Part shown: in pieces, positions 1-53,031 of the stretch | Layout: each line of letters opens with the position of its first letter | Position numbering within the stretch: the first letter of the stretch is position 1 | From: a virus | IMG/VR virus record: IMGVR_UViG_3300035137_000015 | Span: 1 to 53,031 of that record | DNA length: 53,031 nucleotides | Strand: one strand, 5' to 3' | Notes under the pieces: generated by a model | What the model was told of the DNA's origin: nothing | The model's input: only the letters and a program-made list of their open reading frames with translations | The model's database searches: none | Program-made: the position numbers and the translations under genes

Positions 1-67
1 GGGCGCATACAAACATGGCAGCCCCGGGGGTGGGGTTCACAGTACCTTTTTACAGTTGGGCTTTAAT
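1..67. other. left part of intergenic cos-candidate region
   Basis: Bases 1-16 are identical to bases 53016-53031, so the contig closes into a circle here. On the circle, this stretch joins 52890-53031 to make a gap of about 210 bases upstream of the small terminase gene. That is where lambda-type phages carry cosN and cosB. It contains a GC-rich run with GCCCCGGGGG near position 20. No gene was seen. Confidence 0.4.
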
Positions 68-451
68 TTAGTATACAGGCATGTCCTCGTCAGCGACAAC
101 GGTCACTTTGCTCGCGCTGTCGAAGTCAACAACGTGCTCATGCGGAATCACCTCCTCGTGAAGTCGCTGGTGCGTCGCCTCATCCGGCGCGAGGTACATC
201 GTTATATCCAGCCTGTTGCCGCGCTTCTCCACCTGCGGCTTCGGCATCTTGATGCTGATATATTTGTACCAGTCGCAATACCGTTTGAATCCGTCCATGA
301 TGGCCCGTCTCGTCTTCGGTCTTATCCTGGACATCGTGGCCTTCTCACACTGGATGTTCGATCCAGTGAGCATATCTCTCACGGCGGCATAGACGGCGCC
401 AACGTAGATGGCCCGCTCCTTCTTCTTCCTCAGCCTCTTCCTACCCCTCAT
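68..451 (-). CDS. hypothetical protein, basic N-terminus
   Basis: This is a 127-residue protein that I do not recognise. It begins with a strongly basic stretch (RGRKRLRKKKER), followed by a mixed alpha/beta body containing FKRYCDWYKYISIKMPKP around residues 65-80. The start at 451 was chosen because GAGGAGG lies six bases upstream; the longer open frame would overlap the upstream gene almost completely. It overlaps that gene by 11 bases and is the last gene of the long minus-strand series before the terminase promoter region on the circle. A nucleic-acid-binding role would fit the basic tail but is only a guess. Confidence 0.6.
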   Translation of the reverse strand: MRGRKRLRKKKERAIYVGAVYAAVRDMLTGSNIQCEKATMSRIRPKTRRAIMDGFKRYCDWYKYISIKMPKPQVEKRGNRLDITMYLAPDEATHQRLHEEVIPHEHVVDFDSASKVTVVADEDMPVY

Positions 452-704
452 CGCCGTCCTCCTCGCGCATCTTCCTCTCAATCTCGTCAAGCCGCTTGTC
501 CATATGAACATAGCGCTCCATCCAAACCAGAAGCTTCTTCTCCACCTCGCAGACCTCGCGCCCAATGCCCTCGATTGCCCTGAGCCTTTCCAAGATGTCC
601 TCCTGGACCTTCTCTACTGCTGATACCCTGCTGACGAAGTCCTGATACATCCAAAAAAGCTTTGCGTGAAGCTCCGAAGGCTTCATATCGTCGATGTCTG
701 TCAT
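441..704 (-). CDS. small coiled-coil protein
   Basis: This is an 87-residue, charged, mostly helical protein with heptad-like spacing of Val, Leu and Ile from about residue 25 to the end (VEKVQEDILERLRAIEG, then VEKKLLVWMERYV). It looks like a dimeric coiled coil. The family was not recognised. The start at 704 is preceded by AAAGGCG at proper spacing. The gene follows a 113-base gap holding an inverted repeat (CTATAC-GTTG-GTATAG near 783-798) and is translationally coupled to the next gene. Confidence 0.6.
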   Translation of the reverse strand: MTDIDDMKPSELHAKLFWMYQDFVSRVSAVEKVQEDILERLRAIEGIGREVCEVEKKLLVWMERYVHMDKRLDEIERKMREEDGDEG

Positions 705-782
705 TGATTTTCGCCTTTCGAATTCGATACATTGATCGAATATGCCATCCCGCGCCCCCTCCCACAGCGCCCTCAAACTCTA

Positions 783-799
783 CTATACGTTGGTATAGG
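783..799. promoter_or_regulatory. inverted repeat CTATAC...GTATAG
   Basis: A perfect 6-base inverted repeat with a 4-base spacer lies in the gap upstream of the gene starting at 704. On the minus strand it contains TATAGT, a plausible -10 hexamer, but no well-spaced -35 box is visible. It could be an operator or a small hairpin. Confidence 0.3.
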
Positions 800-816
800 G
801 GCGCAAGGGGGAGATC

Positions 817-1578
817 TTAACCCCTGTTCCGAAACGCCCGCTGCTTCTCAATCTGCCGGATCAGTGCGTCTCGGTAGTAGTCCCCGAGGTGGGCCGTTAC
901 AAACCGTGTAGGCGGCCCTAGCCAATCCCTTGCCCTCGTGTACAAGGTCGTGTGTTCCATGCTGTAGAGCATCCGGAGGCGGGCACCTGTGGGCCATCCG
1001 CGCTTGACTCTGCGCCCCCCGAGTACGCGGTAGAAGCCCTTTTTGTACTTGTTGGAGGCCTTCCCCCTGACACCAAGAAAAATCGTCCTGTCGCCCGACT
1101 CGACAGCATCCTGGACGCGCCTAATAACGGCCTGCTTGGTGTTCTTGTACTTTTCCCGAATGCGCTTCGCCACTTTGAGCCGGTTTATCCAGTTGGACCG
1201 ACGAATCACCCGGGTCCTCGGCTTCGCCCCCTCCTGGCCCGCTGCAGCCGACGTGGGCAGGGGGACTCCGTGCTTGCCCCGCGTGTGCTCGGTGAACCCT
1301 TCGGTCTGCTTCCGCATGAAGTCCTCGGTGGAACCGGCCGCGCTCTCCATGTCTTCGATTCGTCGCGAGAAGGTCTTCTGGAAGCGGATCGATCTCTGAA
1401 CGAAGGTGTTCCGGATGGTGAAGAGTTGCCCGACCTTTTTTTTGGACAAGTCGCTCGCCTTGTAGGCGGCGGTGTTGAGCGTGCCACGGATTGCGTAGGG
1501 CATCCCCTGTTTGCCGAACTTGTCGAGATCGTTCTCGTACTGCTCGAGGGGGTAGGTGTCTAGTTTGATGTCAAACAC
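817..1578 (-). CDS. basic phage protein of unknown function (possible virion protein)
   Basis: This is a 253-residue, very basic protein. The N-terminus is acidic-neutral (LEQYENDLDKFGKQG) and leads into IRGTLNTAAYKASDLSKKK, a pattern often seen in small phage neck or minor virion proteins. The middle and C-terminus are Arg/Lys-rich. I chose a GTG start at 1578 because GGAGAGGAGA lies just upstream; the upstream lipoprotein gene overlaps it by 8 bases. Its position far from the head and tail modules is unusual if it is a virion protein. No domain can be named with confidence. Confidence 0.6.
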   Translation of the reverse strand: MFDIKLDTYPLEQYENDLDKFGKQGMPYAIRGTLNTAAYKASDLSKKKVGQLFTIRNTFVQRSIRFQKTFSRRIEDMESAAGSTEDFMRKQTEGFTEHTRGKHGVPLPTSAAAGQEGAKPRTRVIRRSNWINRLKVAKRIREKYKNTKQAVIRRVQDAVESGDRTIFLGVRGKASNKYKKGFYRVLGGRRVKRGWPTGARLRMLYSMEHTTLYTRARDWLGPPTRFVTAHLGDYYRDALIRQIEKQRAFRNRG

Positions 1579-1837
1579 CGCCGTCTCCTCTCCCTGCGTC
1601 CGGATACCCGATGCCACCGGCGGGCTCCGGGTAGGTTTCGGCATCCTCGTCAGCATCCGTGTCGGTGTCGTCCGCTTCGGCGAGCAAGCCGTGGGCAAGC
1701 GGAGCATCCGTCCTCTCAAGCATCGGAACAACTGGCTCCGTGTCCGTGAGCGCTTCGGTGTCGGTGTCCGCCGGGGCCGCCTCGTGGCACCCGACGATAG
1801 CCATCACAAAAACAATCTTCATCAGTTTTCCAAGCAT
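1571..1837 (-). CDS. small putative lipoprotein, Asp/Thr-rich
   Basis: This is an 88-residue protein. A short hydrophobic signal (MKIVFVMAIVGC) ends in a lipobox-like cysteine at residue 17. It is followed by Asp/Thr/Glu repeats (ADTDTEALTDTEP and DDTDTDADEDAET). The acidic repeat style matches the larger lipoprotein at 23701-24222. GGAGG sits 5 bases upstream of the ATG. The likely location is the envelope; a role in superinfection exclusion or lysogen surface change is speculation. Confidence 0.6.
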   Translation of the reverse strand: MLGKLMKIVFVMAIVGCHEAAPADTDTEALTDTEPVVPMLERTDAPLAHGLLAEADDTDTDADEDAETYPEPAGGIGYPDAGRGDGGV

Positions 1838-1858
1838 TCATTCCTCCTTCGTTGGTCA

Positions 1859-2020
1859 TCACTTGGATCGTAGCACTTCGTAGGTCTCCGAACCAATGTT
1901 TTCCGCACGCGCCTGAGCGTTCGAGCACCTGCGCCCCCAACGGATGTACGCGCACCCACCCTTGCTGGTTGTTTCGGCGCTGTAGCAATTCTCAAAGTGG
2001 GAGCACGGCGCTCCGCACAC
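1859..2020 (-). CDS. possible small cysteine-rich protein
   Basis: This tentative gene encodes 53 residues from a GTG codon. It holds five cysteines (VCGAPC, NCY, GGC, RRC) and a C-terminus reading AQARAENIGSETYEVLRSK, which has protein-like composition. It fills an otherwise empty gap between the lipoprotein and the zinc-ribbon gene. No convincing ribosome binding site is visible and the frame is closed just upstream, so the start is uncertain. A metal-binding role is possible. Confidence 0.35.
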   Translation of the reverse strand: MCGAPCSHFENCYSAETTSKGGCAYIRWGRRCSNAQARAENIGSETYEVLRSK

Positions 2021-2059
2021 CCAGGGTGTTCGGAGCAGTATCCGTGCCTGGCTTCATGC

Positions 2060-2407
2060 TCACTCCCTAGATGCACCTTTCGGAATTTGTGGACAAGGCG
2101 AAACAGAATTCCACTTGTTTGTGACGTGGTTCACCCGGTCAACAAACGCCTCCATGGTACAGCCATGATCTGCAACAAACAGAGGCACCCCGTCTTCACC
2201 ATCCTTGCTGTCGTATAGCTCTACATGAAACATGCACTCCTTGTTCTGGCAATGTAGATAGAGGCGATATTGGCGGTCTCCAGCCTGCTGGAGGTACCAT
2301 GCCGGAAGCTTCCCGCAGTACGGGCATGGGCCTGGCCGCCAAATGAGAAATGCGCCAAACTCAGCGCTTTTTTTGGGTTCTACTTTTATATCCATCTTTG
2401 ACTCCAT
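2060..2407 (-). CDS. zinc-ribbon protein, Lar-like
   Basis: This is a 115-residue protein with two cysteine pairs (CPYC near residue 28 and CQNKEC near residue 53) that would form a zinc ribbon. Its C-terminal part ends in FVDRVNHVTNKWNSV, like the EAIEAWNRR tail of phage Lar-type restriction-alleviation proteins. The match is by pattern only. The start at 2407 is preceded by AAAGGA. Upstream lie a short hairpin and the first GC-rich repeat array, the same arrangement as for the gene at 2771-3502. If Lar-like, it would modulate host type I restriction. Confidence 0.65.
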   Translation of the reverse strand: MESKMDIKVEPKKSAEFGAFLIWRPGPCPYCGKLPAWYLQQAGDRQYRLYLHCQNKECMFHVELYDSKDGEDGVPLFVADHGCTMEAFVDRVNHVTNKWNSVSPCPQIPKGASRE

Positions 2408-2459
2408 TCTTCGTTCCTTTCGTTTCCGAGTTAAAAACCGTGTTTTACACCCCGTCGGG

Positions 2460-2765
2460 TCTTTGCTGGGCTCAGCCTGGCTGCGCCGTTCCTCTGCCCA
2501 TCCTTGCCACGCCGTTGCATCGCCACGCCTTGCGACGCATTGCCGTTGCAATGCTCGGCCGCGCCCTGCACAGCCGTTGCCCGGCCGAGCAATACGAAGC
2601 CGTTGCAGCGCCTGGCCGCGCAGCGCGAGGCCACGCCGCTGCCATGCCGTTCGAAGCCTCGCCCTGCCGTTGCAAAGCACTGCCCCGCCATGCGAGGCCA
2701 AGCCGTCGCAAGGCAGTACCGGGCCCTGCCAAGCCTTTGCCAAGCGGAGCCGCGCAACGCCGTCG
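2460..2765. repeat. degenerate GC-rich pentamer repeat array 1
   Basis: About 300 bases consist of a degenerate repeat with GC dinucleotides spaced every 5 to 6 bases. On the plus strand it reads as variations of TGCCGTTGC. Open frames on both strands through it are low-complexity artefacts. It lies between the genes ending at 2771 and starting at 2407, and is followed on the minus strand by a small hairpin (ACCC/GGGT near 2449-2460). Confidence 0.85.
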
Positions 2766-2770
2766 CAAAC

Positions 2771-3502
2771 CTATTGAATCTCTTCCCACTCAAACCGACC
2801 CATCCCGCTGTTCCGCCACTGTCCGATCCCCTTGCGCTTCCCGTAATCCAGTGCCTGGCGGACGAATTTCTCGTATCCCGGATACATTACCTCTACCTCA
2901 AATTCGATCTGAGAGCCCTTCGGGATCTTCTCCGAGCACGCCAGCGCGACGCGCTCCCCCTTCATCGTTTCGGCTCGGAGCGGCCTGACCTCAAGCTTGT
3001 CATTTTTGTGATCTGGTTCCAGCGACCTCTTGCACCAGTCGACAGAGCTTTGACCTTCTGGGAATTTGATCGGGATTTCGCGAGGGTAAACGAAAATGTA
3101 ATTGTCCACCCGGCGCTTCACGACAAAGAACGAAATCTCACTGCATCCTGTTGGCCGGATGACTCCGCCATTGTCGACGAATATTCCGAACATCTCCTTG
3201 ATGAACCCTTTGATCTGGTAATCCAAGAAGATCGGAACGTTCTCATCGTCCTCGGACCTGCGGAAAACGGTCATGCCCTTTTCCTCAAGCTCCTCCTGCG
3301 GGAGGTTTTTAAGCTCGTCCTTGACCTTCTCCTTGTCTGCCGAGTTTTTACCGATGTGCTTTGAGTATATCTCGGGATCGGCCGGAGATGTACCGAGGAC
3401 CGGCCTCGTGAATGTGAGCCGGACCTTGATGGTTTTCGGATCGAACTCTGCTGTTTTCTTCGGTGGTTTTGCGGTTTTCTTTTCGGTTTTCTTTTCAGTC
3501 AT
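2771..3502 (-). CDS. phage protein with RAMP-like Gly-rich C-terminus
   Basis: This is a 243-residue protein. The first 20 residues are Lys/Thr-rich and probably disordered. The body contains FLDYQIKGFIKEMFG near residues 90-105 and the C-terminus reads GIGQWRNSGMGRFEWEE. A glycine-rich loop of that kind (GxGxxRNSGxGRF) is typical of RAMP-fold Cas proteins, and it also occurs in a family of uncharacterised phage proteins found near recombination genes. I infer a ferredoxin-like fold with possible RNA binding; no catalytic residue can be named. It lies between two GC-rich repeat arrays, downstream of the type IV-B-like operon. Confidence 0.7.
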   Translation of the reverse strand: MTEKKTEKKTAKPPKKTAEFDPKTIKVRLTFTRPVLGTSPADPEIYSKHIGKNSADKEKVKDELKNLPQEELEEKGMTVFRRSEDDENVPIFLDYQIKGFIKEMFGIFVDNGGVIRPTGCSEISFFVVKRRVDNYIFVYPREIPIKFPEGQSSVDWCKRSLEPDHKNDKLEVRPLRAETMKGERVALACSEKIPKGSQIEFEVEVMYPGYEKFVRQALDYGKRKGIGQWRNSGMGRFEWEEIQ

Positions 3503-3539
3503 TTTTCTTGCCTTTCAGCTGGTTGTTTCGCCCCGTGGG

Positions 3540-3812
3540 GCCTTTGCTTTTCAAGTCATCGCCTTGCTCTGCCGTTGCCGGGCAGTGCCGAGCATTGCCG
3601 TTGCCCTGCTGCGCCGCGCCACGCCGCTGCCATGCCGTGCAAAGCCTCGCCCTGCCGTTGCTACGCCGAGCGCCGCACTGCCGTTGCCGAGCTGCGCGAC
3701 GCTTTGCCGTTGCTCTGCCGGGCAAAGCCCTGCCCCGCCGTTGCTGGGCTTTGCTGCTCGCCGCGTTGCCGTTGCATTGCCAGGCAGATCTGAGCCAAGC
3801 CGTTGCTGCCAT
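3540..3812. repeat. degenerate GC-rich pentamer repeat array 2
   Basis: This is a second array of the same style as 2460-2765, with TGCCGTTGC and CTGCCGTTGC units recurring on the plus strand. It fills the gap between the sigma factor stop (3817) and the start at 3502. On the minus strand it ends in a GCCCC/GGGGC hairpin (3530-3541), then the ribosome binding site. It is non-coding as far as can be seen. Confidence 0.85.
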
Positions 3813-3816
3813 CTGC

Positions 3817-4554
3817 TCATCGTCTCCTTGCCTTCGCATAAATCCGAATCCTCTCCTCTACATCAACCTGTATCTGCCGTATTCTCTCCCGCGTCAGCCC
3901 GAGGATATCCCCGACTTCAGCCAATGACATCCCGGCCGCGCGGCAGGTGAAGACGATCCGCTTCTTCGCATCCATCCGCATCACCGCGCACCATGCAACA
4001 CGGCGCATTTCATCGACGGAAATCCTGTCTACCGTCTCGTTTTCACCACCAGGCCCCGGTATGACATCTTTCAACGTGAACCCGTCGTCTTTGTGTCGAA
4101 GCTCAACGTCCATCGACTCGCAATAGACCAACGCTTCACAAATCTTCTTCGCGCCTTTTTTCGACAACTGCCCCCTTCGTAATTCGAGGGCCTCAACCGC
4201 CTCGTCAATGGTAGGCATTCTGCCCGTTCGCCGCTCTTCCTCCTTTCGGTACTTGTGAACCTTTCGGCGGATCTCGTCTGCGTGGAATGGGACATAAATG
4301 TGACTGCTCAGGACGATTGCGCGTTGAATAAAACACCGGATCCACCAGTGAGCGTAGGTCGAAAACTTGAAACCCCTCGATTCGTCGAAAAGCTCTGCCG
4401 CCCGCAGAAGTCCGATATATCCCTCCTGCTTGATGTCCTCGATGTCCATCCCAGATCGCCGATACTCGTTTGCTATGGCCGCGACGAGCCCCTTGTTCTC
4501 GATGGCGAGTTGGTTTCTGCGGTCAATCGCGGCATGATCCATCGCGGCGCTCAT
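3817..4554 (-). CDS. sigma-70 family RNA polymerase sigma factor
   Basis: This is a 245-residue sigma factor. Region 2 is clear: NEYRRSGMDIEDIKQEGYIGLLRAAELFD, then the region 2.4-like FKFSTYAHWWIRCFIQRAI (about residues 30-80). Region 4 is also clear: the helix-turn-helix near residues 205-235 contains AGMSLAEVGDILGLTRERIRQIQ. A shortened region 3 lies between. It would direct polymerase to phage promoters, perhaps the late ones. The start ATG overlaps the stop of the cysH-like gene (ATGA), so it is co-translated with the type IV-B-like operon. Confidence 0.9.
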   Translation of the reverse strand: MSAAMDHAAIDRRNQLAIENKGLVAAIANEYRRSGMDIEDIKQEGYIGLLRAAELFDESRGFKFSTYAHWWIRCFIQRAIVLSSHIYVPFHADEIRRKVHKYRKEEERRTGRMPTIDEAVEALELRRGQLSKKGAKKICEALVYCESMDVELRHKDDGFTLKDVIPGPGGENETVDRISVDEMRRVAWCAVMRMDAKKRIVFTCRAAGMSLAEVGDILGLTRERIRQIQVDVEERIRIYAKARRR

Positions 4555-5255
4555 TTGACAACGCCCGAAGCTGCGATTCTGTTCAAGACATCTGGGTAGT
4601 ACTCTCGCTCCCATTCGGTTCTCCCCATGCCGTTCCCTGTCGTTCCGGACAGCGAGTGTGTTCGGAGATTCTCTCTTTTGTACCGTCCTCCTCCCAGATA
4701 TCCGTAGACCGGTGAAAGCGGAAGTCCATTATCGTGGATGTATGCGAATATTTCAGACGATCTCCAAAGAGACAGCGGCCTACAACTGTTTTTGCTAGCG
4801 AAACCATTGACGCACCATTGCAATGAGCGAACCGAAGATTCATCATTTCTAATGCCAGAGCACCTCTTTCCATACTTTTCAAAAAGTATTTTCCAATGTT
4901 TGTCTCCTTTTCTCACATCGCGATATTCGAAAACTTCTTCTTTGTAATCGAAATCGTGGGTGCGCATGAAGACGTCTCTAACCGAATCACAGTCCGGATT
5001 TGCCCGGTCACTAAATCGCATATACACAACAGATCTTTCGATGCCGCATTTCAAAAATAAATCCAACAATACGATACTATCTTTTCCCCACGAAACCATA
5101 ACGCAAGATTTATCGTTAGAGGAAAGGAAATCTCGCATCACGGTTATTGACTGGTCGCATTTCTGCTCCGACCATTTAGACATCGCATCAATCTCCTCGT
5201 AGTCTGACCACAAAGCGAGATCTTCTGTTGAGTGCCTATCTGTACGTATCAGCAT
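4551..5255 (-). CDS. cysH: CysH-like PAPS reductase/PP-loop protein of type IV-B
   Basis: This is a 234-residue protein of the PP-loop ATP-pyrophosphatase superfamily, with VSWGKDSIVLLDL near residues 53-65 as the nucleotide loop. True CysH reduces PAPS to sulfite. The copies linked to type IV-B CRISPR loci keep the PP-loop, but their role is unknown. The protein has several cysteines (CDS, CSGIRN, WCVNG, NSCRP). The start at 5255 overlaps the small regulator gene by 7 bases and the stop overlaps the sigma factor gene. Its position next to csf genes is the diagnostic feature of subtype IV-B; a sulfate-assimilation role in a phage seems unlikely. Confidence 0.85.
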   Translation of the reverse strand: MLIRTDRHSTEDLALWSDYEEIDAMSKWSEQKCDQSITVMRDFLSSNDKSCVMVSWGKDSIVLLDLFLKCGIERSVVYMRFSDRANPDCDSVRDVFMRTHDFDYKEEVFEYRDVRKGDKHWKILFEKYGKRCSGIRNDESSVRSLQWCVNGFASKNSCRPLSLWRSSEIFAYIHDNGLPLSPVYGYLGGGRYKRENLRTHSLSGTTGNGMGRTEWEREYYPDVLNRIAASGVVK

Positions 5256-5440
5256 ATCCTATACCTGTTCCCTGGAAGTTCTTGCACCGGCAAAAACAAT
5301 GACAGTTCGTTGATTATCCTAATTGCTGTCCTGCGGTTCACTTCAAGCAATGCAGCAATTTCGGATGTAGTGTGCTCCCTTGATCTCAATGCGTCCTCGG
5401 CTCTCCTGCGCCGTTGGTATGGCGTGTCTGTTCTCAGCAT
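5249..5440 (-). CDS. small helix-turn-helix regulator
   Basis: This is a 63-residue protein with an apparent winged-helix or helix-turn-helix core, HTTSEIAALLEVNRRTAIRIINEL (two stretches around residues 23-46). It resembles the N-terminal DNA-binding domain of DeoR or IclR-type regulators without an effector domain. It overlaps csf3 by 7 bases upstream and the cysH-like gene by 7 bases downstream. It is therefore produced with the Csf proteins and may regulate that operon. Confidence 0.7.
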   Translation of the reverse strand: MLRTDTPYQRRRRAEDALRSREHTTSEIAALLEVNRRTAIRIINELSLFLPVQELPGNRYRIC

Positions 5441-6117
5441 GGTATCCCCACTTCCATGAATGTTTCTGGGTGCCAGTACGGTGGGAAAGCGCCACCGAAA
5501 GAATGTCGGTATCCGGTAGCATGGGCATCCTTTACGGCTCCTATCGGCAGCGTCTTCATTAGGACAGTCCCTCCCTTATTCGGTGCGAACAGGGAGTAAT
5601 CATCAGGCTGTTCGGAGTATTCCCATCCGGCTATTCTACCGTACCCGTATGACCTGCAATGCCCAAGCGCTACGATGCGCTTCAGGAGCTTGTTCATCTC
5701 CTTCCTGTCCCCGCGAACAAACCAGTTGACGGAATCTACAACGCGTATACGGAGCGGAACAAAACGCGATTTATAAGGGCCGCTCGAGGTGAGGAGCTTC
5801 TTCCTGCTTCGCGCGCCAAGAAGCGCCGCGCAAATGTCGGTATCGAACCTCTTTGATTGTCGCTCCGTGTATTCGGCAAACACGTTTCCGAGTATCGGAT
5901 CAGAGGAGCAGTAAAAATCGATCCCACCGATGGTTCGCTTGGAAACCGGGATCGGCGGGTGCTTGATTTCGGACAGCGGCACGTTCCGCGTGAGCTTCTT
6001 CGCCATCTTGTACCCGAGGCGAAGCGCCAGCTCGTATTCGAGCAACGCATCAATCCGAGGGGGGGCCCCGCAAAGCGGTGATGACAAGTTGCACTTCACT
6101 AGCCAGTTCTTCAGCAT
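5434..6117 (-). CDS. csf3: Csf3 (Cas5-like) subunit of type IV CRISPR complex
   Basis: This is a 227-residue RAMP-type protein. The N-terminus LKNWLVKCNLSSPLCG is a typical first RAMP beta strand. LGHCRSYGYGRIAGWE near residues 165-180 is the glycine-rich loop. In type IV complexes Csf3 plays the Cas5 role, capping the 5' end of the guide RNA. Spacing, order and coupling (TGATG with csf2) support the call. The start at 6117 has GGGAGAA upstream. The open frame extends further 5', but that part overlaps csf2. No catalytic nuclease residues are expected or seen. Confidence 0.8.
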   Translation of the reverse strand: MLKNWLVKCNLSSPLCGAPPRIDALLEYELALRLGYKMAKKLTRNVPLSEIKHPPIPVSKRTIGGIDFYCSSDPILGNVFAEYTERQSKRFDTDICAALLGARSRKKLLTSSGPYKSRFVPLRIRVVDSVNWFVRGDRKEMNKLLKRIVALGHCRSYGYGRIAGWEYSEQPDDYSLFAPNKGGTVLMKTLPIGAVKDAHATGYRHSFGGAFPPYWHPETFMEVGIPC

Positions 6118-7013
6118 CAGAAATTCTCCCGTAGCCACTCGGAGAGCTCGTCGACGTGTGTATTGACGTGGGCGATGTAATCTTTGATAAGCTCGCACGG
6201 GTCTTTCAGCGCACCGAACCAATCTTCGAGACCCTCGATGTGCAGCGACGTGTTGAGCTTCCCGTGCCCGATTCTCGCGCTTCCACCGATGGTCCCGCCG
6301 CCGTTTTGCCAGAGGTGGATCGCGTGGAGCGCCGCCCCTACCTCCAACGGTGACACGTTGTACAGAATCACATCGTGATAAAATATCGCGCCCTGAATAA
6401 CGGTCTCTCCATTGTACACCATTAGATTTGATTTCGGTGCCGCGTCGCCCTTCACGATCTCTGAAGCGTCTTTCATTCTTGCCGCGTCACCTCGTGTATA
6501 CTGATACTTCGAAATGAACGATTGAGCGGGCATCAATTTTTCATCCACAATTCCGAATATTGATGGAGCGGTTTTTTCGAGCACGCCCTTATTCTCTTCG
6601 CAGACCAAAATACCGCGCGACACGAACAGGGACCCGCCGACGACCTGGTTCTTCAGCGCACCTCCGAGAAGACGATACAGTGGAGACACCGTGTGGAGCT
6701 TTGCGATCGCAGGGATGTTGTCCGTAGTGGAAGACTCCGTCAGGCTCCCGCCGGTGAACATGTAGTTCGCCTGGTCGATGTTCAGGTTCCCGCGTAAGCC
6801 GCAGGCGTCGACCAGGTACAGAGCCCCAGGCCCACGGATCATCCGGTGGCGAAGCGCATTGCCGCTGAGCACCGGAACTTCTACCACGTCGTTCTTGAAG
6901 ACGACCTTCTCTCGGTTAAGGATTGACTCGTTACCCGATACGCCTGACATGTGCGTAATCGGAGACATGGCCTCTGAGAGCATATGAATTTTGCATGTCC
7001 CGATCTGTTTCAT
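6117..7013 (-). CDS. csf2: Csf2 (Cas7-like) backbone of type IV-B CRISPR complex
   Basis: This is a 298-residue Cas7-type RAMP protein. Its N-terminal MLSEAMSPITHMSGVSGNES, the following VPVLSGNALRHRMIR and the later LLGGALKNQVVGGSLFVSRG match the pattern of IV-B backbone subunits as I know them. Several copies would line up along the RNA to form the filament. The ATG at 7013 overlaps the stop of the small-subunit gene (TGATG), with AAGGAAGG upstream. A GTG one codon earlier is an alternative start. This is the most recognisable gene of the operon. Confidence 0.87.
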   Translation of the reverse strand: MKQIGTCKIHMLSEAMSPITHMSGVSGNESILNREKVVFKNDVVEVPVLSGNALRHRMIRGPGALYLVDACGLRGNLNIDQANYMFTGGSLTESSTTDNIPAIAKLHTVSPLYRLLGGALKNQVVGGSLFVSRGILVCEENKGVLEKTAPSIFGIVDEKLMPAQSFISKYQYTRGDAARMKDASEIVKGDAAPKSNLMVYNGETVIQGAIFYHDVILYNVSPLEVGAALHAIHLWQNGGGTIGGSARIGHGKLNTSLHIEGLEDWFGALKDPCELIKDYIAHVNTHVDELSEWLRENF

Positions 7014-7474
7014 CACTCACCTTCCTTTAGGTCACGCTTAGCGTCTTTTATCGATCCCCACAGATTTCTGGCGTAAACCAGTATCACATTGCTCTTCTTC
7101 TCGATTGTCCGAAGGAATGCCATCTTGTCATCATCGCTCTTCTGCTCAAACGATATGAGCCATTTTTCGAGACGAGAGTTTGATGCAACCATAGCAGGAT
7201 TGGCCTTGATGAAATCCAGCGCCAAGTTGACAAACTCCTCGAAGTCTCCACCACACTTTTTGCATGATGAAACAATTCCATTTCCAATGCGTTCCCACAT
7301 CGTCATCCGGTCGAGCTCTGAAGAAAACAGCTCAGGCAAAATCGAACAGAAGCTGACCGCGTTTCCTTTCGCTTCCTCCATCATCTCGGCATTTTGATCG
7401 CTTGTTCGGTAATCGATCACTCCCGCAAGCTTCTGTCTGAACTCTTGCGCTGACAAAATCTTCATCTCTCGCAT
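7013..7474 (-). CDS. cas11: putative Cas11-like small subunit of type IV-B complex
   Basis: This is a 153-residue, all-helical charged protein between csf1 and csf2, the position of the small subunit in subtype IV-B loci. Sequence conservation of small subunits is low, so the call rests on size, helical content and order. There is a CKKC pair near residue 71. The start at 7474 was chosen because AAAGGA lies seven bases upstream; the open frame begins 30 codons earlier. The gene overlaps the 3' end of csf1 by 143 bases, which is unusual. Confidence 0.65.
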   Translation of the reverse strand: MREMKILSAQEFRQKLAGVIDYRTSDQNAEMMEEAKGNAVSFCSILPELFSSELDRMTMWERIGNGIVSSCKKCGGDFEEFVNLALDFIKANPAMVASNSRLEKWLISFEQKSDDDKMAFLRTIEKKSNVILVYARNLWGSIKDAKRDLKEGE

Positions 7475-8165
7475 CCTTTTTTCCTTTGCATACCCAAGCC
7501 GCAATTCGCGCCATGGGCTCATTGTGAATTTCGATCCATTCCTCAAGAATGGTTTCGTCTCCAAAATACTTCACGGTATTCAGAAAGCACGTAAACTCCT
7601 CTGGTGAAAGCAGCGCCTTCTTTCCAATCGCAGCGCTGGCCAACGTTGCTGCTTTCAAGAAATGTTCCCAGCGGCCTGCATCTATCTCAATCTGCTCTTC
7701 CTCGAGTTGGACAACAAACCATTCCCTATCGTTATTGACCGGAGCCCTAAAGATGATCTGCTTTTTCCCGCTTTCGGCGAGAACGATTGAAAACGGTGGA
7801 GCCGGGGGACATGACAAAATCTTCCTAGCGTAATCGAGATGTTTTTTACTGAACGCCGTGTTCCCCTGGGTTGATAGAACCCACGAATAGGTCCTAGGAG
7901 CTCCTCCCCTACCGGTCTTTACCTCGCCGTCAACGAGAGTTGTGTCGACGATGGTGTCCATTGATGCCACGCAGCATCCACAAACAAAATCGCTTCCAGG
8001 AAACTTGACTATGTCTCTATTGGTGAATGTCTTCTTTACGTATACGGATTTATTGTATTCGTTTCCGCATTCGAGACCGCAATAGTAACACCTGTTGTTA
8101 CCTGGAATATATTTATCTGGCGCGAATAGATATGGAGCAGTCATAAACGATGGGGTAATCATCAT
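7332..8165 (-). CDS. csf1: Csf1 (Cas8-like large subunit), type IV CRISPR
   Basis: This is a 277-residue protein with the two cysteine pairs expected of Csf1: CYYCGLEC near residues 26-33 and CGCC near residues 61-64, a four-cysteine zinc-finger arrangement. The remainder is helical (FLKAATLASAAIGKKALLSPEEF). Csf1 is the signature large subunit of type IV effector complexes. The last 47 residues are read from a frame shared with the small-subunit gene, and their Arg/Lys/Ser-rich composition suggests they are not part of the fold. The ATG directly follows the stop of the spanin-like gene, with GGAAGG upstream. Confidence 0.8.
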   Translation of the reverse strand: MMITPSFMTAPYLFAPDKYIPGNNRCYYCGLECGNEYNKSVYVKKTFTNRDIVKFPGSDFVCGCCVASMDTIVDTTLVDGEVKTGRGGAPRTYSWVLSTQGNTAFSKKHLDYARKILSCPPAPPFSIVLAESGKKQIIFRAPVNNDREWFVVQLEEEQIEIDAGRWEHFLKAATLASAAIGKKALLSPEEFTCFLNTVKYFGDETILEEWIEIHNEPMARIAAWVCKGKKDARDEDFVSARVQTEACGSDRLPNKRSKCRDDGGSERKRGQLLFDFA

Positions 8166-8657
8166 TCACCTTCCAATCACGAGCGCACCGATGATAATTC
8201 CAACCCCGACACCAACCAGCGTCGCACCGCCGCCAATCAGTATCGCTCGTAGCTTTGCCTTCCTGGCCTCTCCCCCGGCTCTCTTCTGGTCGCTCTCGCG
8301 GAGTTGGTACACAAACTGCCTGTCGTCCTCTGCGGCCCTTAGCGTCGTGTTACAGCGCTCCAGGGATGTCTCGAGGGATGATAGGTGAAGCTCAATGTTT
8401 TCGACCTCATCATTCAGCTCAAGGTGCAACTCGGAGAGCGTCCGGTATGTCGCATAAATCCTGAGCACGCCCTGGAACCCGCGAAAGTCCGTCTTGACAA
8501 ACTCTTTCCCTCCGATCTCGAGTCGCTCGAAATCCGGGAGCGGCAAATCAAGGTTTATATCGGACCTTCCCTTGTCCGCGTAACTCATCCGCGATTGTAA
8601 GCAGGTCACCAATGCTGCCAGCAGAATCAATCCTGTCAACGGTCTCGGCGTTTGCAT
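8166..8657 (-). CDS. putative spanin component with C-terminal membrane anchor
   Basis: This is a 163-residue protein with an N-terminal hydrophobic signal (LTGLILLAALVTC, a weak lipobox), a long coiled-coil middle (LHLELNDEVENIELHLSSLETSLE) and a C-terminal membrane segment (LIGGGATLVGVGVGIIIGA). Signal plus coiled coil plus terminal anchor is the plan of unimolecular spanins, which fuse inner and outer membranes at lysis. It starts inside the upstream gene (110-base overlap, AAGGAGAAA upstream of the ATG), like overlapping Rz/Rz1 pairs. csf1 follows with no gap. Confidence 0.6.
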   Translation of the reverse strand: MQTPRPLTGLILLAALVTCLQSRMSYADKGRSDINLDLPLPDFERLEIGGKEFVKTDFRGFQGVLRIYATYRTLSELHLELNDEVENIELHLSSLETSLERCNTTLRAAEDDRQFVYQLRESDQKRAGGEARKAKLRAILIGGGATLVGVGVGIIIGALVIGR

Positions 8658-8928
8658 CGTATTTCTCCTTCACGTGCTCTTTTATTTCGTCTCGGATCTT
8701 CTTCATCCTGTCCCGGTCGGCTTCGGCCGCTGCCTCGGTCTCGAAGTGCGACTCAACGCGGTCGTCAACCGACGCCTTGTGATGGGTCACGATCTCTTCC
8801 GGGGTCACGCGTACCGAGCAGCGCCACATGAATAGTAGGGCGATGCCGAGCACCACGGGGATGGCGAGAAGTACCTTCCAATACCATTTCAGGTTGACGA
8901 ATCCATCCCATAGGGTTTTGGGTGTCAT
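8548..8928 (-). CDS. Rz-like inner-membrane spanin candidate
   Basis: This is a 126-residue protein with one N-terminal membrane segment (WKVLLAIPVVLGIALLFMW, residues 17-35) and a charged helical periplasmic part (EAAAEADRDRMKKIRDEIKE). Topology and position between holin and the next spanin-like gene fit an i-spanin. Sequence identity to known Rz proteins was not recognised. It overlaps the holin gene by four bases (ATGA). Confidence 0.6.
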   Translation of the reverse strand: MTPKTLWDGFVNLKWYWKVLLAIPVVLGIALLFMWRCSVRVTPEEIVTHHKASVDDRVESHFETEAAAEADRDRMKKIRDEIKEHVKEKYDANAETVDRIDSAGSIGDLLTIADELRGQGKVRYKP

Positions 8929-9221
8929 GGCGTCTCCTTTCTGTTCTGGCTGGTCTCGCGCCGCTTTTCGAGATGGCCCTCAATGTCGTTCGAAAGCGCT
9001 CCCTTCACGGTCCCAAGAAACCGGTCCACCGTCGCCTGGTTTGTGAGGTACGACACCGTCACGGTTGTGAGCCCAAGGGCGATGATGCCCATTACAACCC
9101 CGGTCATCGTGTTGAACGCTGCGCCCTGGACGATGGCCAGCACCAGACACCCTCCAAGAACCGCGATCGACGCAAAGAATGCGGCGAACTTTTTCGAGTT
9201 AAAAATATTTTTGTCTTTCAT
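8925..9221 (-). CDS. putative holin
   Basis: This is a 98-residue protein with two predicted membrane segments (FFASIAVLGGCLVLAIVQGA near 15-34 and MTGVVMGIIALGLTTVTVSYL near 38-58) and a charged C-terminus rich in Glu, Arg and Lys. Size, topology and position between the amidase and the spanin genes support a holin that opens the inner membrane for the endolysin. The start ATG overlaps the preceding stop. Confidence 0.7.
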   Translation of the reverse strand: MKDKNIFNSKKFAAFFASIAVLGGCLVLAIVQGAAFNTMTGVVMGIIALGLTTVTVSYLTNQATVDRFLGTVKGALSNDIEGHLEKRRETSQNRKETP

Positions 9222-9427
9222 TTCTCGACCCCCTTGAGTGTCTCCTTCCAGTTGGAGACGAAGAGGGGCACGCCGTAACCGTGTTTGAAGCTCCATCGGC
9301 TTTCAAGCGGCGTAACGTCTGCCCTCTCGGAGAACCCCCATGGTGTCCCCCATTGGTCAACGGCGAAGCGGTCGCAATCCACCGGCACCTCTACCTCGAT
9401 TTCGATCTTTACTCGTCTCGTTTTCAT
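9218..9427 (-). CDS. small hypothetical protein in lysis cassette
   Basis: This is a 69-residue soluble protein that is not recognised. The N-terminus is a charged beta strand (RRVKIEIEVEVPVD), followed by several aromatic residues (WGTPWGF, SRWSFKHGYG). ATGA overlaps on both sides place it firmly in the lysis operon. Confidence 0.6.
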   Translation of the reverse strand: MKTRRVKIEIEVEVPVDCDRFAVDQWGTPWGFSERADVTPLESRWSFKHGYGVPLFVSNWKETLKGVEK

Positions 9428-9663
9428 GGCGTCACGCCCTCCAGTTCGCACAAGCTTTTTTCCAAATCCTCGCAATACGGAGGAATGTCGACCTCGCAAG
9501 AATCCGCGCAATTCATCCATTGTCCTCGAAATTTTATTGGCTTGAAAACGCCAAAAACACGAACCGATTTATCCCAGTCAATCGCAATCCATTCAGCCCA
9601 GTTCGGGCACCAGACGGTATGGTCAACGCCATCGCACCTGAATTTCTTCATTACGATTCTCAT
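9424..9663 (-). CDS. small hypothetical protein, Trp- and Cys-rich
   Basis: This is a 79-residue protein with five tryptophans and six cysteines (WCPNWAEWIAIDWD; CADSCEVDIPPYCE). It may bind metal or be disulfide-stabilised. No family was recognised. It overlaps the amidase stop and the next start by four bases each. Confidence 0.6.
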   Translation of the reverse strand: MRIVMKKFRCDGVDHTVWCPNWAEWIAIDWDKSVRVFGVFKPIKFRGQWMNCADSCEVDIPPYCEDLEKSLCELEGVTP

Positions 9664-10271
9664 GGCGTCACCGTGTCCATTTCATATCGAAGCATCGCCG
9701 CGACATGCGAAGCGGCGATCGCTTGTCGCCCTGCTGGCCGGGATAGAAGTTCGCAGTCGCTTTTCGATGTCATGAATCCGTTTTCGGTGAGCACGGCAGG
9801 CATCTTAGTGCGCTTCAAGACGTAAAAACCCGCCACCTTTATGCCCCTGTTTCGGAGAACTATTTGGGGGAGTTCTTCAGACAGAATTAACGCCAGGTTC
9901 TGTTCTGGAATGGATGCTCCAGGTTTTATGAACACCGCAAAACCTTCTGCGTTGCTCCACCCTCCTTTCCCGGACGCGTTCGCGTGAACAGAGATGAACG
10001 CGCAACGGTGCGTCTCGTTGAGCTTGTTTGCTCGCCGTACGCGCTCCCGCAATGGAATCGATTCTTTTTGGACCACGATGTCAACGCACTGAATACCTGC
10101 CGCCTCTCCGAGGCTTATGATCCGGTTGACAACATCTCGGTTGAACTCCCACTCATAGATCCCTGGCGGAATCTCCGGACTTCTTTTCCCAGGCGTGTCA
10201 CACCCGTGACCAGGGTCAAGAAGCCAAAGCAGTTTTGACGGGTCTATGTTTGTGATCTTGATGTCAGTCAT
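9660..10271 (-). CDS. N-acetylmuramoyl-L-alanine amidase (endolysin)
   Basis: This is a 203-residue Amidase_3-family enzyme that cleaves the bond between muramic acid and the stem peptide of peptidoglycan. The zinc ligands are visible: LLDPGHG with the first His near residue 19, a Glu in the WEFNRDVVNRI strand, and FISVHANA with the second His. The catalytic Glu is in VLTENGFMTS. No signal peptide is seen, so export would depend on the holin. AGGAGAAG precedes the ATG at 10271. Confidence is high. Confidence 0.92.
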   Translation of the reverse strand: MTDIKITNIDPSKLLWLLDPGHGCDTPGKRSPEIPPGIYEWEFNRDVVNRIISLGEAAGIQCVDIVVQKESIPLRERVRRANKLNETHRCAFISVHANASGKGGWSNAEGFAVFIKPGASIPEQNLALILSEELPQIVLRNRGIKVAGFYVLKRTKMPAVLTENGFMTSKSDCELLSRPAGRQAIAASHVAAMLRYEMDTVTP

Positions 10272-10272
10272 C

Positions 10273-10485
10273 TCACTTCTCCTTCGCGAGCAACTCGCGG
10301 AGCTTCGCGCGTGCGTCCGCGCGGGCATCTCGTGATGTGCATTTGCCGAATTCGGAGTTTTTGCAATACGGACTCATCATTTCCGGAACGCAAAAACGGC
10401 AATGTTTGTCGTCCCCCGTAGACCCGCAGAAATACCTCAACACTTTTCCCCTGGCGCTTACCGCGCACATGTTTCGTTTAGTCAT
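10273..10485 (-). CDS. small Cys-rich protein
   Basis: This is a 70-residue protein with Cys at MCAV, FCG, CRFC, YCK and KCTS, suggesting one or two metal sites, and a helical Ala/Arg-rich tail (ARADARAKLRELLAKEK). It was not recognised. The start overlaps the preceding stop by 8 bases, with GGAGGGAC upstream. Confidence 0.6.
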   Translation of the reverse strand: MTKRNMCAVSARGKVLRYFCGSTGDDKHCRFCVPEMMSPYCKNSEFGKCTSRDARADARAKLRELLAKEK

Positions 10486-10714
10486 CGTCCCTCCATTGGC
10501 ACGACAGATCGCGCCTCGTCTCCCAGTCGTCGCAACCGGACATATTGGCACTCACGTACCACTCGTTTTTGATGCACGCCCCGTACCATTGCGGGGGCGG
10601 CTTTTTCGGTAGTCTGATGAGCAGCGGAAGAGAGTCGCGTCGCTCGAAGTCTCTGCCCTTTTTCGATCTGCGGTAGTGGATGCACTTCCCGCAGGGTTTT
10701 TCCGGAGCGCCCAT
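10478..10714 (-). CDS. small Cys-rich protein
   Basis: This is a 78-residue protein with PCGKC near the N-terminus and later ACIKN, GCDDW and SCQW. The spacing suggests a zinc-binding knuckle, as in many short phage proteins between replication and lysis genes. Function is unknown. It abuts the VRR nuclease gene. Confidence 0.6.
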   Translation of the reverse strand: MGAPEKPCGKCIHYRRSKKGRDFERRDSLPLLIRLPKKPPPQWYGACIKNEWYVSANMSGCDDWETRRDLSCQWRDDD

Positions 10715-11103
10715 CAGTACACCTTCCCTTGGATAAACTCGCCTATCATGTAGGCTTCTATCGCGTTGATCCCTGACTGCGCCGGGTAGTCGGTCCTGGT
10801 CACGAATGTTGCAAATCCTTGTCTTCGGACGTATTCGCCAAACGCGATCTGTTCCGGTGACAACTTGTCCTCCCCGACTTTGACCTCGACGTACAGCCCG
10901 TTGTGCAAACTTCTAAAGTTGGGAACCGGCATAAACAGATCCCACACTCCGGCGAGGACTCCCTCGCGCTTGAGCTTCGCGGCCTCGGTTTTGCTGCGCT
11001 TGCCACCGTTCGGGCACGCGTAGATCCACTCCGCTCCGCCGCCACGGAGACGGCAATACCTGACGATCTCGCATTGGGCCTTGTGGTGTTCATCGGATCT
11101 CAA
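10714..11103 (-). CDS. VRR-NUC domain nuclease
   Basis: This is a 129-residue single-domain protein of the VRR-NUC family, a PD-(D/E)XK-type nuclease found in phages and in FAN1. Visible motifs are the N-terminal EHHKAQCEIVRYCR, CPNGGKRSKTEAAKLKREG, the GVWDLFMP acid, and LYVEVKVGEDKLSPEQ carrying the E-x-K pair. It probably acts on branched DNA. The start is TTG at 11103, overlapping the stop of the Dam gene. A 15-base repeat suggests the original ATG start was displaced when the Dam gene was inserted. Confidence 0.85.
   Translation of the reverse strand: MRSDEHHKAQCEIVRYCRLRGGGAEWIYACPNGGKRSKTEAAKLKREGVLAGVWDLFMPVPNFRSLHNGLYVEVKVGEDKLSPEQIAFGEYVRRQGFATFVTRTDYPAQSGINAIEAYMIGEFIQGKVY
11088..11102. 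repeat. 15-bp direct repeat, downstream copy
   Basis: GTTCATCGGATCTCA here is identical to 12125-12139. The two copies bracket the Dam methylase gene exactly. Confidence 0.85.
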
Positions 11104-12140
11104 AACAGACTCCCTTGCTCGCTGGCTACACAGTGAGGAGAAAACCAAATCCTCTCCTTGTATTTGTTTTTGTTGCCATCAGAGTTCCGTGAAGCATATC
11201 CTCCTCTTGTTTTCCAAGATACGCATTCCCAGCTTGGCGGCATCTCGTGCTCTCCTTCATAGCCGCAGAGCGCGATCCGCATGTTCTTGTCTTCACCGTG
11301 TTCAATTGCCCACCTCCTCACATCATCGGACACCGAAAGCGACTCTTTTGCGTACAAAGATGAGCATCTTTGAGCGGCTTCGCCGTAGGGAGGGTCCAAA
11401 AATACGGCTGTGGTCCCCCGTATTGTGGTTGGTGTTGGGCCACATACCCGAGACCAGTCTCCGCAACAAACTCTCACGCGTCGCATGCGTTCGGACAGTT
11501 TTTCGAACCACTCATAAATTCCGCCCTTCCTGTGGACGCCTCGCCCGGCATTCCCGAGGTGGACGAGCTTCCTGTGGACGCCTCGCCCGGCATTCCCGAG
11601 GTGGACGAGCTTCCTGTGGACGCCTCGCCCGGCATTCCCGAGGTGGACGAGCTTCCTGTGGACGCCTCGCCCGGCATCCCCGAGGTGGACGAGCTGGCCG
11701 TCTACGACCTGCCACGGACCTTTCCCGCTGCAAAATTCGCTTCCTATCCAACAGCAGATCCCCCAGACCCACCACCCGGCTATTTTTGCGTCGTAGTAAT
11801 CCGGGTCACCCTCGAGGAGTGGAGTCAAACTTTCCCGCTGGTTGATCAACCACGCGTGACGCGCATGGAGATCATTTTCGTTCACAGGCCAATCTGCGTA
11901 ACGAGCCACTTCGCTAGGATCAGACGATACGGATCTCCAAAAGTTGGCAACAAATCCGTCCAGGTCGTTGATCGTTTCTGTCCTGTTAACGCGCGGAGAG
12001 CCGAGCAATACAGCACCAGATCCGAAAAACGGTTCAACGTAATTGTCAACCTGGCCAAATCTTTTCCAGACAAGATCGGCGACCATCGACTTTCCGCCAA
12101 ACCATGGGAACGGGGCCTTTAGCGGTTCATCGGATCTCAT
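11100..12140 (-). CDS. DNA adenine N6-methyltransferase (Dam/D12 class)
   Basis: This is a 346-residue D12-class adenine methylase. PFPWFGGKS (residues 10-18) and VEPFFGSGAV (FxGxG motif) bind S-adenosylmethionine; FLDPPYG near residue 250 is the DPPY catalytic motif. It would methylate phage DNA, probably protecting it from host restriction. A 14-residue unit (LVHLGNAGRGVHRK) repeated four times is inserted between the target-recognition region and motif IV. The gene is bracketed by 15-base direct repeats and looks like a late insertion. Confidence 0.9.
   Translation of the reverse strand: MRSDEPLKAPFPWFGGKSMVADLVWKRFGQVDNYVEPFFGSGAVLLGSPRVNRTETINDLDGFVANFWRSVSSDPSEVARYADWPVNENDLHARHAWLINQRESLTPLLEGDPDYYDAKIAGWWVWGICCWIGSEFCSGKGPWQVVDGQLVHLGDAGRGVHRKLVHLGNAGRGVHRKLVHLGNAGRGVHRKLVHLGNAGRGVHRKGGIYEWFEKLSERMRRVRVCCGDWSRVCGPTPTTIRGTTAVFLDPPYGEAAQRCSSLYAKESLSVSDDVRRWAIEHGEDKNMRIALCGYEGEHEMPPSWECVSWKTRGGYASRNSDGNKNKYKERIWFSPHCVASEQGSLF
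11526..11693. repeat. 42-bp tandem repeat, four copies
   Basis: Four direct 42-base units begin with CTTCCTGTGGACGCCTCGCC on the plus strand. They lie in frame inside the methylase gene, each coding for 14 residues. Copies differ by only a few bases, so the expansion is recent or kept uniform. Confidence 0.95.
12125..12139. repeat. 15-bp direct repeat, upstream copy
   Basis: Identical to 11088-11102. This copy contains the ATG start of the Dam gene; the other copy lies at the start of the VRR nuclease gene. Confidence 0.85.
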
Positions 12141-12645
12141 CGATCACCGTCCTGATTGCGCTGCGGACCTCTGGAGTCCAAACGATGTTTTCGTGGTTCG
12201 TGCCTTCGACCAGGGTATTGATCGCTCCGTATCCAGATACATCCACACCCTTCGGTGACGCGTCCCGCTGGTACAGGTTGATCGTCTTATGAGAGACTTT
12301 CTTCGCCTTCACAGCGTGACCAAACAGACCGTGTAGTACGCTGGTAGGGTCAATCGATATGACGCGCTCTACGCGCTCCCAGCGGTCTCCAGCGTTGAGC
12401 ATGCGGAACATCCGTACCGCTCCGAGGGATTTGCCGATGCACACAACACCTGTCCAGTCCACAAAAAAAGTGTCGAACAATCTTCCCATTTCTCGAGTTG
12501 ACGTAATTGGGAAAGTATAAAAATATAAGCCTCCAACTTCTTCCCTGACGACATCCTTCACCGCCCTGGCGACATCCGCCACCGCGTCATATAGCGGAGT
12601 GTCCCCGCTGCTCGAAGCAGCGCCCTCGAAACATATGATCCTCAT
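12127..12645 (-). CDS. alpha/beta-hydrolase-like protein
   Basis: This is a 172-residue protein. CIGKSLGAVRM near residues 70-80 is a nucleophile-elbow-like GxSxG variant (GKSLG). VISIDPTS supplies a possible acid, and GTNHENIVW near the end a possible catalytic His. The order nucleophile, acid, histidine fits a small esterase or lipase. Its substrate is unknown. It ends inside the Dam start region, so the 15-base repeat overlaps its stop. Confidence 0.55.
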   Translation of the reverse strand: MRIICFEGAASSSGDTPLYDAVADVARAVKDVVREEVGGLYFYTFPITSTREMGRLFDTFFVDWTGVVCIGKSLGAVRMFRMLNAGDRWERVERVISIDPTSVLHGLFGHAVKAKKVSHKTINLYQRDASPKGVDVSGYGAINTLVEGTNHENIVWTPEVRSAIRTVIDEIR

Positions 12646-12764
12646 TTCCTAATCACCGAAGTCCCTTCAAAAGAATATTTCCGGCCGCCGACTTCAACCG
12701 GCTCTTTTACTGCGTTTTCTGCCAACCCGATTATTGTGTCCAGTCCGTCTTTCAACCAAGTCAT
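12642..12764 (-). CDS. small 40-residue protein
   Basis: This short frame begins MTWLKDGLDTIIGLAENAV and ends YSFEGTSVIRK. AAGGAGGA lies 6 bases before the ATG, and ATGA-type overlaps link it on both sides. The first half is an amphipathic helix. Function is unknown. Confidence 0.55.
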   Translation of the reverse strand: MTWLKDGLDTIIGLAENAVKEPVEVGGRKYSFEGTSVIRK

Positions 12765-13109
12765 TTCGATCCTCCTTTGTGCGCCTCAAGGTGCGCTTCA
12801 ATACTCAATTGATCTGCCATTGGAATGCTCCCTATTCCATCCCTGGAGATGGTCACAAATCCAGTCCGTGGTATGTCTCCACCTCGTTTCAGATCGACTT
12901 CGCATTCTATTTGGGCCTGAGCCCTGGAGCCATCTGAAGGTGGCTTGAGCTTGATTTTGAGCGTTACAGTTCTGGTCTTTGTCGGGTGCGTGTTCGGATC
13001 TGCGATGTCCTTTGTTGCCTGCTTCAGTGCGTGATCTACATCCGCCACAACCCCTTGGTTTGCTGTAATTGCAGCGAGGCATATTTCTTCATACGGTAGC
13101 ATCCCCATT
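12761..13109 (-). CDS. hypothetical protein
   Basis: This is a 115-residue protein, not recognised. The N-terminus is helical (ICLAAITANQGVVADVDHALKQA) and the rest is beta-rich (RTVTLKIKLKPP, IECEVDLKRGGD), as in some phage proteins described as replication-terminus-like. The start at 13109 has AAAGGA upstream. Confidence 0.6.
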
Positions 13110-13112
13110 GTC

Positions 13113-13553
13113 TTATTCCTTTCTTTGAGACATTCGTCTCCACGTCCGAAGGCGCTGTTTGATTGTTTTGACTCCACGATTGCATGAGCCTGTGGCGTAC
13201 CTTCGAAGCCCTTCTTCCAGAGAGCCGCAGAATCGCCTTGATTCGTCCATCAACATGGCCATGCAGTAGATGCCGCCTCGATAGGTTGCCGGGTTGTAGC
13301 CGCCATCCTCGCAGCGCTGGCGGGCAACCCCGTGGTATTGTCCGAGCCCTACCTCTCCAAGTTTCCCGGTCCGGTCTGTCCTGATGCTGCTCTCGCGATA
13401 TGCCCAGTACACAAGCAGGGTAGGGGGCACGTCGTATTGCAGCCCAGCCGCCTCGAAATACCCGGACACCTCTGCTCTCAGAACGGGGTCGTGGAGCTCG
13501 TGGCGCGGCGTCGCGGCGATGAGCATCAGGATTAGTTGGGCTACGGCGATCAC
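13113..13553 (-). CDS. lytic transglycosylase-like protein
   Basis: This is a 146-residue protein with an N-terminal hydrophobic signal (AVAQLILMLIAAT) and an SLT-type fold. YRESSI near residue 54 carries the catalytic Glu, followed by GEVGLGQYHG, the usual G(L/I)GQ block. It would cut glycan strands in the periplasm. It begins with GTG overlapping the previous stop, preceded by GGAG. The phage thus has two cell-wall enzymes, the amidase and this one. Confidence 0.75.
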   Translation of the reverse strand: MIAVAQLILMLIAATPRHELHDPVLRAEVSGYFEAAGLQYDVPPTLLVYWAYRESSIRTDRTGKLGEVGLGQYHGVARQRCEDGGYNPATYRGGIYCMAMLMDESRRFCGSLEEGLRRYATGSCNRGVKTIKQRLRTWRRMSQRKE

Positions 13554-13627
13554 CTCAGCACCTCCAATGCGATCTCCCCCGCCGCAGCCAGCAGGAGGAG
13601 GTAGATTGAAACTCCGGTCCGGTTCAT
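13550..13627 (-). CDS. possible 25-residue membrane peptide
   Basis: This tiny frame reads MNRTGVSIYLLLLAAAGEIA and ends LEVLR, which is one hydrophobic helix. It has GGAGGTGATG just upstream and couples to both neighbours (TGATG and GTGA). It could be a leader for the transglycosylase gene or a small membrane protein. Confidence 0.35.
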   Translation of the reverse strand: MNRTGVSIYLLLLAAAGEIALEVLR

Positions 13628-14145
13628 CACATCACCTCCAGTATCCATATGAGGTACTTCTCGAGCGCGGCGTACCTGGCGGCGTCGCTGATGGCAACAC
13701 GGGAAGCGTCCCTGGCGGCGTCGCTGATGGCAACACGGGAAGCGGCCCTGGCGGTGTCCCAGACAGCGTCCCAGGCGGCGGACCTGGCGGCGGCCCTGGC
13801 GGGGTTCCAGACAGCGTCCCAGGCGGTGTTCCAGGCGGTGTCCCAGGCGGTGTCCCAGGCGGCCTCATATCCGGTCACCAGATACCACCAGACCACGTCC
13901 GGACAGCCCCAGTATGGCTCCACGTCCAGCGCGATTCGTCGCGCCACTCGGTTTGCTCTCCACGGCGAGTGAGCGTGAAGCATCTCCGACAAAGCCCAAA
14001 TCCGGTCGAGGACCGGGATGTCTAGCCCCGCGATGTCGTCTTGGGTGAGAATCTCGCGCCCTGCCCACAGCTCTCGGACCCGCTCTTCGGGGTAGTCGTC
14101 GCAAGGACCGAAAGACATGATATCTTCTACGGTCGCGGTCAGCAT
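13627..14145 (-). CDS. Ala/Trp-repeat phage protein (paralogue 1)
   Basis: This is a 172-residue protein. The first 100 residues are closely similar to the protein at 20861-21340 (both have SPWRANRV and CPDVVWWYLVTGYEA or a near match). The C-terminal half is a low-complexity run of AWDTAWDTAWNTAWDAV-type units, then Ala/Arg units, ending EKYLIWILEVM. Such proteins occur in phages without known function. The repeat part is GC-rich at DNA level and likely variable. Confidence 0.7.
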   Translation of the reverse strand: MLTATVEDIMSFGPCDDYPEERVRELWAGREILTQDDIAGLDIPVLDRIWALSEMLHAHSPWRANRVARRIALDVEPYWGCPDVVWWYLVTGYEAAWDTAWDTAWNTAWDAVWNPARAAARSAAWDAVWDTARAASRVAISDAARDASRVAISDAARYAALEKYLIWILEVM

Positions 14146-14381
14146 CACTCCACCCCCCTCGCCGGGTCGCACATGCGCTTGCCCCGCGTCCCGTTTGTTT
14201 CGCCGGTTTCCTCTGTTGCCACCTGCGCGGCGATGGATAGTCGCACTCGCTTGATCTCCGCGTCCTTCGATGAGATAAACCTATTGAGTCCGTGCAACTC
14301 CTCGATCATCTTGCTTCGCGCTCGGTCCATATCGTCACGTTGCGCGATGAGCTGTTTCAAAAGTTTGTATAGGTCAGTCAT
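14145..14381 (-). CDS. small helical protein
   Basis: This is a 78-residue protein beginning MTDLYKLLKQLIAQRDDMDR, helical and charged for 50 residues and likely a coiled coil. The C-terminus (ETGETNGTRGKRMCDPARG) is probably disordered. It was not recognised. Confidence 0.55.
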   Translation of the reverse strand: MTDLYKLLKQLIAQRDDMDRARSKMIEELHGLNRFISSKDAEIKRVRLSIAAQVATEETGETNGTRGKRMCDPARGVE

Positions 14382-14796
14382 TGTTTTCTCGCTTCCTGAT
14401 CAACCTGTCGATTTCGGCTGCAATCAGAGCCCCCGCCTTTTCAAGGGTCCGTATTCCTATACCGGGTTCGAAGCTGTCATCATCCCAATCGGAGGGATAA
14501 ATTGCCGTGGCTTCCTCAAACCAGTACAGGTGGTACAATAGATAAGATGCGGCAGCCCTAACCAACTCACCCCTATCGTGCCAGTCGTCTTCCTCCTCTG
14601 TATAATTCTCAACGTGTATTTGTCGCATCCTCTCGGTGTATATTCTTCCGACACCTGTATCACGTGGTGTTGCGTTTCTGGGTAAGGCCTGTGGTCCATC
14701 ATCTTTCTTGAGCGCACCGCAGCAAAGGCACCAGTGGATTGTCCCCATAACTCGGCTCATCGGGATGTTGCACGTTTCGCAAATATATTTATCCAT
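14374..14796 (-). CDS. phage protein with zinc ribbon and common helical domain
   Basis: This is a 140-residue protein. The N-terminus has CETC and CLCC pairs (zinc ribbon). The rest follows a frequent phage pattern: ERMRQIHVENYTEEEDDWHD, GELVRAAASYL, DWDDDSF and LEKAGALIAAEIDRLIR. That domain is widespread in phages and uncharacterised. The fusion with a zinc ribbon is less usual. Confidence 0.65.
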   Translation of the reverse strand: MDKYICETCNIPMSRVMGTIHWCLCCGALKKDDGPQALPRNATPRDTGVGRIYTERMRQIHVENYTEEEDDWHDRGELVRAAASYLLYHLYWFEEATAIYPSDWDDDSFEPGIGIRTLEKAGALIAAEIDRLIRKRENND

Positions 14797-14802
14797 CACT
14801 CC

Positions 14803-14916
14803 TCACTTTCCAATCGCGTAGATCTGAGCGTCTGCGATTATGCTGTTTTTTCGGTACGGGTATTCGATCGAGACGATGTCCTCCCCGATCTTCCCTTGGT
14901 TCCAGCGCGGCCTCAT
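14803..14916 (-). CDS. small hypothetical protein
   Basis: This 37-residue frame begins MRPRWNQGKIGEDIVSIEYP and ends QIYAIGK. It overlaps the upstream zinc-ribbon gene by 4 bases. No family was recognised. Confidence 0.45.
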   Translation of the reverse strand: MRPRWNQGKIGEDIVSIEYPYRKNSIIADAQIYAIGK

Positions 14917-15092
14917 TTCGACACATCCCTCATTTCGCACTCGCTTTCGAACATGACTATATTTCCGCAGTGCGGACAGTCACAATCGTCATTTGATTTG
15001 AACGCCCACATTGCGTAGATAAAGCATCCGTTTAGACAATTATATATCTCAGACCACTCTCCGCATTTTGGGCATTTCGCTTCTGTTGTCAT
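14913..15092 (-). CDS. small double-knuckle zinc-ribbon protein
   Basis: This is a 59-residue protein with CPKCG near residue 7 and CPHCG near residue 45, a clean pair of zinc knuckles. It has ATGA overlap with the next gene and a GGAGGGAT-like sequence before the ATG. It probably binds nucleic acid or protein. Confidence 0.6.
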   Translation of the reverse strand: MTTEAKCPKCGEWSEIYNCLNGCFIYAMWAFKSNDDCDCPHCGNIVMFESECEMRDVSK

Positions 15093-15095
15093 ACC

Positions 15096-15386
15096 CTATC
15101 CCTCCAGTATCCGTCTCATGATCTCAGCCTTGGCCTCAGACTTTGCCTGTTCATATTCTATCCAATCCCGTTCCAGGAAAATCAGGTTCCTCGGAAGAAC
15201 CTCTTTGAGAGTTCCGTCATCAGCTTCGACGATTGCAACCGTCTGGTTTCCGACCCCGCCGTCAAATTCTTCGAAGTAACAACCCCAGCAATGAAAAATA
15301 CCCTCTCCGCGTTCTTGTGACCAATGTCCTTTAGTTTCGGCATCGGCGGGGACATATCTATTCAAAACGTATTTAACTCTTCTCAT
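15096..15386 (-). CDS. hypothetical protein
   Basis: This is a 96-residue protein with CWGCYFEEFD near residue 33, a beta segment (QTVAIVEADDGTLKEVLP) and a helical C-terminus (EQAKSEAKAEIMRRILEG). It resembles short phage proteins of unknown role. GGAGGAG precedes the ATG at 15386. Confidence 0.6.
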   Translation of the reverse strand: MRRVKYVLNRYVPADAETKGHWSQERGEGIFHCWGCYFEEFDGGVGNQTVAIVEADDGTLKEVLPRNLIFLERDWIEYEQAKSEAKAEIMRRILEG

Positions 15387-15420
15387 GGCATCTCCTCCCA
15401 CATGCGACCGTCGCACCACT

Positions 15421-15672
15421 CTATTCCGGTTTTTTGTCCCATTGTTTCATCCTCCTGTTCATCCCGAGCCTCTCGATGTCGATCCATCTGCGCGGCGGGC
15501 TGTTCCGAGTCTCATCCGACAAACCGCATCCAAACTGGTCCTCGCACGTCCCACATGAGAGATAGTGATAAGCCCCAATCCCTGGTTCACCGCGCATTAA
15601 ATCAGTTGGCACGTGAGAGATGTGCCCGTCTCGGTCTATCTTCAGCGCGGTGATGCGGGGGCGGTTTATCAT
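15421..15672 (-). CDS. hypothetical protein
   Basis: This is an 83-residue protein with the short motif SCGTCEDQFGCG and a basic C-terminus (RRMKQWDKKPE). It was not recognised. The start overlaps the preceding stop (ATGA). Confidence 0.5.
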   Translation of the reverse strand: MINRPRITALKIDRDGHISHVPTDLMRGEPGIGAYHYLSCGTCEDQFGCGLSDETRNSPPRRWIDIERLGMNRRMKQWDKKPE

Positions 15673-15857
15673 TTTAGTTTTTTTCCAAAATCAAGCTGCT
15701 GCGGAAAAGACCCGATTGTAAAAGGATCCGGATCGTCCTCTTCTGGCTGGCATTGGCCGTACATCGCATTGCAGCACACAAGTTGCCTAATTCCATCTAC
15801 CCAAAACCAGGATAATCTTGCTCCACATATGTGACATCTTGCCACTTCTTCGCTCAT
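15669..15857 (-). CDS. small zinc-ribbon protein
   Basis: This is a 62-residue protein. CHICG near residue 8 and CCNAMYGQC near residue 28 suggest one zinc site. The C-terminal half is acidic, then aromatic. ATGA overlaps link it to both neighbours. Confidence 0.55.
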   Translation of the reverse strand: MSEEVARCHICGARLSWFWVDGIRQLVCCNAMYGQCQPEEDDPDPFTIGSFPQQLDFGKKLK

Positions 15858-16462
15858 CTTACACCTCTCGCCGTTTCTGCAATTCCGATCAAAACATCCC
15901 TGAATTCTAATGGCGTTGCAGCAGCCGTCGCCTTGCCTACCCTTGGACGTTTGTCAAATTTGTTTGTGTGGTTTCCGCACCAGCTGACCAGTGCTGTCGA
16001 CGCCGTATCCGGCGTCGAACCCCATTTCAAAGACGGCAGTTCTGTTCCGTAGGCATAGAGCCACGTTGCTTTTTTCGCCGGGTGTCCATATCTCCCCTGT
16101 TCGACATGGCATGACCAACCACCACACAAGCCGCGCTGCCATCCTCCATGGCGACCCGGAACAGGTAGATCAAATGCGTTCCACGCGTCGGAATAGGCAG
16201 GGTGCTCAAGAACTCCACCAAAGCTCCTGACAGAGATCAGTGCCGATTCAAAGCACCCACCATCATCTCCTCGCTTATGTCCCCATCTCGCCTCTACAAG
16301 GCCAGCCAGACGGCACCATCTAGAACATGGTGGGTGGGCGACAACAGGTAATGGTCCATTGTACAGGCGGGCATCACGTTCTTCGTCCCATGGGTCGACG
16401 TTTGGTAGCCCAAAATAAATCCCGTTTTTGTGGACAAACAGAGCTGCTATTTTAATACTCAC
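15854..16462 (-). CDS. conserved phage protein of unknown function
   Basis: This is a 202-residue protein of a family often seen in phage genomes. VVAHPPCSRWCRLAG near residues 40-54, a DDGGCFESALISVR block and GGVLEHPAYSDAWNAFDL are characteristic. Such proteins are sometimes compared with DNA methylases because of the HPPC motif, but S-adenosylmethionine binding is not evident here. It begins with GTG inside the initiator stop (GTGA). Confidence 0.65.
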   Translation of the reverse strand: MSIKIAALFVHKNGIYFGLPNVDPWDEERDARLYNGPLPVVAHPPCSRWCRLAGLVEARWGHKRGDDGGCFESALISVRSFGGVLEHPAYSDAWNAFDLPVPGRHGGWQRGLCGGWSCHVEQGRYGHPAKKATWLYAYGTELPSLKWGSTPDTASTALVSWCGNHTNKFDKRPRVGKATAAATPLEFRDVLIGIAETARGVR

Positions 16463-17607
16463 TCCGCTCCTCCCGTCTTCAGACTCTCTCGGCAAATCCG
16501 CCGTATTTCCTCCGGCGTCGCCTCAACCCTCGGAGAGGACAGCGTCTCCGCCGTCTCTCCCGTCACGTAGTGCGCCGCTCTTTCGATTTTTCCGCTTCCC
16601 GGCCGTCTCTCTACCCACCCGGAAGAAACGGACTTGTCGACCAATCTCGTGACGCTCAGGGGGATTCGTTGCCCATCCTCAACGGCCGTGTTATACGCAA
16701 GCACCAATTTATCCGGATCTATCGCCAATCCCCGATCGATGCACTGCTCAACGTACTTCATGGCGTTGTATCCGACCGTTGCTGCGTCCGGTCTACCCGG
16801 CTCGGCTTTGAGCTTGTATCTCCGCGAGTAGTCTCGAGCCTTGCCGTTGACAAATGTTTTGACGTCTCTCCAACAACCAAGCGCAAGGCCCCTAGCTGCC
16901 ACATCTGTTCTGATCTGCTCAAGAATGGCGTCGATGTCGGTGTCTGATTTGCAGTAGGACTCACGGAGCAATACCGCGAAGGCCGGACCGTCCAGCGGGT
17001 CGTAACACTCACCGGCAAGATCGGTCACCAATGCGTCAATCTTTTTCGCAGTGGGATCTTTTACCACTTCGATGTCTCGTCTATTCGACTCCGACAACGA
17101 TGTCTTGTCCGATTCGACTCTCGTAGAAGAAAATATATGTTTGTTTTCAGCACAGTTAGGCACAGTACGGGTAAGAGTGACGCGCTGTGACGCGCTGTGA
17201 CGCGCCGTGACGTTTTCGTTCGTTTTGTGACTGCATGTCACGTTTTGTGACGCATCGAGCCGCGCCTTCGCCTTCCTCTTCTCCCGAGATGTCCTCGCTC
17301 TTTGCGCGTCGCTCTGTGATGCTTCCTGCGCATCAGCAAAATTCGGCCAGAACAAACCGTCTTCGACGATGGTCCAAACGTTTTTCTCAAGGAGGCGTCT
17401 GAGCCCCTTCTCAGCTGTTTCTACCGGGAAACCGTAGCCAATCATCACGGCGACATCCTCGCCGTTGTAGACGTCGTCTACGAGCCCTGCGCGGTCAAAT
17501 CGCCTGGCCAATAATGTCATCACGGCTTGTGCCTCCCATCCGAGGAGCTTCCACGTTTTGGTGTCCCTCGTGTAAATCCTCACATATCGTTCGTTCGACC
17601 AGTCCAA
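16459..17607 (-). CDS. replication initiator-like protein
   Basis: This is a 382-residue protein. The first 110 residues look like a winged-helix initiator domain of phage O or DnaD type (WEAQAVMTLLARRFD, VETAEKGLRRLLEKNVWTIVEDG). A hydrophilic linker follows, then a helical C-terminus (VGYNAMKYVEQCIDRG). Within the linker the DNA carries direct repeats, as in lambda gene O with its origin. I infer origin binding and helicase-loader recruitment; no helicase gene is seen in the window. Confidence 0.65.
   Translation of the reverse strand: MDWSNERYVRIYTRDTKTWKLLGWEAQAVMTLLARRFDRAGLVDDVYNGEDVAVMIGYGFPVETAEKGLRRLLEKNVWTIVEDGLFWPNFADAQEASQSDAQRARTSREKRKAKARLDASQNVTCSHKTNENVTARHSASQRVTLTRTVPNCAENKHIFSSTRVESDKTSLSESNRRDIEVVKDPTAKKIDALVTDLAGECYDPLDGPAFAVLLRESYCKSDTDIDAILEQIRTDVAARGLALGCWRDVKTFVNGKARDYSRRYKLKAEPGRPDAATVGYNAMKYVEQCIDRGLAIDPDKLVLAYNTAVEDGQRIPLSVTRLVDKSVSSGWVERRPGSGKIERAAHYVTGETAETLSSPRVEATPEEIRRICRESLKTGGAE
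17130..17252. other. candidate replication origin: iterons plus AT-rich block
   Basis: On the plus strand the 10-base unit TGACGCGCTG occurs at 17178, 17188 and (as TGACGCGCCG) 17198, followed by more GTGAC boxes up to 17252, two of them in the context CGTTTTGTGAC 20 bases apart. Next to the array, at 17130-17152, is an AT-rich stretch (AGAAAATATATGTTTG). Iterons next to an AT-rich block inside an initiator gene resemble lambda ori. Confidence 0.6.
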
Positions 17608-17610
17608 TCC

Positions 17611-17901
17611 CTACGCCTTCAACGCCTCCGGCTCGTTGTAGGACCGGTCCATCTCTTCGATGATCGTCGCGTCTCTCTCAAAACGCCTGTGTGAATTGAG
17701 TTTGCGTCGACCAAGTGGCGCCCGGTTGGCAACCCAGCCCTCGTGTTTCAATCTCGCCTTGGCTCTCTTTTCGTTGCGCTTGCGAAGCCTGCGGCGGCGG
17801 TTTCTCTCGTTGCGATAATCAAGCAAATCTTTCAACATGGTCCCAATTGTCACTTTCGTACCGTCCACCTCTCCACCTCCTGCTGCGTCTGTGTATTTCA
17901 T
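17611..17901 (-). CDS. basic hypothetical protein
   Basis: This is a 96-residue protein with a strongly basic helix (RNERNRRRRLRKRNEKRAKARLKHEG, shown in part by RRRRLRKRNEKR) at residues 31-56. It probably binds nucleic acid. It starts 18 bases after the 3' end of the tRNA-like gene and has no clear ribosome binding site; ATG at position 22 (MLKDLLDYRN) is an alternative start. Confidence 0.55.
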   Translation of the reverse strand: MKYTDAAGGGEVDGTKVTIGTMLKDLLDYRNERNRRRRLRKRNEKRAKARLKHEGWVANRAPLGRRKLNSHRRFERDATIIEEMDRSYNEPEALKA

Positions 17902-17919
17902 TTTACAATATCCGAATAG

Positions 17920-18046
17920 TGGGCCGGGCAGGGCTCGAACCTGCAATACGTGTTTCCCCTTCATTCAACCTCGATGAGGTGGAGTAGGGCGGGGTGCAAC
18001 GAGCTGTCCCTACCAGGCATGCGTCTGCCAATTCCGCCACCGGCCC
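17920..18046 (-). tRNA. tRNA-Leu-like RNA with about 40 extra bases
   Basis: The RNA starts GGGCCGG and ends CCGGCCC plus A, a perfect 7-bp acceptor stem. A canonical D arm (GCGGAATTGGCAGACGC) and T arm (GCAGG TTCGAGC CCTGC) are present; the D arm looks like tRNA-Leu. Total length is 127 bases, against about 85 for tRNA-Leu. The middle folds into extra hairpins (GTAGGG/CCCTAC and ACCTC/GAGGT), so no anticodon can be assigned. It could be a tRNA with an insertion or a derived tRNA-like RNA. No CCA is encoded. Confidence 0.5.
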
Positions 18047-18072
18047 AAGTTGCCCCAATCGCTCCAGGGGCA
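18044..18072. repeat. hairpin element A before tRNA-like RNA
   Basis: This copy of the unit CCCAAGTTGCCCC is followed by a hairpin partner (TGCCCC/GGGGCA). The same 13 bases recur at 18371. On the minus strand it sits directly at the 5' end of the RNA. Confidence 0.6.
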
Positions 18073-18096
18073 TCGGAGAACAGCTGCCAACTGTTG

Positions 18097-18373
18097 TGGA
18101 GGCGCCGGGAGTCGAACCCGGGTCCATCTTCCCATTCAGGTACCGATCATTCACGTGCGTAGTCTCACAGACAGTAAAGAAAAATGTGAATTGATTCCCG
18201 TAAAATGGCGCCGCATACGATACACGGGAACTCTCGCATGTGACGGAAGGTCTAAGCCGCCTTCTGTTGTTGTACGTCTTCGACGATTCTGAGTTTACGG
18301 ATTTTTGCCCTGATTCCGTCACCAGGGGCACGCACGATATCTTTCTGTTGGATGTCGAAACCAGTTCGCCCCC
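18097..18373 (-). ncRNA. ssrA: phage-encoded tmRNA
   Basis: This is a transfer-messenger RNA of 277 bases. The 5' end GGGGGCGAACTGGTTTCGAC and 3' end GGGTTCGACTCCCGGCGCCTCCA are hallmark sequences; their 7-bp acceptor stem pairs fully with one G-U. P2 (CGTGCGT/ACGCACG), pseudoknot 1 (CCCTG/CAGGG with ACGGA/TCCGT) and a later 7-bp stem (TTCCCGT/ACGGGAA) are visible. The tag frame after AATCGTC would read E-D-V-Q-Q-Q-K-A-A then TAG, with the usual two-alanine end. No CCA is encoded. It would rescue stalled ribosomes and tag proteins for ClpXP. Confidence 0.88.
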
Positions 18374-18396
18374 AAGTTGCCCCGTACACCCGGGGC
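18371..18396. repeat. hairpin element B before the tmRNA
   Basis: CCCAAGTTGCCCC, identical to 18044-18056, is followed by its GGGGC hairpin partner (18392-18396). Its first three bases are the 5' end of the tmRNA, so it may mark a processing site. Confidence 0.6.
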
Positions 18397-18500
18397 CACG
18401 GTGGCTGTGTACAGCCATAGCCATTTCACATGTTTTAGACTTAGTCTTTTTCAGTAGCCCGGTGGAACCACCCCCTTTCGGATTTTTATATTTGTTAGGG
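18397..18500 (-). ncRNA. unassigned structured RNA candidate
   Basis: This gap is bounded by hairpin elements B and C, as for the other RNAs here. On the minus strand it holds short hairpins (GGTGG/CCACC, GACTAAGTC, GGCTGT/ACAGCC) and an A-rich centre. No T arm or known RNA motif is seen. It may be an RNA of unknown type or a spacer. Confidence 0.25.
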
Positions 18501-18525
18501 TTAAACTGCCCCGTATGCCCGAGAC
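18498..18525. repeat. hairpin element C (diverged copy)
   Basis: GGGTTAAACTGCCCC with partner GAGAC at 18521-18525 pairs through G-U bases, so the hairpin of elements A and B is preserved although the sequence differs. Confidence 0.45.
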
Positions 18526-18537
18526 CACGGCTTCGTG

Positions 18538-18610
18538 CCAATCGGTAGACCGTACGGTTGCCATATTTATGGCGTGCTGTCGCAACTCGATGCACTCCTG
18601 GTGCCGATTG
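18538..18610 (-). ncRNA. cloverleaf-sized RNA candidate
   Basis: A perfect 7-bp stem (CAATCGG/CCGATTG) encloses 58 bases holding three hairpins, among them GCCAT/ATGGC and ACCG/CGGT. The length of 73 bases equals a tRNA, but no T-loop sequence is present, so a normal tRNA is not supported. Confidence 0.25.
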
Positions 18611-18616
18611 ACACTG

Positions 18617-18751
18617 TCCGGCCACTACGAATCGAACGTAGCTTTCCACCTCATGCGAGCGCCCAATATTACCAGCCTGTTTTGTATCGCATCCCATGCG
18701 ACACGATACACTGATAGCAGTAGGCAGATGGGCTTGCACCATCATGGCCGG
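18617..18751 (-). tRNA. second oversized tRNA-like RNA
   Basis: The minus strand shows a perfect 7-bp acceptor (CCGGCCA/TGGCCGG) and an adjacent textbook T arm (CTACG TTCGATT CGTAG), but 135 bases in all. There is no canonical D arm; instead there are hairpins GATGG/CCATC and GTATCG/CGATAC. TGCCT and AGGC could be an anticodon-type stem around a 43-base loop. It overlaps no gene and starts 9 bases after the annealing-protein stop. Confidence 0.35.
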
Positions 18752-18759
18752 GTCGTTTG

Positions 18760-19971
18760 TCACTTCTGCTCCTTCGCCGCCGCCCTGGGCTCCATCTCGC
18801 TGATCGCCCAGGTGAGCTGCTCTTTGGTCGCGGACATCACCGCAAAGTTCTGTTTGCGGCAAAACTCGGACAGCTTCACCATGTTGTTATCGCTGCCCCA
18901 TACGCGCTTTGAAAGATCGATGAGCCGCTGGCGAAGTTCCCCTGTCGCATCGGGTGCAGCCTTTGGTTGGTCCGGTTTCTCCGGCTGCTTCTTCTCATCC
19001 GTGATCCGCCTGTTATCTTCGGCGATGGTGGAGAGAGTCGGCTTCGGCTTCTCTTTCGGTGCATCATCACCGTTGCCCTCTCGCTCTTCGCGGACCTCTT
19101 CAATTACGGCCTTCCATGTTGTTTCGCCGCTCTTGATTGCCTTGTGAAGCTGGCGCATATGGTCAATCTGCGCAGGAGACAACTTGTCGAGATCATCGCC
19201 TGCATACTCTTCGAGGTCTCCGGGGGTAACGTTAAGCGCGGCAAACGCGTCTATCATCCGTTTCCGAGCCCCGTCCGGATCCTTGGCCGCGTCGCCATGT
19301 CTAATCTCCATGATTCGGCGTCGGCATTCGGCCTGGATGTCACCCGGAACGAGCCGAAGAATTGCGTTTCTGATCGCCTTGGACTCGGCCGAGCTCTGCT
19401 TCTTCGTCATCTCTGCCTCATCTGCCGGGAGGATGTAGTTGACCTTGTTTGATGATGTAACACGTGTTCCAAGCGCAACCTCTCCCCTCTTCACAAATCG
19501 GCGCTCCATCGTCTTTTCGAGAACGGTTTGTTTTGGGATCGCGATATTGTTCTCGATGTCGAATACGGTCACTTCTATGATTCTTTTTTTGTCGTCCTCC
19601 CATAGAATGGATGACTTTACGTCGAGGTTCCCCATAACCCTCATGCACTCCTCGGCAAACCGAATGGAAAACCCCTCTGCGTTGTCGTATCCGGGGAGCT
19701 TGTACCAAGCCGATCCAGGCTGTTTTCCGTTTCCCTTGTCGATGTCGGAATCAGCAAACCCAGGGCGCTCAACGGCCTTCAGGAGCTTCGAGCGGACGGC
19801 GTCCATGCTCCTCGGGAATTTCTTTGCAACCACGAACCGGGCTTCAACCATCGCTTTCTCTCGAGCCGCCATTACCGCCTCGACGGTCGACCCGGTAGTC
19901 TCTATCGATTGTTCTGAAAAGCCATCCCGGGCGACTATTGCGCCGCCTGTGTGTTCGGTTTCTTGAATCAT
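18760..19971 (-). CDS. putative single-strand annealing recombinase
   Basis: This is a 403-residue protein. It begins with a variable acidic segment, then MAAREKAMVEARFVVAKKFPRS (in two parts, residues 32-53), ADSDIDKGNGKQPGS, SIRFAEECMRVMGN near 90-103, and AIRNAILRLVPGDI near 200. It resembles phage recombinases found beside YqaJ exonucleases. Exact family (RecT, Erf or other) is uncertain. The C-terminal third is a Lys/Pro linker plus a small helical domain. The start overlaps the exonuclease stop (ATGA). Confidence 0.65.
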   Translation of the reverse strand: MIQETEHTGGAIVARDGFSEQSIETTGSTVEAVMAAREKAMVEARFVVAKKFPRSMDAVRSKLLKAVERPGFADSDIDKGNGKQPGSAWYKLPGYDNAEGFSIRFAEECMRVMGNLDVKSSILWEDDKKRIIEVTVFDIENNIAIPKQTVLEKTMERRFVKRGEVALGTRVTSSNKVNYILPADEAEMTKKQSSAESKAIRNAILRLVPGDIQAECRRRIMEIRHGDAAKDPDGARKRMIDAFAALNVTPGDLEEYAGDDLDKLSPAQIDHMRQLHKAIKSGETTWKAVIEEVREEREGNGDDAPKEKPKPTLSTIAEDNRRITDEKKQPEKPDQPKAAPDATGELRQRLIDLSKRVWGSDNNMVKLSEFCRKQNFAVMSATKEQLTWAISEMEPRAAAKEQK

Positions 19972-20861
19972 ACCCTTTTCCTCCTCATCGTTCGAGATGT
20001 TGTTGGCTTGACGGTGCACGTATACCCCTTTCGCGTGGTGGTCGTGAGCGTCAAAATTGTTCCGTCTGGAAGAGCGCCGAATGTCGCGTCTCCAATCATG
20101 GCGCGGAGCTTGGCCTCAAGCTCGTCCAGCGACCTCTTGCAGCTCGTGATATTCTCCTTGGCCTGCTCCCATTCGTTCGCCAGCTCTACTGCATATGAGT
20201 CGAGGGGAACCGTCTCGCCGTTGTCCTCAGGGTAGAGCCTCTTGATTGCATCGAGGCACTTCGGTGACGAGACGGGCGGCGGATCCTTGTCAATGATTCG
20301 CTGCCGGAATATCTCGAGCCGTGGGATCATTGATTCAATGAAATCATCGTTTCGATCCATGTCGCCGAGGTGGATCTCAATCCCTCCGACGACTCCGCAG
20401 TAGGCCCCCCACGAAGCATCTTTGCAGGCAACCTGGGTCTGAAGCTGTATCTGCAACCAAATGGGAATGTCCCCGTCCCACTCGCGGCGTTTCATAAATC
20501 CGGCGTGCTTGATCTCGAGCGGGGAAGGGGGATCGAGCATTGGATCTTCGTCGATGTCCCATGTGTCCCGGTCCACTGTCGCACCGAGCCACGGTATCGA
20601 CGGGTGGATGGTGATGTCGGTTGCTCCCGTGTCGCGCACATATCGCCCCGTTTTGGCCGCGTAGACGTTCGCTATTCCGTCCTCTAGCTCCCTGCCGAGG
20701 AGCATGGCGTCATTGTCCTCGATCTCTTCTCCGGTCACTTTTGAGACGTAAACATCAAGCGCCGTCCGACGCGGATCGAATCCAAGGATCGCCGCAACGT
20801 CGGACGCGGTGATAAGCTCTCGGCGCTTGGCCAGCCATTCGGCGCGGGATATGGTTTTCAT
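19968..20861 (-). CDS. YqaJ-type viral recombinase exonuclease
   Basis: This is a 297-residue protein of the YqaJ (lambda Exo-like) family. ITASDVAAILGFDP near residue 17 is the family N-terminal block, LGRELEDGIANVY holds the first acid, LGATVDR the next, and LEIKHAG near 117 the E-x-K catalytic pair. It degrades one DNA strand 5' to 3' so the partner can anneal. The C-terminal coiled coil is ordinary for the family. It is coupled to the annealing protein gene. Confidence 0.88.
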   Translation of the reverse strand: MKTISRAEWLAKRRELITASDVAAILGFDPRRTALDVYVSKVTGEEIEDNDAMLLGRELEDGIANVYAAKTGRYVRDTGATDITIHPSIPWLGATVDRDTWDIDEDPMLDPPSPLEIKHAGFMKRREWDGDIPIWLQIQLQTQVACKDASWGAYCGVVGGIEIHLGDMDRNDDFIESMIPRLEIFRQRIIDKDPPPVSSPKCLDAIKRLYPEDNGETVPLDSYAVELANEWEQAKENITSCKRSLDELEAKLRAMIGDATFGALPDGTILTLTTTTRKGYTCTVKPTTSRTMRRKRV

Positions 20862-21340
20862 TACATCACCTCCAGTATCCAGGACATGTATTTTTCAAAC
20901 GCCGAAGGAACATCGGATGACAGGTCGGCGGCCCAGGAGATACACATGGGGCACCCGTCTGCGTTGCCAACGGCGGCGTTAAATGCGGCGTAGCTGGAAG
21001 CCCCCCTGTGAGCCTTGGTGGCCCTGGCGGCGGCCATCAAGGCCGCCTTTCTTGCGGCCTCGTATCCGGTCACCAGATACCACCAGACGATGTCAGGACA
21101 GTCCCACAGGTGTGCTACGTCAAGCGCGACACGCCTCGACACTCGGTTGGCTCTCCACGGCGAACGGTCGTAGAGCATGCGTGACAGCACCCATATGCGG
21201 TCAAATAAATTGACATCGAGCGCGGCGATCTCGTCCTGTGAGAGCTTCTCGCGACAGCCCCAGAGCCAGCGCAGCCGTCCCTCTGTGTAGCCGGCGCACG
21301 GGCCGTATGACAGGATCTGCTCTACGGTCGCGGTGATCAC
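20861..21340 (-). CDS. hypothetical protein, paralogue 2 of 13627-14145
   Basis: This is a 159-residue protein starting with GTG. It shares with the 13627 gene the opening MITATVEQILSYGPC, SPWRANRVSRRVALDV, and CPDIVWWYLVTGYEAA, and both end in (S/L)WILEVM-like residues. The Ala/Trp repeats are replaced by AARKAALMAAARATK. Two copies in one phage suggest duplication. Function is unknown. Confidence 0.7.
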   Translation of the reverse strand: MITATVEQILSYGPCAGYTEGRLRWLWGCREKLSQDEIAALDVNLFDRIWVLSRMLYDRSPWRANRVSRRVALDVAHLWDCPDIVWWYLVTGYEAARKAALMAAARATKAHRGASSYAAFNAAVGNADGCPMCISWAADLSSDVPSAFEKYMSWILEVM

Positions 21341-22761
21341 TTCGTCACCTTCATCTCACCGCCATCCACGCGGGCGATGAACGCAGTGGCGCCGGCGGCC
21401 TTCAGCTCGGCTACGAGGGCTTTGAAGTTGTCCGGGTCCAGCTTCTCCGCGTCGTCGATGAACACCGGTTTGAACCCGTCTTTGAATCGCAGCGTGGACA
21501 ACGTGACGGCCGTCTTGAGCTTCGCGGCGCTGTTTACCGTTGGCCATGCGACGCCGTCGATGTACATCTCACCGTCTTTGATTTCGAGACCGTCGATCGG
21601 TATGTTCTTGGCAAGCTCTGACCGAAACAGATCTATCTCTTTGAGTGCTGCGGTCATCCGATCGCTGAGCTTCTTCAACTCTTCAGCACCCTGTTCATTT
21701 TCGTCCGCGATGCGTGCGGTGTTTTGGAGCTGGAGAATGTGCTTCTCCCGCTCGCGTAGCTCGGCAAGATCTGCGGCCAGCTGGGATGCCCGCTCGCTAT
21801 CGGCTTCGACCTGGGAAAGCTCCGCGAGGCGGACATCGTCGGCGATGGCGTGTGCGTCTCGGTATTCGGCCTGAGCGTCGCCCATTTCGGCGTCTGCCAA
21901 GGCGCGGCGATCTTTCAGCTCGGCTTCCATCTCGGCCCTGAGTTTCGCCTCGAGCTGCGCCAAGTCGTCTCTGAGCTCGGCCTCCTTTGCGTCCAAGGCC
22001 CTTGCCGCTTCGACTTTACGCGCCTTGCATTTTCCATCGATGCTTTCACGTCGCGTCGCCACAGACTCGCGGATCGCCTGCAGCTCGGCGTCAATCTCGG
22101 CGATGCCCTCGACGGTCGGCATCTCTGCGGGGAGGTCTCTCCGTAGCTGCTCCGCCGTTTTCTTCTTGCCTTGGTGATCGACGTTCACGCCCGTGCGGGC
22201 CTTGTAAATGACCCCCCTTATCCGGTCTATCTGCTTGAGGGGATGGATCCCCGTGGGAACTGGATCAAAACCGGCGGGGTCAAAACCGATCCGTTCCCAC
22301 AGGGAGGTGGGGTTGAACTCAATTGGCATGGCTTCCAGGAGTAGCTCTATGCGCCGCTCCTTTTTGGCGGCAATGAACTCTACCGGGTTCATGGATGGGC
22401 CGTCGAAAAGGGCGTCAAGCACCTTCTGCGGCGCGTTGACTTTTTTGAATGCCTGGGAGTCTCCGACCTGCTGTTTAACGGTCAGCTTGTTGTTGATCTT
22501 CTCGATGATCATCCGTCCGGCATCGCCGTCGAGCACCAGCACGCCCTCGGCGGGCTCATCCTCGGGGGCGTCTTTGCTCTTTAGGGTAGCCAGGTTTCCG
22601 CCGCCAATGAGGCATTTATAACCTTTCAAGACCGACGATTTGCCGACGCCGTTCTCTCCGGATAGGATGGTAACTCCGGATTCCATGTCCACGCTGAACT
22701 CTCGGATACCGAGAATGTTTTTCAGTGTCATGCTGACAGCGTAAATCTTCGGGGCGGTCAT
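21337..22761 (-). CDS. SMC/RecF-like AAA ATPase
   Basis: This is a 474-residue protein. Walker A GENGVGKSSV is near residues 35-44, a long coiled coil (AEAELRDDLAQLEAKLRAEME in part) occupies about 230-370, and KPVFIDDAEKLD near residue 435 is Walker B. The plan is that of SbcC, RecF or Rad50-type ATPases shortened for phage. Adjacent to the exonuclease gene, it probably assists recombination. It overlaps both neighbours by four bases. Confidence 0.8.
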   Translation of the reverse strand: MTAPKIYAVSMTLKNILGIREFSVDMESGVTILSGENGVGKSSVLKGYKCLIGGGNLATLKSKDAPEDEPAEGVLVLDGDAGRMIIEKINNKLTVKQQVGDSQAFKKVNAPQKVLDALFDGPSMNPVEFIAAKKERRIELLLEAMPIEFNPTSLWERIGFDPAGFDPVPTGIHPLKQIDRIRGVIYKARTGVNVDHQGKKKTAEQLRRDLPAEMPTVEGIAEIDAELQAIRESVATRRESIDGKCKARKVEAARALDAKEAELRDDLAQLEAKLRAEMEAELKDRRALADAEMGDAQAEYRDAHAIADDVRLAELSQVEADSERASQLAADLAELREREKHILQLQNTARIADENEQGAEELKKLSDRMTAALKEIDLFRSELAKNIPIDGLEIKDGEMYIDGVAWPTVNSAAKLKTAVTLSTLRFKDGFKPVFIDDAEKLDPDNFKALVAELKAAGATAFIARVDGGEMKVTK

Positions 22762-23198
22762 GATACCACCTCCATCTCATCGGCCTGGTCTCGGGTGAGG
22801 AGCTTGAAGTCAACGAGCTTGTCACCGATATCGGCGATCCCCTTTTCGGTCGTGTATTGGTAACCCGCCACGAGGGCGCTCGCCGGGTTTTTAAACGGCT
22901 TTCTACTGACCAGTTTTCCGCCAAATGTCGCGAAATATGCCGCCTCACATGCGGCGTTGATGCGCTTCCTGGCCATCTCGTAACTGGTTGCGGTCCGAGG
23001 AATCTCGAAGACATCAGTCCGGCCGTTTTTCTTGGCAATCTCGCGGGCGCGGCCAAGGTACCCGACCGCGTAGAAAAACACCCTGTCCTCGACGACCATT
23101 ACGCCATCGACAGAGTCGTACTGGTAGTGTCGAGAGTTCATCCAGTCGCAGAAACGCGACCAGTCATCCAGTCTTAAATCGTGTGCCCTTGATTCCAT
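22758..23198 (-). CDS. first gene of recombination operon, unknown
   Basis: This is a 146-residue protein, not recognised. WSRFCDWMNSRHYQYDS, FFYAVGYLGRAREIA and SYEMARKRINAACEAAYFA are visible. The start at 23198 has ACGGAGGAA upstream. A 12-bp hairpin lies in its leader. It may be a recombination accessory protein. Confidence 0.6.
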   Translation of the reverse strand: MESRAHDLRLDDWSRFCDWMNSRHYQYDSVDGVMVVEDRVFFYAVGYLGRAREIAKKNGRTDVFEIPRTATSYEMARKRINAACEAAYFATFGGKLVSRKPFKNPASALVAGYQYTTEKGIADIGDKLVDFKLLTRDQADEMEVVS

Positions 23199-23218
23199 TG
23201 ATTCCTCCGTTGAAAAGG

Positions 23219-23256
23219 CGGTGGCCGGGCCAATTGACGAACCAGCCCGGCCACCG
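23219..23256. promoter_or_regulatory. 12-bp leader hairpin
   Basis: CGGTGGCCGGGC pairs with GCCCGGCCACCG across a 14-base loop. It lies 21 bases upstream of the ATG of the minus-strand operon. There is no U-run, so attenuation or mRNA stabilisation are possible. Confidence 0.6.
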
Positions 23257-23263
23257 AGTCCCA

Positions 23264-23337
23264 TCTTCGGAGGGAAAGGTGGGATCCTAAACGCGCGTCA
23301 TTGTTTCATATTTGCCTGTCTGTCTTTCCTCCGAAGA
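23264..23337. promoter_or_regulatory. long inverted repeat (TCTTCGGAGG / CCTCCGAAGA)
   Basis: The arms 23264-23278 and 23324-23337 match over 14 bases with one extra base in the left arm. The left arm follows hairpin 23219-23256. It may be a large stem or a pair of operator sites. Confidence 0.5.
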
Positions 23338-23429
23338 CACCAGCTATTAGTGCACGGCCTGTGCCACGAAAACGCCCTAGTAATTTCGGATATTTACAGA
23401 TTTGTCGTTTTCATGGTTGCAACAAGGAC

Positions 23430-23458
23430 TTGACATAATATATCGATTATGCGTAACA
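23430..23458. promoter_or_regulatory. promoter/operator candidate in divergent gap
   Basis: TTGACA at 23430-23435 (plus strand) has a weak hexamer about 17 bases later. The perfect dyad CATAAT (23434-23439) / ATTATG (23446-23451) overlaps it. On the minus strand TATATTAT is a possible -10. The gap separates opposing transcription units, so both directions may start here. Confidence 0.4.
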
Positions 23459-23700
23459 GATTTCGAAACTGCCCTAATTTGTTAAAGAAATAGCGTCATT
23501 GCAATACTGTTATTCTTTTTTTCAGATTTGAAACCGTGATTTTGATAATCATGTAATTTGCAAGGTATCCCAAAACAGTGTGCACGCGGTGGATCTTCGC
23601 AGACTCCTGGAGACATGTCAAAAAAATAAACGGTTGCGAATACCAAAATGATGGATTATGTTTCTGAACAGGCGAACCGAAACGCGCGGAGGAGGGAATA
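23459..23700. other. non-coding 240-base stretch
   Basis: AT-rich sequence upstream of the plus-strand lipoprotein gene. It ends in GGAGGAGGGAATA, a strong ribosome binding site for the ATG at 23701. I see no gene here. Confidence 0.5.
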
Positions 23701-24222
23701 ATGAGATCGATAATCTTTGTGATGGCGCTTGCGCTCGGTTGCAGCGAAGAGCCCGACACGTACTGGGTCGGTGACGGTGACGACACCGACACGGAGACGG
23801 TGACGATGTTCGGCGACACGGATGCCGATTCCGATACGGACGCCGATGGCGACGGCGACATCGACGCGGATACGGATTCCGACGCGGACGCGGATTCCGA
23901 TGCGGACGCGGACGCCGATGGTGACACCGGTATTGAGATCGGGACTGATACGGGGCCGGATTTGAGTCACTGCGAAGGGGACGACAGAGAGTGTGCCATG
24001 GGTTTTGAGCAAGCAGATATTTGCGAAGATCGCGGGGGCACCCTGGTAGCTGCTGGTGGCTGTAACTGCTGTCTATACGCCCCAATTTGCCCCACCGATC
24101 AATCCGGCTACGAGTGCTTTCAGGGTGATAACGGAGCCCAGGATTGTCGAGACGCCGGTGGAAGCGTAACCAAGGACTTCAGGTGTGACCCGTCTGTCGG
24201 CGGGTACTGCTGCGAGGTGTGA
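23701..24222 (+). CDS. Asp-repeat putative lipoprotein
   Basis: This is a 173-residue protein. The N-terminus has a signal with lipobox (MALALGC, Cys near 15). Residues 25-75 are acidic repeats of the DTDADSD type. The C-terminus has ten or so cysteines (CEGDDREC, NCCLYAPICP, YCCEV), probably disulfide-bonded. Such architecture is frequent in Myxococcota surface lipoproteins. On the plus strand it is opposite to its neighbours. A role as a lysogenic-conversion or exclusion factor is possible. Confidence 0.7.
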   Translation: MRSIIFVMALALGCSEEPDTYWVGDGDDTDTETVTMFGDTDADSDTDADGDGDIDADTDSDADADSDADADADGDTGIEIGTDTGPDLSHCEGDDRECAMGFEQADICEDRGGTLVAAGGCNCCLYAPICPTDQSGYECFQGDNGAQDCRDAGGSVTKDFRCDPSVGGYCCEV

Positions 24223-24223
24223 C

Positions 24224-24646
24224 ATGGCCAAAAACGCTGGGGCGAGCGTTGGATCAATAGTTACGGTACTGATTCCGATTGTGATACTTTTCATGATCGT
24301 CGATACAGTTGGATGGCTTACCGTTATCGCCGCCGTAGTGGTCGGAATAGTGCTTCTCATATTTTTAAATTCCAGGTCGAAGAAGCAACACAGAAAGGCA
24401 CTTGCCCAAAAGTATGGATCAGACCTCGAGATTTTCGAGCGGATTATTGGTGGTACTGTCTGGATGGGGGAGACAGCGGAGCAGCTCACCGACTCAATAG
24501 GTTATCCGGTGGCGGTTGACCGCAAAATTCTGAAGACCAAGATCAAGGAGATCTGGAAATACGATCACCTTGGGAACAATCGATTTGCGATGAGGGTCAC
24601 TCTCGAAAATGACATTGTTGTTGGATGGGACCAGAAGGACGCGTAA
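24224..24646 (+). CDS. small membrane protein with conserved C-terminal domain
   Basis: This is a 140-residue protein. Two membrane helices lie within residues 9-50 (VLIPIVILFMIVDTVGWLTV and onward to LLIFLNS), then a soluble domain with GETAEQLTDSIGYPVAVDR and KTKIKEIWKYDH. The latter resembles small envelope domains of the type 'MTxxQLxxxxGxP'. Its ATG follows the lipoprotein stop by one base, forming a two-gene operon. Confidence 0.65.
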   Translation: MAKNAGASVGSIVTVLIPIVILFMIVDTVGWLTVIAAVVVGIVLLIFLNSRSKKQHRKALAQKYGSDLEIFERIIGGTVWMGETAEQLTDSIGYPVAVDRKILKTKIKEIWKYDHLGNNRFAMRVTLENDIVVGWDQKDA

Positions 24647-25144
24647 CTACCTGAACCGCCTTCGTCTCCACGCATCAGAACGCGCGTAGGTCCCCTCCTC
24701 AAGGCAGCTGCCTCGGTATGGATCCTCACCCCTCAGCCACGCCACAAAAACCGACAGGGCGTAGAACAGGGGCCACGCGACGAGCCACATGGCGAGGCAC
24801 AGGATCCAGTTGGCGCCTGCGGCCAATGACGCACCGGCCGCAACCGCTGCGAACAGCTCCACCACCTCGTATTGCTCGACGTGGTCGTTCTCGTGGTACT
24901 CGATTTCCGTGTCAATCCCAGGCCCCCCCTCGTGGCCCTCCAGGATGAGCCCGCCGTGCCCGAGGGTTACGCCGTGAGCTCCACGCATCGGCACCCTGGC
25001 GAGCCATGATCCGCTTTTGACGATACACCAAAGCCCGCGGTTCCATCGGAGGCCCCTGCCCCATGCTGCTCGGCAGAGCAGAATCAGGAGCCAGACCAGC
25101 GCATCCCACCCAAAAGACCAGAGATAAACGAGATAGGTTTTCAT
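24647..25144 (-). CDS. membrane protein with HExxH-like motif
   Basis: This is a 165-residue protein with two to three membrane helices (LVWLLILLCRAAW, AAVAAGASLAAGANWILCL and LFYALSVFVAW). YHENDHVEQYE near residue 83-93 contains HExxH, the zinc protease signature, with a nearby Glu. A membrane-linked metallopeptidase is possible. It stands last in the tail operon and abuts the stop of the opposite gene. Confidence 0.6.
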   Translation of the reverse strand: MKTYLVYLWSFGWDALVWLLILLCRAAWGRGLRWNRGLWCIVKSGSWLARVPMRGAHGVTLGHGGLILEGHEGGPGIDTEIEYHENDHVEQYEVVELFAAVAAGASLAAGANWILCLAMWLVAWPLFYALSVFVAWLRGEDPYRGSCLEEGTYARSDAWRRRRFR

Positions 25145-26568
25145 ATTGATCCTCCCGGGTTTACAAAGCGATAGACGAGACCGTCATAGGTGACCAACCA
25201 GATGTCGATTCCGTCGAAGAGCACGTTTCCTGAAACGTGATCCACGGCTCCAAAGGCCGTCACGGAGTTTGTTCTAGCCACGGACTCTCCTATGAACGCA
25301 GGCGACGGAGATGATCCACAGTCAGAAGACATCTCCGCTATTCGCCTCTTGTGAATCAGCCAGTAATCCTCTCCAGATGGCTGCGAATTTTCGAGAAACG
25401 CCATGTGGAAGTGAGTGTGATCCGAGCCAATCATGACGCCGTATTGAGTCTGGTTTTCCATTACCGTCAGGGTCGACGAGTTGTAGGTCCTCGCTGTGGC
25501 CTCCCCGGTCCTGTGGATAAAAACCTCGCCTTGATTGCTCGTTGCAACAATCAGATCTCTACCGTGAACCAAACCTGTCGGGTGCTCTTCGTAGTCAGAG
25601 CTGTTTGAAGATTTTATCGAATCATCGTACTGGGTTGACACATCGGATATCTCAGCCCATAGCAGGCTGAAAACTCGGGGGACAGATCCGCCGTCATGCC
25701 CGAGTGTGTAGAGATAGGTCCCGTCAGATACAAGCTTGGCCAGCTTGTCTTCTGAGTAGAAGGCCGAAAAGCTCTGGATGCTACAGCTTGCGAGGGTCTT
25801 GGGAAGCACCCCAATATGTGGCCTCGCCGGAATACCCTGGACCAGGATTCCGATGTTGTCTGAATCAGCAACACATAGCCTGCACCCTTCTGACCCACTG
25901 TTTTGCTCTACGCCTGTGTCGCGCGTGGCAAGCTCGGTTCCTGTCCATGGATTTATTGCAAACCTGGAGACCTGAACGTCTCCGCCTGTCACGTCCCACG
26001 CTACGTAAAGATAGTTTCCGTCGCAACATATCGCATAGATTTTGTCAGGTGTTGTTCCCCACGAGAACGAAAGCGGTGAGCCAAGCACCGGCGCTTGAGA
26101 GTAGTCGATACACCCGGTAATCTTCGCGATGGACGTGGTGCCGTAGAGAATAAACAGAAAGTGCTTGCCAATCGACGCATCCCACCCAATGCAGGAATCC
26201 CGGATGGTCTCGCCTGTGTCCAGATAATTGAGTGCGGCGTTCGGATTTGCCCAGTCAGCATCTACGAGTCCAGAGCATATGTCGCCCGGTGTCGCGGCAG
26301 GGTGGCGTGTCGATTTTGCAAAAAGCACATCAAGGGCGTTCAAGTTTTGGTTTGTGAACGCGTCGTCGACGACCCCGTTTGCGACTATTCCGGCGCGTGC
26401 TCGAAGGCCCTGAGTGAGACCTTCAATATCATTGCCCCATGCTTTTTCCAAAGGCGTCCCGTCGTTCATTCCCGAAACGGTTTCGTTTTTGATGCTTCCG
26501 TCTGGGTAGGTGTTTGGGTCCTTTCCCGTGGCCCTTCCTGGGTATTTGTCGTAGATGCTGATAGACAT
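25141..26568 (-). CDS. tail fibre-like protein, probable beta-propeller
   Basis: This is a 475-residue protein. The N-terminus (KNETVSGMNDGTPLEKAWGND, shortened) looks like the anchoring part of tail fibres. The rest has regularly spaced beta segments such as GNYLYVAWDVTGG, DGTYLYTLGHD and GIDIWLVTYDG, suggesting a propeller. It is placed with the other fibre genes and may bind a host receptor. Confidence 0.6.
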   Translation of the reverse strand: MSISIYDKYPGRATGKDPNTYPDGSIKNETVSGMNDGTPLEKAWGNDIEGLTQGLRARAGIVANGVVDDAFTNQNLNALDVLFAKSTRHPAATPGDICSGLVDADWANPNAALNYLDTGETIRDSCIGWDASIGKHFLFILYGTTSIAKITGCIDYSQAPVLGSPLSFSWGTTPDKIYAICCDGNYLYVAWDVTGGDVQVSRFAINPWTGTELATRDTGVEQNSGSEGCRLCVADSDNIGILVQGIPARPHIGVLPKTLASCSIQSFSAFYSEDKLAKLVSDGTYLYTLGHDGGSVPRVFSLLWAEISDVSTQYDDSIKSSNSSDYEEHPTGLVHGRDLIVATSNQGEVFIHRTGEATARTYNSSTLTVMENQTQYGVMIGSDHTHFHMAFLENSQPSGEDYWLIHKRRIAEMSSDCGSSPSPAFIGESVARTNSVTAFGAVDHVSGNVLFDGIDIWLVTYDGLVYRFVNPGGSI

Positions 26569-26572
26569 GGTA

Positions 26573-27043
26573 CTATTCCTCTGTGTCGTCGACTACTGCG
26601 TCAATCGCCATAAGGGCGTCGGCGAACTGCGCCCCGATTGCCTGGAGCTGCTCTTTTCCGACACCGTTTTTTTCATCCATGGGTAAGGATTTCAGGTTGT
26701 CGCAGATCTTCGAAAGCTTCATTTTGTACGGCTCGAATTCGACCTCTTCTTTGAGCGCGTTTCGAAGGGCGTCATCGCCGCTTTCGATTTGATCCTTGGT
26801 GGGCTCCTCGATTTTTTCTGCTGCGCCGTCTTTGTTTTTTTTCGTACGTGGCGTCGGTCTTTCGTTTCTTATTTCCGTGGCCCAGCACATCGGCTCCTTG
26901 TCGATTTCCTCCCGAAACTGCTTAAGGGCGTCCACAATGCGGTCCAGGTTTTTTCCCGTTCCGTAGTTCGTTGGAAAGTCCCCGCGCCCTTTGGCCTCCC
27001 TGAGTGCGTACTCAGCATTCAATAACAATCCGATCGTTTTCAT
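26573..27043 (-). CDS. hypothetical helical protein in fibre region
   Basis: This is a 156-residue acidic and Lys-rich protein (TPRTKKNKDGAAEKIEEPTK), mostly helical, not recognised. It overlaps the next gene by four bases. A fibre chaperone or regulatory role is possible. Confidence 0.55.
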   Translation of the reverse strand: MKTIGLLLNAEYALREAKGRGDFPTNYGTGKNLDRIVDALKQFREEIDKEPMCWATEIRNERPTPRTKKNKDGAAEKIEEPTKDQIESGDDALRNALKEEVEFEPYKMKLSKICDNLKSLPMDEKNGVGKEQLQAIGAQFADALMAIDAVVDDTEE

Positions 27044-27471
27044 TTTCGTTTGCCTTTCATTTTTGTCAGTTCTTTGAGTGCCCGTTTTATCTCATCGATG
27101 TCGTCGGTTGTTACCTCGGTTGGAACGTCAAGCGATGTCTTTAGTTCATGCTGTGCTGTCACCACGCGGTCAACCGTGTCTGAGACCTCGACTATCTTGG
27201 AGCCGACGTTGTCGAGACCGTTTTCCATCCTGGTAACTCGCTCGGCAGCTGACCACGCCATCACCGCAATAGACACCAAAGCTCCAAGTAAGGTGATCGT
27301 GATTCCCATCCACCACCTGGTCCAGCGCTGGATACCCATTTTTAACTCCTCTATAGTGTGCTCCTGCCTGCATGCCGCAGCATCGGCCCTGGCCTCTTCT
27401 ACGCCCTTCTCGAGCGTCTCAAACTTGACCTTGGCCCAGTGATACTGGGCGTATTGCTGCGGTGGCGACAA
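27040..27471 (-). CDS. membrane-anchored coiled-coil protein
   Basis: This is a 143-residue protein. It has an N-terminal helix, one membrane segment (WWMGITITLLGALVSIAVMAW, about 52-72; shown in part) and a C-terminal helix. It resembles small phage proteins near lysis or tail genes (holin-like or gp-type). A TTG start at 27471 is used; no strong ribosome site is seen. Confidence 0.55.
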   Translation of the reverse strand: MSPPQQYAQYHWAKVKFETLEKGVEEARADAAACRQEHTIEELKMGIQRWTRWWMGITITLLGALVSIAVMAWSAAERVTRMENGLDNVGSKIVEVSDTVDRVVTAQHELKTSLDVPTEVTTDDIDEIKRALKELTKMKGKRK

Positions 27472-27472
27472 T

Positions 27473-27829
27473 TCACTTAGTCCACGAGATGTCTTTCGCA
27501 GACGCCTTTAGTGGATCCTTCTTGGCCATCTTGGCGCATTGTCGGGAAAGATCCAGACCAATCACATCTTTGACCGCGTTCAGAAAGTTCTCCCAAGCCG
27601 GAAGAACGACCTTTTCGAAGTCTTCTCCGCCGATCTCAACCCTGGTCGGGAAGATGGCACCTCCGACCGATTGACAATTGGAATCGTCGGCTGATTTTGA
27701 ATCGGCGTAGACGCCAAGCTCGAGGGAGAACCTCCCGGAGTCGGTGTTGACTTTCCCCGTCCTCGGTTTCACCGCAGCGGCCGGTAGACTGATGCCCATG
27801 TTCGTTTCAATTTTTCTTGTGAATTTCAT
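27473..27829 (-). CDS. hypothetical protein
   Basis: This is a 118-residue protein of mixed fold. It carries the segment RVEIGGEDFEKVVLPAWENF near 66-85 and was not recognised. The ATG at 27829 has AGGAGAAA upstream. It lies within the tail-fibre operon. Confidence 0.55.
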   Translation of the reverse strand: MKFTRKIETNMGISLPAAAVKPRTGKVNTDSGRFSLELGVYADSKSADDSNCQSVGGAIFPTRVEIGGEDFEKVVLPAWENFLNAVKDVIGLDLSRQCAKMAKKDPLKASAKDISWTK

Positions 27830-27840
27830 TTTTTCTCCTG

Positions 27841-28329
27841 TTAAATTGGACTACACAAACTCTGTAGACCGTTTTTACTGTTTCCCCAAAGTGACATTCT
27901 GGTGCTCTTGGTTCCAACGCTAAACCCTGACCCTGCGGGATTTGGTGCCGTGAATGATGAATATGTCGCGGATTTGTATCTTAGATTTCCGAGATCGGCG
28001 CTCACTGAAATAATGTCTGAAGACTCAGGATTGTAACCGAGCCAGATATACTGACCAACCTCAACCCTGTAAAAAACGTCTACAGGCACGTAGACCACAG
28101 ATGAGCCGATATATACACCGGAGTCATCTGACCAAATTAAAGCTCCAGGCTCTACGCCTGATTGCTCATAGATGCTGAGTTTTAAATTCCCGCTACCCGT
28201 GCCCTTGTCTATTCGTAATGATCTGATTACTCCGCTTTTTGTGCACAAATATTGATTCAGAACAAACAGATCAGTTTGACTTCTAGAGTCATCATATGTT
28301 CCGGTGTCCCCAAGCAGCTTAACTCCCAT
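27841..28329 (-). CDS. probable fibre tip or glycan-binding protein
   Basis: This is a 162-residue protein consisting mainly of beta strands. SLRIDKGTGSGNLKLSIYEQ and VEVGQYIWLGYNPES resemble carbohydrate-binding jelly-roll repeats found downstream of fibres. It follows the main fibre gene by 3 bases. Receptor binding is inferred. Confidence 0.55.
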   Translation of the reverse strand: MGVKLLGDTGTYDDSRSQTDLFVLNQYLCTKSGVIRSLRIDKGTGSGNLKLSIYEQSGVEPGALIWSDDSGVYIGSSVVYVPVDVFYRVEVGQYIWLGYNPESSDIISVSADLGNLRYKSATYSSFTAPNPAGSGFSVGTKSTRMSLWGNSKNGLQSLCSPI

Positions 28330-28332
28330 CTG

Positions 28333-30780
28333 TTACACTCCACCTATATGAGACCCGTAATACTTGTCAGTATTCGCGTCGTAGACGAATGAGAAAATCC
28401 CGACCTCACTGTGACCTATTTCCACAGCCCCTGGGTCCCCGTTTGGCCAATAAACATTTGCGGGCCATCCATCGATTGTGATTGTTCCGCCTGGGTTATT
28501 GGCTTCTATAATTAGATGGCATCCAACCGCGACTCCGTTCGGATCGGCGAATGATACAGATGTGATGTTACCGGTTGCCGTGCATTTCTGGAGCGGCTTT
28601 CCGGTTGCCCATTGTACCGAAAGAGATGAACTGTAAGAGTATAATGTGGGAGTGCCTCCGAAGCTAAAGTTTAGGCAATCCCTCACTGAGATAGCGTTTA
28701 GATCTATTTCACTTGCCCCTGAAAAACCTATTGAATCATCGCATGTAAAAAGTATTCTGGAATAGCTTCCATAGGCATAGACCTGGATATTTGCGTAATG
28801 CGACCCGTCGTTGTTTTTTGCGTACAGTTCGGATTTTAAATGAGTCAATCCAAGTGCAGACACACCACAATTGGCGGATGCACCGGTGTTTTTGCGAAAT
28901 ACCCAAAGCTCACCATCCTCATTGGCGATGCTGTGAATGTTGTCTGGAGACGTTCCTCCGTTTATCAGAATATCCCTTGGTCCATCCCACTGCTGGCCGT
29001 ACAGGGCGCAACCCGTGTTGTATATATTTATTACCCCAGGCCTGTTTGATGTATCCGTCTGACTCAAGTACAGGCAGACGGATCCGTCCCCTGCGGATGG
29101 AATATAGATCGCACCTTTGCCGGTAGAGATGTTGAAGTTCGTTCCATTGTGCTTGATCAGGCCGTATTTATCGGGGTCCGTTGCGTCGGAAGCGTGAAAA
29201 ATAAGAGCGGGGTTGTCCTGCATCGGGTACCCAAAATCTGTCGCAACGTCAGCCTGCTCGCAGATAATGATCGTCCTGGATGAAGAGGGGGTTGATATCA
29301 TGAGGGCGTCGAATGTCTGCGCCGTACTGTATCTCATGCTCGCGTCAAACCCTTCGCCGAAGTACACCGGGACCGCATCCTGAACCATGAATCCGGCCTG
29401 ACACTCTATGTATCCGTGGACATAGAGATCGTCATCTGAATTGCAGAGTACGGGTGCACCGTCCCCGAGATGGATTCCGCACGCCGCAGCGCCGGAGGTC
29501 CGGTTGATATTCAGAAAGTCGTTGACGCTGTCCCACTTGAACGTTGACTCGCTATCGACTCCGGACCCGGTTCCATAAACGATCTGGCCCGCCGGTTCGG
29601 AAACCCCGCCGGAAGCTCCGTAGAGTTGGTGAAGGGCGTTGATGATGGACACCTGCCCGAACTCACTTTCAAACGTAGCCCACTGTGCGCTCCCGTCTCC
29701 AAGTAGAATGTAGGGCGTCGTCCAATTCGTTATGATGTAGTTTCCGGTGAATCTGATATCCCCATCGGCCGTTGGGTAAAGAACGATTGATGCTTTGTTG
29801 TTCCCCGATTCGAGCCTGACAACTTCGGAGGCGTCCAACAAAATGTCTCCGTTGGAAACGAGATTGATTTCTCCGTTGTTCGCCCCCTGCGCTGTAGCAG
29901 TGAGGTTGATTACCGCATCACCGCCGGCGGCTGAGTAAACCGGAGCGGCCTCGATGTCTACCTGACAATTCGTATCGGTATCGGTAGCTGTAACTCCGAA
30001 GGTTGCCCCGGTGTAGTAAAAATTGGCCCCGTCAGTGTTGAGCTTCTTCGTTGCGTCGAACCACGGCACCCCGTTATCGTCGTAGCTGTAGCCGTAGAGC
30101 CAAACTCCGATATGGGCGGTTCCAACCGTCTCGAAGTCAAAGCAAAAAACATCATCATCCGAAAACACGTGAGACGGAGATGATGCCCCCATGTGAAGAC
30201 CGCATGCTGGAGCGGCACCGCCACGGTTGATTCCGAGAAAATCATTCGTGTCGTCCCACCAAAGGCTGTTTGGGTCCTCATCGAGGTCCCCTGTGGCGCT
30301 TCCAAACTGAATAGCGCCAGGCGTTAGCCCTGACACCCCCCCGGATGAAATGGCGTCCAGAGCGTCGTCTATGCCCTTCAGATGGGACGCCAGGTGATCG
30401 ACATGGGAAGAGGTGGGGGCAACCGCTGGGGTGTAGTAGCTCGGCGCGTAGTCGATGTCCAGTAAGTCTCCGTCGATTTCGTCCGCTCCGCCTCGGATGT
30501 GTCTTGCCGCGTGGTCTGATACGTCAACCCCATCGACGAGGCTTACGTCTGTGATGTTCTGCGAGTGCATGTTGAGATCGCCGGAGGTAATGTCAAGCGT
30601 CGTCACGCGGGCCGGCTTGTTCTTCGCGAGGAACTTCGTGACATTTCCGTCTCCGTCTTTGCCACCCCACATCTTGAAGCCGAGGTCTGAATCTGCGATG
30701 TCCTCGACGGCGAGCTGCGTATTGAGAATCGAGCTTATATCGTCTTCGATGTGGAATATTCTTTTTTCTTCGAGGGCCAT
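28333..30780 (-). CDS. large tail fibre protein
   Basis: This is an 815-residue protein, the longest fibre candidate. The N-terminal 120 residues contain the VDGVDVSDHAARHIRGGAD block typical of phage fibres. Later parts repeat SLWWDDTNDFLGINR / TFKWDSVNDFLNINR, suggesting triple-beta structure. It is preceded by the gp48-like gene, as expected for fibre attachment to the baseplate. Confidence 0.75.
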   Translation of the reverse strand: MALEEKRIFHIEDDISSILNTQLAVEDIADSDLGFKMWGGKDGDGNVTKFLAKNKPARVTTLDITSGDLNMHSQNITDVSLVDGVDVSDHAARHIRGGADEIDGDLLDIDYAPSYYTPAVAPTSSHVDHLASHLKGIDDALDAISSGGVSGLTPGAIQFGSATGDLDEDPNSLWWDDTNDFLGINRGGAAPACGLHMGASSPSHVFSDDDVFCFDFETVGTAHIGVWLYGYSYDDNGVPWFDATKKLNTDGANFYYTGATFGVTATDTDTNCQVDIEAAPVYSAAGGDAVINLTATAQGANNGEINLVSNGDILLDASEVVRLESGNNKASIVLYPTADGDIRFTGNYIITNWTTPYILLGDGSAQWATFESEFGQVSIINALHQLYGASGGVSEPAGQIVYGTGSGVDSESTFKWDSVNDFLNINRTSGAAACGIHLGDGAPVLCNSDDDLYVHGYIECQAGFMVQDAVPVYFGEGFDASMRYSTAQTFDALMISTPSSSRTIIICEQADVATDFGYPMQDNPALIFHASDATDPDKYGLIKHNGTNFNISTGKGAIYIPSAGDGSVCLYLSQTDTSNRPGVINIYNTGCALYGQQWDGPRDILINGGTSPDNIHSIANEDGELWVFRKNTGASANCGVSALGLTHLKSELYAKNNDGSHYANIQVYAYGSYSRILFTCDDSIGFSGASEIDLNAISVRDCLNFSFGGTPTLYSYSSSLSVQWATGKPLQKCTATGNITSVSFADPNGVAVGCHLIIEANNPGGTITIDGWPANVYWPNGDPGAVEIGHSEVGIFSFVYDANTDKYYGSHIGGV

Positions 30781-30795
30781 GTCAAACCACCTTTT

Positions 30796-31608
30796 TCAAA
30801 ATTTGTCCTGTAGGTCGTCCGGGAACGACGTTCCGTCCTGCAACCACGTATCGGACGTGTAGGTGTCCTGGATGTCAAATTCGGTATCAGGCTCAGGGTC
30901 TATGTACAGAATGACCCTTGTGTGAACCGGCTTGACCTTGTAGATCATTCGAATCAGAGTCCTCACTCGAGACTCCGGAACAATTGCCCTATCCGGATAT
31001 GGCTCACCCGGCAACCATTCCTCCCCGCAGACGTACCAATAGACCGGATACTCGCTTGGTATGTCTGGGCACGGGTATTGCTTCCCGATGAGCAGCTGCC
31101 CATCGTAGGCGCCAAACGAAACGCTCTCGTCCCCGACGAATTGCGCATCGTTTCCAGACGACTGGAACTGATACAGGTAGTCTCTTTCGCCATGATACAG
31201 GTCATTGACCAGCACGTAAGAGATCGGAACCAATGGAATGGGATTCCGGGCTTCAACCGGATTGCTCCCGGGAACCCACCACTCGTGGACATAAACGTCG
31301 AACCCGGCGGACCTCAGATAGTTCTGGATGTAGTGGGGAGACTGCCCGCCAAAGGCCCCCCATTCGGCGTCAAGCTCTACGTCTGTCATGGTGACCGGTG
31401 AACCGAATTGCTTCGACCAGTCAACGAGCCTCGACGTGCTCAGCGGAAACGCCTCCAGCAGCAACGATTGAAAATGCTCGTGGATTGTCTTTGGAAGGAT
31501 CGCGAGGCCGTGAAAAAACTTTCTCAGCGTGCGGTCGATGACGAGGCCCCACGCGCGACTGCGCGGAAGCAGTTTGTCAAAAACTTTTACCCAGCGATCC
31601 AGATCCAT
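30796..31608 (-). CDS. Mu gp48-like baseplate protein
   Basis: This is a 270-residue protein of the type that links baseplate and fibres (DUF2313-like in pattern). RSRAWGLVIDRTLRKFFHGLA near the start and LRSAGFDVYVHEW around residue 105 are typical. It begins directly after the lipoprotein stop (TAAATG). Position after the gpJ-like gene supports the call. Confidence 0.7.
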   Translation of the reverse strand: MDLDRWVKVFDKLLPRSRAWGLVIDRTLRKFFHGLAILPKTIHEHFQSLLLEAFPLSTSRLVDWSKQFGSPVTMTDVELDAEWGAFGGQSPHYIQNYLRSAGFDVYVHEWWVPGSNPVEARNPIPLVPISYVLVNDLYHGERDYLYQFQSSGNDAQFVGDESVSFGAYDGQLLIGKQYPCPDIPSEYPVYWYVCGEEWLPGEPYPDRAIVPESRVRTLIRMIYKVKPVHTRVILYIDPEPDTEFDIQDTYTSDTWLQDGTSFPDDLQDKF

Positions 31609-32064
31609 TTATTCCTCGACGCACCGCTCTGGGTGGTTGTTGCACCATCCGACGCGCTTTCCAGGGTACTCACCGCCTGTTGCCGTGATGAGAGCCCTCA
31701 TCGCGGTATACGTCCCATTGGTTGCCCAGTACGGGCCGTAGTAGGTGGTCAAAAAATAAGTTACCCCAGTGGGAGGGCTTTGCGCTTCGGCTTCGGCGTA
31801 ATTCGAAAAGTCGTCGGTAAGCTTTTTGATAATCCCTCGGTTGACCTCATCCATTCGCACGCACTCAGGGATGCTGAAACACCCGGTGGTGAGCGGCTCC
31901 GAAAGCTCTCCGACGACAACGCCGTTGATGATCACGTCCTCTTTTTCAACGGTGACAATCTTGCCGTCCTGCATGGCGTCGACGATAAAGTTCTCATCGA
32001 CCTTCTTGGTCTCAGGCTCGCACGCGCAAAGCGAGACAACGATTACTAAAGCGATCCATTTCAT
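31609..32064 (-). CDS. putative lipoprotein in the tail operon
   Basis: This is a 151-residue protein with a short signal (WIALVIVVSLCAC) and a possible lipobox cysteine at residue 15. The mature part is mixed alpha/beta and was not recognised. A lipoprotein embedded in baseplate genes is unusual; it could be an exclusion protein or a moron. Confidence 0.55.
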   Translation of the reverse strand: MKWIALVIVVSLCACEPETKKVDENFIVDAMQDGKIVTVEKEDVIINGVVVGELSEPLTTGCFSIPECVRMDEVNRGIIKKLTDDFSNYAEAEAQSPPTGVTYFLTTYYGPYWATNGTYTAMRALITATGGEYPGKRVGWCNNHPERCVEE

Positions 32065-32076
32065 TTCTTCTTCTCC

Positions 32077-32949
32077 CTATTCATTTACTGTCACCGACCA
32101 TCCATTACCCAACAGGGCAATCAACGCGGCGTCACTTGCCGATGTTCTGGAAGCGTTGTTTCCGTCAATCTTCAGGGTGCCCCCCGTGCCTCCTGCGTCA
32201 TTTAGTTTATTCAGGCAGTTGTCGACCTCTGTTGATGTCCAGTTGCAATTATGAGCCTGGAGAGTGATATTGCCCCATTCCGCCAAAGCGTCCGTCGTGC
32301 ACCCGATATCAGTATTATAGACCCAGAGGTGTGTTAGATTCGTGAGTGCCGACAAATCAGACAGATCCCCTGTGACAGGATCATCTCGAAGAGCCATCTG
32401 TATGGTCGCGGTCAACTCCGACAATGATGACAGGTCGCCAACGACTTCAGAATCCTGCAAAAAGATATACTGCAGAGATGTAAGCCCGGCGATGGATGAG
32501 AGGTTGCCACCGATCTTGGTCCCCTGAATTTCGACATATGTAAGACCAGGAAAGCTACGAAGGCTTTCAATGTCGCCCACAAGGTTTGAATCGTTCACCG
32601 TCTTCAGGTAGTCGAGGTTTTTTAGAGCGTTGAGGTTGTACGCCGTTAGCCCTTGGCTGTTGCTCGAAAACCTTGTAACCGCATCGATGTTTCCAGAGAT
32701 GACGATCCTCTTTGTTCCAGACACGCCGGTGTAATCGTGGTTCCAGGTCGCATCTGTTCCAGGGCCGAGAAGCGTTACTTCGTCGACAGCCGACCCGTCA
32801 CCTGCGGCTACCGTTATCACCTCGCCGTTCGTTCCTCGAAAAACCAATGCTGTCGCAGACTCTTTGACCGTTTCGACCCACGCTGACACATTGGCCGCAA
32901 CTGATGCGATTGATCGCTGCTTCAATACATGGTGCGGAAGCAGAATCAT
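32077..32949 (-). CDS. leucine-rich repeat protein in tail operon
   Basis: This is a 290-residue protein. Repeated units such as LNALKNLDYLKTV, SLRSFPGLTYVEIQGT and ISGLTSLQYIFLQ-like segments form a leucine-rich or BspA-type repeat domain (about residues 120-230). It overlaps the upstream gene by four bases. Such repeats often mediate adhesion; receptor binding by the virion is a plausible inference. Confidence 0.7.
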   Translation of the reverse strand: MILLPHHVLKQRSIASVAANVSAWVETVKESATALVFRGTNGEVITVAAGDGSAVDEVTLLGPGTDATWNHDYTGVSGTKRIVISGNIDAVTRFSSNSQGLTAYNLNALKNLDYLKTVNDSNLVGDIESLRSFPGLTYVEIQGTKIGGNLSSIAGLTSLQYIFLQDSEVVGDLSSLSELTATIQMALRDDPVTGDLSDLSALTNLTHLWVYNTDIGCTTDALAEWGNITLQAHNCNWTSTEVDNCLNKLNDAGGTGGTLKIDGNNASRTSASDAALIALLGNGWSVTVNE

Positions 32950-33269
32950 GACGGGCTGTACCTCGTCAGCTTTGTGATTTGAAGCGTTCCAGCCGATGCC
33001 GAAGATCCCTTTATCGCCGCAACCTTCAGCGCCGCCGAAGGCGTGAAGTAGTAAGGCATGTTCGCAACGAGCCTCACGTTGGCGGTTGTCGCTGTCGGGG
33101 TCTCTCCGAAAACGATGTGGCAATCCTGGTCAGACTGAAACATGTATACCAATCCGGCCTCAAGCGCGGAAGCCGTCGCTACACTGCCGTCAAACGAAAT
33201 TTCAACCGGCGTTCCCGGCTCGCCGATGAGCGGCTCTCCTGCCTCGAAGTAGGGGCTTTCTCTTTTCAT
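32946..33269 (-). CDS. small tail-region protein
   Basis: This is a 107-residue beta-rich protein (VEISFDGSVATASALEAGLV) that is not recognised. The start at 33269 has AGGAGAAG upstream. Between the gpJ-like gene and the LRR gene, it may be a virion decoration component. Confidence 0.55.
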   Translation of the reverse strand: MKRESPYFEAGEPLIGEPGTPVEISFDGSVATASALEAGLVYMFQSDQDCHIVFGETPTATTANVRLVANMPYYFTPSAALKVAAIKGSSASAGTLQITKLTRYSPS

Positions 33270-33280
33270 TTCTTCTTCTC

Positions 33281-34510
33281 CTATTGGACCCACGAGAGTT
33301 GTCCCAGCTTGGCCTTCTCGCCCTCCTGGAGCTGGTAATAACCCTGAGTCAATCCGGATACCTCCACGCCTTTTATGTAGCCCCCGTATGCAGCCGCGAT
33401 CCTTGCCGCGACTCCGGCGACTATTCCATCGCTTATAATGTCTTCCTTCGGCATGAGTGACACGCCGGTGATAAATGGCTCGAAGTCAAGAAACAGCTGA
33501 GTGAGTGCATCCTGGATCGCTGTTTTCGCGGCGTCCTCATCCTCTGAGACGAGCCCTATGACGTCCACGTCAAACGCTGTTCTCGAGATGGGGAAAACCT
33601 TCACGTATGCGTTGATATTTCTGCGATTGGGCCAGACGGTTGTCCCGTCGCCTTCGAGGTGTTCCCAGACGTCTTGACAGACCCCAGAAGATTCGGGATC
33701 TGATGGCCTCCCACTTCCATCGGGATTTATCGCCGGTGGAATGCCGTCATTGTCAGAAGCACTCTCGACAAACACAAACACCTGGCCCGCGTGGCTATCC
33801 GGTATCGTGATGTCGTACCATCCAGAATATGGATAGGCGTTTCTGACCCCGACCACCTCCTCAGCCCAGTCCTTGTAATCGGCATACGCTCCACCTTGGG
33901 GACGAGCGGCGTATCTTTCGAGGATGCGCTCCCTGAAGACTTCAGTGTCTTCCGTGTCTACACCGCTGGCCGATGTAGTGGTGACGGTTGCGACCTTCTC
34001 AACGCTCGACGGTGGGTTCATGAAATGGATCTCTTCGAACTCATCCATGTTGCCGAGCTCTCCGACGTCCACCGCTCGGATCGTCGCCGTCTTCGTCGCC
34101 GCATCGAGGGGTACGTCTCCAATCAAGACGTAGATCATTTTCGTGACCGGGTTGATAAAACGTGTCCCGCTCGTCAAGCTTCCGGTCTGATTGAGAACGG
34201 TGATGGTAATGTTCAATTCTGCCCGCTGGCCAGGCTTTTGGAAGATTTCAACCAGCTCACCCCATAACTTCAGCGGTGTGAGCGTAACCCCGCCGATGGT
34301 CACCTCCACATTGCTCGCGGTCTTGACGAACATTTGGAGCATGATCCAGCTGGCGTACTGGTAGAGCAGCACAAACACGCCGCCGAGAACCTTCGCGAGA
34401 ACCCTGACAAACGACTTCGGAAGTATCGGGATGGAGCGATTCAGGCTCGTCTCGAGCTGGATGATTATCATCTCCGAGATCTGGGCTGATGTTTTTCTTG
34501 TCATGCTCAT
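33281..34510 (-). CDS. baseplate J protein (Mu gp47-like)
   Basis: This is a 409-residue protein of the baseplate J/gp47 family. GTRFINPVTKMIYVLIGDV, GELGNMDEFEEIHFMNPP and ERYAARPQGGAYADYKDWA are characteristic. It forms the wedge of the contractile baseplate. The ATG overlaps the preceding stop. Confidence 0.88.
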   Translation of the reverse strand: MSMTRKTSAQISEMIIIQLETSLNRSIPILPKSFVRVLAKVLGGVFVLLYQYASWIMLQMFVKTASNVEVTIGGVTLTPLKLWGELVEIFQKPGQRAELNITITVLNQTGSLTSGTRFINPVTKMIYVLIGDVPLDAATKTATIRAVDVGELGNMDEFEEIHFMNPPSSVEKVATVTTTSASGVDTEDTEVFRERILERYAARPQGGAYADYKDWAEEVVGVRNAYPYSGWYDITIPDSHAGQVFVFVESASDNDGIPPAINPDGSGRPSDPESSGVCQDVWEHLEGDGTTVWPNRRNINAYVKVFPISRTAFDVDVIGLVSEDEDAAKTAIQDALTQLFLDFEPFITGVSLMPKEDIISDGIVAGVAARIAAAYGGYIKGVEVSGLTQGYYQLQEGEKAKLGQLSWVQ

Positions 34511-35007
34511 GCTTCACCAACTGGCAATGTCATCTCCACGGGGACAATTTCCCCTCCGAAAATAGTGATCGCAACACTGATGCTCACGGTTTTGTTTCTC
34601 GGCATCGATACCGACACGGAAACCGCGACGGCGTATCCACCGTCAATCAAAAGAGTCTCGAGCTGCGATTGCGCCACTCCTTGAAGCTCTGACAGTGTTT
34701 TACTCGTAAGCGGCGATCCCTTTATGATCGATTGAAACTTGCTTCGGTACTGTCTGTTTTGTGGCTCACCCTCGTTGCCCCACCACTGCAGCGTTGAGGC
34801 GGCCTCGCTTCCGTCGTCTCCGTCGTTTCCTCCGACCAGCTCGAGATAAACCATTGTCTCAAAAAGCTCTGTCATCTCCACAAGCGAAGACGTCGCCCCT
34901 GTAGACGGATTGTATCCACCGACCAAGCTGATGTCCCCTCCGTCGCCTACGTCGAACATGAGGACGTCTCCGGCCTGTGTCGCGTTGTTGCCGTAGTCAG
35001 TGCTCAT
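34507..35007 (-). CDS. baseplate protein Mu gp46-like
   Basis: This is a 166-residue protein corresponding to Mu gp46 or P2 gpW in order. The N-terminal acidic MFDVGDGGDISLVGG and the central WWGNEGEPQNRQYRS fit. It starts at 35007 inside the stop of the spike gene (ATGA). Confidence 0.8.
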   Translation of the reverse strand: MSTDYGNNATQAGDVLMFDVGDGGDISLVGGYNPSTGATSSLVEMTELFETMVYLELVGGNDGDDGSEAASTLQWWGNEGEPQNRQYRSKFQSIIKGSPLTSKTLSELQGVAQSQLETLLIDGGYAVAVSVSVSMPRNKTVSISVAITIFGGEIVPVEMTLPVGEA

Positions 35008-35531
35008 TGGTCCGCCTTTAGATTTGTGGATGCGATAGAGCCAATTGCTGGCCATGAAGCATCAAGAGCCGCAATAATATTTTCCTTGAACGCGGCACCA
35101 CCGTCTGCCGATCCAACCGCTGCTACGCTTATCGCGGTTTTGATTGCCTCTATTTTTGCGTCCGTTTTCGTCGCCATCGCCACGAAGTCGATCCCGTTCC
35201 CAATGTTCGCGGTCATTCCTTGTCCCGGCTTGATCTCTATGGTTCCGTCCGCCTTGAGATGAACGATAGCGGTAATGACCCCCGGAGCGCTTCGCGAGAA
35301 TATGACCGCCTCACCTGGCCCTGCCTGGTTGTCCTCTGAGAACACCGCAGAGATGCAGATCTCCTGCCCGGACCGATGGAACAAAACCGAGTCGCCTGGC
35401 AGCGGCTGGAAATCGAGCGATCCCATCGGCATCACTGTTGCCGTCACCGCAGGGCCTGCGCCGGTCTCTATCGTCGCCACAACCTGCCCGTCTCCGACGG
35501 TGACACTCTTGATGTGACCGATCATTGCCAT
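35004..35531 (-). CDS. baseplate spike protein Mu gp45-like
   Basis: This is a 175-residue protein of the gp45/gpV spike type. GDSVLFHRSGQEICIS and HLKADGTIEIKPG mark the OB fold and the beta-helix portion. It forms the membrane-piercing tip. The gene overlaps the gp44-like gene by 10 bases. Confidence 0.82.
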   Translation of the reverse strand: MAMIGHIKSVTVGDGQVVATIETGAGPAVTATVMPMGSLDFQPLPGDSVLFHRSGQEICISAVFSEDNQAGPGEAVIFSRSAPGVITAIVHLKADGTIEIKPGQGMTANIGNGIDFVAMATKTDAKIEAIKTAISVAAVGSADGGAAFKENIIAALDASWPAIGSIASTNLKADQ

Positions 35532-36742
35532 GGGAGGGCCTCCGGTATCTCCCCGCTGTACACCCCAGGGAGAACCAGGCGAAGCGATGTTGTACGGGAT
35601 TCTGCGCTTTGTACGCGTGTCACATCGGCTATAAGAAACTCGAATGAGTCATTGATAAAATCCTCTTCGGATTTGAATCTGACGGTCGTGTTCGGCTTAT
35701 AGAGATTGCCGCTGTCGTCCCTCCACGTTGCGAGATGGACGGTGATTGAGAAGATGTCCGAGAACAGTCTTCCGGCTACGGTCTTGACGGCGGCCTCCAA
35801 CTCTCCTTCATCGATGTCCGGAAGCTCAACGGTGAAGGGCCTTACTTGGTCCGTCGCAAATGGGTTTTGGACGGTAAGCTCTGCGCCTCGCCCGTTTGAT
35901 TTTTTACCCCGGCGCTTGGTTTTGGCTGGGATGTATCCGGTCACCGACGAATAGAATTTCGACTCGTCAATCACTGGCGGCTCGACCGCGTAGACCGGCG
36001 CTCTCCCCTTCTCGAGGTCGGACACCGGTCTACCGGCTGAAACGCCTGTCCATACAACGAGCTTCCCGTCGTCCCCTGAGCTGATGACCGGGCCTCGCTG
36101 CCTGGCGAGGTCTGACAGGAACCCGAGGACCTCCTGATTTTCTTGGATGTCGACGCGCTTGAATACCGGCCCCGGCTCGGCTCTAAAATCGCACCCGACA
36201 CCATGGTGAAGGCACAGGTCGTTCGCAATCCTAGTCAGATCAGAGTCGGTCCACTCGAGGGGCATCGCCGAAATTGGAGGCATACTGAACTCAAGGACCC
36301 CGGGGTGAGCATATGCCGACACCATTAGGTTTCTACTGTTGCCGCCCTGGACGGTCTCCGGGGTCACTCCTCGCCCCGACAACAGGACCTCCCCGTCAAC
36401 CGATATGTCGATTTTTGGGGCCGACAACGGGCGAAAGAGAGCCCTTATCTCCGGCTCATTTGGAACGACAAAGCGGGCCTTTGCGACTGCGTCGATAGAC
36501 TCGGCAACCTCGAGCCCGTCCCACGTTCCGAGCGCCTTTCCGTTGACAGAGATCTGAACGCCGGGAATGTCCGCCGGGGACCCTTCGATTTCTTCCGGAA
36601 TTTGCAGAGATGTCCCGGCGGCGATGGGCGCCAGCACTCCGGGGTTTGCCTGCTGTATCCTCGCGGCGTCGAGATCGTCGCCGGTCGTGACCCTGGCGAT
36701 GTCGCTCCACGTCTCCCCCCCTGAAGCAATGTGCCTACCCAT
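35522..36742 (-). CDS. baseplate hub protein Mu gp44/P2 gpD-like
   Basis: This is a 406-residue protein. An N-terminal LysM-like part (GETWSDIARVTTGDDLDAARI) is fused to the hub domain (VQISVNGKALGTWDGLEVAESID, DRLARDLCKPFG-like IANDLCLHHGVGCDF). The hub anchors the spike. The LysM fusion is notable. Confidence 0.82.
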   Translation of the reverse strand: MGRHIASGGETWSDIARVTTGDDLDAARIQQANPGVLAPIAAGTSLQIPEEIEGSPADIPGVQISVNGKALGTWDGLEVAESIDAVAKARFVVPNEPEIRALFRPLSAPKIDISVDGEVLLSGRGVTPETVQGGNSRNLMVSAYAHPGVLEFSMPPISAMPLEWTDSDLTRIANDLCLHHGVGCDFRAEPGPVFKRVDIQENQEVLGFLSDLARQRGPVISSGDDGKLVVWTGVSAGRPVSDLEKGRAPVYAVEPPVIDESKFYSSVTGYIPAKTKRRGKKSNGRGAELTVQNPFATDQVRPFTVELPDIDEGELEAAVKTVAGRLFSDIFSITVHLATWRDDSGNLYKPNTTVRFKSEEDFINDSFEFLIADVTRVQSAESRTTSLRLVLPGVYSGEIPEALPWQ

Positions 36743-38063
36743 ACCACACCACCTCTCTACCCTTTGGAATCAAGATGTGTTCGTCACCAGCGATCTGGTT
36801 GGTCAGCAAAAACATGTCCATCGTATCCGGCGCCGTTGTTCCGTACAGCTCGAAGCAAAGATCGATTGGCGTCCGCTCGCGCGTGAGCGCGGCCCTGAAC
36901 TGCGTCTTGGCCTTCAGGGATGCTGTTATCAAATCAGATATGGAGGCCCTGACAACCTCTCTAAGCTCCGGAACTCCGTCACCGGTGTCAGACGTTGACT
37001 CGTCTATTTCGCCGCCCTCGACGGCCGTGTAGTTGCTGTCGTGCCATTCCTGGTAACCGTCTTCGAGCGCCTTGAGCCCATCGACCGCGGAAATAAAATC
37101 GGATCTGCTCTGAAACTCTCCCGAACCATCGGCGGCCATCATGGCTGAGTTCGCAATGAGAGCCGATGCGATCACCTTGTTGAGGTGGAATGTGTTGATC
37201 GAATCGTTCGAGTATTGTCTTACCTCGGCATCTGTTCCGCCGAATATGTCATTTGCAAGGTTTTTGTATCCGGCGAGCTTCGTCTTTGTCCCTTCTGCCT
37301 GGCGGCGCGGCTCGCCTACCATGATCTGAACCTGGCGTGCGAGAGCCAAGGGCTTCCCGATGACGGTGTCAATACCTCTGTCAATCGAGTCTCCGACGTC
37401 TTCCATCCCCTGGGTCACCGCTCCGACGCCTGCCGAAGCCTTATCCATCACATCGCCGATTTTTTTCACGGCCTTCAGGACCTTGTCCATAAACCCGGCT
37501 TTGTCTACTGGGTCTGAGAGCTTGGCCTTGTTGGAGAAGTCAACCGCCGACGCATCGAGAAGCGAGTCAAACAGCGACTTTCTGCCGCTGTCCCCTCCAA
37601 CCTGCAATCCGGTCGTTTCGAAAAACGACACATCGAAAATTACTTGTCCGGCGCCGCTCTTGTAGGGGTCGGTCCTGGTGACTTCTCCGACGAGCACGAC
37701 GGGGATGTCTTGGCGATACGACGGGTGAGATAGAACGCCCTCTCCTGGCTCCAGGATTGCGCTCAAAAACGCTTCGGCCTTGTCCCTGTATCCTGAGCCT
37801 GAGAAGAACACCCGCATCGGGAACCGCCCACCGGTGCGCTTGCCTGGTTGCACATAAGTGCCGTTTCCAGATGCCAACTCGAACGGCGCGGACTTCGACT
37901 CTACACTCGATGTGAGGTCCTCAAAGTCAAACGGAACCTTGAGCCCGCTGGGGCTTTTGTAGACGGCTTTCTCCGGGAAAACCATGGGCTCGCCCTCAAA
38001 CCTCTTCGGCCCGGAAAAGATGTCCTTAATGGCGTTGATCGTGTTGGTGACGGGGTTGCTCAT
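36735..38063 (-). CDS. DNA circularisation/tail protein Mu gp43-like
   Basis: This is a 442-residue protein. The FRVFFSGSGYRDKAEAFLSA-type block (MRVFFSGSGYRDKAEAF near residues 85-100), LSHPSYRQDIPVVLVGEVTR and VIFDVSFFETTGL match the N-terminal DNA-circularisation domain of Mu gp43. A start at 38063, just after the tape measure stop, is preferred over a longer frame. Confidence 0.8.
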   Translation of the reverse strand: MSNPVTNTINAIKDIFSGPKRFEGEPMVFPEKAVYKSPSGLKVPFDFEDLTSSVESKSAPFELASGNGTYVQPGKRTGGRFPMRVFFSGSGYRDKAEAFLSAILEPGEGVLSHPSYRQDIPVVLVGEVTRTDPYKSGAGQVIFDVSFFETTGLQVGGDSGRKSLFDSLLDASAVDFSNKAKLSDPVDKAGFMDKVLKAVKKIGDVMDKASAGVGAVTQGMEDVGDSIDRGIDTVIGKPLALARQVQIMVGEPRRQAEGTKTKLAGYKNLANDIFGGTDAEVRQYSNDSINTFHLNKVIASALIANSAMMAADGSGEFQSRSDFISAVDGLKALEDGYQEWHDSNYTAVEGGEIDESTSDTGDGVPELREVVRASISDLITASLKAKTQFRAALTRERTPIDLCFELYGTTAPDTMDMFLLTNQIAGDEHILIPKGREVVWYG

Positions 38064-39694
38064 TGCGCGGCCCCCGTGTGGACGAGGTTGAGAGATGTTC
38101 CTCCGCCACGGCGTCCGCTCTGCTTCACGGATGCCCGGCCGGTCTCGTCCTTGATGTTGATCTCGACCTCGGACCTGTTGACCGTTTCGGTCCTGGATGT
38201 GGACACCGTTGGGGTTGACACCGGAAACGGTTCCTCCCACGGGGCGACGTCTCCAAAGCTTTGATTAGGCGCGTATCGCTCCTTGTTCTGCTTGGTGTTC
38301 AATGCTGACTGAAGCTTTTCGCGATTGTATTTCGCACCCTCCATGCCGAGGTTCTTCCACGTATCCATTCCAGGGAGATAGTTCAGGAGCACGTTTTTCT
38401 CTATCTCGGCCTCGGCCTTGTTTACCGTTTTGATGTCCTGCTGAAGCTGCGCCGTGTTTCTCTTTGATAGGTCACGCCCCATCGTGTCATTGATGTCGAG
38501 CGATAGATCATAAAGACGCTGGTTGGCCTCCATAAGCGGCTCTACGAGCTTGTCATGGATAATCGTCCCGATCTCCCACCCGACCGCGAACGCGGCGAGC
38601 GCTCCCATGGCTCCCTGGATCTTCCCGATGGATCCGGCGGCGGCATTCGCCTTGCCGGGTATCGCGTCGATTTTCGCCCCGGCCTTTCCGACGCCTCCGA
38701 CACTGAGCGCCGCCGCCTTCGACGACGTATTGAGCAGCCACATCGCCGCGCTGGCGACTTTGACCGCTGCGGACAGTCCGTAAAAAACGGCGACGTATTT
38801 GGCGATCTTCTTTCCCCAGTAGGCGATATCCTCCATGTACTCGGGGACCTTTTTGATAAACTCCAAAAACTTGGTGCTGATAATCCCCTTGTTTGCAACC
38901 ATCCATTTACGGGTTGAGTCGGCAAGCTTTGTAAGCTCGGGGAGCAGCGGGCTGATAACGTCAACGAGGAACCCCTTCACCGTCCGTCCAAGGCGATTCA
39001 TCATGTCGTTGTACTCTTCGGCCTTGGCCGCTTGTTCGGCCGTCACAATGCCGTTCTCTTCCTGCTGACGCATGAGGCGTCCGATCTCTCCGGTCCCCGC
39101 GTTGGCGAGGTTGATCATGTCCATCCCGGAGCGACCAAAGCCGGCCGTCGCCATCGCGGCCTTTCCCATCGCCCCGGGGGTCTTCTCGATGGCACCGAGG
39201 TACAACTTGAAAGCATCGCTCACGTCGTCGGTATCCTTGAGCTGCTTCAACAACTCCGGGTTGGTCTTCTTGAGAGCGGTGTACATGGCGCCGTATCCGC
39301 CCTTCAGCTCCCCGACCGTCTTCGTGAACTTTTGTAACGACTTATCGAAGATCTCCGTCTTCACCCCCGATTGCTCGGCAGCAAATTGGAACTTTTGATA
39401 CTCCTCGATTGGGAAGTCCATCGCCCTTGTTTTTTTGGCGAGCGCGTCCATTGACTCAGTCGTTCGGTTGACGGCGTGGAAGACACCGGCGAGCGCGGCC
39501 CCTCCGGCGAGTGCCCCGTATTTGAGCCCACGGGTGAGGTGACCCGAAATGGTTGACATCGCACGGTTGACGCTTCGAAGGGCCATCGATGCCCGCGCAC
39601 TGAACCGCATAATCTTTCCCTGGATTCCTGAGATGACCCGAGAGGACTTGTCGACGGCCCTGAACGTGGTCTTTATTTCGAGGTTCTTACTCAC
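38060..39694 (-). CDS. tail tape measure protein
   Basis: This is a 544-residue protein with long helices, small residues (ALAGGAALAGVF) and hydrophobic stretches near 295-360. It is short for a tape measure, predicting a short tail. The position after the chaperone pair and before gp43 is standard. Confidence 0.8.
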   Translation of the reverse strand: MSKNLEIKTTFRAVDKSSRVISGIQGKIMRFSARASMALRSVNRAMSTISGHLTRGLKYGALAGGAALAGVFHAVNRTTESMDALAKKTRAMDFPIEEYQKFQFAAEQSGVKTEIFDKSLQKFTKTVGELKGGYGAMYTALKKTNPELLKQLKDTDDVSDAFKLYLGAIEKTPGAMGKAAMATAGFGRSGMDMINLANAGTGEIGRLMRQQEENGIVTAEQAAKAEEYNDMMNRLGRTVKGFLVDVISPLLPELTKLADSTRKWMVANKGIISTKFLEFIKKVPEYMEDIAYWGKKIAKYVAVFYGLSAAVKVASAAMWLLNTSSKAAALSVGGVGKAGAKIDAIPGKANAAAGSIGKIQGAMGALAAFAVGWEIGTIIHDKLVEPLMEANQRLYDLSLDINDTMGRDLSKRNTAQLQQDIKTVNKAEAEIEKNVLLNYLPGMDTWKNLGMEGAKYNREKLQSALNTKQNKERYAPNQSFGDVAPWEEPFPVSTPTVSTSRTETVNRSEVEINIKDETGRASVKQSGRRGGGTSLNLVHTGAAQ

Positions 39695-39923
39695 GTGGTG
39701 CGCTTTCCGCGATCAGCCTCGGACGAATTCCGTCGTAAAAAAACTCGATTTCATCGAGGTCCATCGTCCGAACATCCGGCAACCCTGGATAGTGGAGGCA
39801 TATTTCGAGAATCATCGTTCTCATAACATTGAGCCTCGTATGCATCGGGTTCCCATTTCTGTCTTCTCTCAGTCGCTGCTCCCGTCCGTTTCGAACAAGT
39901 AACGGATGTGTTATCTCACTCAT
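39687..39923 (-). CDS. tail assembly chaperone, downstream frame
   Basis: This is a 78-residue protein with YPGLPDVRTMDLDEIEFFYDG, the pattern of the second domain of tail chaperones. It overlaps the first chaperone gene by 8 bases in the +1 (or -2) frame. It may be made alone from its ATG or as a frameshift extension. Confidence 0.6.
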   Translation of the reverse strand: MSEITHPLLVRNGREQRLREDRNGNPMHTRLNVMRTMILEICLHYPGLPDVRTMDLDEIEFFYDGIRPRLIAESAPRE

Positions 39924-40323
39924 CCAGAAAAAGGTAGAACACCTCCTTCACCATCTTGATGTCATGCTGCTCGAGCTTGGCCAGTCTCGAAGGGGCGATA
40001 TTCGTCACCCTGGCGAGCCAGGCGTCCTCTTTCTCCTCGACGTGGGTGAGCTTGCATGTATCCATCGCCTTTCTATCGCCCTGCCTCGGGCGACGGGTAA
40101 AGACGACCTCCGGCAGCGCTTCGCTTTCGGTGCTGCATGTCACCGCTCCGTCTTCGTCTACGGCGATGCGTCCCTTCATCACATTCTCGATGAAGTGCTG
40201 TCGGTACGTTTCCATTTTTTCCTGAGCAGACTCGCTCCGAAACGAATCCATTTCGAGCCGTGCGAATTCGGCGAATCTGTCGAACTCCGCGACGGCAACC
40301 TCTCTTGAAATCTTCTCATCCAT
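39916..40323 (-). CDS. tail assembly chaperone, first frame
   Basis: This is a 135-residue protein between tube and tape measure, in the Mu gp41 position. It is charged and helical, with EVVFTRRPRQGDRKAMD near 75-90. The 3' end overlaps the next gene. Chaperones coat the tape measure during tail assembly. Confidence 0.65.
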   Translation of the reverse strand: MDEKISREVAVAEFDRFAEFARLEMDSFRSESAQEKMETYRQHFIENVMKGRIAVDEDGAVTCSTESEALPEVVFTRRPRQGDRKAMDTCKLTHVEEKEDAWLARVTNIAPSRLAKLEQHDIKMVKEVFYLFLDE

Positions 40324-40404
40324 GATCTTGCCTTTCAAAACGCGCCGCCCCTTTTTTCGGGGTGAAAGGCGGCCCCGAGGGCGGCGCTTAAGTCCTGCCT
40401 TTCG

Positions 40405-40779
40405 TTATGTCCTCTTCAGGTCTCCCGTGCCGGAAACGTCGAATGTCGCCGTCGCCTTTGCCGGGTTGTATTTGATCGTTCCGGACGGGCCTCCCTCGGT
40501 TCCTACGAGAACGACGCCGTCGTGAAGCTCGATGGCGACATCGCCATCATCAGCCGAGTTTTTGATCTCAATGAGACGGTCGAACTTTGCGGCGTTGCAT
40601 TCGACAGTGCATCCGTTTGCCATCCACGGACCGACCTTGACGATCTTCCTGGCTGTCTTGTCCGCGTTGCTCTCACGGGTGACCTCAATTCCGTCATCGA
40701 TTTCGGGCTCGTTGTCTCCGGTGAATTTGAACGACTCACCCCCGAAGGCGATCGTTTTTGGCGTTCCTCCAACAATCAT
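40405..40779 (-). CDS. tail tube protein
   Basis: This is a 124-residue beta-rich protein directly after the sheath gene, as in Mu (gp40). KIVKVGPWMANGCTVECNAA and GVVLVGTEGGPSGTIKYNP are visible. It overlaps the sheath stop by four bases. It would form the inner tube. Confidence 0.78.
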   Translation of the reverse strand: MIVGGTPKTIAFGGESFKFTGDNEPEIDDGIEVTRESNADKTARKIVKVGPWMANGCTVECNAAKFDRLIEIKNSADDGDVAIELHDGVVLVGTEGGPSGTIKYNPAKATATFDVSGTGDLKRT

Positions 40780-42272
40780 GACTGGCCTCCATAGTAGAAT
40801 CCGAATTGCAGCGTGATGGGAAGCACGTTGACATTTCCGGACAGTTTGAATGTTGCGATGATGTCGAGCCGCTTCGGGTTTGTTGACGAGATCGTGGCCG
40901 TGCTGTTTGCAATCGCGAAGTCGACATCAGAGATGATCGCGGCTAGGCCAGCGTTGGCGTAGATTCTCGCCATTGCCGAAACAGCGTCCTTCGGCTTCTT
41001 TGCGGCGTCGTTGTCCGTCGCCTGACCGTTTGGAAGGAGTGGGACACCCTTCCATTTTGTGCTGTTGAACTCCAGCTCGAAGTTGTAGATCATCGTCGCG
41101 ATCTTCTGTTGGTCCACCGCGTAGGCGTAGGCCGGAGGATCTTCCCCGGTCGGGTGATAGCAAGTGACCGTATCAGAGATTTGAACCTCTCCGTCGACGA
41201 TCTCGACGGTGGAGCACCCGGCCTTGACCGCCGTATCACGCTGATTGCTTCCCCATTGGACAGAGTCCAGACCAGGGGTAAGCTCTGGGCATGCAAGCCC
41301 GGCGTAATCGTACGGGGGATTTTCATTTGCCCGCTTTGCCGACCGCCTCACATGGTCCGCCGCGATGACGAACGGAAGGTCGTTCGAACCCGGATTGGCG
41401 ATGATGCAGTTCGTTCGGTCCGTCTTTCGCGCGTCTGTAACGGCTGTGACCGTTGCCAGCGTGGCCTCGTTTGTCCCTGTGAAGACGAGCAGCGGCTTTC
41501 GGACTTCCGGAGCCCATCGCCCCTCGCCAAACGCCGAGAACGAGTCCAGGTTGGTCGTGTCGTCGTAGTCGAGGGCGTTTACAATGTGCGTGTCCCATGC
41601 CTCTCCGATGAGGTTGAGACCCTCGCCAGCCGCTTCCACGCTGATTGTTCCGCCGCCGCCGGTCGGCTGCGTGTATGCGAAGCTCAGCTCGGCATCATCC
41701 GGAGAGACCATCTCCAGGTAGACGTTGTCTCCTGTGTCTCCGTCCCATCCGACTGTGAAATCGAGCTTTGTTGTCCCATCAGACGCCGCACCGGGCATGC
41801 CGAGCTTTCCATTGATGGCTGCAATGGCCTTCGTGATGAACTCGGATACGCTGTCCCCGGATACAATGACGATCGGATTGGACAACACGTTGTTGATCTT
41901 CGCGTAGTACGTCTGCGTCTTTGTCGCTGTGCCGGTCGGGGTAATGTCCCCGACTGACTGAAGCGGTGTGCCGGTAACCGAAATCGGATATACCCACACT
42001 GGGATGCTCCCGACGCCGTCACCGTTCGATGGAAGCAGCGATCGGACCATCAGGTAGAGCGGGCTCGTGTAGCCGTACAGTGACCCGACCTCATCGGCCG
42101 TGAACACCTGGCGCTTGGCCATCGAGTCCGAGTAGCTCGCGTCCGCCTGGCCGAATACCGCAATGCGAACCGGTCGATACCTGGTCCCCGGGTTTCCGAG
42201 CTGCTTGTATTCGGTCTTCATTGCGAAGCCACGAGCCCGCCAATCTTGTGGAAATGCTGTTGATGCAGTCAT
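40776..42272 (-). CDS. tail sheath protein (Mu gpL-like)
   Basis: This is a 498-residue contractile sheath protein. RPVRIAVFGQADASYSD near residue 33 and YGYTSPLYLMVRSLLPSNG are the N-terminal handle and domain. CPELTPGLDSVQWGSNQRD and RIYANAGLAAIISDVDFAI match the C-terminal core. AAGGAGAAA precedes the ATG at 42272. The presence of a sheath gene makes the phage a myovirus. Confidence 0.9.
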   Translation of the reverse strand: MTASTAFPQDWRARGFAMKTEYKQLGNPGTRYRPVRIAVFGQADASYSDSMAKRQVFTADEVGSLYGYTSPLYLMVRSLLPSNGDGVGSIPVWVYPISVTGTPLQSVGDITPTGTATKTQTYYAKINNVLSNPIVIVSGDSVSEFITKAIAAINGKLGMPGAASDGTTKLDFTVGWDGDTGDNVYLEMVSPDDAELSFAYTQPTGGGGTISVEAAGEGLNLIGEAWDTHIVNALDYDDTTNLDSFSAFGEGRWAPEVRKPLLVFTGTNEATLATVTAVTDARKTDRTNCIIANPGSNDLPFVIAADHVRRSAKRANENPPYDYAGLACPELTPGLDSVQWGSNQRDTAVKAGCSTVEIVDGEVQISDTVTCYHPTGEDPPAYAYAVDQQKIATMIYNFELEFNSTKWKGVPLLPNGQATDNDAAKKPKDAVSAMARIYANAGLAAIISDVDFAIANSTATISSTNPKRLDIIATFKLSGNVNVLPITLQFGFYYGGQS

Positions 42273-42296
42273 TTCGCTATTTCTCCTTGCGGCCCA

Positions 42297-42980
42297 TTAG
42301 CCGCTGTGGTCGTACTCGAGCTCGGCGATGACCTGACCACCGACCTCGTGGTAAAATTTCACGTTGATGATTTCGATAACGCTCGGGTCCTCGAAATCGA
42401 TTGTTTCGTTGTGCTCCACGGCAAGCGTCAAACGAGCCGCGCGGACGTGCTCTACAGGCTGATTTCCAATGCTCGGCTGAAACGGCGTGATCTTTTCAAT
42501 CCACCTGCTCCAGATGAATCCAGCACCGAGCAGCCCGAGATATCCGTACTTGTCGTGCATCAAGATGTTTCGAACGAGCCTGACAGTTCTGTGACTCAGG
42601 ATGGCTGATTGCATGTCTCCGGGAGTGTGCCCGCCAGCGGTCTCCTCTGATTCTGCGTAGGCGTAGACGTCGATGTTGTATCTGCTGGTGTGCTTCTGGC
42701 GATCGGATCTATTGGAAGTCCCCTCGTCGGGGCCGCTGTCGTCGAAAAACACGTTGACGATTGGAGAGGGCAGGGCGCCGCCTTGGAACTCTTCCCATGG
42801 ATTGTCCCGCTCGAGATAGACACGAAATGACCACTCGGTCGGATCGGTCTTCCCGGCCGCCGTTGCTTTTGCAACTTGATCGGCCCCCTCGGCGGCGAGT
42901 ATCCAAGCGATTTTGTCGCGGATGACTTCGAAGCCGTCCTGGCTGTCAATCAGGGGGATGCTTTGGGACTCCTGCGTCAT
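42297..42980 (-). CDS. neck/tail terminator-like protein
   Basis: This is a 227-residue protein in the tail-terminator position between neck and sheath. RYNIDVYAYAESEETAGGH, TVRLVRNILMHDKYGYLGL and HVRAARLTLAVEHNE are typical of Mu gp37-like completion proteins. The exact homologue was not recognised. Confidence 0.6.
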   Translation of the reverse strand: MTQESQSIPLIDSQDGFEVIRDKIAWILAAEGADQVAKATAAGKTDPTEWSFRVYLERDNPWEEFQGGALPSPIVNVFFDDSGPDEGTSNRSDRQKHTSRYNIDVYAYAESEETAGGHTPGDMQSAILSHRTVRLVRNILMHDKYGYLGLLGAGFIWSRWIEKITPFQPSIGNQPVEHVRAARLTLAVEHNETIDFEDPSVIEIINVKFYHEVGGQVIAELEYDHSG

Positions 42981-43360
42981 AGCGGCGTATACCCCTCGAG
43001 CATAAGAACCATCGATCCGTGACTTCGGTCCGGATGGTGCGCGACGACCTTGAAGGTGTGCTGGTGTCCATTGGCGTCGACCGTTTCAACAACCCACGGC
43101 TTCGATGCGCTTTGGGCTACGCCTCGAACGCCTTCGAATCCGACATCTTCTAGATCGCGAATAGAAACAGAAACAGAGCATTGACGCCCGGTCACGGTTT
43201 CTCCGGTACCGGGGTCCATCGCGAGGTGAATGTCACTCGAGAATGCCTTGAACTGATGTAACTCAGACGCGGGCGAGATGATATCAATGTCAATTCCGCC
43301 CGTGTCCTCGTCGTGGAGGATTTCGAGATAATCCGCGTGGGCTGTTCCAATCAGGCTCAT
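42977..43360 (-). CDS. head-tail joining protein
   Basis: This is a 127-residue protein between capsid and sheath genes. The fold looks beta-rich (GRQCSVSVSIRDLEDVGF, HTFKVVAHHPDRSHGS). It is a probable neck protein; the family was not identified. Confidence 0.55.
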   Translation of the reverse strand: MSLIGTAHADYLEILHDEDTGGIDIDIISPASELHQFKAFSSDIHLAMDPGTGETVTGRQCSVSVSIRDLEDVGFEGVRGVAQSASKPWVVETVDANGHQHTFKVVAHHPDRSHGSMVLMLEGYTPL

Positions 43361-43659
43361 TTCTGAACCAACACCCCTTTACTGACCCAGAAGTTCAGAG
43401 TCGATTGTCCGCCGGGAAATGTTTCCGCCGTCACTCCGCCGATGCGAGTGGACGTTTCGTGATCGAGAATCCCGGCCTTGGTTGAGAGCGCTGGCTTGCC
43501 CTCGGCGATGATCCACCGTGGCGGCCCTTCTTCCTTCGGTTTATCTTCCGGCTTCACGTCGGGCTCTTTCGACTCTTCTGCCGATGCCTCTTCCGGCTTC
43601 TCTTCCGGCTTCTCTTCCGGCTCGTCGTTGCGCTTGGCTTTTTTCCATCCCTTTGCCAT
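43357..43659 (-). CDS. head-tail region protein with Glu/Pro repeats
   Basis: This is a 100-residue protein. The first 50 residues are an acidic EEKPEEKPEE repeat, and the C-terminal part (EGKPALSTKAGILDHETSTR) may bind capsid or neck. Function is unknown. Confidence 0.5.
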   Translation of the reverse strand: MAKGWKKAKRNDEPEEKPEEKPEEASAEESKEPDVKPEDKPKEEGPPRWIIAEGKPALSTKAGILDHETSTRIGGVTAETFPGGQSTLNFWVSKGVLVQK

Positions 43660-43661
43660 GA

Positions 43662-44768
43662 CTAGAATCCCTTCGTTGTGATGCAGCCGAAACGATCACG
43701 GGTGATGGGGCACAGCGCTGGACGGGTTCCAACTCCGAAGTTGAATACCTCGCGGTCCGGGCTGAACCACATGTTGTAGGAAAGATCGACCAGGCCGGAC
43801 CTGGACGTCGCGCGACCCACTCTGCGAAGTACCGCTGCGGCCTCCGTGTCGATCCCGAACTTGTTGATTGCTCCGAATGTGGCGTCCAATCGGGGGCTGG
43901 CCTCCAACAGGAACTTTGTGTCACCGATGTATTCGGTCTTGGTTCCAGACGCGTTTTCGTGCCACTCGTCATAGATGTAAAGGTCGATTTTCCGAGCGCC
44001 GCGAATTTTGAGAACACCCACGAAGATCGCGCCGTTGTTGAGCCTCGGGTGAACCGGTTCCGAAGTTTCGTCGAGCCTGTAGATCTCTCCGGTGTAGTCC
44101 TTCGAGGCCCCGTTCTTGAATTGTGTGGTGGCCTTCATTTCGTCGAAACACGAAGAGTTGCAGATCGCTCGACGCACTCTCGATTTCCCGTCCCTTTCGA
44201 TCACGTCACAAAGGTTTGCGATGTCGGTAAACGGAACCGCCGATCCCGCGGTTGTCCACGCGACGGACGCATTCGGAAAGTGAGTGCTCAAAACCTCGAA
44301 ATCCTCTGAATAGACCGTTCCTGTCCCATCTGTGAGGGTGACTTCTCCGGTGGTGAGAATCTGGGATGCCTGGATCTCGATGGCCCGCTTGATCATCTCG
44401 ATGATCTCGGTAATCGTCGGGGCGACTACCTCTTGAACGCGAGCCATGAAGGCCGGGTTTTCGTACGGCGTCCGATTGAACGAACGTCCAGACATGACCT
44501 CGTCCGCTGATGCCGAAACGCCTTCTTTGTAGGTGGTCGGCTTGATTTGCTTGATGTCGAACCCCTTCAGGCCGTTCATGCGATATCCGGTGGTCGCGTC
44601 CCGTTGCGGATATGCGATTTCGCGGGAAGTTCTGCGAATGTGGAACTCGACCTTGTCTTTGTTGTGAATCCCGTCCGGAGGCACGGAAAACATGCTCGAC
44701 AGGAGGAGCGGACCTTCGTCTTGCTCGACGTAGGGCGCTACAAGTTGAATGGTTTCTGTTACTGACAT
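43662..44768 (-). CDS. major capsid protein (lambda gpE-like)
   Basis: This is a 368-residue protein of the lambda gpE type. LSSMFSVPPDGIHNKDKVEF near residue 23, MNGLKGFDIKQIKPTTYKEG and AEASPRLDATFG-like DTKFLLEASPRL are matching parts. Copies form the icosahedral shell. It follows the decoration gene, as in lambda (D then E). Confidence 0.88.
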   Translation of the reverse strand: MSVTETIQLVAPYVEQDEGPLLLSSMFSVPPDGIHNKDKVEFHIRRTSREIAYPQRDATTGYRMNGLKGFDIKQIKPTTYKEGVSASADEVMSGRSFNRTPYENPAFMARVQEVVAPTITEIIEMIKRAIEIQASQILTTGEVTLTDGTGTVYSEDFEVLSTHFPNASVAWTTAGSAVPFTDIANLCDVIERDGKSRVRRAICNSSCFDEMKATTQFKNGASKDYTGEIYRLDETSEPVHPRLNNGAIFVGVLKIRGARKIDLYIYDEWHENASGTKTEYIGDTKFLLEASPRLDATFGAINKFGIDTEAAAVLRRVGRATSRSGLVDLSYNMWFSPDREVFNFGVGTRPALCPITRDRFGCITTKGF

Positions 44769-44782
44769 CTCGTCGTCCTCCC

Positions 44783-45493
44783 TTAGCTGATCTCGGATAC
44801 GCTGAGATCGTTCACCGATTGCAGCGTGATGCCGGTGTTCTTCAGCAGCTTGTCGAAGACGAGCGTGTCGATTGCCGTCGCGTCGTCGAGCTTGCTGAGT
44901 TTGGTTTTGTTGAGCTTCCCGGACTTGATTACTCGCGTCCGAAGATCGCCGCTCGCGGCGAACGTGAGCGCTTCTCTGAGCACCGCAACGGGCTCATTTG
45001 TTCCTGTGCCGCCGCCGTCGACGTACGGGACAAGCTTCTTGGTGGAGCTGTTCCGGGCCAGTAGGGTTCCCTTGGGCCAGGTCGCGGATTGACCGGTGCC
45101 TGCCACTGCCGTGTCCCAAACCATCGTTGCCGTACCGGCGCCGATGGCGATGGTGGTGCCGAGCCCGCCAATGTCGTTGACGATGACGACGTGCCCGCTT
45201 CCGTCCACGTCCGCGTGACATCCGACGCACTGGTCATTGATGGCGGCTGCCTTCTCGAGCGCGGTGTCAGTGCTCGCCGGGTAAGTTACCGTCTGCGCGA
45301 CGCCGTCCCATGCCTGTCCGGATCCATCTGTGACGGTCAGAATCAGCGTCTTTGTCGAGTCGTCGTCGGTCTCACCGCTGGCGCTCGTTACCGATGCCGC
45401 CGTACCGGTGAGGTCGGCTGTCAGAGTCTCATCCTCGAAGGTGCACGGACCGAGAAGGAGATCGTCCCTTGTCTCTTGTTGGGTTTCCATCAT
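44783..45493 (-). CDS. head decoration protein (lambda gpD-like)
   Basis: This is a 236-residue protein. The gpD part is the C-terminal half: TWPKGTLLARNSSTKKLVPY and NEPVAVLREAL. An inserted beta-rich domain of about 100 residues (KTLILTVTDGSGQAWDGVA) lies before it, making it twice the lambda size. Trimers cap the shell. Confidence 0.82.
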   Translation of the reverse strand: MMETQQETRDDLLLGPCTFEDETLTADLTGTAASVTSASGETDDDSTKTLILTVTDGSGQAWDGVAQTVTYPASTDTALEKAAAINDQCVGCHADVDGSGHVVIVNDIGGLGTTIAIGAGTATMVWDTAVAGTGQSATWPKGTLLARNSSTKKLVPYVDGGGTGTNEPVAVLREALTFAASGDLRTRVIKSGKLNKTKLSKLDDATAIDTLVFDKLLKNTGITLQSVNDLSVSEIS

Positions 45494-45837
45494 TCCACCT
45501 CGATTCCGGAGTGCGCCGCCTCATACGCGGCCTTGGCCTTCGCGTCGGTTTCGGCATCGTCACCGGTCGTGCTTTTGCCCGCGCCGATCTCTGGCGGGTC
45601 GTCTTCCTGGCGTTCCTGGCGCATGCCGCGCTTCATTGCCGCCGAATAGTGGGTTGAGGTAATCAGCGGAGTGATCCCTGTTCCCTCCCTGATCGCCTTG
45701 TGCGCCGCCTCGATGTCTCCGCTGCCCTCAGCGAGGACCAGGTGAGCGCATGCTTGCTCCCGCTCTGCCTTCCTGCCCGCCTCGTAGATGGCGTCGTAGG
45801 TTTCGCGGTGCTCCTCTTTGAGGGTTTTCGCGTCCAT
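45490..45837 (-). CDS. nested in-frame scaffold protein (lambda Nu3-like)
   Basis: An internal ATG at 45837 in the protease gene has AAGGAGACA at ideal spacing and would give 115 residues (MDAKTLKEEHRETYDAIYEA onward). The region is helical and charged, as scaffolds are. In lambda, Nu3 is made the same way inside gene C. The coding sequence shares frame and stop with the protease. Confidence 0.65.
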   Translation of the reverse strand: MDAKTLKEEHRETYDAIYEAGRKAEREQACAHLVLAEGSGDIEAAHKAIREGTGITPLITSTHYSAAMKRGMRQERQEDDPPEIGAGKSTTGDDAETDAKAKAAYEAAHSGIEVE

Positions 45838-46596
45838 CTTGTCTCCTTGGTTTGCCGCCGGTTTGGCGGTTGGTTTGTTTACGCCTATGGCGTCAATCAT
45901 CTTGAGCTGAAGGGCTTTTCTCGCCGTCATCACGGCGCCTTGCCCGTACTCGTTTTTCACGGTTTCGGTTGATACCTTTCGGCCGATTGCGATGTTTTCG
46001 GCGAGCACCTGAAAAATGTCGTCGAGTTGCTCTCTCGCATTGGCCTTTCCTTCCGGAGTCGACAGGTCATTGTCCTTCTTTGGGCTGTCGGTATTGGTGA
46101 CGGTGTGCGTCTTGAAAATGCTCGCCTGGCTCGTCTTCACCCCGACGCTTCCAATGATGGACAGATCGTTTTCCGCGACGATCTCGCCGGTCTGACTGGC
46201 CAGCATGTAAGCCGCCGAAGCCATCGTCGGACCTGCTATTGCTCGCGTCTTTACAGGGGCCTCGCGAATTGCCGCCATGGTCCCGTGAATTCCATCGACA
46301 ATTCCGCCCGGTGAGTTGATGTCAAAGTCGATGCGCCTCGCGCCCTTGGAAACCGCCTCTGTAATCTGGCTTCTGATGTCTCCATATGTCGTGTATTCGG
46401 AGCCGAAGTAATCGAGCATACGAGATCTCTCGTTGAGGAGAGGCCCCTTTACCGATATCGTGGCGACCTTTCCGCGACCCATGCGCATCGGCGCGGATGC
46501 ATGAACCGCATCGTCGAGATCGTCTTGAGCGACGCGCTCTCGCATGATTGCTTCAATTCGTTCGACAGCGTCAGGCAGCATGAGCCAAAGCGTCAT
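45490..46596 (-). CDS. S49 head maturation protease (lambda gpC-like)
   Basis: This is a 368-residue protein. ISVKGPLLNERS, DINSPGGIVDG near residue 95 and IAGPTMASAAYMLASQTG near 120 mark a ClpP/SppA-type serine protease; the Ser in MASAAY is the nucleophile. The C-terminal 115 residues form the scaffold domain. It processes portal and scaffold during head assembly. Confidence 0.88.
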   Translation of the reverse strand: MTLWLMLPDAVERIEAIMRERVAQDDLDDAVHASAPMRMGRGKVATISVKGPLLNERSRMLDYFGSEYTTYGDIRSQITEAVSKGARRIDFDINSPGGIVDGIHGTMAAIREAPVKTRAIAGPTMASAAYMLASQTGEIVAENDLSIIGSVGVKTSQASIFKTHTVTNTDSPKKDNDLSTPEGKANAREQLDDIFQVLAENIAIGRKVSTETVKNEYGQGAVMTARKALQLKMIDAIGVNKPTAKPAANQGDKMDAKTLKEEHRETYDAIYEAGRKAEREQACAHLVLAEGSGDIEAAHKAIREGTGITPLITSTHYSAAMKRGMRQERQEDDPPEIGAGKSTTGDDAETDAKAKAAYEAAHSGIEVE

Positions 46597-48275
46597 GATT
46601 CAATCTCTCTTTCTGTGGACATCGCGGCCGCGAGCATGGCCGGGGCAATGCGTGACATCGCCTCAACCGCGTCGGTTCCGTATTCCTTATGGAGTTCAAG
46701 AAGCGGACGCATCGCGGCGACCTTCTGCTCGTTCTCCTTCGCGACCTGCTTGATGTTGTGCGACCACTTCGACCCGTTGATTTCCCTGGCCGTCCGCGTG
46801 TTGGTCGTCCATCCTTCTGTCACTTGTGTTTTGTAGGCGGCGGCCTGTTTTACCGGGTCTACAGACGGCTCGACCTGTCCGAACCATTCCGTTTGCAACC
46901 ATGCCCGCTTGATGTCGTATTGTTTCGGATCGCTGTAAGCGGATAGGAACCCTTGTGCCTCAATTTTCCCGAGGAGAAGTTCGGATACGAACCACTCTTC
47001 CCAAAGGTTCTTGCAATGGGCGGCCGCAAAGCGGGGCCGCTCCTTGGCCTTGAACGTGCTCCATTTGTTGTTCGCCGCCTGAGATGCCGAATAGTTTTTG
47101 TTGAACGACATCATGAGGATCTCCGGAGGACAACCGAGAGACCACGCGAGCCCGACCATCACCGCCGCCTCGAACGCGCCGAAGTTGATGTCACTTCCGT
47201 CTCGGAATACGGTCGGCTCTTCTCCCACCGCGAGGCGCTCCATGAACAGCCCAGGCATGATCTTGTTGAGCTGAAGCGGTCCAGCGGTACCGGCCGGATC
47301 TACAACCGTGTCCTTCCGGGTCGCTGCCTTTCCAAATGGCATCGTTCCAGGCGCGGCCTTGTCGCGCTTGATAAATCCAATGATGTACGAAGAAATTTCG
47401 GCCTTGAGCTGAGCGGCTCCGCGCTGTTTCAGAATCGAGTTGAGGGGCTGTATTGCAATGGAAAGCAGGGGCTCTCCACGTACGCCGTCCTCGCGCTTGT
47501 CGATACCGTAGACCATCCACGCGATGAGCCGGTTTGACTTGGCGCCGCGAGCCGAAACATAGGTGTATCGGTCGTCGAAGACTTCGTTTGTCCCCTCGTA
47601 TACCCAGTAACCGAGGTGGCGTCCGTTTTTGTCCCGGTGGACTCCATCAACCACGGACTCATCCAGTGCCTTGTCCGGTGGCGTCTGGATTCGGTCACCG
47701 TTGACTATCGAGATCTGCGGTAGGTTTGTCGCCCTGTCCTGGCGACAGATGACCAGGCAATCCCCGGAGACCAATGCCTCCGTGTAGATCTGAGCCTGTA
47801 GCTGACCGTCCTCGCGGCTGCCCTTTGCGTCGATGATCTCCTTGGACTCACCGTAGATGCGCCAACGCTTTTCGAGCGTTTCCGTCCACGACGGGGCACC
47901 GTTGGCCGATACGCCGGAAAGGGCGTCCTCCGGAAGACCGAGAATCGACTCCTCGGGGATGGACTCGGGACACAGTCCGGTATTGATGATGTCGGTGACA
48001 AAACGACGGACTATTCCGCGCCCGTACGAGTTTCCGTAGAACAGTGCCGCAGACCGGCGCCGCAGCTTCCAGTAGTCGAGCCCGCGTAGCTCCTCGAGAG
48101 TTTCGCCGATGCCGTCGAAAAACTGGCTACCGTCGTAGTATCCCGAGCCGTTGGAAAAATTGACCGTCGATGCGGTCGCCGGTGACGGCTGCTCGACTGC
48201 GTCCGTCGACTCCGGCCACGTCCAGGGCAACTCTTCCTCGGCGGCCAGGCGGCGGTCTCGTCTCCAGAGCGCCAT
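46593..48275 (-). CDS. portal protein (lambda gpB-like)
   Basis: This is a 560-residue protein of the lambda portal family. RRSAALFYGNSYGRGIVRRF near residue 75, SIVNGDRIQTPPDKALDE and SLGCPPEILMMSFNKNYSAS are characteristic. It forms the dodecameric DNA entry ring and is coupled to both neighbours. Confidence 0.9.
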   Translation of the reverse strand: MALWRRDRRLAAEEELPWTWPESTDAVEQPSPATASTVNFSNGSGYYDGSQFFDGIGETLEELRGLDYWKLRRRSAALFYGNSYGRGIVRRFVTDIINTGLCPESIPEESILGLPEDALSGVSANGAPSWTETLEKRWRIYGESKEIIDAKGSREDGQLQAQIYTEALVSGDCLVICRQDRATNLPQISIVNGDRIQTPPDKALDESVVDGVHRDKNGRHLGYWVYEGTNEVFDDRYTYVSARGAKSNRLIAWMVYGIDKREDGVRGEPLLSIAIQPLNSILKQRGAAQLKAEISSYIIGFIKRDKAAPGTMPFGKAATRKDTVVDPAGTAGPLQLNKIMPGLFMERLAVGEEPTVFRDGSDINFGAFEAAVMVGLAWSLGCPPEILMMSFNKNYSASQAANNKWSTFKAKERPRFAAAHCKNLWEEWFVSELLLGKIEAQGFLSAYSDPKQYDIKRAWLQTEWFGQVEPSVDPVKQAAAYKTQVTEGWTTNTRTAREINGSKWSHNIKQVAKENEQKVAAMRPLLELHKEYGTDAVEAMSRIAPAMLAAAMSTEREIES

Positions 48276-48559
48276 CAGCCGTTACCCCGCAGATAGAGGC
48301 CCTCGCCGTTGATTCGGTTGTCAAGGTAGTCAAGGCGGGCGTAGAGGGAGTCAATAAACATCTGGAGGGACGCCAGGTTGCGCTTGGTGACGGTCTGCGT
48401 GGTCTGGCCGGTGTCGATTGTGTAGGAGGCGAGCGTACCGGCCGATAGGGCGAGCATGGCGGTTTCGGCCGCCTCGATCTGCGCCTGGACGGCCTCGAGG
48501 CGGGACTGGAGCCATGCGTCTGTGATAGATGTCGCCATAATGCACTTGCGGAGTCGCAA
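48275..48559 (-). CDS. gpW-like head-tail connector
   Basis: This protein of 87 to 94 residues is helical with a central beta turn (SYTIDTGQTTQTVTKRNLAS). It lies in the gpW position before the portal gene. GGAGAA fits a TTG start at 48559, and an ATG at 48538 gives MATSITDAWLQ, closer to the family start. A small hairpin (TTGCG/CGCAA) spans the TTG. Confidence 0.65.
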   Translation of the reverse strand: MRLRKCIMATSITDAWLQSRLEAVQAQIEAAETAMLALSAGTLASYTIDTGQTTQTVTKRNLASLQMFIDSLYARLDYLDNRINGEGLYLRGNG

Positions 48560-48917
48560 AAATGATTCTCCTTTGTTACTATATGGCGACTATTGCTGCT
48601 AACCATCAAGGCAAAAACGCAACAAAGGTAGCAAAAACGCGCCTCGCAAAAAGGTAATGCGCAGTATGACAGAAATGTCGTAGCCTACAAAGTCTTGTAT
48701 TTATTAGACTATTCTGTTTTTGAACCCAGGTTTACGCGGTTCAGTATGATCCAAATGTCGTGATAAATGCGGATGGCTGGAAAGACGTTCGCTTCGAAGC
48801 ATCCGGTAAGTCGTTGTTTTTGTTTGCAAATGTAGTTTTGTGCGCCATGTCTTGCGCATTGGCATACGCATTGCACTGTTTAGGGGCATGAACGGCAACG
48901 AAACAAAGGAGAGGAAA
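48560..48917. promoter_or_regulatory. divergent intergenic region with GCAAAAACGC repeats
   Basis: This 358-base gap separates the leftward head operon from the rightward island. The unit GCAAAAACGC occurs at 48611-48620 and 48631-48640, exactly 20 bases apart; related CGCAAAAA boxes lie at 48553 and 48645. These could be operator sites for a shared regulator. No gene was found. Confidence 0.5.
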
Positions 48918-49115
48918 ATGAGAAAAGTAAAAGAAATCAATAACCGATGCGCCCTCAACCATGCGGTAGACTGTCTACTCAATCAAATCGGAGAGTCCGA
49001 GAATGCACTCGGAGAGTCCTATGAGGAAACCGCAGACCGAATCGATGATGACCACCCGCGAGCCGCTCAGTATCTCCGCGAGGCGGAGACTCGTTGGTTC
49101 GAACTGGGCGACTGA
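48918..49115 (+). CDS. small island protein 1
   Basis: This is a 65-residue acidic protein (ALGESYEETADRIDDDHPRA) that is not recognised. GGAGAGG precedes the ATG. It is the first gene of a four-gene rightward island, likely early expressed. Confidence 0.6.
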   Translation: MRKVKEINNRCALNHAVDCLLNQIGESENALGESYEETADRIDDDHPRAAQYLREAETRWFELGD

Positions 49116-49190
49116 CTTCGACCTCCACTCCGCTCGCCTCCCCGAGGCGGGCGGCGATGGACGCCGAAACGGCACAACAAGGAGGACAAA
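49116..49190. terminator. imperfect hairpin between island genes
   Basis: CCGCTCGCCTC pairs with GAGGCGGGCGG (one G-U) around a 3-base loop in 49131-49155. It is followed by the GGAGGAC ribosome site of the next gene. It is a weaker version of the 25-bp hairpin at 49493-49545. Confidence 0.5.
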
Positions 49191-49487
49191 ATGAGACTTA
49201 CAGGACAAGACGCAATAAAGGCAAAGAATATTCTAAAATCTACGGTGCTGTGCAAATTTGGAGACCCGGTAGAGGGTCCTAAGTCTGACATCGAAACAGA
49301 ATTTGCCGAGGATGTTATTCGCGAAGACCCGCAACTCGTATACACAGACGTGGATCTAGAGGCGCTCTGGTGGGCATGGCACGACCAGGATATGGATAGG
49401 TGGTCGCCTACTGTAGAAGAGGCGGAACAGCGATGCATAAAGTGGGTCGACGGAGGGTCGGATGATGGCCCGGATATAGAACGGTAG
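49191..49487 (+). CDS. small acidic island protein 2
   Basis: This is a 98-residue protein. The C-terminal half is very acidic and Trp-rich (LEALWWAWHDQDMDRW). The family was not recognised. AAGGAGGA precedes the ATG. Acidity would suit a DNA-mimic anti-restriction protein, but this is speculative. Confidence 0.6.
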   Translation: MRLTGQDAIKAKNILKSTVLCKFGDPVEGPKSDIETEFAEDVIREDPQLVYTDVDLEALWWAWHDQDMDRWSPTVEEAEQRCIKWVDGGSDDGPDIER

Positions 49488-49492
49488 TACGA

Positions 49493-49545
49493 TTTAGGCC
49501 TCCACTCTGCCCGCCTCGAGGAGGCGGGCAGAGTGGAGGCCTAAA
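49493..49545. terminator. perfect 25-bp hairpin
   Basis: The arms 49493-49517 and 49521-49545 are exactly complementary over 25 bases with a GAG loop. It lies between two rightward genes. There is no T-run, so it may be an RNase III site, a factor-dependent terminator or a recent duplication. Confidence 0.85.
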
Positions 49546-49559
49546 CAAAGGAGAGAAAA

Positions 49560-49964
49560 ATGCCAAATAAAAACCTATCTTTATCACCCACAACCATCGG
49601 TCTGCTCGCGAAGCTCGGCAACGCAAGCGGCTACGTTGAGTCATCGATATCAATGAGGTGGCCGCGCGTTATCCAAGCGCTCGAGCACCTCCGAGCCCGG
49701 GGATGGCAGAGTAACGAGATCCTCGCCGCCTGCGACGTGCTCAACGGGTGCTGGATGTTCGTCCATGATCCGACCTGGCACGGGGCATCCATGACTGACG
49801 GCCAGGAGTACGCCGTGAAATGGGATATATCAGAGAAACGGTGGAAGGAACTGGCCCGGGTCGTGTCGGAGAGCGCCGGCGTGGCGTTCGCACTGGACCT
49901 GGTCGTGTCCGAGTTCTGGACGGGGAACACCTACCTGGAACGGCTCATCAGGGGGGCCGAATGA
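49560..49964 (+). CDS. hypothetical island protein 3
   Basis: This is a 134-residue protein, not recognised. It contains ALEHLRARGWQSNEILAACD and EYAVKWDISEKRWKELARVV, and is helical. AAGGAGAGA precedes the ATG, after the 25-bp hairpin. Confidence 0.6.
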   Translation: MPNKNLSLSPTTIGLLAKLGNASGYVESSISMRWPRVIQALEHLRARGWQSNEILAACDVLNGCWMFVHDPTWHGASMTDGQEYAVKWDISEKRWKELARVVSESAGVAFALDLVVSEFWTGNTYLERLIRGAE

Positions 49965-50317
49965 GTTACACGGCAGAAGAAGCCGCGACTGCGTCGAAAA
50001 ACCGGGCAGAGCGGGAGGCGCGGGAGTCGGCCCGATGGGAATTCTCGGTCGGAATCAAAAAGCCTAACCCGATGGCGTGGTCAATCCGCTCCGTCAACAC
50101 AATGGCGGAGCGCATGATTCAGATCATTCGCAAATCCCGAGGCACCATCGTCACCCGGGTCACACGGCTCATGGACGCTGAAGACGATCCGCTCGATGAC
50201 GATGTGCGGTTTGTGATCGATCTGCTGATGGCCGCCGAGCAACCCGGATCCGATCGGTCAAAAGTCCTCGACGCGATCCAGAGAAACTCCCAGAGATCAT
50301 ACGCAAAATCAGCGTAA
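49961..50317 (+). CDS. hypothetical island protein 4
   Basis: This is a 118-residue charged helical protein (SKNRAEREARESARWEFSV) with ATGA overlap to the preceding stop. It ends at the last base before the terminase stop on the other strand. It was not recognised. Confidence 0.6.
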   Translation: MSYTAEEAATASKNRAEREARESARWEFSVGIKKPNPMAWSIRSVNTMAERMIQIIRKSRGTIVTRVTRLMDAEDDPLDDDVRFVIDLLMAAEQPGSDRSKVLDAIQRNSQRSYAKSA

Positions 50318-52309
50318 TCACGCCGCCTCGAAGAACGCCCCCGCCTTGCAGGCCCCCCAGAAATAGGACCAGTCAACCACCACCTGGCCGTCCGGAACGT
50401 CCTGCGCCTGCTTGCACATGAGCCACGCCAGGACTTCCACCGATGCATGGGCGTAGACCATGAGGTCCCACAGCTCCTGTGGCGCGTTCCCAGGGCGGTG
50501 CCAGACCCATTTGTCCTGGCCGTTTGGGCGTCGCTCGTGGCGCTTCACCTCGCGGGTGAGCTCCCGGAGCTCGTCGTCGGTCGTGTCCACCGGGGCGTTG
50601 AAGGTGTAGGCCTCCTGGTTTCCGTCGTCTGGTCTCCACGTGCGCCTGAGCACCGGGGCGAGCCGGTCCTTGTAGTAGTCGACGAAGATGTGATACCCGA
50701 GCGTCCCGAGCTGGGTGGTGTATGGGCGCCACTCCTTCGGGCTATTCCGAGTCGTCTCCCGACCCATGATCGGGTAGACACCTCCCGCATACTCAGAGCA
50801 AAAACCGGTCACCGTCGGAGAGTACGGGTTCGCGTCGATAAACGTCACGACTATGCTGTATTTTTTGCCGTTGTCCGAGATCCACTCCCCCTCCTCGATG
50901 AGCCGACGCAGCTCAGACCAGACCGGCGACTCGGGAAGGGAGACGCCCTCGGGGGTGTCGGTGTCGTCGTAGATCCGATTGTAGCTCACGAGCCAACAGA
51001 CAAAGTCGAGCCCGGACATGGCCCACCCCCAGACCGCGACGGCGAGGTTGTCGCCGTGGACGTCGACGGTGCAGGTGAGGAAGAGGATCTCGGAGTCGCA
51101 GTGCTTCGCTACCTCGACATTTTTGATCTCGTCCTTGCGGTACCACACCCGGCGGTGAGCGGACGCCATCGAGAACGCCACCTTACCGGTGTAGACCGTG
51201 AAGGTCTCGGCAAGGAAGTTGTTGTAGAAAACCTGAAGCTTGGCAGGATCCTTGATTTTTCCGTTCTTGTCGACGGCGGCGAGCCAACGCATCACACCGG
51301 AATACCATTTTCCGCGACGACTCATCATCCCCGTGACCTGGTAGCTCCGCATCTCCGGTATAACCGGGTCCGCGGTCGGCTTCCAAAACGCGTTATCCCT
51401 GGTGATAAGCCGGACCTTGTCGTGTTCCATGTGGGGATTGTCACAGTTTTTACAGTGATACCGTACCGTTTCGATGTCGAGCGTCTCATTTTTGGCGCCC
51501 TTGTAATCCCACGCGAGCCCGTATTTCGATCCGTTATCACGCTTCCCGGAGAACCTCAGAATCTGCGGCATTCCGCATTTCAGACACCGAACATTGTATT
51601 GACGCTGGTCCCCTTTGAGATATTGCTCCTTGATGAAGCTCATCCCCTCGATTGTAGGGGTGCACCCGAGGAATGCCTTGTAGACGTCCTTGAATCCCTC
51701 CGTGCGGTCCTTGAACAGCTGGATAGTGTCTCCATCAGCCACCCTTGCGTAATCGTCAAGCTCGTCCATGAGGAGCAAAAGGATCGCAATCTCGCGGGCC
51801 ATGCGCGGATTCTGCGCCCCCCTCGGGACCAGGTACCCGCCTCCGACCCACTGGAGTTCGTCCTTTGTGATTCCGCGCTTTCGGCTGTTGCCCGCGTCGG
51901 ACGACTGGAAAATGTCACCGAGCCCGGACTGCTGAAACATCGGAATGTAGTTGCGCTTGATGCGAGCCCGGGCCGCGTCGATGGTGGTGTTGACGTACAT
52001 GCACGGCGCCGTGCGGATATGGGCGGCATAGTACAACAGGATTGACTCAAGGATCGTTGAGTAGGCCGTTTGGACGGCCTTCATGATGGCGACCTCTCGG
52101 ACTGGAGAGCGGACGTCGAAGCACTCGAGCGGCTCTATCCAGTACGGCGTCCGATCGAAGTTGATGTACCCTGGGTCTGCGGTCACCGATGCCGGAAGAA
52201 ACCGGCGCCGCTGGTTGAACTCTACGGGTGAGAGCTGAACAATCTCATGGGTCAGCCCATCGGCCATCTCTCCGGCCCACGAAGAGCCAATCACATCAAT
52301 GTTGCACAT
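50318..52309 (-). CDS. terminase large subunit (lambda gpA-like)
   Basis: This is a 663-residue protein of the lambda gpA family. The ATPase domain has MKAVQTAYSTILESILLYY near residues 77-95, and the zinc ribbons CLKCG and CKNC lie near residues 242 and 288. The nuclease domain has TCTVDVHGDNLAVAVWGW near residue 407 with acidic residues. It cuts DNA at cos and drives packaging. The start overlaps the small terminase by 14 bases. Confidence 0.92.
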   Translation of the reverse strand: MCNIDVIGSSWAGEMADGLTHEIVQLSPVEFNQRRRFLPASVTADPGYINFDRTPYWIEPLECFDVRSPVREVAIMKAVQTAYSTILESILLYYAAHIRTAPCMYVNTTIDAARARIKRNYIPMFQQSGLGDIFQSSDAGNSRKRGITKDELQWVGGGYLVPRGAQNPRMAREIAILLLLMDELDDYARVADGDTIQLFKDRTEGFKDVYKAFLGCTPTIEGMSFIKEQYLKGDQRQYNVRCLKCGMPQILRFSGKRDNGSKYGLAWDYKGAKNETLDIETVRYHCKNCDNPHMEHDKVRLITRDNAFWKPTADPVIPEMRSYQVTGMMSRRGKWYSGVMRWLAAVDKNGKIKDPAKLQVFYNNFLAETFTVYTGKVAFSMASAHRRVWYRKDEIKNVEVAKHCDSEILFLTCTVDVHGDNLAVAVWGWAMSGLDFVCWLVSYNRIYDDTDTPEGVSLPESPVWSELRRLIEEGEWISDNGKKYSIVVTFIDANPYSPTVTGFCSEYAGGVYPIMGRETTRNSPKEWRPYTTQLGTLGYHIFVDYYKDRLAPVLRRTWRPDDGNQEAYTFNAPVDTTDDELRELTREVKRHERRPNGQDKWVWHRPGNAPQELWDLMVYAHASVEVLAWLMCKQAQDVPDGQVVVDWSYFWGACKAGAFFEAA

Positions 52310-52889
52310 CTTGAAGCTTCAGCGCCCTCTGAATTGAGTCTTTGAGCGGACCGATGAATGAGGTCAGCTCGGATCGTATGGCCACCTCGATCTCTTCTCG
52401 GGTACCTCCAGATTTAGCGAGGGGGTACACAGTCGACGCCATCGTCTTCGCTCCGTCCGTCAATATTCGAACCAGAAACGTCTCCAGTGGGTTCCACACG
52501 CCACGGATCATCACCTCGCGGGCAACTAGCCTGCCCTCAATCTGTGCGTTCTTCAGCTCGATTTGCTGGGCCTGGGCAGCAAGCTTTCGGCGGGTGAGGG
52601 TGTCCTTGTCGACCAGGCCTGAAATGTCAACGTCGTCCGGAGGGGTAGGACGGCCACGCCCCTTTCTTGACGGTCGCTTCGTCTTCTTCGGCTTGGCGCC
52701 CGGGTTGATGCCCTTCTTGGCGAGGTAGGACTGGACGTCGTTGTCATCGGTATCGATGCCGCCTCCCGACACCGGAAGCCTGCCCCTGGCGATGAGCTTG
52801 GAGACAGCGGACGGGGAGATTCCGGCCAGCTCTGCGAAGTCGCGCTTTGACACAACACCCATACTGTACTTATGTCCACTTGTTGACAT
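52296..52889 (-). CDS. terminase small subunit (Nu1-like)
   Basis: This is a 197-residue protein. An N-terminal helix-turn-helix (RDFAELAGISPSAVSKLIA, residues 17-35) is like lambda Nu1, which binds cosB. A Lys-rich linker and long helical dimerisation domain follow. The start is near GTTGAC repeats, possible binding sites. An alternative start lies at residue 10. Confidence 0.8.
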   Translation of the reverse strand: MSTSGHKYSMGVVSKRDFAELAGISPSAVSKLIARGRLPVSGGGIDTDDNDVQSYLAKKGINPGAKPKKTKRPSRKGRGRPTPPDDVDISGLVDKDTLTRRKLAAQAQQIELKNAQIEGRLVAREVMIRGVWNPLETFLVRILTDGAKTMASTVYPLAKSGGTREEIEVAIRSELTSFIGPLKDSIQRALKLQDVQH

Positions 52890-52990
52890 TAGGTCAACTC
52901 ATGGGTTGACAGTCAATCAGCTACAGATGTGTGCTCTTGTCGTACATCAAAAGACAAGAACGGCCGATTCTGGATGTCAACTGGTTGAAA
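52882..52990. promoter_or_regulatory. GTTGAC/GTCAAC site cluster (cosB or operator candidate)
   Basis: GTTGAC occurs at 52882 and 52905, GTCAAC at 52893 and 52976, with degenerate copies at 52912 and 52984. Pairs form inverted repeats (GTCAAC-TCATGG-GTTGAC). The first copy overlaps the small terminase start, so it could be a self-operator or cosB site. Confidence 0.45.
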
Positions 52991-53031
52991 AACCTCGCAG
53001 AGCGTGAAAGGCGGCGGGCGCATACAAACAT
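52991..53031. other. right part of cos-candidate region with terminal repeat
   Basis: The last 16 bases (53016-53031, GGGCGCATACAAACAT) repeat bases 1-16. The preceding GGCGGCGGGC is GC-rich. On the circle this is joined to 1-67. No gene was seen. Confidence 0.45.

What the first reader, a model, noticed from the sequence alone, without database searches (positions are those of the whole stretch)
2460..3812. Paired GC-rich pentamer arrays around a RAMP-like gene
Two arrays of about 300 bases with GC at 5 to 6-base steps flank gene 2771-3502, each followed by a CCC/GGG hairpin and the start of the next gene. Such arrays might form RNA structures, and they lie downstream of the csf operon. They could supply RNA for the Csf complex, but that is speculation.
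Basis: partly seen in the sequence, partly recalled or inferred. Interest (0 to 1): 0.65.

Follow-up and report, generated by a model that had tools for sequence, protein, structure and literature searches.

The report
Phage RAMP protein with guide-RNA arrays
The two odd repeat blocks are most likely arrays of guide RNAs for the small CRISPR-like phage protein between them, a relative of the recently described VIPR phage-versus-phage systems, with a differently built array and a statistical trace of the gene sequences its guides were copied from.

Summary
In detail: two arrays with 5-6-nt steps (3546-3812 and 2460-2770, read on the - strand) flank a RAMP gene (2771-3502), far beyond chance. 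The interpretation must move from Csf to that RAMP gene. Its family carries such an array beside the gene in 97 of 101 loci (controls 9 of 1207), on the gene's strand, before or after it. Ten csf2-bearing elements have neither array nor RAMP gene; 50 RAMP-gene records gave no csf2 hit. Profile and fold point to Cas7/Csm4. The closest described system is VIPR (preprint PMC13142463), where a phage RAMP protein uses YNNGG-repeat RNAs to bind DNA.

This family differs: the unit is NNN-G-[C/A/T], and an AAN-GG-[C/A] hexamer closes modules of usually 26, 31 or 36 nt. The variable bases evolve fast and look copied from genes at three bases per unit: across the invariant G, stop codons TAA and TAG are the two most depleted of 64 triplets, and the effect ends at hexamers. 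I infer that each module is a guide. No natural target was found and no RNA was measured. Whether the preprint's supplement already lists this type could not be read.

The parts
3546..3812 (-). Upstream array: units NNN-G-[C/A] with hexamer AACGGC about every 26-31 nt; candidate guide-RNA array
2771..3502 (-). RAMP gene, 243 aa, Vipr-like (Cas7/Csm4-related; G-rich loop GIGQWRNSGMGRF)
2460..2770 (-). Downstream array, starts directly after the stop codon of the RAMP gene; same units and hexamers
3529..3540 (-). Short hairpin GCCC-CACG-GGGC between upstream array and RAMP gene; role unknown
   Evidence: read; one search lists a terminator-like match here only on the + strand
2448..2461 (-). Short hairpin ACCC/GGGT after the downstream array; role unknown
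   Evidence: read

Best explanation
The RAMP gene and its two flanking arrays are one unit of the VIPR kind. The arrays are transcribed with the gene (inferred from strand). The RAMP protein coats the RNA, recognising the invariant G of each 5-nt unit (inferred from the published system and the Cas7-like fold). The variable bases, three per unit, spell a target codon by codon (supported here by a codon signal in the arrays). The AANGG[C/A] hexamer closes each module of usually 4-6 units, so each module is probably a separate guide (supported: the codon signal stops there). The likely outcome is binding to and repression of genes of competing phages or prophages, as reported for VIPR of phage SUSP1; that step is not shown here.
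For: Array next to the gene in 97 of 101 non-redundant loci against 9 of 1207 control positions; 134 of 134 arrays fit the unit model better on the gene's strand (the arrays had first been filtered for G periodicity on that strand, but the list shows no reversed array touching a gene). Family profile matches type VII Cas7 (E 5.7e-5) and Csm4; the AlphaFold model (pLDDT 82, pTM 0.78) matches type VII Cas7 best (E 6.5e-8, prob 1.00). Profile against the SUSP1 candidate Vipr ALH47069: p 6.6e-5 with shared G-loop; SUSP1 has 5-nt arrays on both sides of that gene. Gene 96.6% identical with arrays 79%; genes 84-89% with arrays 66-79%; substitutions 13-16% at the three variable positions, 4% at the G. 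Across the invariant G, triplet p3-p1'-p2' has too few stops (z -6.9); p3 depends on the next p1 and p2 (z 6.9, 7.9) but p2 does not depend on p1' (z -0.2). TAA and TAG are the two most depleted of 64 triplets, same direction in all four subsets of loci, whatever base follows the G, while TAC/TAT are not depleted. No such signal across hexamers.
Against: No target found: search of 1.6 Mb of related loci under many reading rules gave nothing above shuffles except low-complexity matches, none in a sister phage, none for two 21-nt readings in IMG/VR. The strict GGY/NN consensus of the preprint is met only at hexamers. No constant accessory gene beside the gene. No conserved 3' tail structure recognised. 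Whether p2 or p3 sits at the codon wobble base is unresolved. No RNA data.
Confidence: 0.85

Rival explanations
1. DNA-level element: a G every 5.2 bp is half a B-DNA turn, so the array could be a phased site bound as DNA by the RAMP protein or another protein (replication, packaging, partition).
For: Mean unit of about 5.17 nt and superperiod 26 match half turns of 10.4 bp.
Against: Fixed strand relative to the gene whether the array lies before or after it; codon-like content across units has no reason to exist in a binding site; the fold is that of RNA-coating Cas7.
Confidence: 0.06
2. The arrays provide RNA for the type IV Csf complex of this phage.
For: The csf operon lies upstream on the same strand; type IV-B complexes have no known cognate RNA and assemble on heterogeneous RNA (PMC7937560); no CRISPR array seen in 1-16000.
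Against: Ten csf2 elements without arrays; 50 array-bearing phage records with no csf2 hit.
Confidence: 0.03
3. Structured leader or regulatory RNA controlling the next gene; no guides involved.
For: Upstream arrays often end right before a ribosome-binding site; the downstream array folds better than shuffles (z -3.5).
Against: The upstream array folds no better than shuffles (z -0.5); no Rfam match; unit content diverges fast; position before or after the gene varies; codon signal unexplained.
Confidence: 0.04

Closest known systems
VIPR systems (Vipr protein and vrRNAs), preprint PMC13142463; type II of Escherichia phage SUSP1
   Same: Small phage-encoded RAMP with glycine-rich loop; array of 5-nt repeats beside the gene; fixed G plus hypervariable bases; by inference 3 target bases per 5-nt unit
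   Different: Unit is NNN-G-[C/A/T], not GGY/NN; AAN-GG-[C/A] hexamer closes modules of mostly 4-6 units; long continuous arrays (about 250-1500 nt) without spaced tails; no constant accessory gene seen; the third variable base carries information
Type VII CRISPR Cas7 and type III Csm4/Csm3
   Same: Best profile and fold matches; shared G-loop
   Different: Single RAMP gene, no other effector subunits, no CRISPR repeats; about 15% identity in the fold alignment
Type IV-B CRISPR (csf1, cas11, csf2, csf3, cysH)
   Same: Also present in this phage, 4551-8165
   Different: Its relatives lack these arrays and the RAMP gene
CRISPR array
   Same: Short fixed motif alternating with variable stretches; modules differ between close relatives
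   Different: Fixed motif of 6-9 nt, the variable stretch is itself periodic; adaptation genes were not looked for systematically

Membership tests
VIPR | RAMP protein with RRM core and G-loop, branching outside Cas5/6/7 | tested here: inconclusive
   Fold and profile match Cas7/Csm4 and the G-loop is conserved; separate branching was not tested
VIPR | Phage-encoded, minimal locus | tested here: met
   Viral contigs, plus MAG contigs not checked one by one for prophage; frequent neighbours are SSB, HTH-repressor-like and integrase-like proteins by sequence inspection
VIPR | Tandem-repeat array beside the gene | tested here: met
   97 of 101 loci
VIPR | GGY/NN unit (or, in the preprint's words, a related consensus) | tested here: inconclusive
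   Strict GGY/NN not met: NNN-G-[C/A/T], GG only in hexamers. It fits 'related consensus', whose list is in a supplement not readable here
VIPR | vrRNAs of about 100 nt expressed and bound by the protein | not testable with these tools
   needs small-RNA sequencing and pull-down
VIPR | Noncontiguous code: 3 target nt per 5-nt unit, skip base mostly at codon wobble | tested here: inconclusive
   3-nt stride supported by the codon signal; skip and wobble position unresolved; no target found
VIPR | Accessory vap gene (typical) | tested here: inconclusive
   No protein cluster is constant next to the gene in 101 loci; vap sequences of the seven types were not available
Type IV CRISPR as owner of the arrays | Arrays occur together with csf genes | tested here: not met

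The most novel reading that the evidence does not exclude
A VIPR variant with its own grammar: short modules closed by AANGG[C/A] hexamers are independent guides, and all three variable bases of each unit are read, so that the guide follows the target codon by codon with two fixed bases inserted after every third base instead of skipping one target base.
Probability: 0.35. Interest if true: 0.8.

Novelty: new variant of a known kind. Interest (0 to 1): 0.62.

Why it matters
It extends a very recently described RNA-guided system to a large phage family found in many metagenomes and in gut and rumen bacterial assemblies, gives an array grammar not in the preprint's main text, and shows that target-derived codon structure can be detected in the arrays without knowing any target, which makes the reading rule of such systems testable from sequence alone. 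It also removes a tempting but unsupported link between these arrays and type IV-B CRISPR, whose natural RNA is still unknown.

Tried and rejected
Target decoding in 1.6 Mb of loci with p1p2, p2p3 and p1p2p3 readings, strides 2-5 and several hexamer rules: the one apparent excess (p1p2, stride 3, z 7.4) came largely from one low-complexity module of L045 and from repetitive DNA in L080; a p1/p3 reading was also empty. Sister phage record G051: best of 262 models not beyond multiple testing. Two 21-nt contiguous readings of modules from one group of related phages (L040-L060) in IMG/VR: no match. EM over six codon phases: p1 at the sense wobble is disfavoured, p2 and p3 are not separated, and the within-unit part may reflect plain neighbour effects. 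Rfam RNA near the arrays: none. Duplicated units as cause of the codon signal: would create dependence between all position pairs, but p2-p1', p2-p3' and p1-p3' have none. RNA-motif avoidance: unlikely as sole cause, because the stop deficit holds for each base after the G. A search with the single window protein in IMG/VR found nothing; only the alignment did.

Full report
WHAT IS THERE. The window is a 53,031-base virus record. On the - strand, in order: csf1 (8165-7332), cas11 (7564-7013), csf2 (7016-6117), csf3 (within 6222-5434), a cysH-like gene (5255-4551), a sigma-70 gene (4614-3817), an array (3812-3546), a RAMP gene (3502-2771), a second array (2770-2460) and a small gene with a weak zinc-ribbon match (2407-2060). 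The periodicity is real and confined to the two arrays. A two-token model trained on 83 arrays of the family gives pentamers NNN-G-[C 0.57, A 0.25, T 0.14] and hexamers AAN-GG-[C 0.60, A 0.33]. Pentamers between successive hexamers are usually 4, 5 or 6, so modules are usually 26, 31 or 36 nt. In the window the hexamer is nearly always AACGGC. The last pentamer before a hexamer ends in C in 85-91% of modules, and the first after it begins with A in about 56-71%. L106, from a contig titled as Omnitrophota, uses GT where others use GC.

THE GENE OWNS THE ARRAYS. Four phage records hold relatives. Searching with an alignment of those and the window protein found 191 relatives in viral contigs (80 kept) and 24 in genome contigs, most titled as Clostridia or Oscillospiraceae, with single ones titled Coriobacteriales, Gemmatimonadales and Omnitrophota. 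Arrays lie next to the gene in 97 of 101 non-redundant loci against 9 of 1207 control positions: before it, after it or both, on the gene's strand. Of the loci without one, L033 ends just after the gene and L078 is from a 254-kb phage record. Ten elements carrying csf2 relatives have no arrays in the regions read and no relative of the RAMP gene in their whole records. Fifty records with the RAMP gene gave no hit for the window's Csf2 (this query finds near relatives only).

WHAT THE PROTEIN IS. The window protein has no convincing match in Pfam, PHROGs, NCBIfam or PADLOC. The family profile matches Cas7 of type VII complexes (E 5.7e-5) and Csm4 (E 0.0025) in the PDB. The predicted structure matches type VII Cas7 best (E 6.5e-8, probability 1.00, TM 0.48/0.57), then other Cas7-type subunits including Csm complexes and Cas7-11. 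Among viral models the best is annotated as a Cas system-associated RAMP superfamily protein.

CLOSEST KNOWN SYSTEM. A 2026 preprint (PMC13142463) describes VIPR: a phage RAMP protein and RNAs of YNNGG repeats whose NN bases pair with double-stranded DNA; one target base is skipped per unit and usually falls on the codon wobble position; targets are mainly competing phages and satellites. I fetched phage SUSP1 (KT454805). Its GGTNN arrays lie at 27721-27971 and 29151-29241 around the 195-aa gene ALH47069, which I take to be its Vipr from that placement. The family profile aligns with it (p 6.6e-5), sharing the G-loop. SUSP1 arrays have pure 5-nt steps and no 26-nt superperiod.

WHAT THE ARRAYS ENCODE. 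Arrays diverge faster than the gene beside them. Within modules I compared adjacent pentamers with locus-wise shuffles that keep each unit intact (p1, p2, p3 are the three variable bases; a prime marks the next unit). p3 depends on p1' and p2' (z 6.9 and 7.9) although two fixed bases stand between; p2-p1', p2-p3' and p1-p3' show nothing. Stop codons are too few in p3-p1'-p2' (0.052 against 0.069, z -6.9); of 64 triplets TAA (127 for 174 expected) and TAG (41 for 68) are the most depleted. All four subsets of loci go the same way (z -2.0, -5.0, -3.1, -2.3). The deficit holds for C, A and T after the G and is absent for TAC and TAT, so it is not avoidance of one RNA motif; translation of the array cannot cause it because the triplet is not contiguous in the RNA. 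TGA is not clearly depleted (z -1.4). Codon likelihood favours the same junction on either strand (z 6.5 and 5.4), with nothing across hexamers, where about z 3 would be expected for the same effect with fewer pairs. About twenty such junction tests were made in all; the main effect survives that number. I conclude that the variable bases were copied from coding DNA at three bases per 5-nt unit, and that hexamers end a guide. The wobble position is not resolved: mutual-information patterns suit p3, junction stops suit p2, and a mixture fit does not separate them.

WHAT IS SHOWN AND WHAT IS INFERRED. Shown: the arrays, their grammar, their tie to the RAMP gene and its strand, their fast change, the RAMP relationship, the codon signal, and their independence from csf. 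Inferred: transcription, binding, guide function, repression of competitors. Not found: any natural target, a constant accessory gene, an Rfam RNA, other literature on such arrays in the held library.

VERDICT. A variant of the VIPR kind. It could be one of the seven types in the preprint; the supplement was not readable here, so novelty of the grammar is claimed only against the main text.

Noticed in passing
window 4551-8165: Type IV CRISPR operon (csf1, cas11, csf2, csf3) with a cysH-like gene and no CRISPR array in 1-16000: looks like subtype IV-B on a phage that also has the RAMP/array unit.
   Followed up: partly
window 3817-4614: Sigma-70 protein whose best NCBIfam and PADLOC matches are the C-terminal part of MzaA of the MZA anti-phage system (score far below the NCBIfam cut-off).
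   Followed up: no
window 11526-11695: Four near-identical 42-nt tandem copies (a multiple of three) inside an open reading frame at 11100-12140.
   Followed up: no
window 13670-13863: Tandem repeats of 12 and 36 nt.
   Followed up: no
L076 and L081: Two related phages with several arrays each, one of about 1.5 kb, and one lying 3-4 kb before the RAMP gene.
   Followed up: partly
L106: Contig titled Omnitrophota with GT in place of GC in nearly every unit; protein and repeat may have changed together.
   Followed up: no
L078: 254-kb phage record with a more distant RAMP relative and no detectable array beside it.
   Followed up: no
L126: IMG/VR record 3300042731_002594 has a terminase 100% identical to the window's; possibly the same phage; its 41-kb contig has no RAMP-gene hit.
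   Followed up: partly

What the first reader, a model, noticed from the sequence alone, without database searches (positions are those of the whole stretch)
4551..8165. Type IV-B CRISPR-Cas operon on a phage genome
Sequence shows csf1 with CxxC pairs, a helical small-subunit gene, csf2, csf3 and a cysH-like PP-loop gene in that order, all overlapping. Known: cysH next to csf genes without cas6 or dinG marks subtype IV-B, whose function is unresolved. The window has no array, so any guide RNA must come from the host or elsewhere. Residence in a lytic-style phage, directly after lysis genes, suggests late expression and a role against rival elements or host defence.
Basis: partly seen in the sequence, partly recalled or inferred. 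Interest (0 to 1): 0.95.

Follow-up and report, generated by a model that had tools for sequence, protein, structure and literature searches.

The report
Phage type IV-B CRISPR operon
A bacterial virus carries a complete but array-less CRISPR-like gene set (type IV-B) whose job is unknown, and comparison with related viruses shows a changeable gene slot next to its conserved ATP-using enzyme, which hints that the complex chemically modifies RNA or DNA rather than cutting it.

Summary
The finding is real. On the minus strand, 8165 to 4551, lie csf1, cas11, csf2, csf3 and a cysH-like gene, with strong type IV matches (PADLOC E 1e-67, 5e-42, 1e-96, 1e-34; PAPS_reduct above cut-off). No array, Cas6 or tyrosine integrase was found in the record, a linear 53-kb IMG/VR contig of a contractile-tailed phage. 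The operon starts directly after lysis-region genes.

Phage-borne IV-B is already in print. What looks new, within my limited searches, is a clade (9 rows, support 100/99) of IMG/VR contigs in which the place between csf3 and cysH holds exchangeable genes: HTH (3), HD, SPOUT-like, weakly Cas6-like, unknown, or none; one member lacks cysH and has a radical-SAM-like gene there. Two members 79% identical in DNA differ in the slot gene. The PP-loop is intact in 15 of 15 aligned viral CysH-like proteins; the CysH-type cysteine is not conserved. Preferred mechanism: a Csf filament on RNA presents nucleic acid to an AMP-transferring modifier. This is inferred; decoy and guided-repression models remain open.

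The parts
7332..8165 (-). csf1 (Cas8-like large subunit, 277 aa, two CxxC pairs)
   Evidence: PADLOC typeIV_Cas8 1.1e-67; Cys pairs in 9 of 9 aligned Csf1; GC 0.47
7013..7474 (-). cas11 (small subunit, about 153 aa; start inside csf1)
   Evidence: PADLOC typeIV_Cas11 4.9e-42; start candidate at 7474 behind an AGGAAAAAAGG stretch
6117..7016 (-). csf2 (Cas7-like backbone, 299 aa)
   Evidence: PADLOC typeIV_Cas7 1.1e-96; profiles that hold it match IV-B Csf2 7jhy
5434..6117 (-). csf3 (Cas5-like, 227 aa from ATG 6117)
   Evidence: PADLOC Csf3 1.4e-34; start touching the csf2 stop (TGATG)
   Evidence: HTH families below Pfam cut-offs (best 20.6 bits against 24.6); same-place homologues in L044 and L038 (phmmer E 5e-9 to 2e-6 within a set of 20 proteins)
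4551..5255 (-). cysH-like PP-loop ATPase of IV-B type (234 aa), motif SWGKDS
   Evidence: PF01507 38.1 bits, above cut-off; S-x-GKDS in 15 of 15 aligned viral proteins; model pLDDT 82, nearest APS/PAPS reductase, CysD, FAD synthase
3817..4554 (-). sigma-70 family gene (245 aa), start codon inside the cysH stop codon; phage-like composition, not seen beside IV-B in the nearest relatives
   Evidence: PF04542 2.4e-16, PF04545 2.3e-7; ATGA overlap and GC3 0.66

Best explanation
It is a phage-borne type IV-B CRISPR effector cassette (near certain, about 0.97). Most likely mechanism: Csf1, Cas11, Csf2 and Csf3 assemble as a filament on RNA, cut nothing, and bring the bound RNA or its base-paired target to the CysH-like enzyme, which splits ATP to AMP and pyrophosphate and uses the activated intermediate to modify that nucleic acid (the phage's own as a mark, or host/rival RNA or DNA to disable it). 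The HTH protein most likely regulates the cassette. Shown here: gene identities, order, coupling, intact PP-loop, purifying selection in close relatives, slot exchange. Inferred from a published relative: filament on RNA. Inferred only: the chemistry, the substrate and the benefit to the phage. The confidence given is for the mechanism.
For: Type IV matches for all four complex subunits. PP-loop S-x-GKDS and an R-x-x-E motif invariant in 15 of 15 aligned viral CysH-like proteins, window included, in 8 of 8 of a mostly plasmid set, and by eye in the five clade members not in that alignment (L038, L039, L042-L044). Model nearest to APS/PAPS reductase, ATP sulfurylase CysD and FAD synthase, with tRNA thiolases and TilS further down. 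20 of 23 IV-B viral contigs searched hold a CysH-type match; in one of the 20 (L014) it is only a DUF3440-type reductase. Two of the three without it have a radical-SAM-like gene directly after csf3: L025 (Radical_SAM 43.7 bits, cut-off 29.5) and L041 (21.1 bits, below cut-off; TIGR04013 B12/radical SAM E 1.7e-8, also below its cut-off; CxxxCxxC motif by eye). A SPOUT-like gene fills the slot in L043 (PF00588 E 1.4e-6, 28.9 bits, just under the 29.7 cut-off). Between L038 and L039 dN is 0.08-0.17 while dS is about 1.2 or more. The place of Asp42 of 7jhy (Csm3-type catalytic Asp) is Gly28 in the window by hand count on the alignments.
Against: No RNA, target or modified nucleotide was observed. 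Radical SAM, SPOUT and HD enzymes can act on other substrates; phages in anoxic samples carry many radical SAM genes (PMC9723712, passages), and in my set radical SAM matches also lie away from csf genes, among them a second one on the L041 contig (6 of 25 records have a match, 3 over cut-off). Two replacements are few, and L025 and L041 are on short contigs. In the window itself the slot holds only an HTH protein. Two reviews call the IV-B CysH an 'inactivated' derivative (PMC11656645, PMC8730458; passages).
Confidence: 0.36

Rival explanations
1. Decoy: the Csf complex soaks up small RNAs, including host crRNAs, without a guide of its own, and so blinds RNA-guided host defence. CysH would be accessory.
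For: The M. sp. JS623 IV-B complex bound heterogeneous RNA, not co-expressed crRNA (PMC7937560, passages). No array or Cas6 match in the window.
Against: A conserved PP-loop protein has no place in it. Some relatives carry Cas6 (L025, L026, L029) or a two-repeat mini-array directly before csf1 (L020), which suggests that the bound RNA matters at least there.
Confidence: 0.25
2. Guided interference: the complex borrows crRNAs from host arrays and blocks transcription of rival elements or host defence genes, as type IV-A does, without cutting.
For: Type IV-A represses transcription without a nuclease (PMC11656645, passages). A mini-array occurs beside IV-B in L020 and in the archaeal Fuxivirus (PMC10848311, passages). 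Cas6 genes occur in three relatives.
Against: No array in the window; DinG not seen in the capped PADLOC list. The one solved IV-B complex did not enrich crRNA. No array taken as such in the three Cas6-bearing contigs (the last 596 bases of G017 not scanned). The L020 spacer had no significant phage match (best E 0.4).
Confidence: 0.2
3. RNA-guided transcription control: the complex works with the coupled sigma factor to direct host polymerase.
For: Sigma gene coupled by ATGA to cysH; sigma-like or HTH genes between csf3 and cysH in L019, L020 and L021 (only L021 exceeds a sigma cut-off, region 4).
Against: The window's sigma gene is not beside IV-B in the nearest relatives L038, L044 or L013, has phage-like composition unlike csf1 and cysH, and homologues are spread over 132 phage-collection records. 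Another record, L014's, has its sigma gene kilobases away from csf.
Confidence: 0.05
4. Passenger: a recently acquired, inactive cassette.
For: csf1, cas11, HTH and cysH are GC-poor (0.45-0.49) against 0.52-0.60 for the nine non-csf phage genes measured; csf2 and csf3 are 0.55.
Against: All frames open and tightly coupled; strong purifying selection between L038 and L039.
Confidence: 0.05

Closest known systems
Type IV-B system of Mycobacterium sp. JS623 (PDB 7jhy; PMC7937560, passages read)
   Same: csf1, cas11, csf2, csf3, no array, no Cas6; Csf2 related (profile E 9.6e-10 with three clade members; 4e-63 with the mixed IV-B set)
   Different: Plasmid-borne; the operon as described in the passages lists no slot gene; window Cas11 finds no PDB match by sequence (best E 0.63)
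Skermania phage SPI1 IV-B genes (KR011061.1, orf40-44, annotated as hypothetical)
   Same: Isolated phage with csf2, csf3 and cysH in a row, about 2 kb before lysin and holin genes. Csf2 rests on tblastn E 1e-6; csf3 and cysH on my alignment and gene order (its own sequences were in the seeds); csf1 and cas11 on order only
   Different: 33.9% identity over 42% of Csf2; no slot gene; outside the window's clade
Fuxivirus (Bathyarchaeia virus) IV-B (PMC10848311, passages read)
   Same: Virus-borne csf genes with adjacent CysH-like gene
   Different: Archaeal virus, has a mini-array and Cas4; its sequence was not compared here
IMG/VR contigs L044, L038, L039, L012
   Same: Csf2 67, 56, 55 and 52% identical; csf order and cysH
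   Different: Slot gene HTH (L044, L038), unknown (L039) or HD (L012); the sigma-70 gene is not beside cysH in L044, L038 or L039 (L012 ends soon after cysH)
PAPS reductase CysH
   Same: Fold and Pfam family
   Different: No conserved CysH-type cysteine, PP-loop of the ATP-pyrophosphatase type

Membership tests
Type IV-B CRISPR-Cas | csf1, csf2 and csf3 present | tested here: met
   PADLOC 1.1e-67, 1.1e-96, 1.4e-34 (its models are labelled IV or IV-A and do not part the subtypes); NCBIfam equivalog models match only well below their cut-offs
Type IV-B CRISPR-Cas | cas11 small subunit present | tested here: met
   PADLOC typeIV_Cas11 4.9e-42
Type IV-B CRISPR-Cas | cysH-like gene in the operon | tested here: met
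   PF01507 38.1 bits over cut-off 22.5; overlaps the HTH gene, which overlaps csf3
Type IV-B CRISPR-Cas | no Cas6 | tested here: met
   PF10040: 0 matches in the record. A RAMP-like C-terminus at 2771-3502 stays unresolved (Csm4 model E 0.039; model failed)
Type IV-B CRISPR-Cas | no CRISPR array | tested here: met
   Repeat searches; the record is linear, so an array beyond its ends is possible
Type IV-B CRISPR-Cas | no dinG, cas1, cas2 or cas10-like gene | tested here: inconclusive
   PADLOC on 62 other predicted proteins: 37 families, no Cas family among the 25 shown; 12 not shown
Type IV-B CRISPR-Cas | filament of Csf2 and Cas11 on RNA | not testable with these tools
   Needs purification
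PAPS reductase (CysH proper) | PAPS reductase domain | tested here: met
   APS/PAPS reductase chains at Z 12.8-15.2
PAPS reductase (CysH proper) | conserved catalytic C-terminal cysteine | tested here: not met
   Only one column with Cys in 30% or more of rows in each alignment (9 of 15 in A7; 3 of 8 in A2), in the middle of the protein near the conserved Pro160
Type IV-A | cas6 plus CRISPR array (with dinG) | tested here: not met
   Cas6 and array not found; dinG itself only through the capped list
Type IV-C | Cas10-like large subunit with HD domain in place of Csf1 | tested here: not met
   The large subunit is Csf1. Csf2 of three clade members scores somewhat better against chain 11fs 'Cas7c' (2e-14) than 7jhy (1e-9); the subtype of 11fs was not looked up

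The most novel reading that the evidence does not exclude
Type IV-B is an RNA-guided or RNA-scaffolded nucleic-acid modification machine with exchangeable chemistry: the Csf filament is the fixed part, and the enzyme beside csf3 (PP-loop CysH, B12-type radical SAM, SPOUT-like, perhaps a tRNA-guanine-transglycosylase-like protein in L027) is the swappable tool, spread among phages as a cassette.
Probability: 0.16. Interest if true: 0.92.

Novelty: new variant of a known kind. Interest (0 to 1): 0.6.

Why it matters
The function of IV-B is an open question, and a review points to the CysH-like protein as the likely key (PMC8175902, passages). This locus belongs to a clade of phage cassettes where the gene beside cysH changes while csf genes and cysH stay, and where cysH can be missing with a radical-SAM-like gene in its place. 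That makes concrete tests possible: which nucleotide changes, and whether different tool genes give different changes. It also shows that 'no cas6, no array' does not hold for every phage locus that I place near IV-B by its Csf2.

Tried and rejected
Rejected: that the 2771-3502 protein is a Cas6 of this system. It has a RAMP-like glycine-rich end, but homologues occur in four faecal phage records in a collection where the window's Csf2 matched only SPI1, no plasmid matched, and the single-sequence model failed (pLDDT 37). Rejected as a conserved component: the sigma-70 gene (see rivals). Rejected: that period-five GC-rich repeats near the window's operon mark IV-B loci; by my score only L017 and L026 have strong ones. 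Repeats in the size range of an array that I did not take for arrays, by judgement (coding, palindromic or unevenly spaced): window 13750 and 23815, L014, L017 (a 28-base palindrome in several copies at 5754-5917), L022, L024, L029, L042, and in L045, L050, L054 and L056. An Rfam search of window 1-15000 gave nothing at E 1 or less. Viral scans with window csf2, csf1, sigma and RAMP-like proteins each found no relative; the cysH scan found one, L012. The second contig of this phage (G001, 100% over 41,462 bases) ends at window 11,569, in a 42-base tandem repeat, and so says nothing on the operon. A genome-contig scan gave one locus, a Bacteroidales MAG; I did not analyse it further. Host not identified. 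L025 and L027 are distant from the window's clade. The tRNA-guanine-transglycosylase reading of L027 rests on one weak match (PHROG E 0.0068). TrmL-like reading of L043: NCBIfam E 0.0014, far below cut-off. Cas6-like reading of L042: Pfam E 0.018 and NCBIfam 0.093, below cut-off.
Full report
What is there. The window is a whole IMG/VR virus record, 53,031 bases, linear. PHROG matches give terminase, portal, head protease, major head protein, tail sheath, tape measure and baseplate proteins, so it is a contractile-tailed phage. On its minus strand, in transcription order: an endolysin (9660-10328), an Rz-like spanin match (8548-8928), an unmatched gene (8166-8657; all three), then csf1 (7332-8165), cas11 (7013-7474), csf2 (6117-7016), csf3 (5434-6117), a 63-aa HTH gene (5249-5440), the cysH-like gene (4551-5255) and a sigma-70 gene (3817-4554). 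Every junction from csf1 to the sigma gene touches or overlaps; cysH stop and sigma start share ATGA.

Identity. PADLOC E-values: csf1 1.1e-67, cas11 4.9e-42, csf2 1.1e-96, csf3 1.4e-34. NCBIfam csf1, csf2 and csf3 models match below their cut-offs. The CysH-like protein exceeds the Pfam PAPS_reduct cut-off. Cas6 (PF10040) has no match in the record; no array was found; no tyrosine integrase (0 of 9 records searched). PADLOC on 62 other predicted proteins shows no Cas family among the 25 of 37 families listed. So the gene content is that of IV-B.

Relatives. Csf2 tblastn finds 1 of 50,697 phage-collection records (Skermania phage SPI1, 33.9% over 42%) and 15 of 72,556 plasmid records. An alignment query gave 17 viral contigs (L013-L029), and a second one with close sequences gave 8, two of them seen before (L013, and L040 which is the contig of L012). 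With the window this makes 25 contigs, L015 and L016 being near-duplicates. Genes in them were assigned with profiles whose seeds held the window, L012, SPI1 and plasmid sequences, so only L012, SPI1 and the plasmids are matched by construction. In a Csf2 tree of 31 rows (left out: L016, the MAG locus L031, Gloeobacter L005 and 8 further plasmid hits) the window sits in a group of 9 rows, support 100/99, all from viral contigs; the six plasmid rows and SPI1 fall outside. Because relatives were fetched with the window's own Csf2, 'viral only' describes this sample. L013 joins on a long branch, which the tree tool flags.

The slot. In those 9, the place between csf3 and cysH holds: HTH in the window, L044 and L038 (homologous, phmmer 5e-9 to 2e-6 within a set of 20 proteins; 2.8e-7 and 7e-5 among the ORFs of seven loci); HD domain in L012 (PF01966 22.9 bits, cut-off 22); SPOUT-like in L043 (28.9 bits, cut-off 29.7); a weakly Cas6-like protein in L042 (E 0.018); an unmatched 125-aa protein in L039; nothing in L013; and in L041 a B12/radical-SAM-like gene (below the Pfam cut-off; NCBIfam TIGR04013 E 1.7e-8, below cut-off) with no CysH-type gene on its 11.7-kb contig. 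L038 and L039 align at 79% DNA identity from the csf1 start through csf3 and at 74% in cysH, while the gene between differs. L039 lies in a 224-kb contig and L038 next to a terminase gene, so the cassette sits in different phages. dN between them is 0.08-0.17 against dS of about 1.2 or more for csf1, cas11, csf2, csf3 and cysH (saturated for cysH).

Outside the clade. Sigma-like or HTH genes lie between csf3 and cysH in L019, L020 and L021 (matches near or below cut-offs except GerE in L019 and sigma region 4 and HTH_3 models in L020/L021). Cas6 genes above the Pfam cut-off occur in L025, L026 and L029 (3 of 20 records). L020 has two identical 28-base repeats around a 35-base spacer that end 16 bases before csf1; I accept no other array in the loci and contig pieces scanned, though other repeats of that size were flagged (listed under Tried and rejected). 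L014 has a DUF3440-type reductase and a ParB_N-like gene (below cut-off) between csf2 and csf3. L018 and plasmid locus L009 share a homologous slot gene (E 2e-6 within a set of 20). CysH-type matches occur in 20 of 23 contigs searched (window and L016 not included); missing in L025, L027 and L041; L014 matches only through its DUF3440-type gene. L025, like L041, has a radical SAM gene directly after csf3 (43.7 bits, cut-off 29.5; best NCBIfam models are B12 types, below cut-off), and the two are homologous (E 2e-7 and 4e-7 within a set of 20). Against a special link: radical SAM matches occur in 6 of 25 records, some far from csf genes, and L041's contig has a second one.

The enzyme. S-x-GKDS, R136 and E139 are invariant in 15 of 15 aligned viral proteins and 8 of 8 of the first set; the five further clade proteins keep them by eye. 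No cysteine is conserved where CysH has its catalytic one (position of that residue from PMC8175902, passages, and recall). The window protein modelled with 15 sequences reached pLDDT 82. Closest folds, tied within 1 Z: APS reductase (Z 15.2, rmsd 3.1, 177 residues), ATP sulfurylase subunit CysD (15.1, 2.7, 158) and FAD synthase (14.5, 2.7, 157). A shared fold shows no function. Two reviews call the IV-B CysH inactivated; the invariant PP-loop argues that ATP splitting at least is kept.

Mechanism. Shown: genes, coupling, conservation, slot exchange. From a published relative (PMC7937560, passages): the complex is a Csf2/Cas11 filament on heterogeneous RNA. Csf2 here lacks an Asp at the place of Asp42 of that relative (hand count), so target cutting by the Csm3-type residue is unlikely. 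A retained adenylating-type enzyme, and its replacement in two loci by another kind of enzyme known from nucleic-acid modification among other uses, fit modification of nucleic acid somewhat better than a pure decoy. Taylor et al. already proposed nucleic-acid modification by CysH (PMC8175902, passages); what I add is the slot pattern and the cysH-less loci. Decoy and guided repression remain open.

Known or new. IV-B in plasmids and an archaeal virus, and type IV in prophages and several lytic phages, are in print (PMC10848311, passages; PMC11656645). For the slot pattern, the radical SAM replacement and IV-B with a sigma factor I searched the open library and saw no report in the listings; in the one paper holding all three radical SAM search terms, the passages shown place a virus-borne csf cluster beside an anti-RecBCD gene and discuss radical SAM separately. 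Two key papers on type IV diversity were not held, so this is a limited search.

Noticed in passing
window 2771-3502 (-): Protein with a RAMP-like glycine-rich C-terminus, weak Csm4 match (E 0.039); homologues in four human faecal phage records at 37-45% identity.
   Followed up: partly
window 2491-2760 and 3570-3775: GC-rich degenerate repeats flank that gene on both sides; GCAACGGCA occurs 8 times in the window, all on the minus strand in this area, 0.69 expected.
   Followed up: partly
window 11526-11735: 42-base tandem repeat inside a DNA methyltransferase-like gene; a second contig of the same phage breaks there.
   Followed up: no
window 13627-14172 and 20861-21340: Two related genes (300 bases at 70% identity).
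   Followed up: no
window 49493-49545: Perfect 25-base inverted repeat with 3-base loop, beside short plus-strand genes.
   Followed up: no
L020 127-217: Two-repeat CRISPR mini-array directly upstream of a phage IV-B csf1.
   Followed up: partly
L025, L026, L029: Cas6 genes in or beside csf operons on phage contigs, no array accepted on those contigs.
   Followed up: partly
L014 10846-12713; L028 11436-13994; plasmid loci L003 and L009: A second PAPS-reductase-like gene (in L014 the only one; DUF3440 by Pfam there and by annotation in L009) with a ParB-N-like gene beside csf operons.
   Followed up: partly
L012 5830-6699: A weak radical-SAM match (12.8 bits) in a phage gene that ends 13 bases before csf1.
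   Followed up: no
L017 2111-2971; L026 6951-7091: Long runs of GGCNN pentamers.
   Followed up: partly
L017 5754-5917: Several copies of a 28-base palindrome (ACTCATCGGACA...TGTCCGATGAGT) at uneven spacing upstream of csf1.
   Followed up: no
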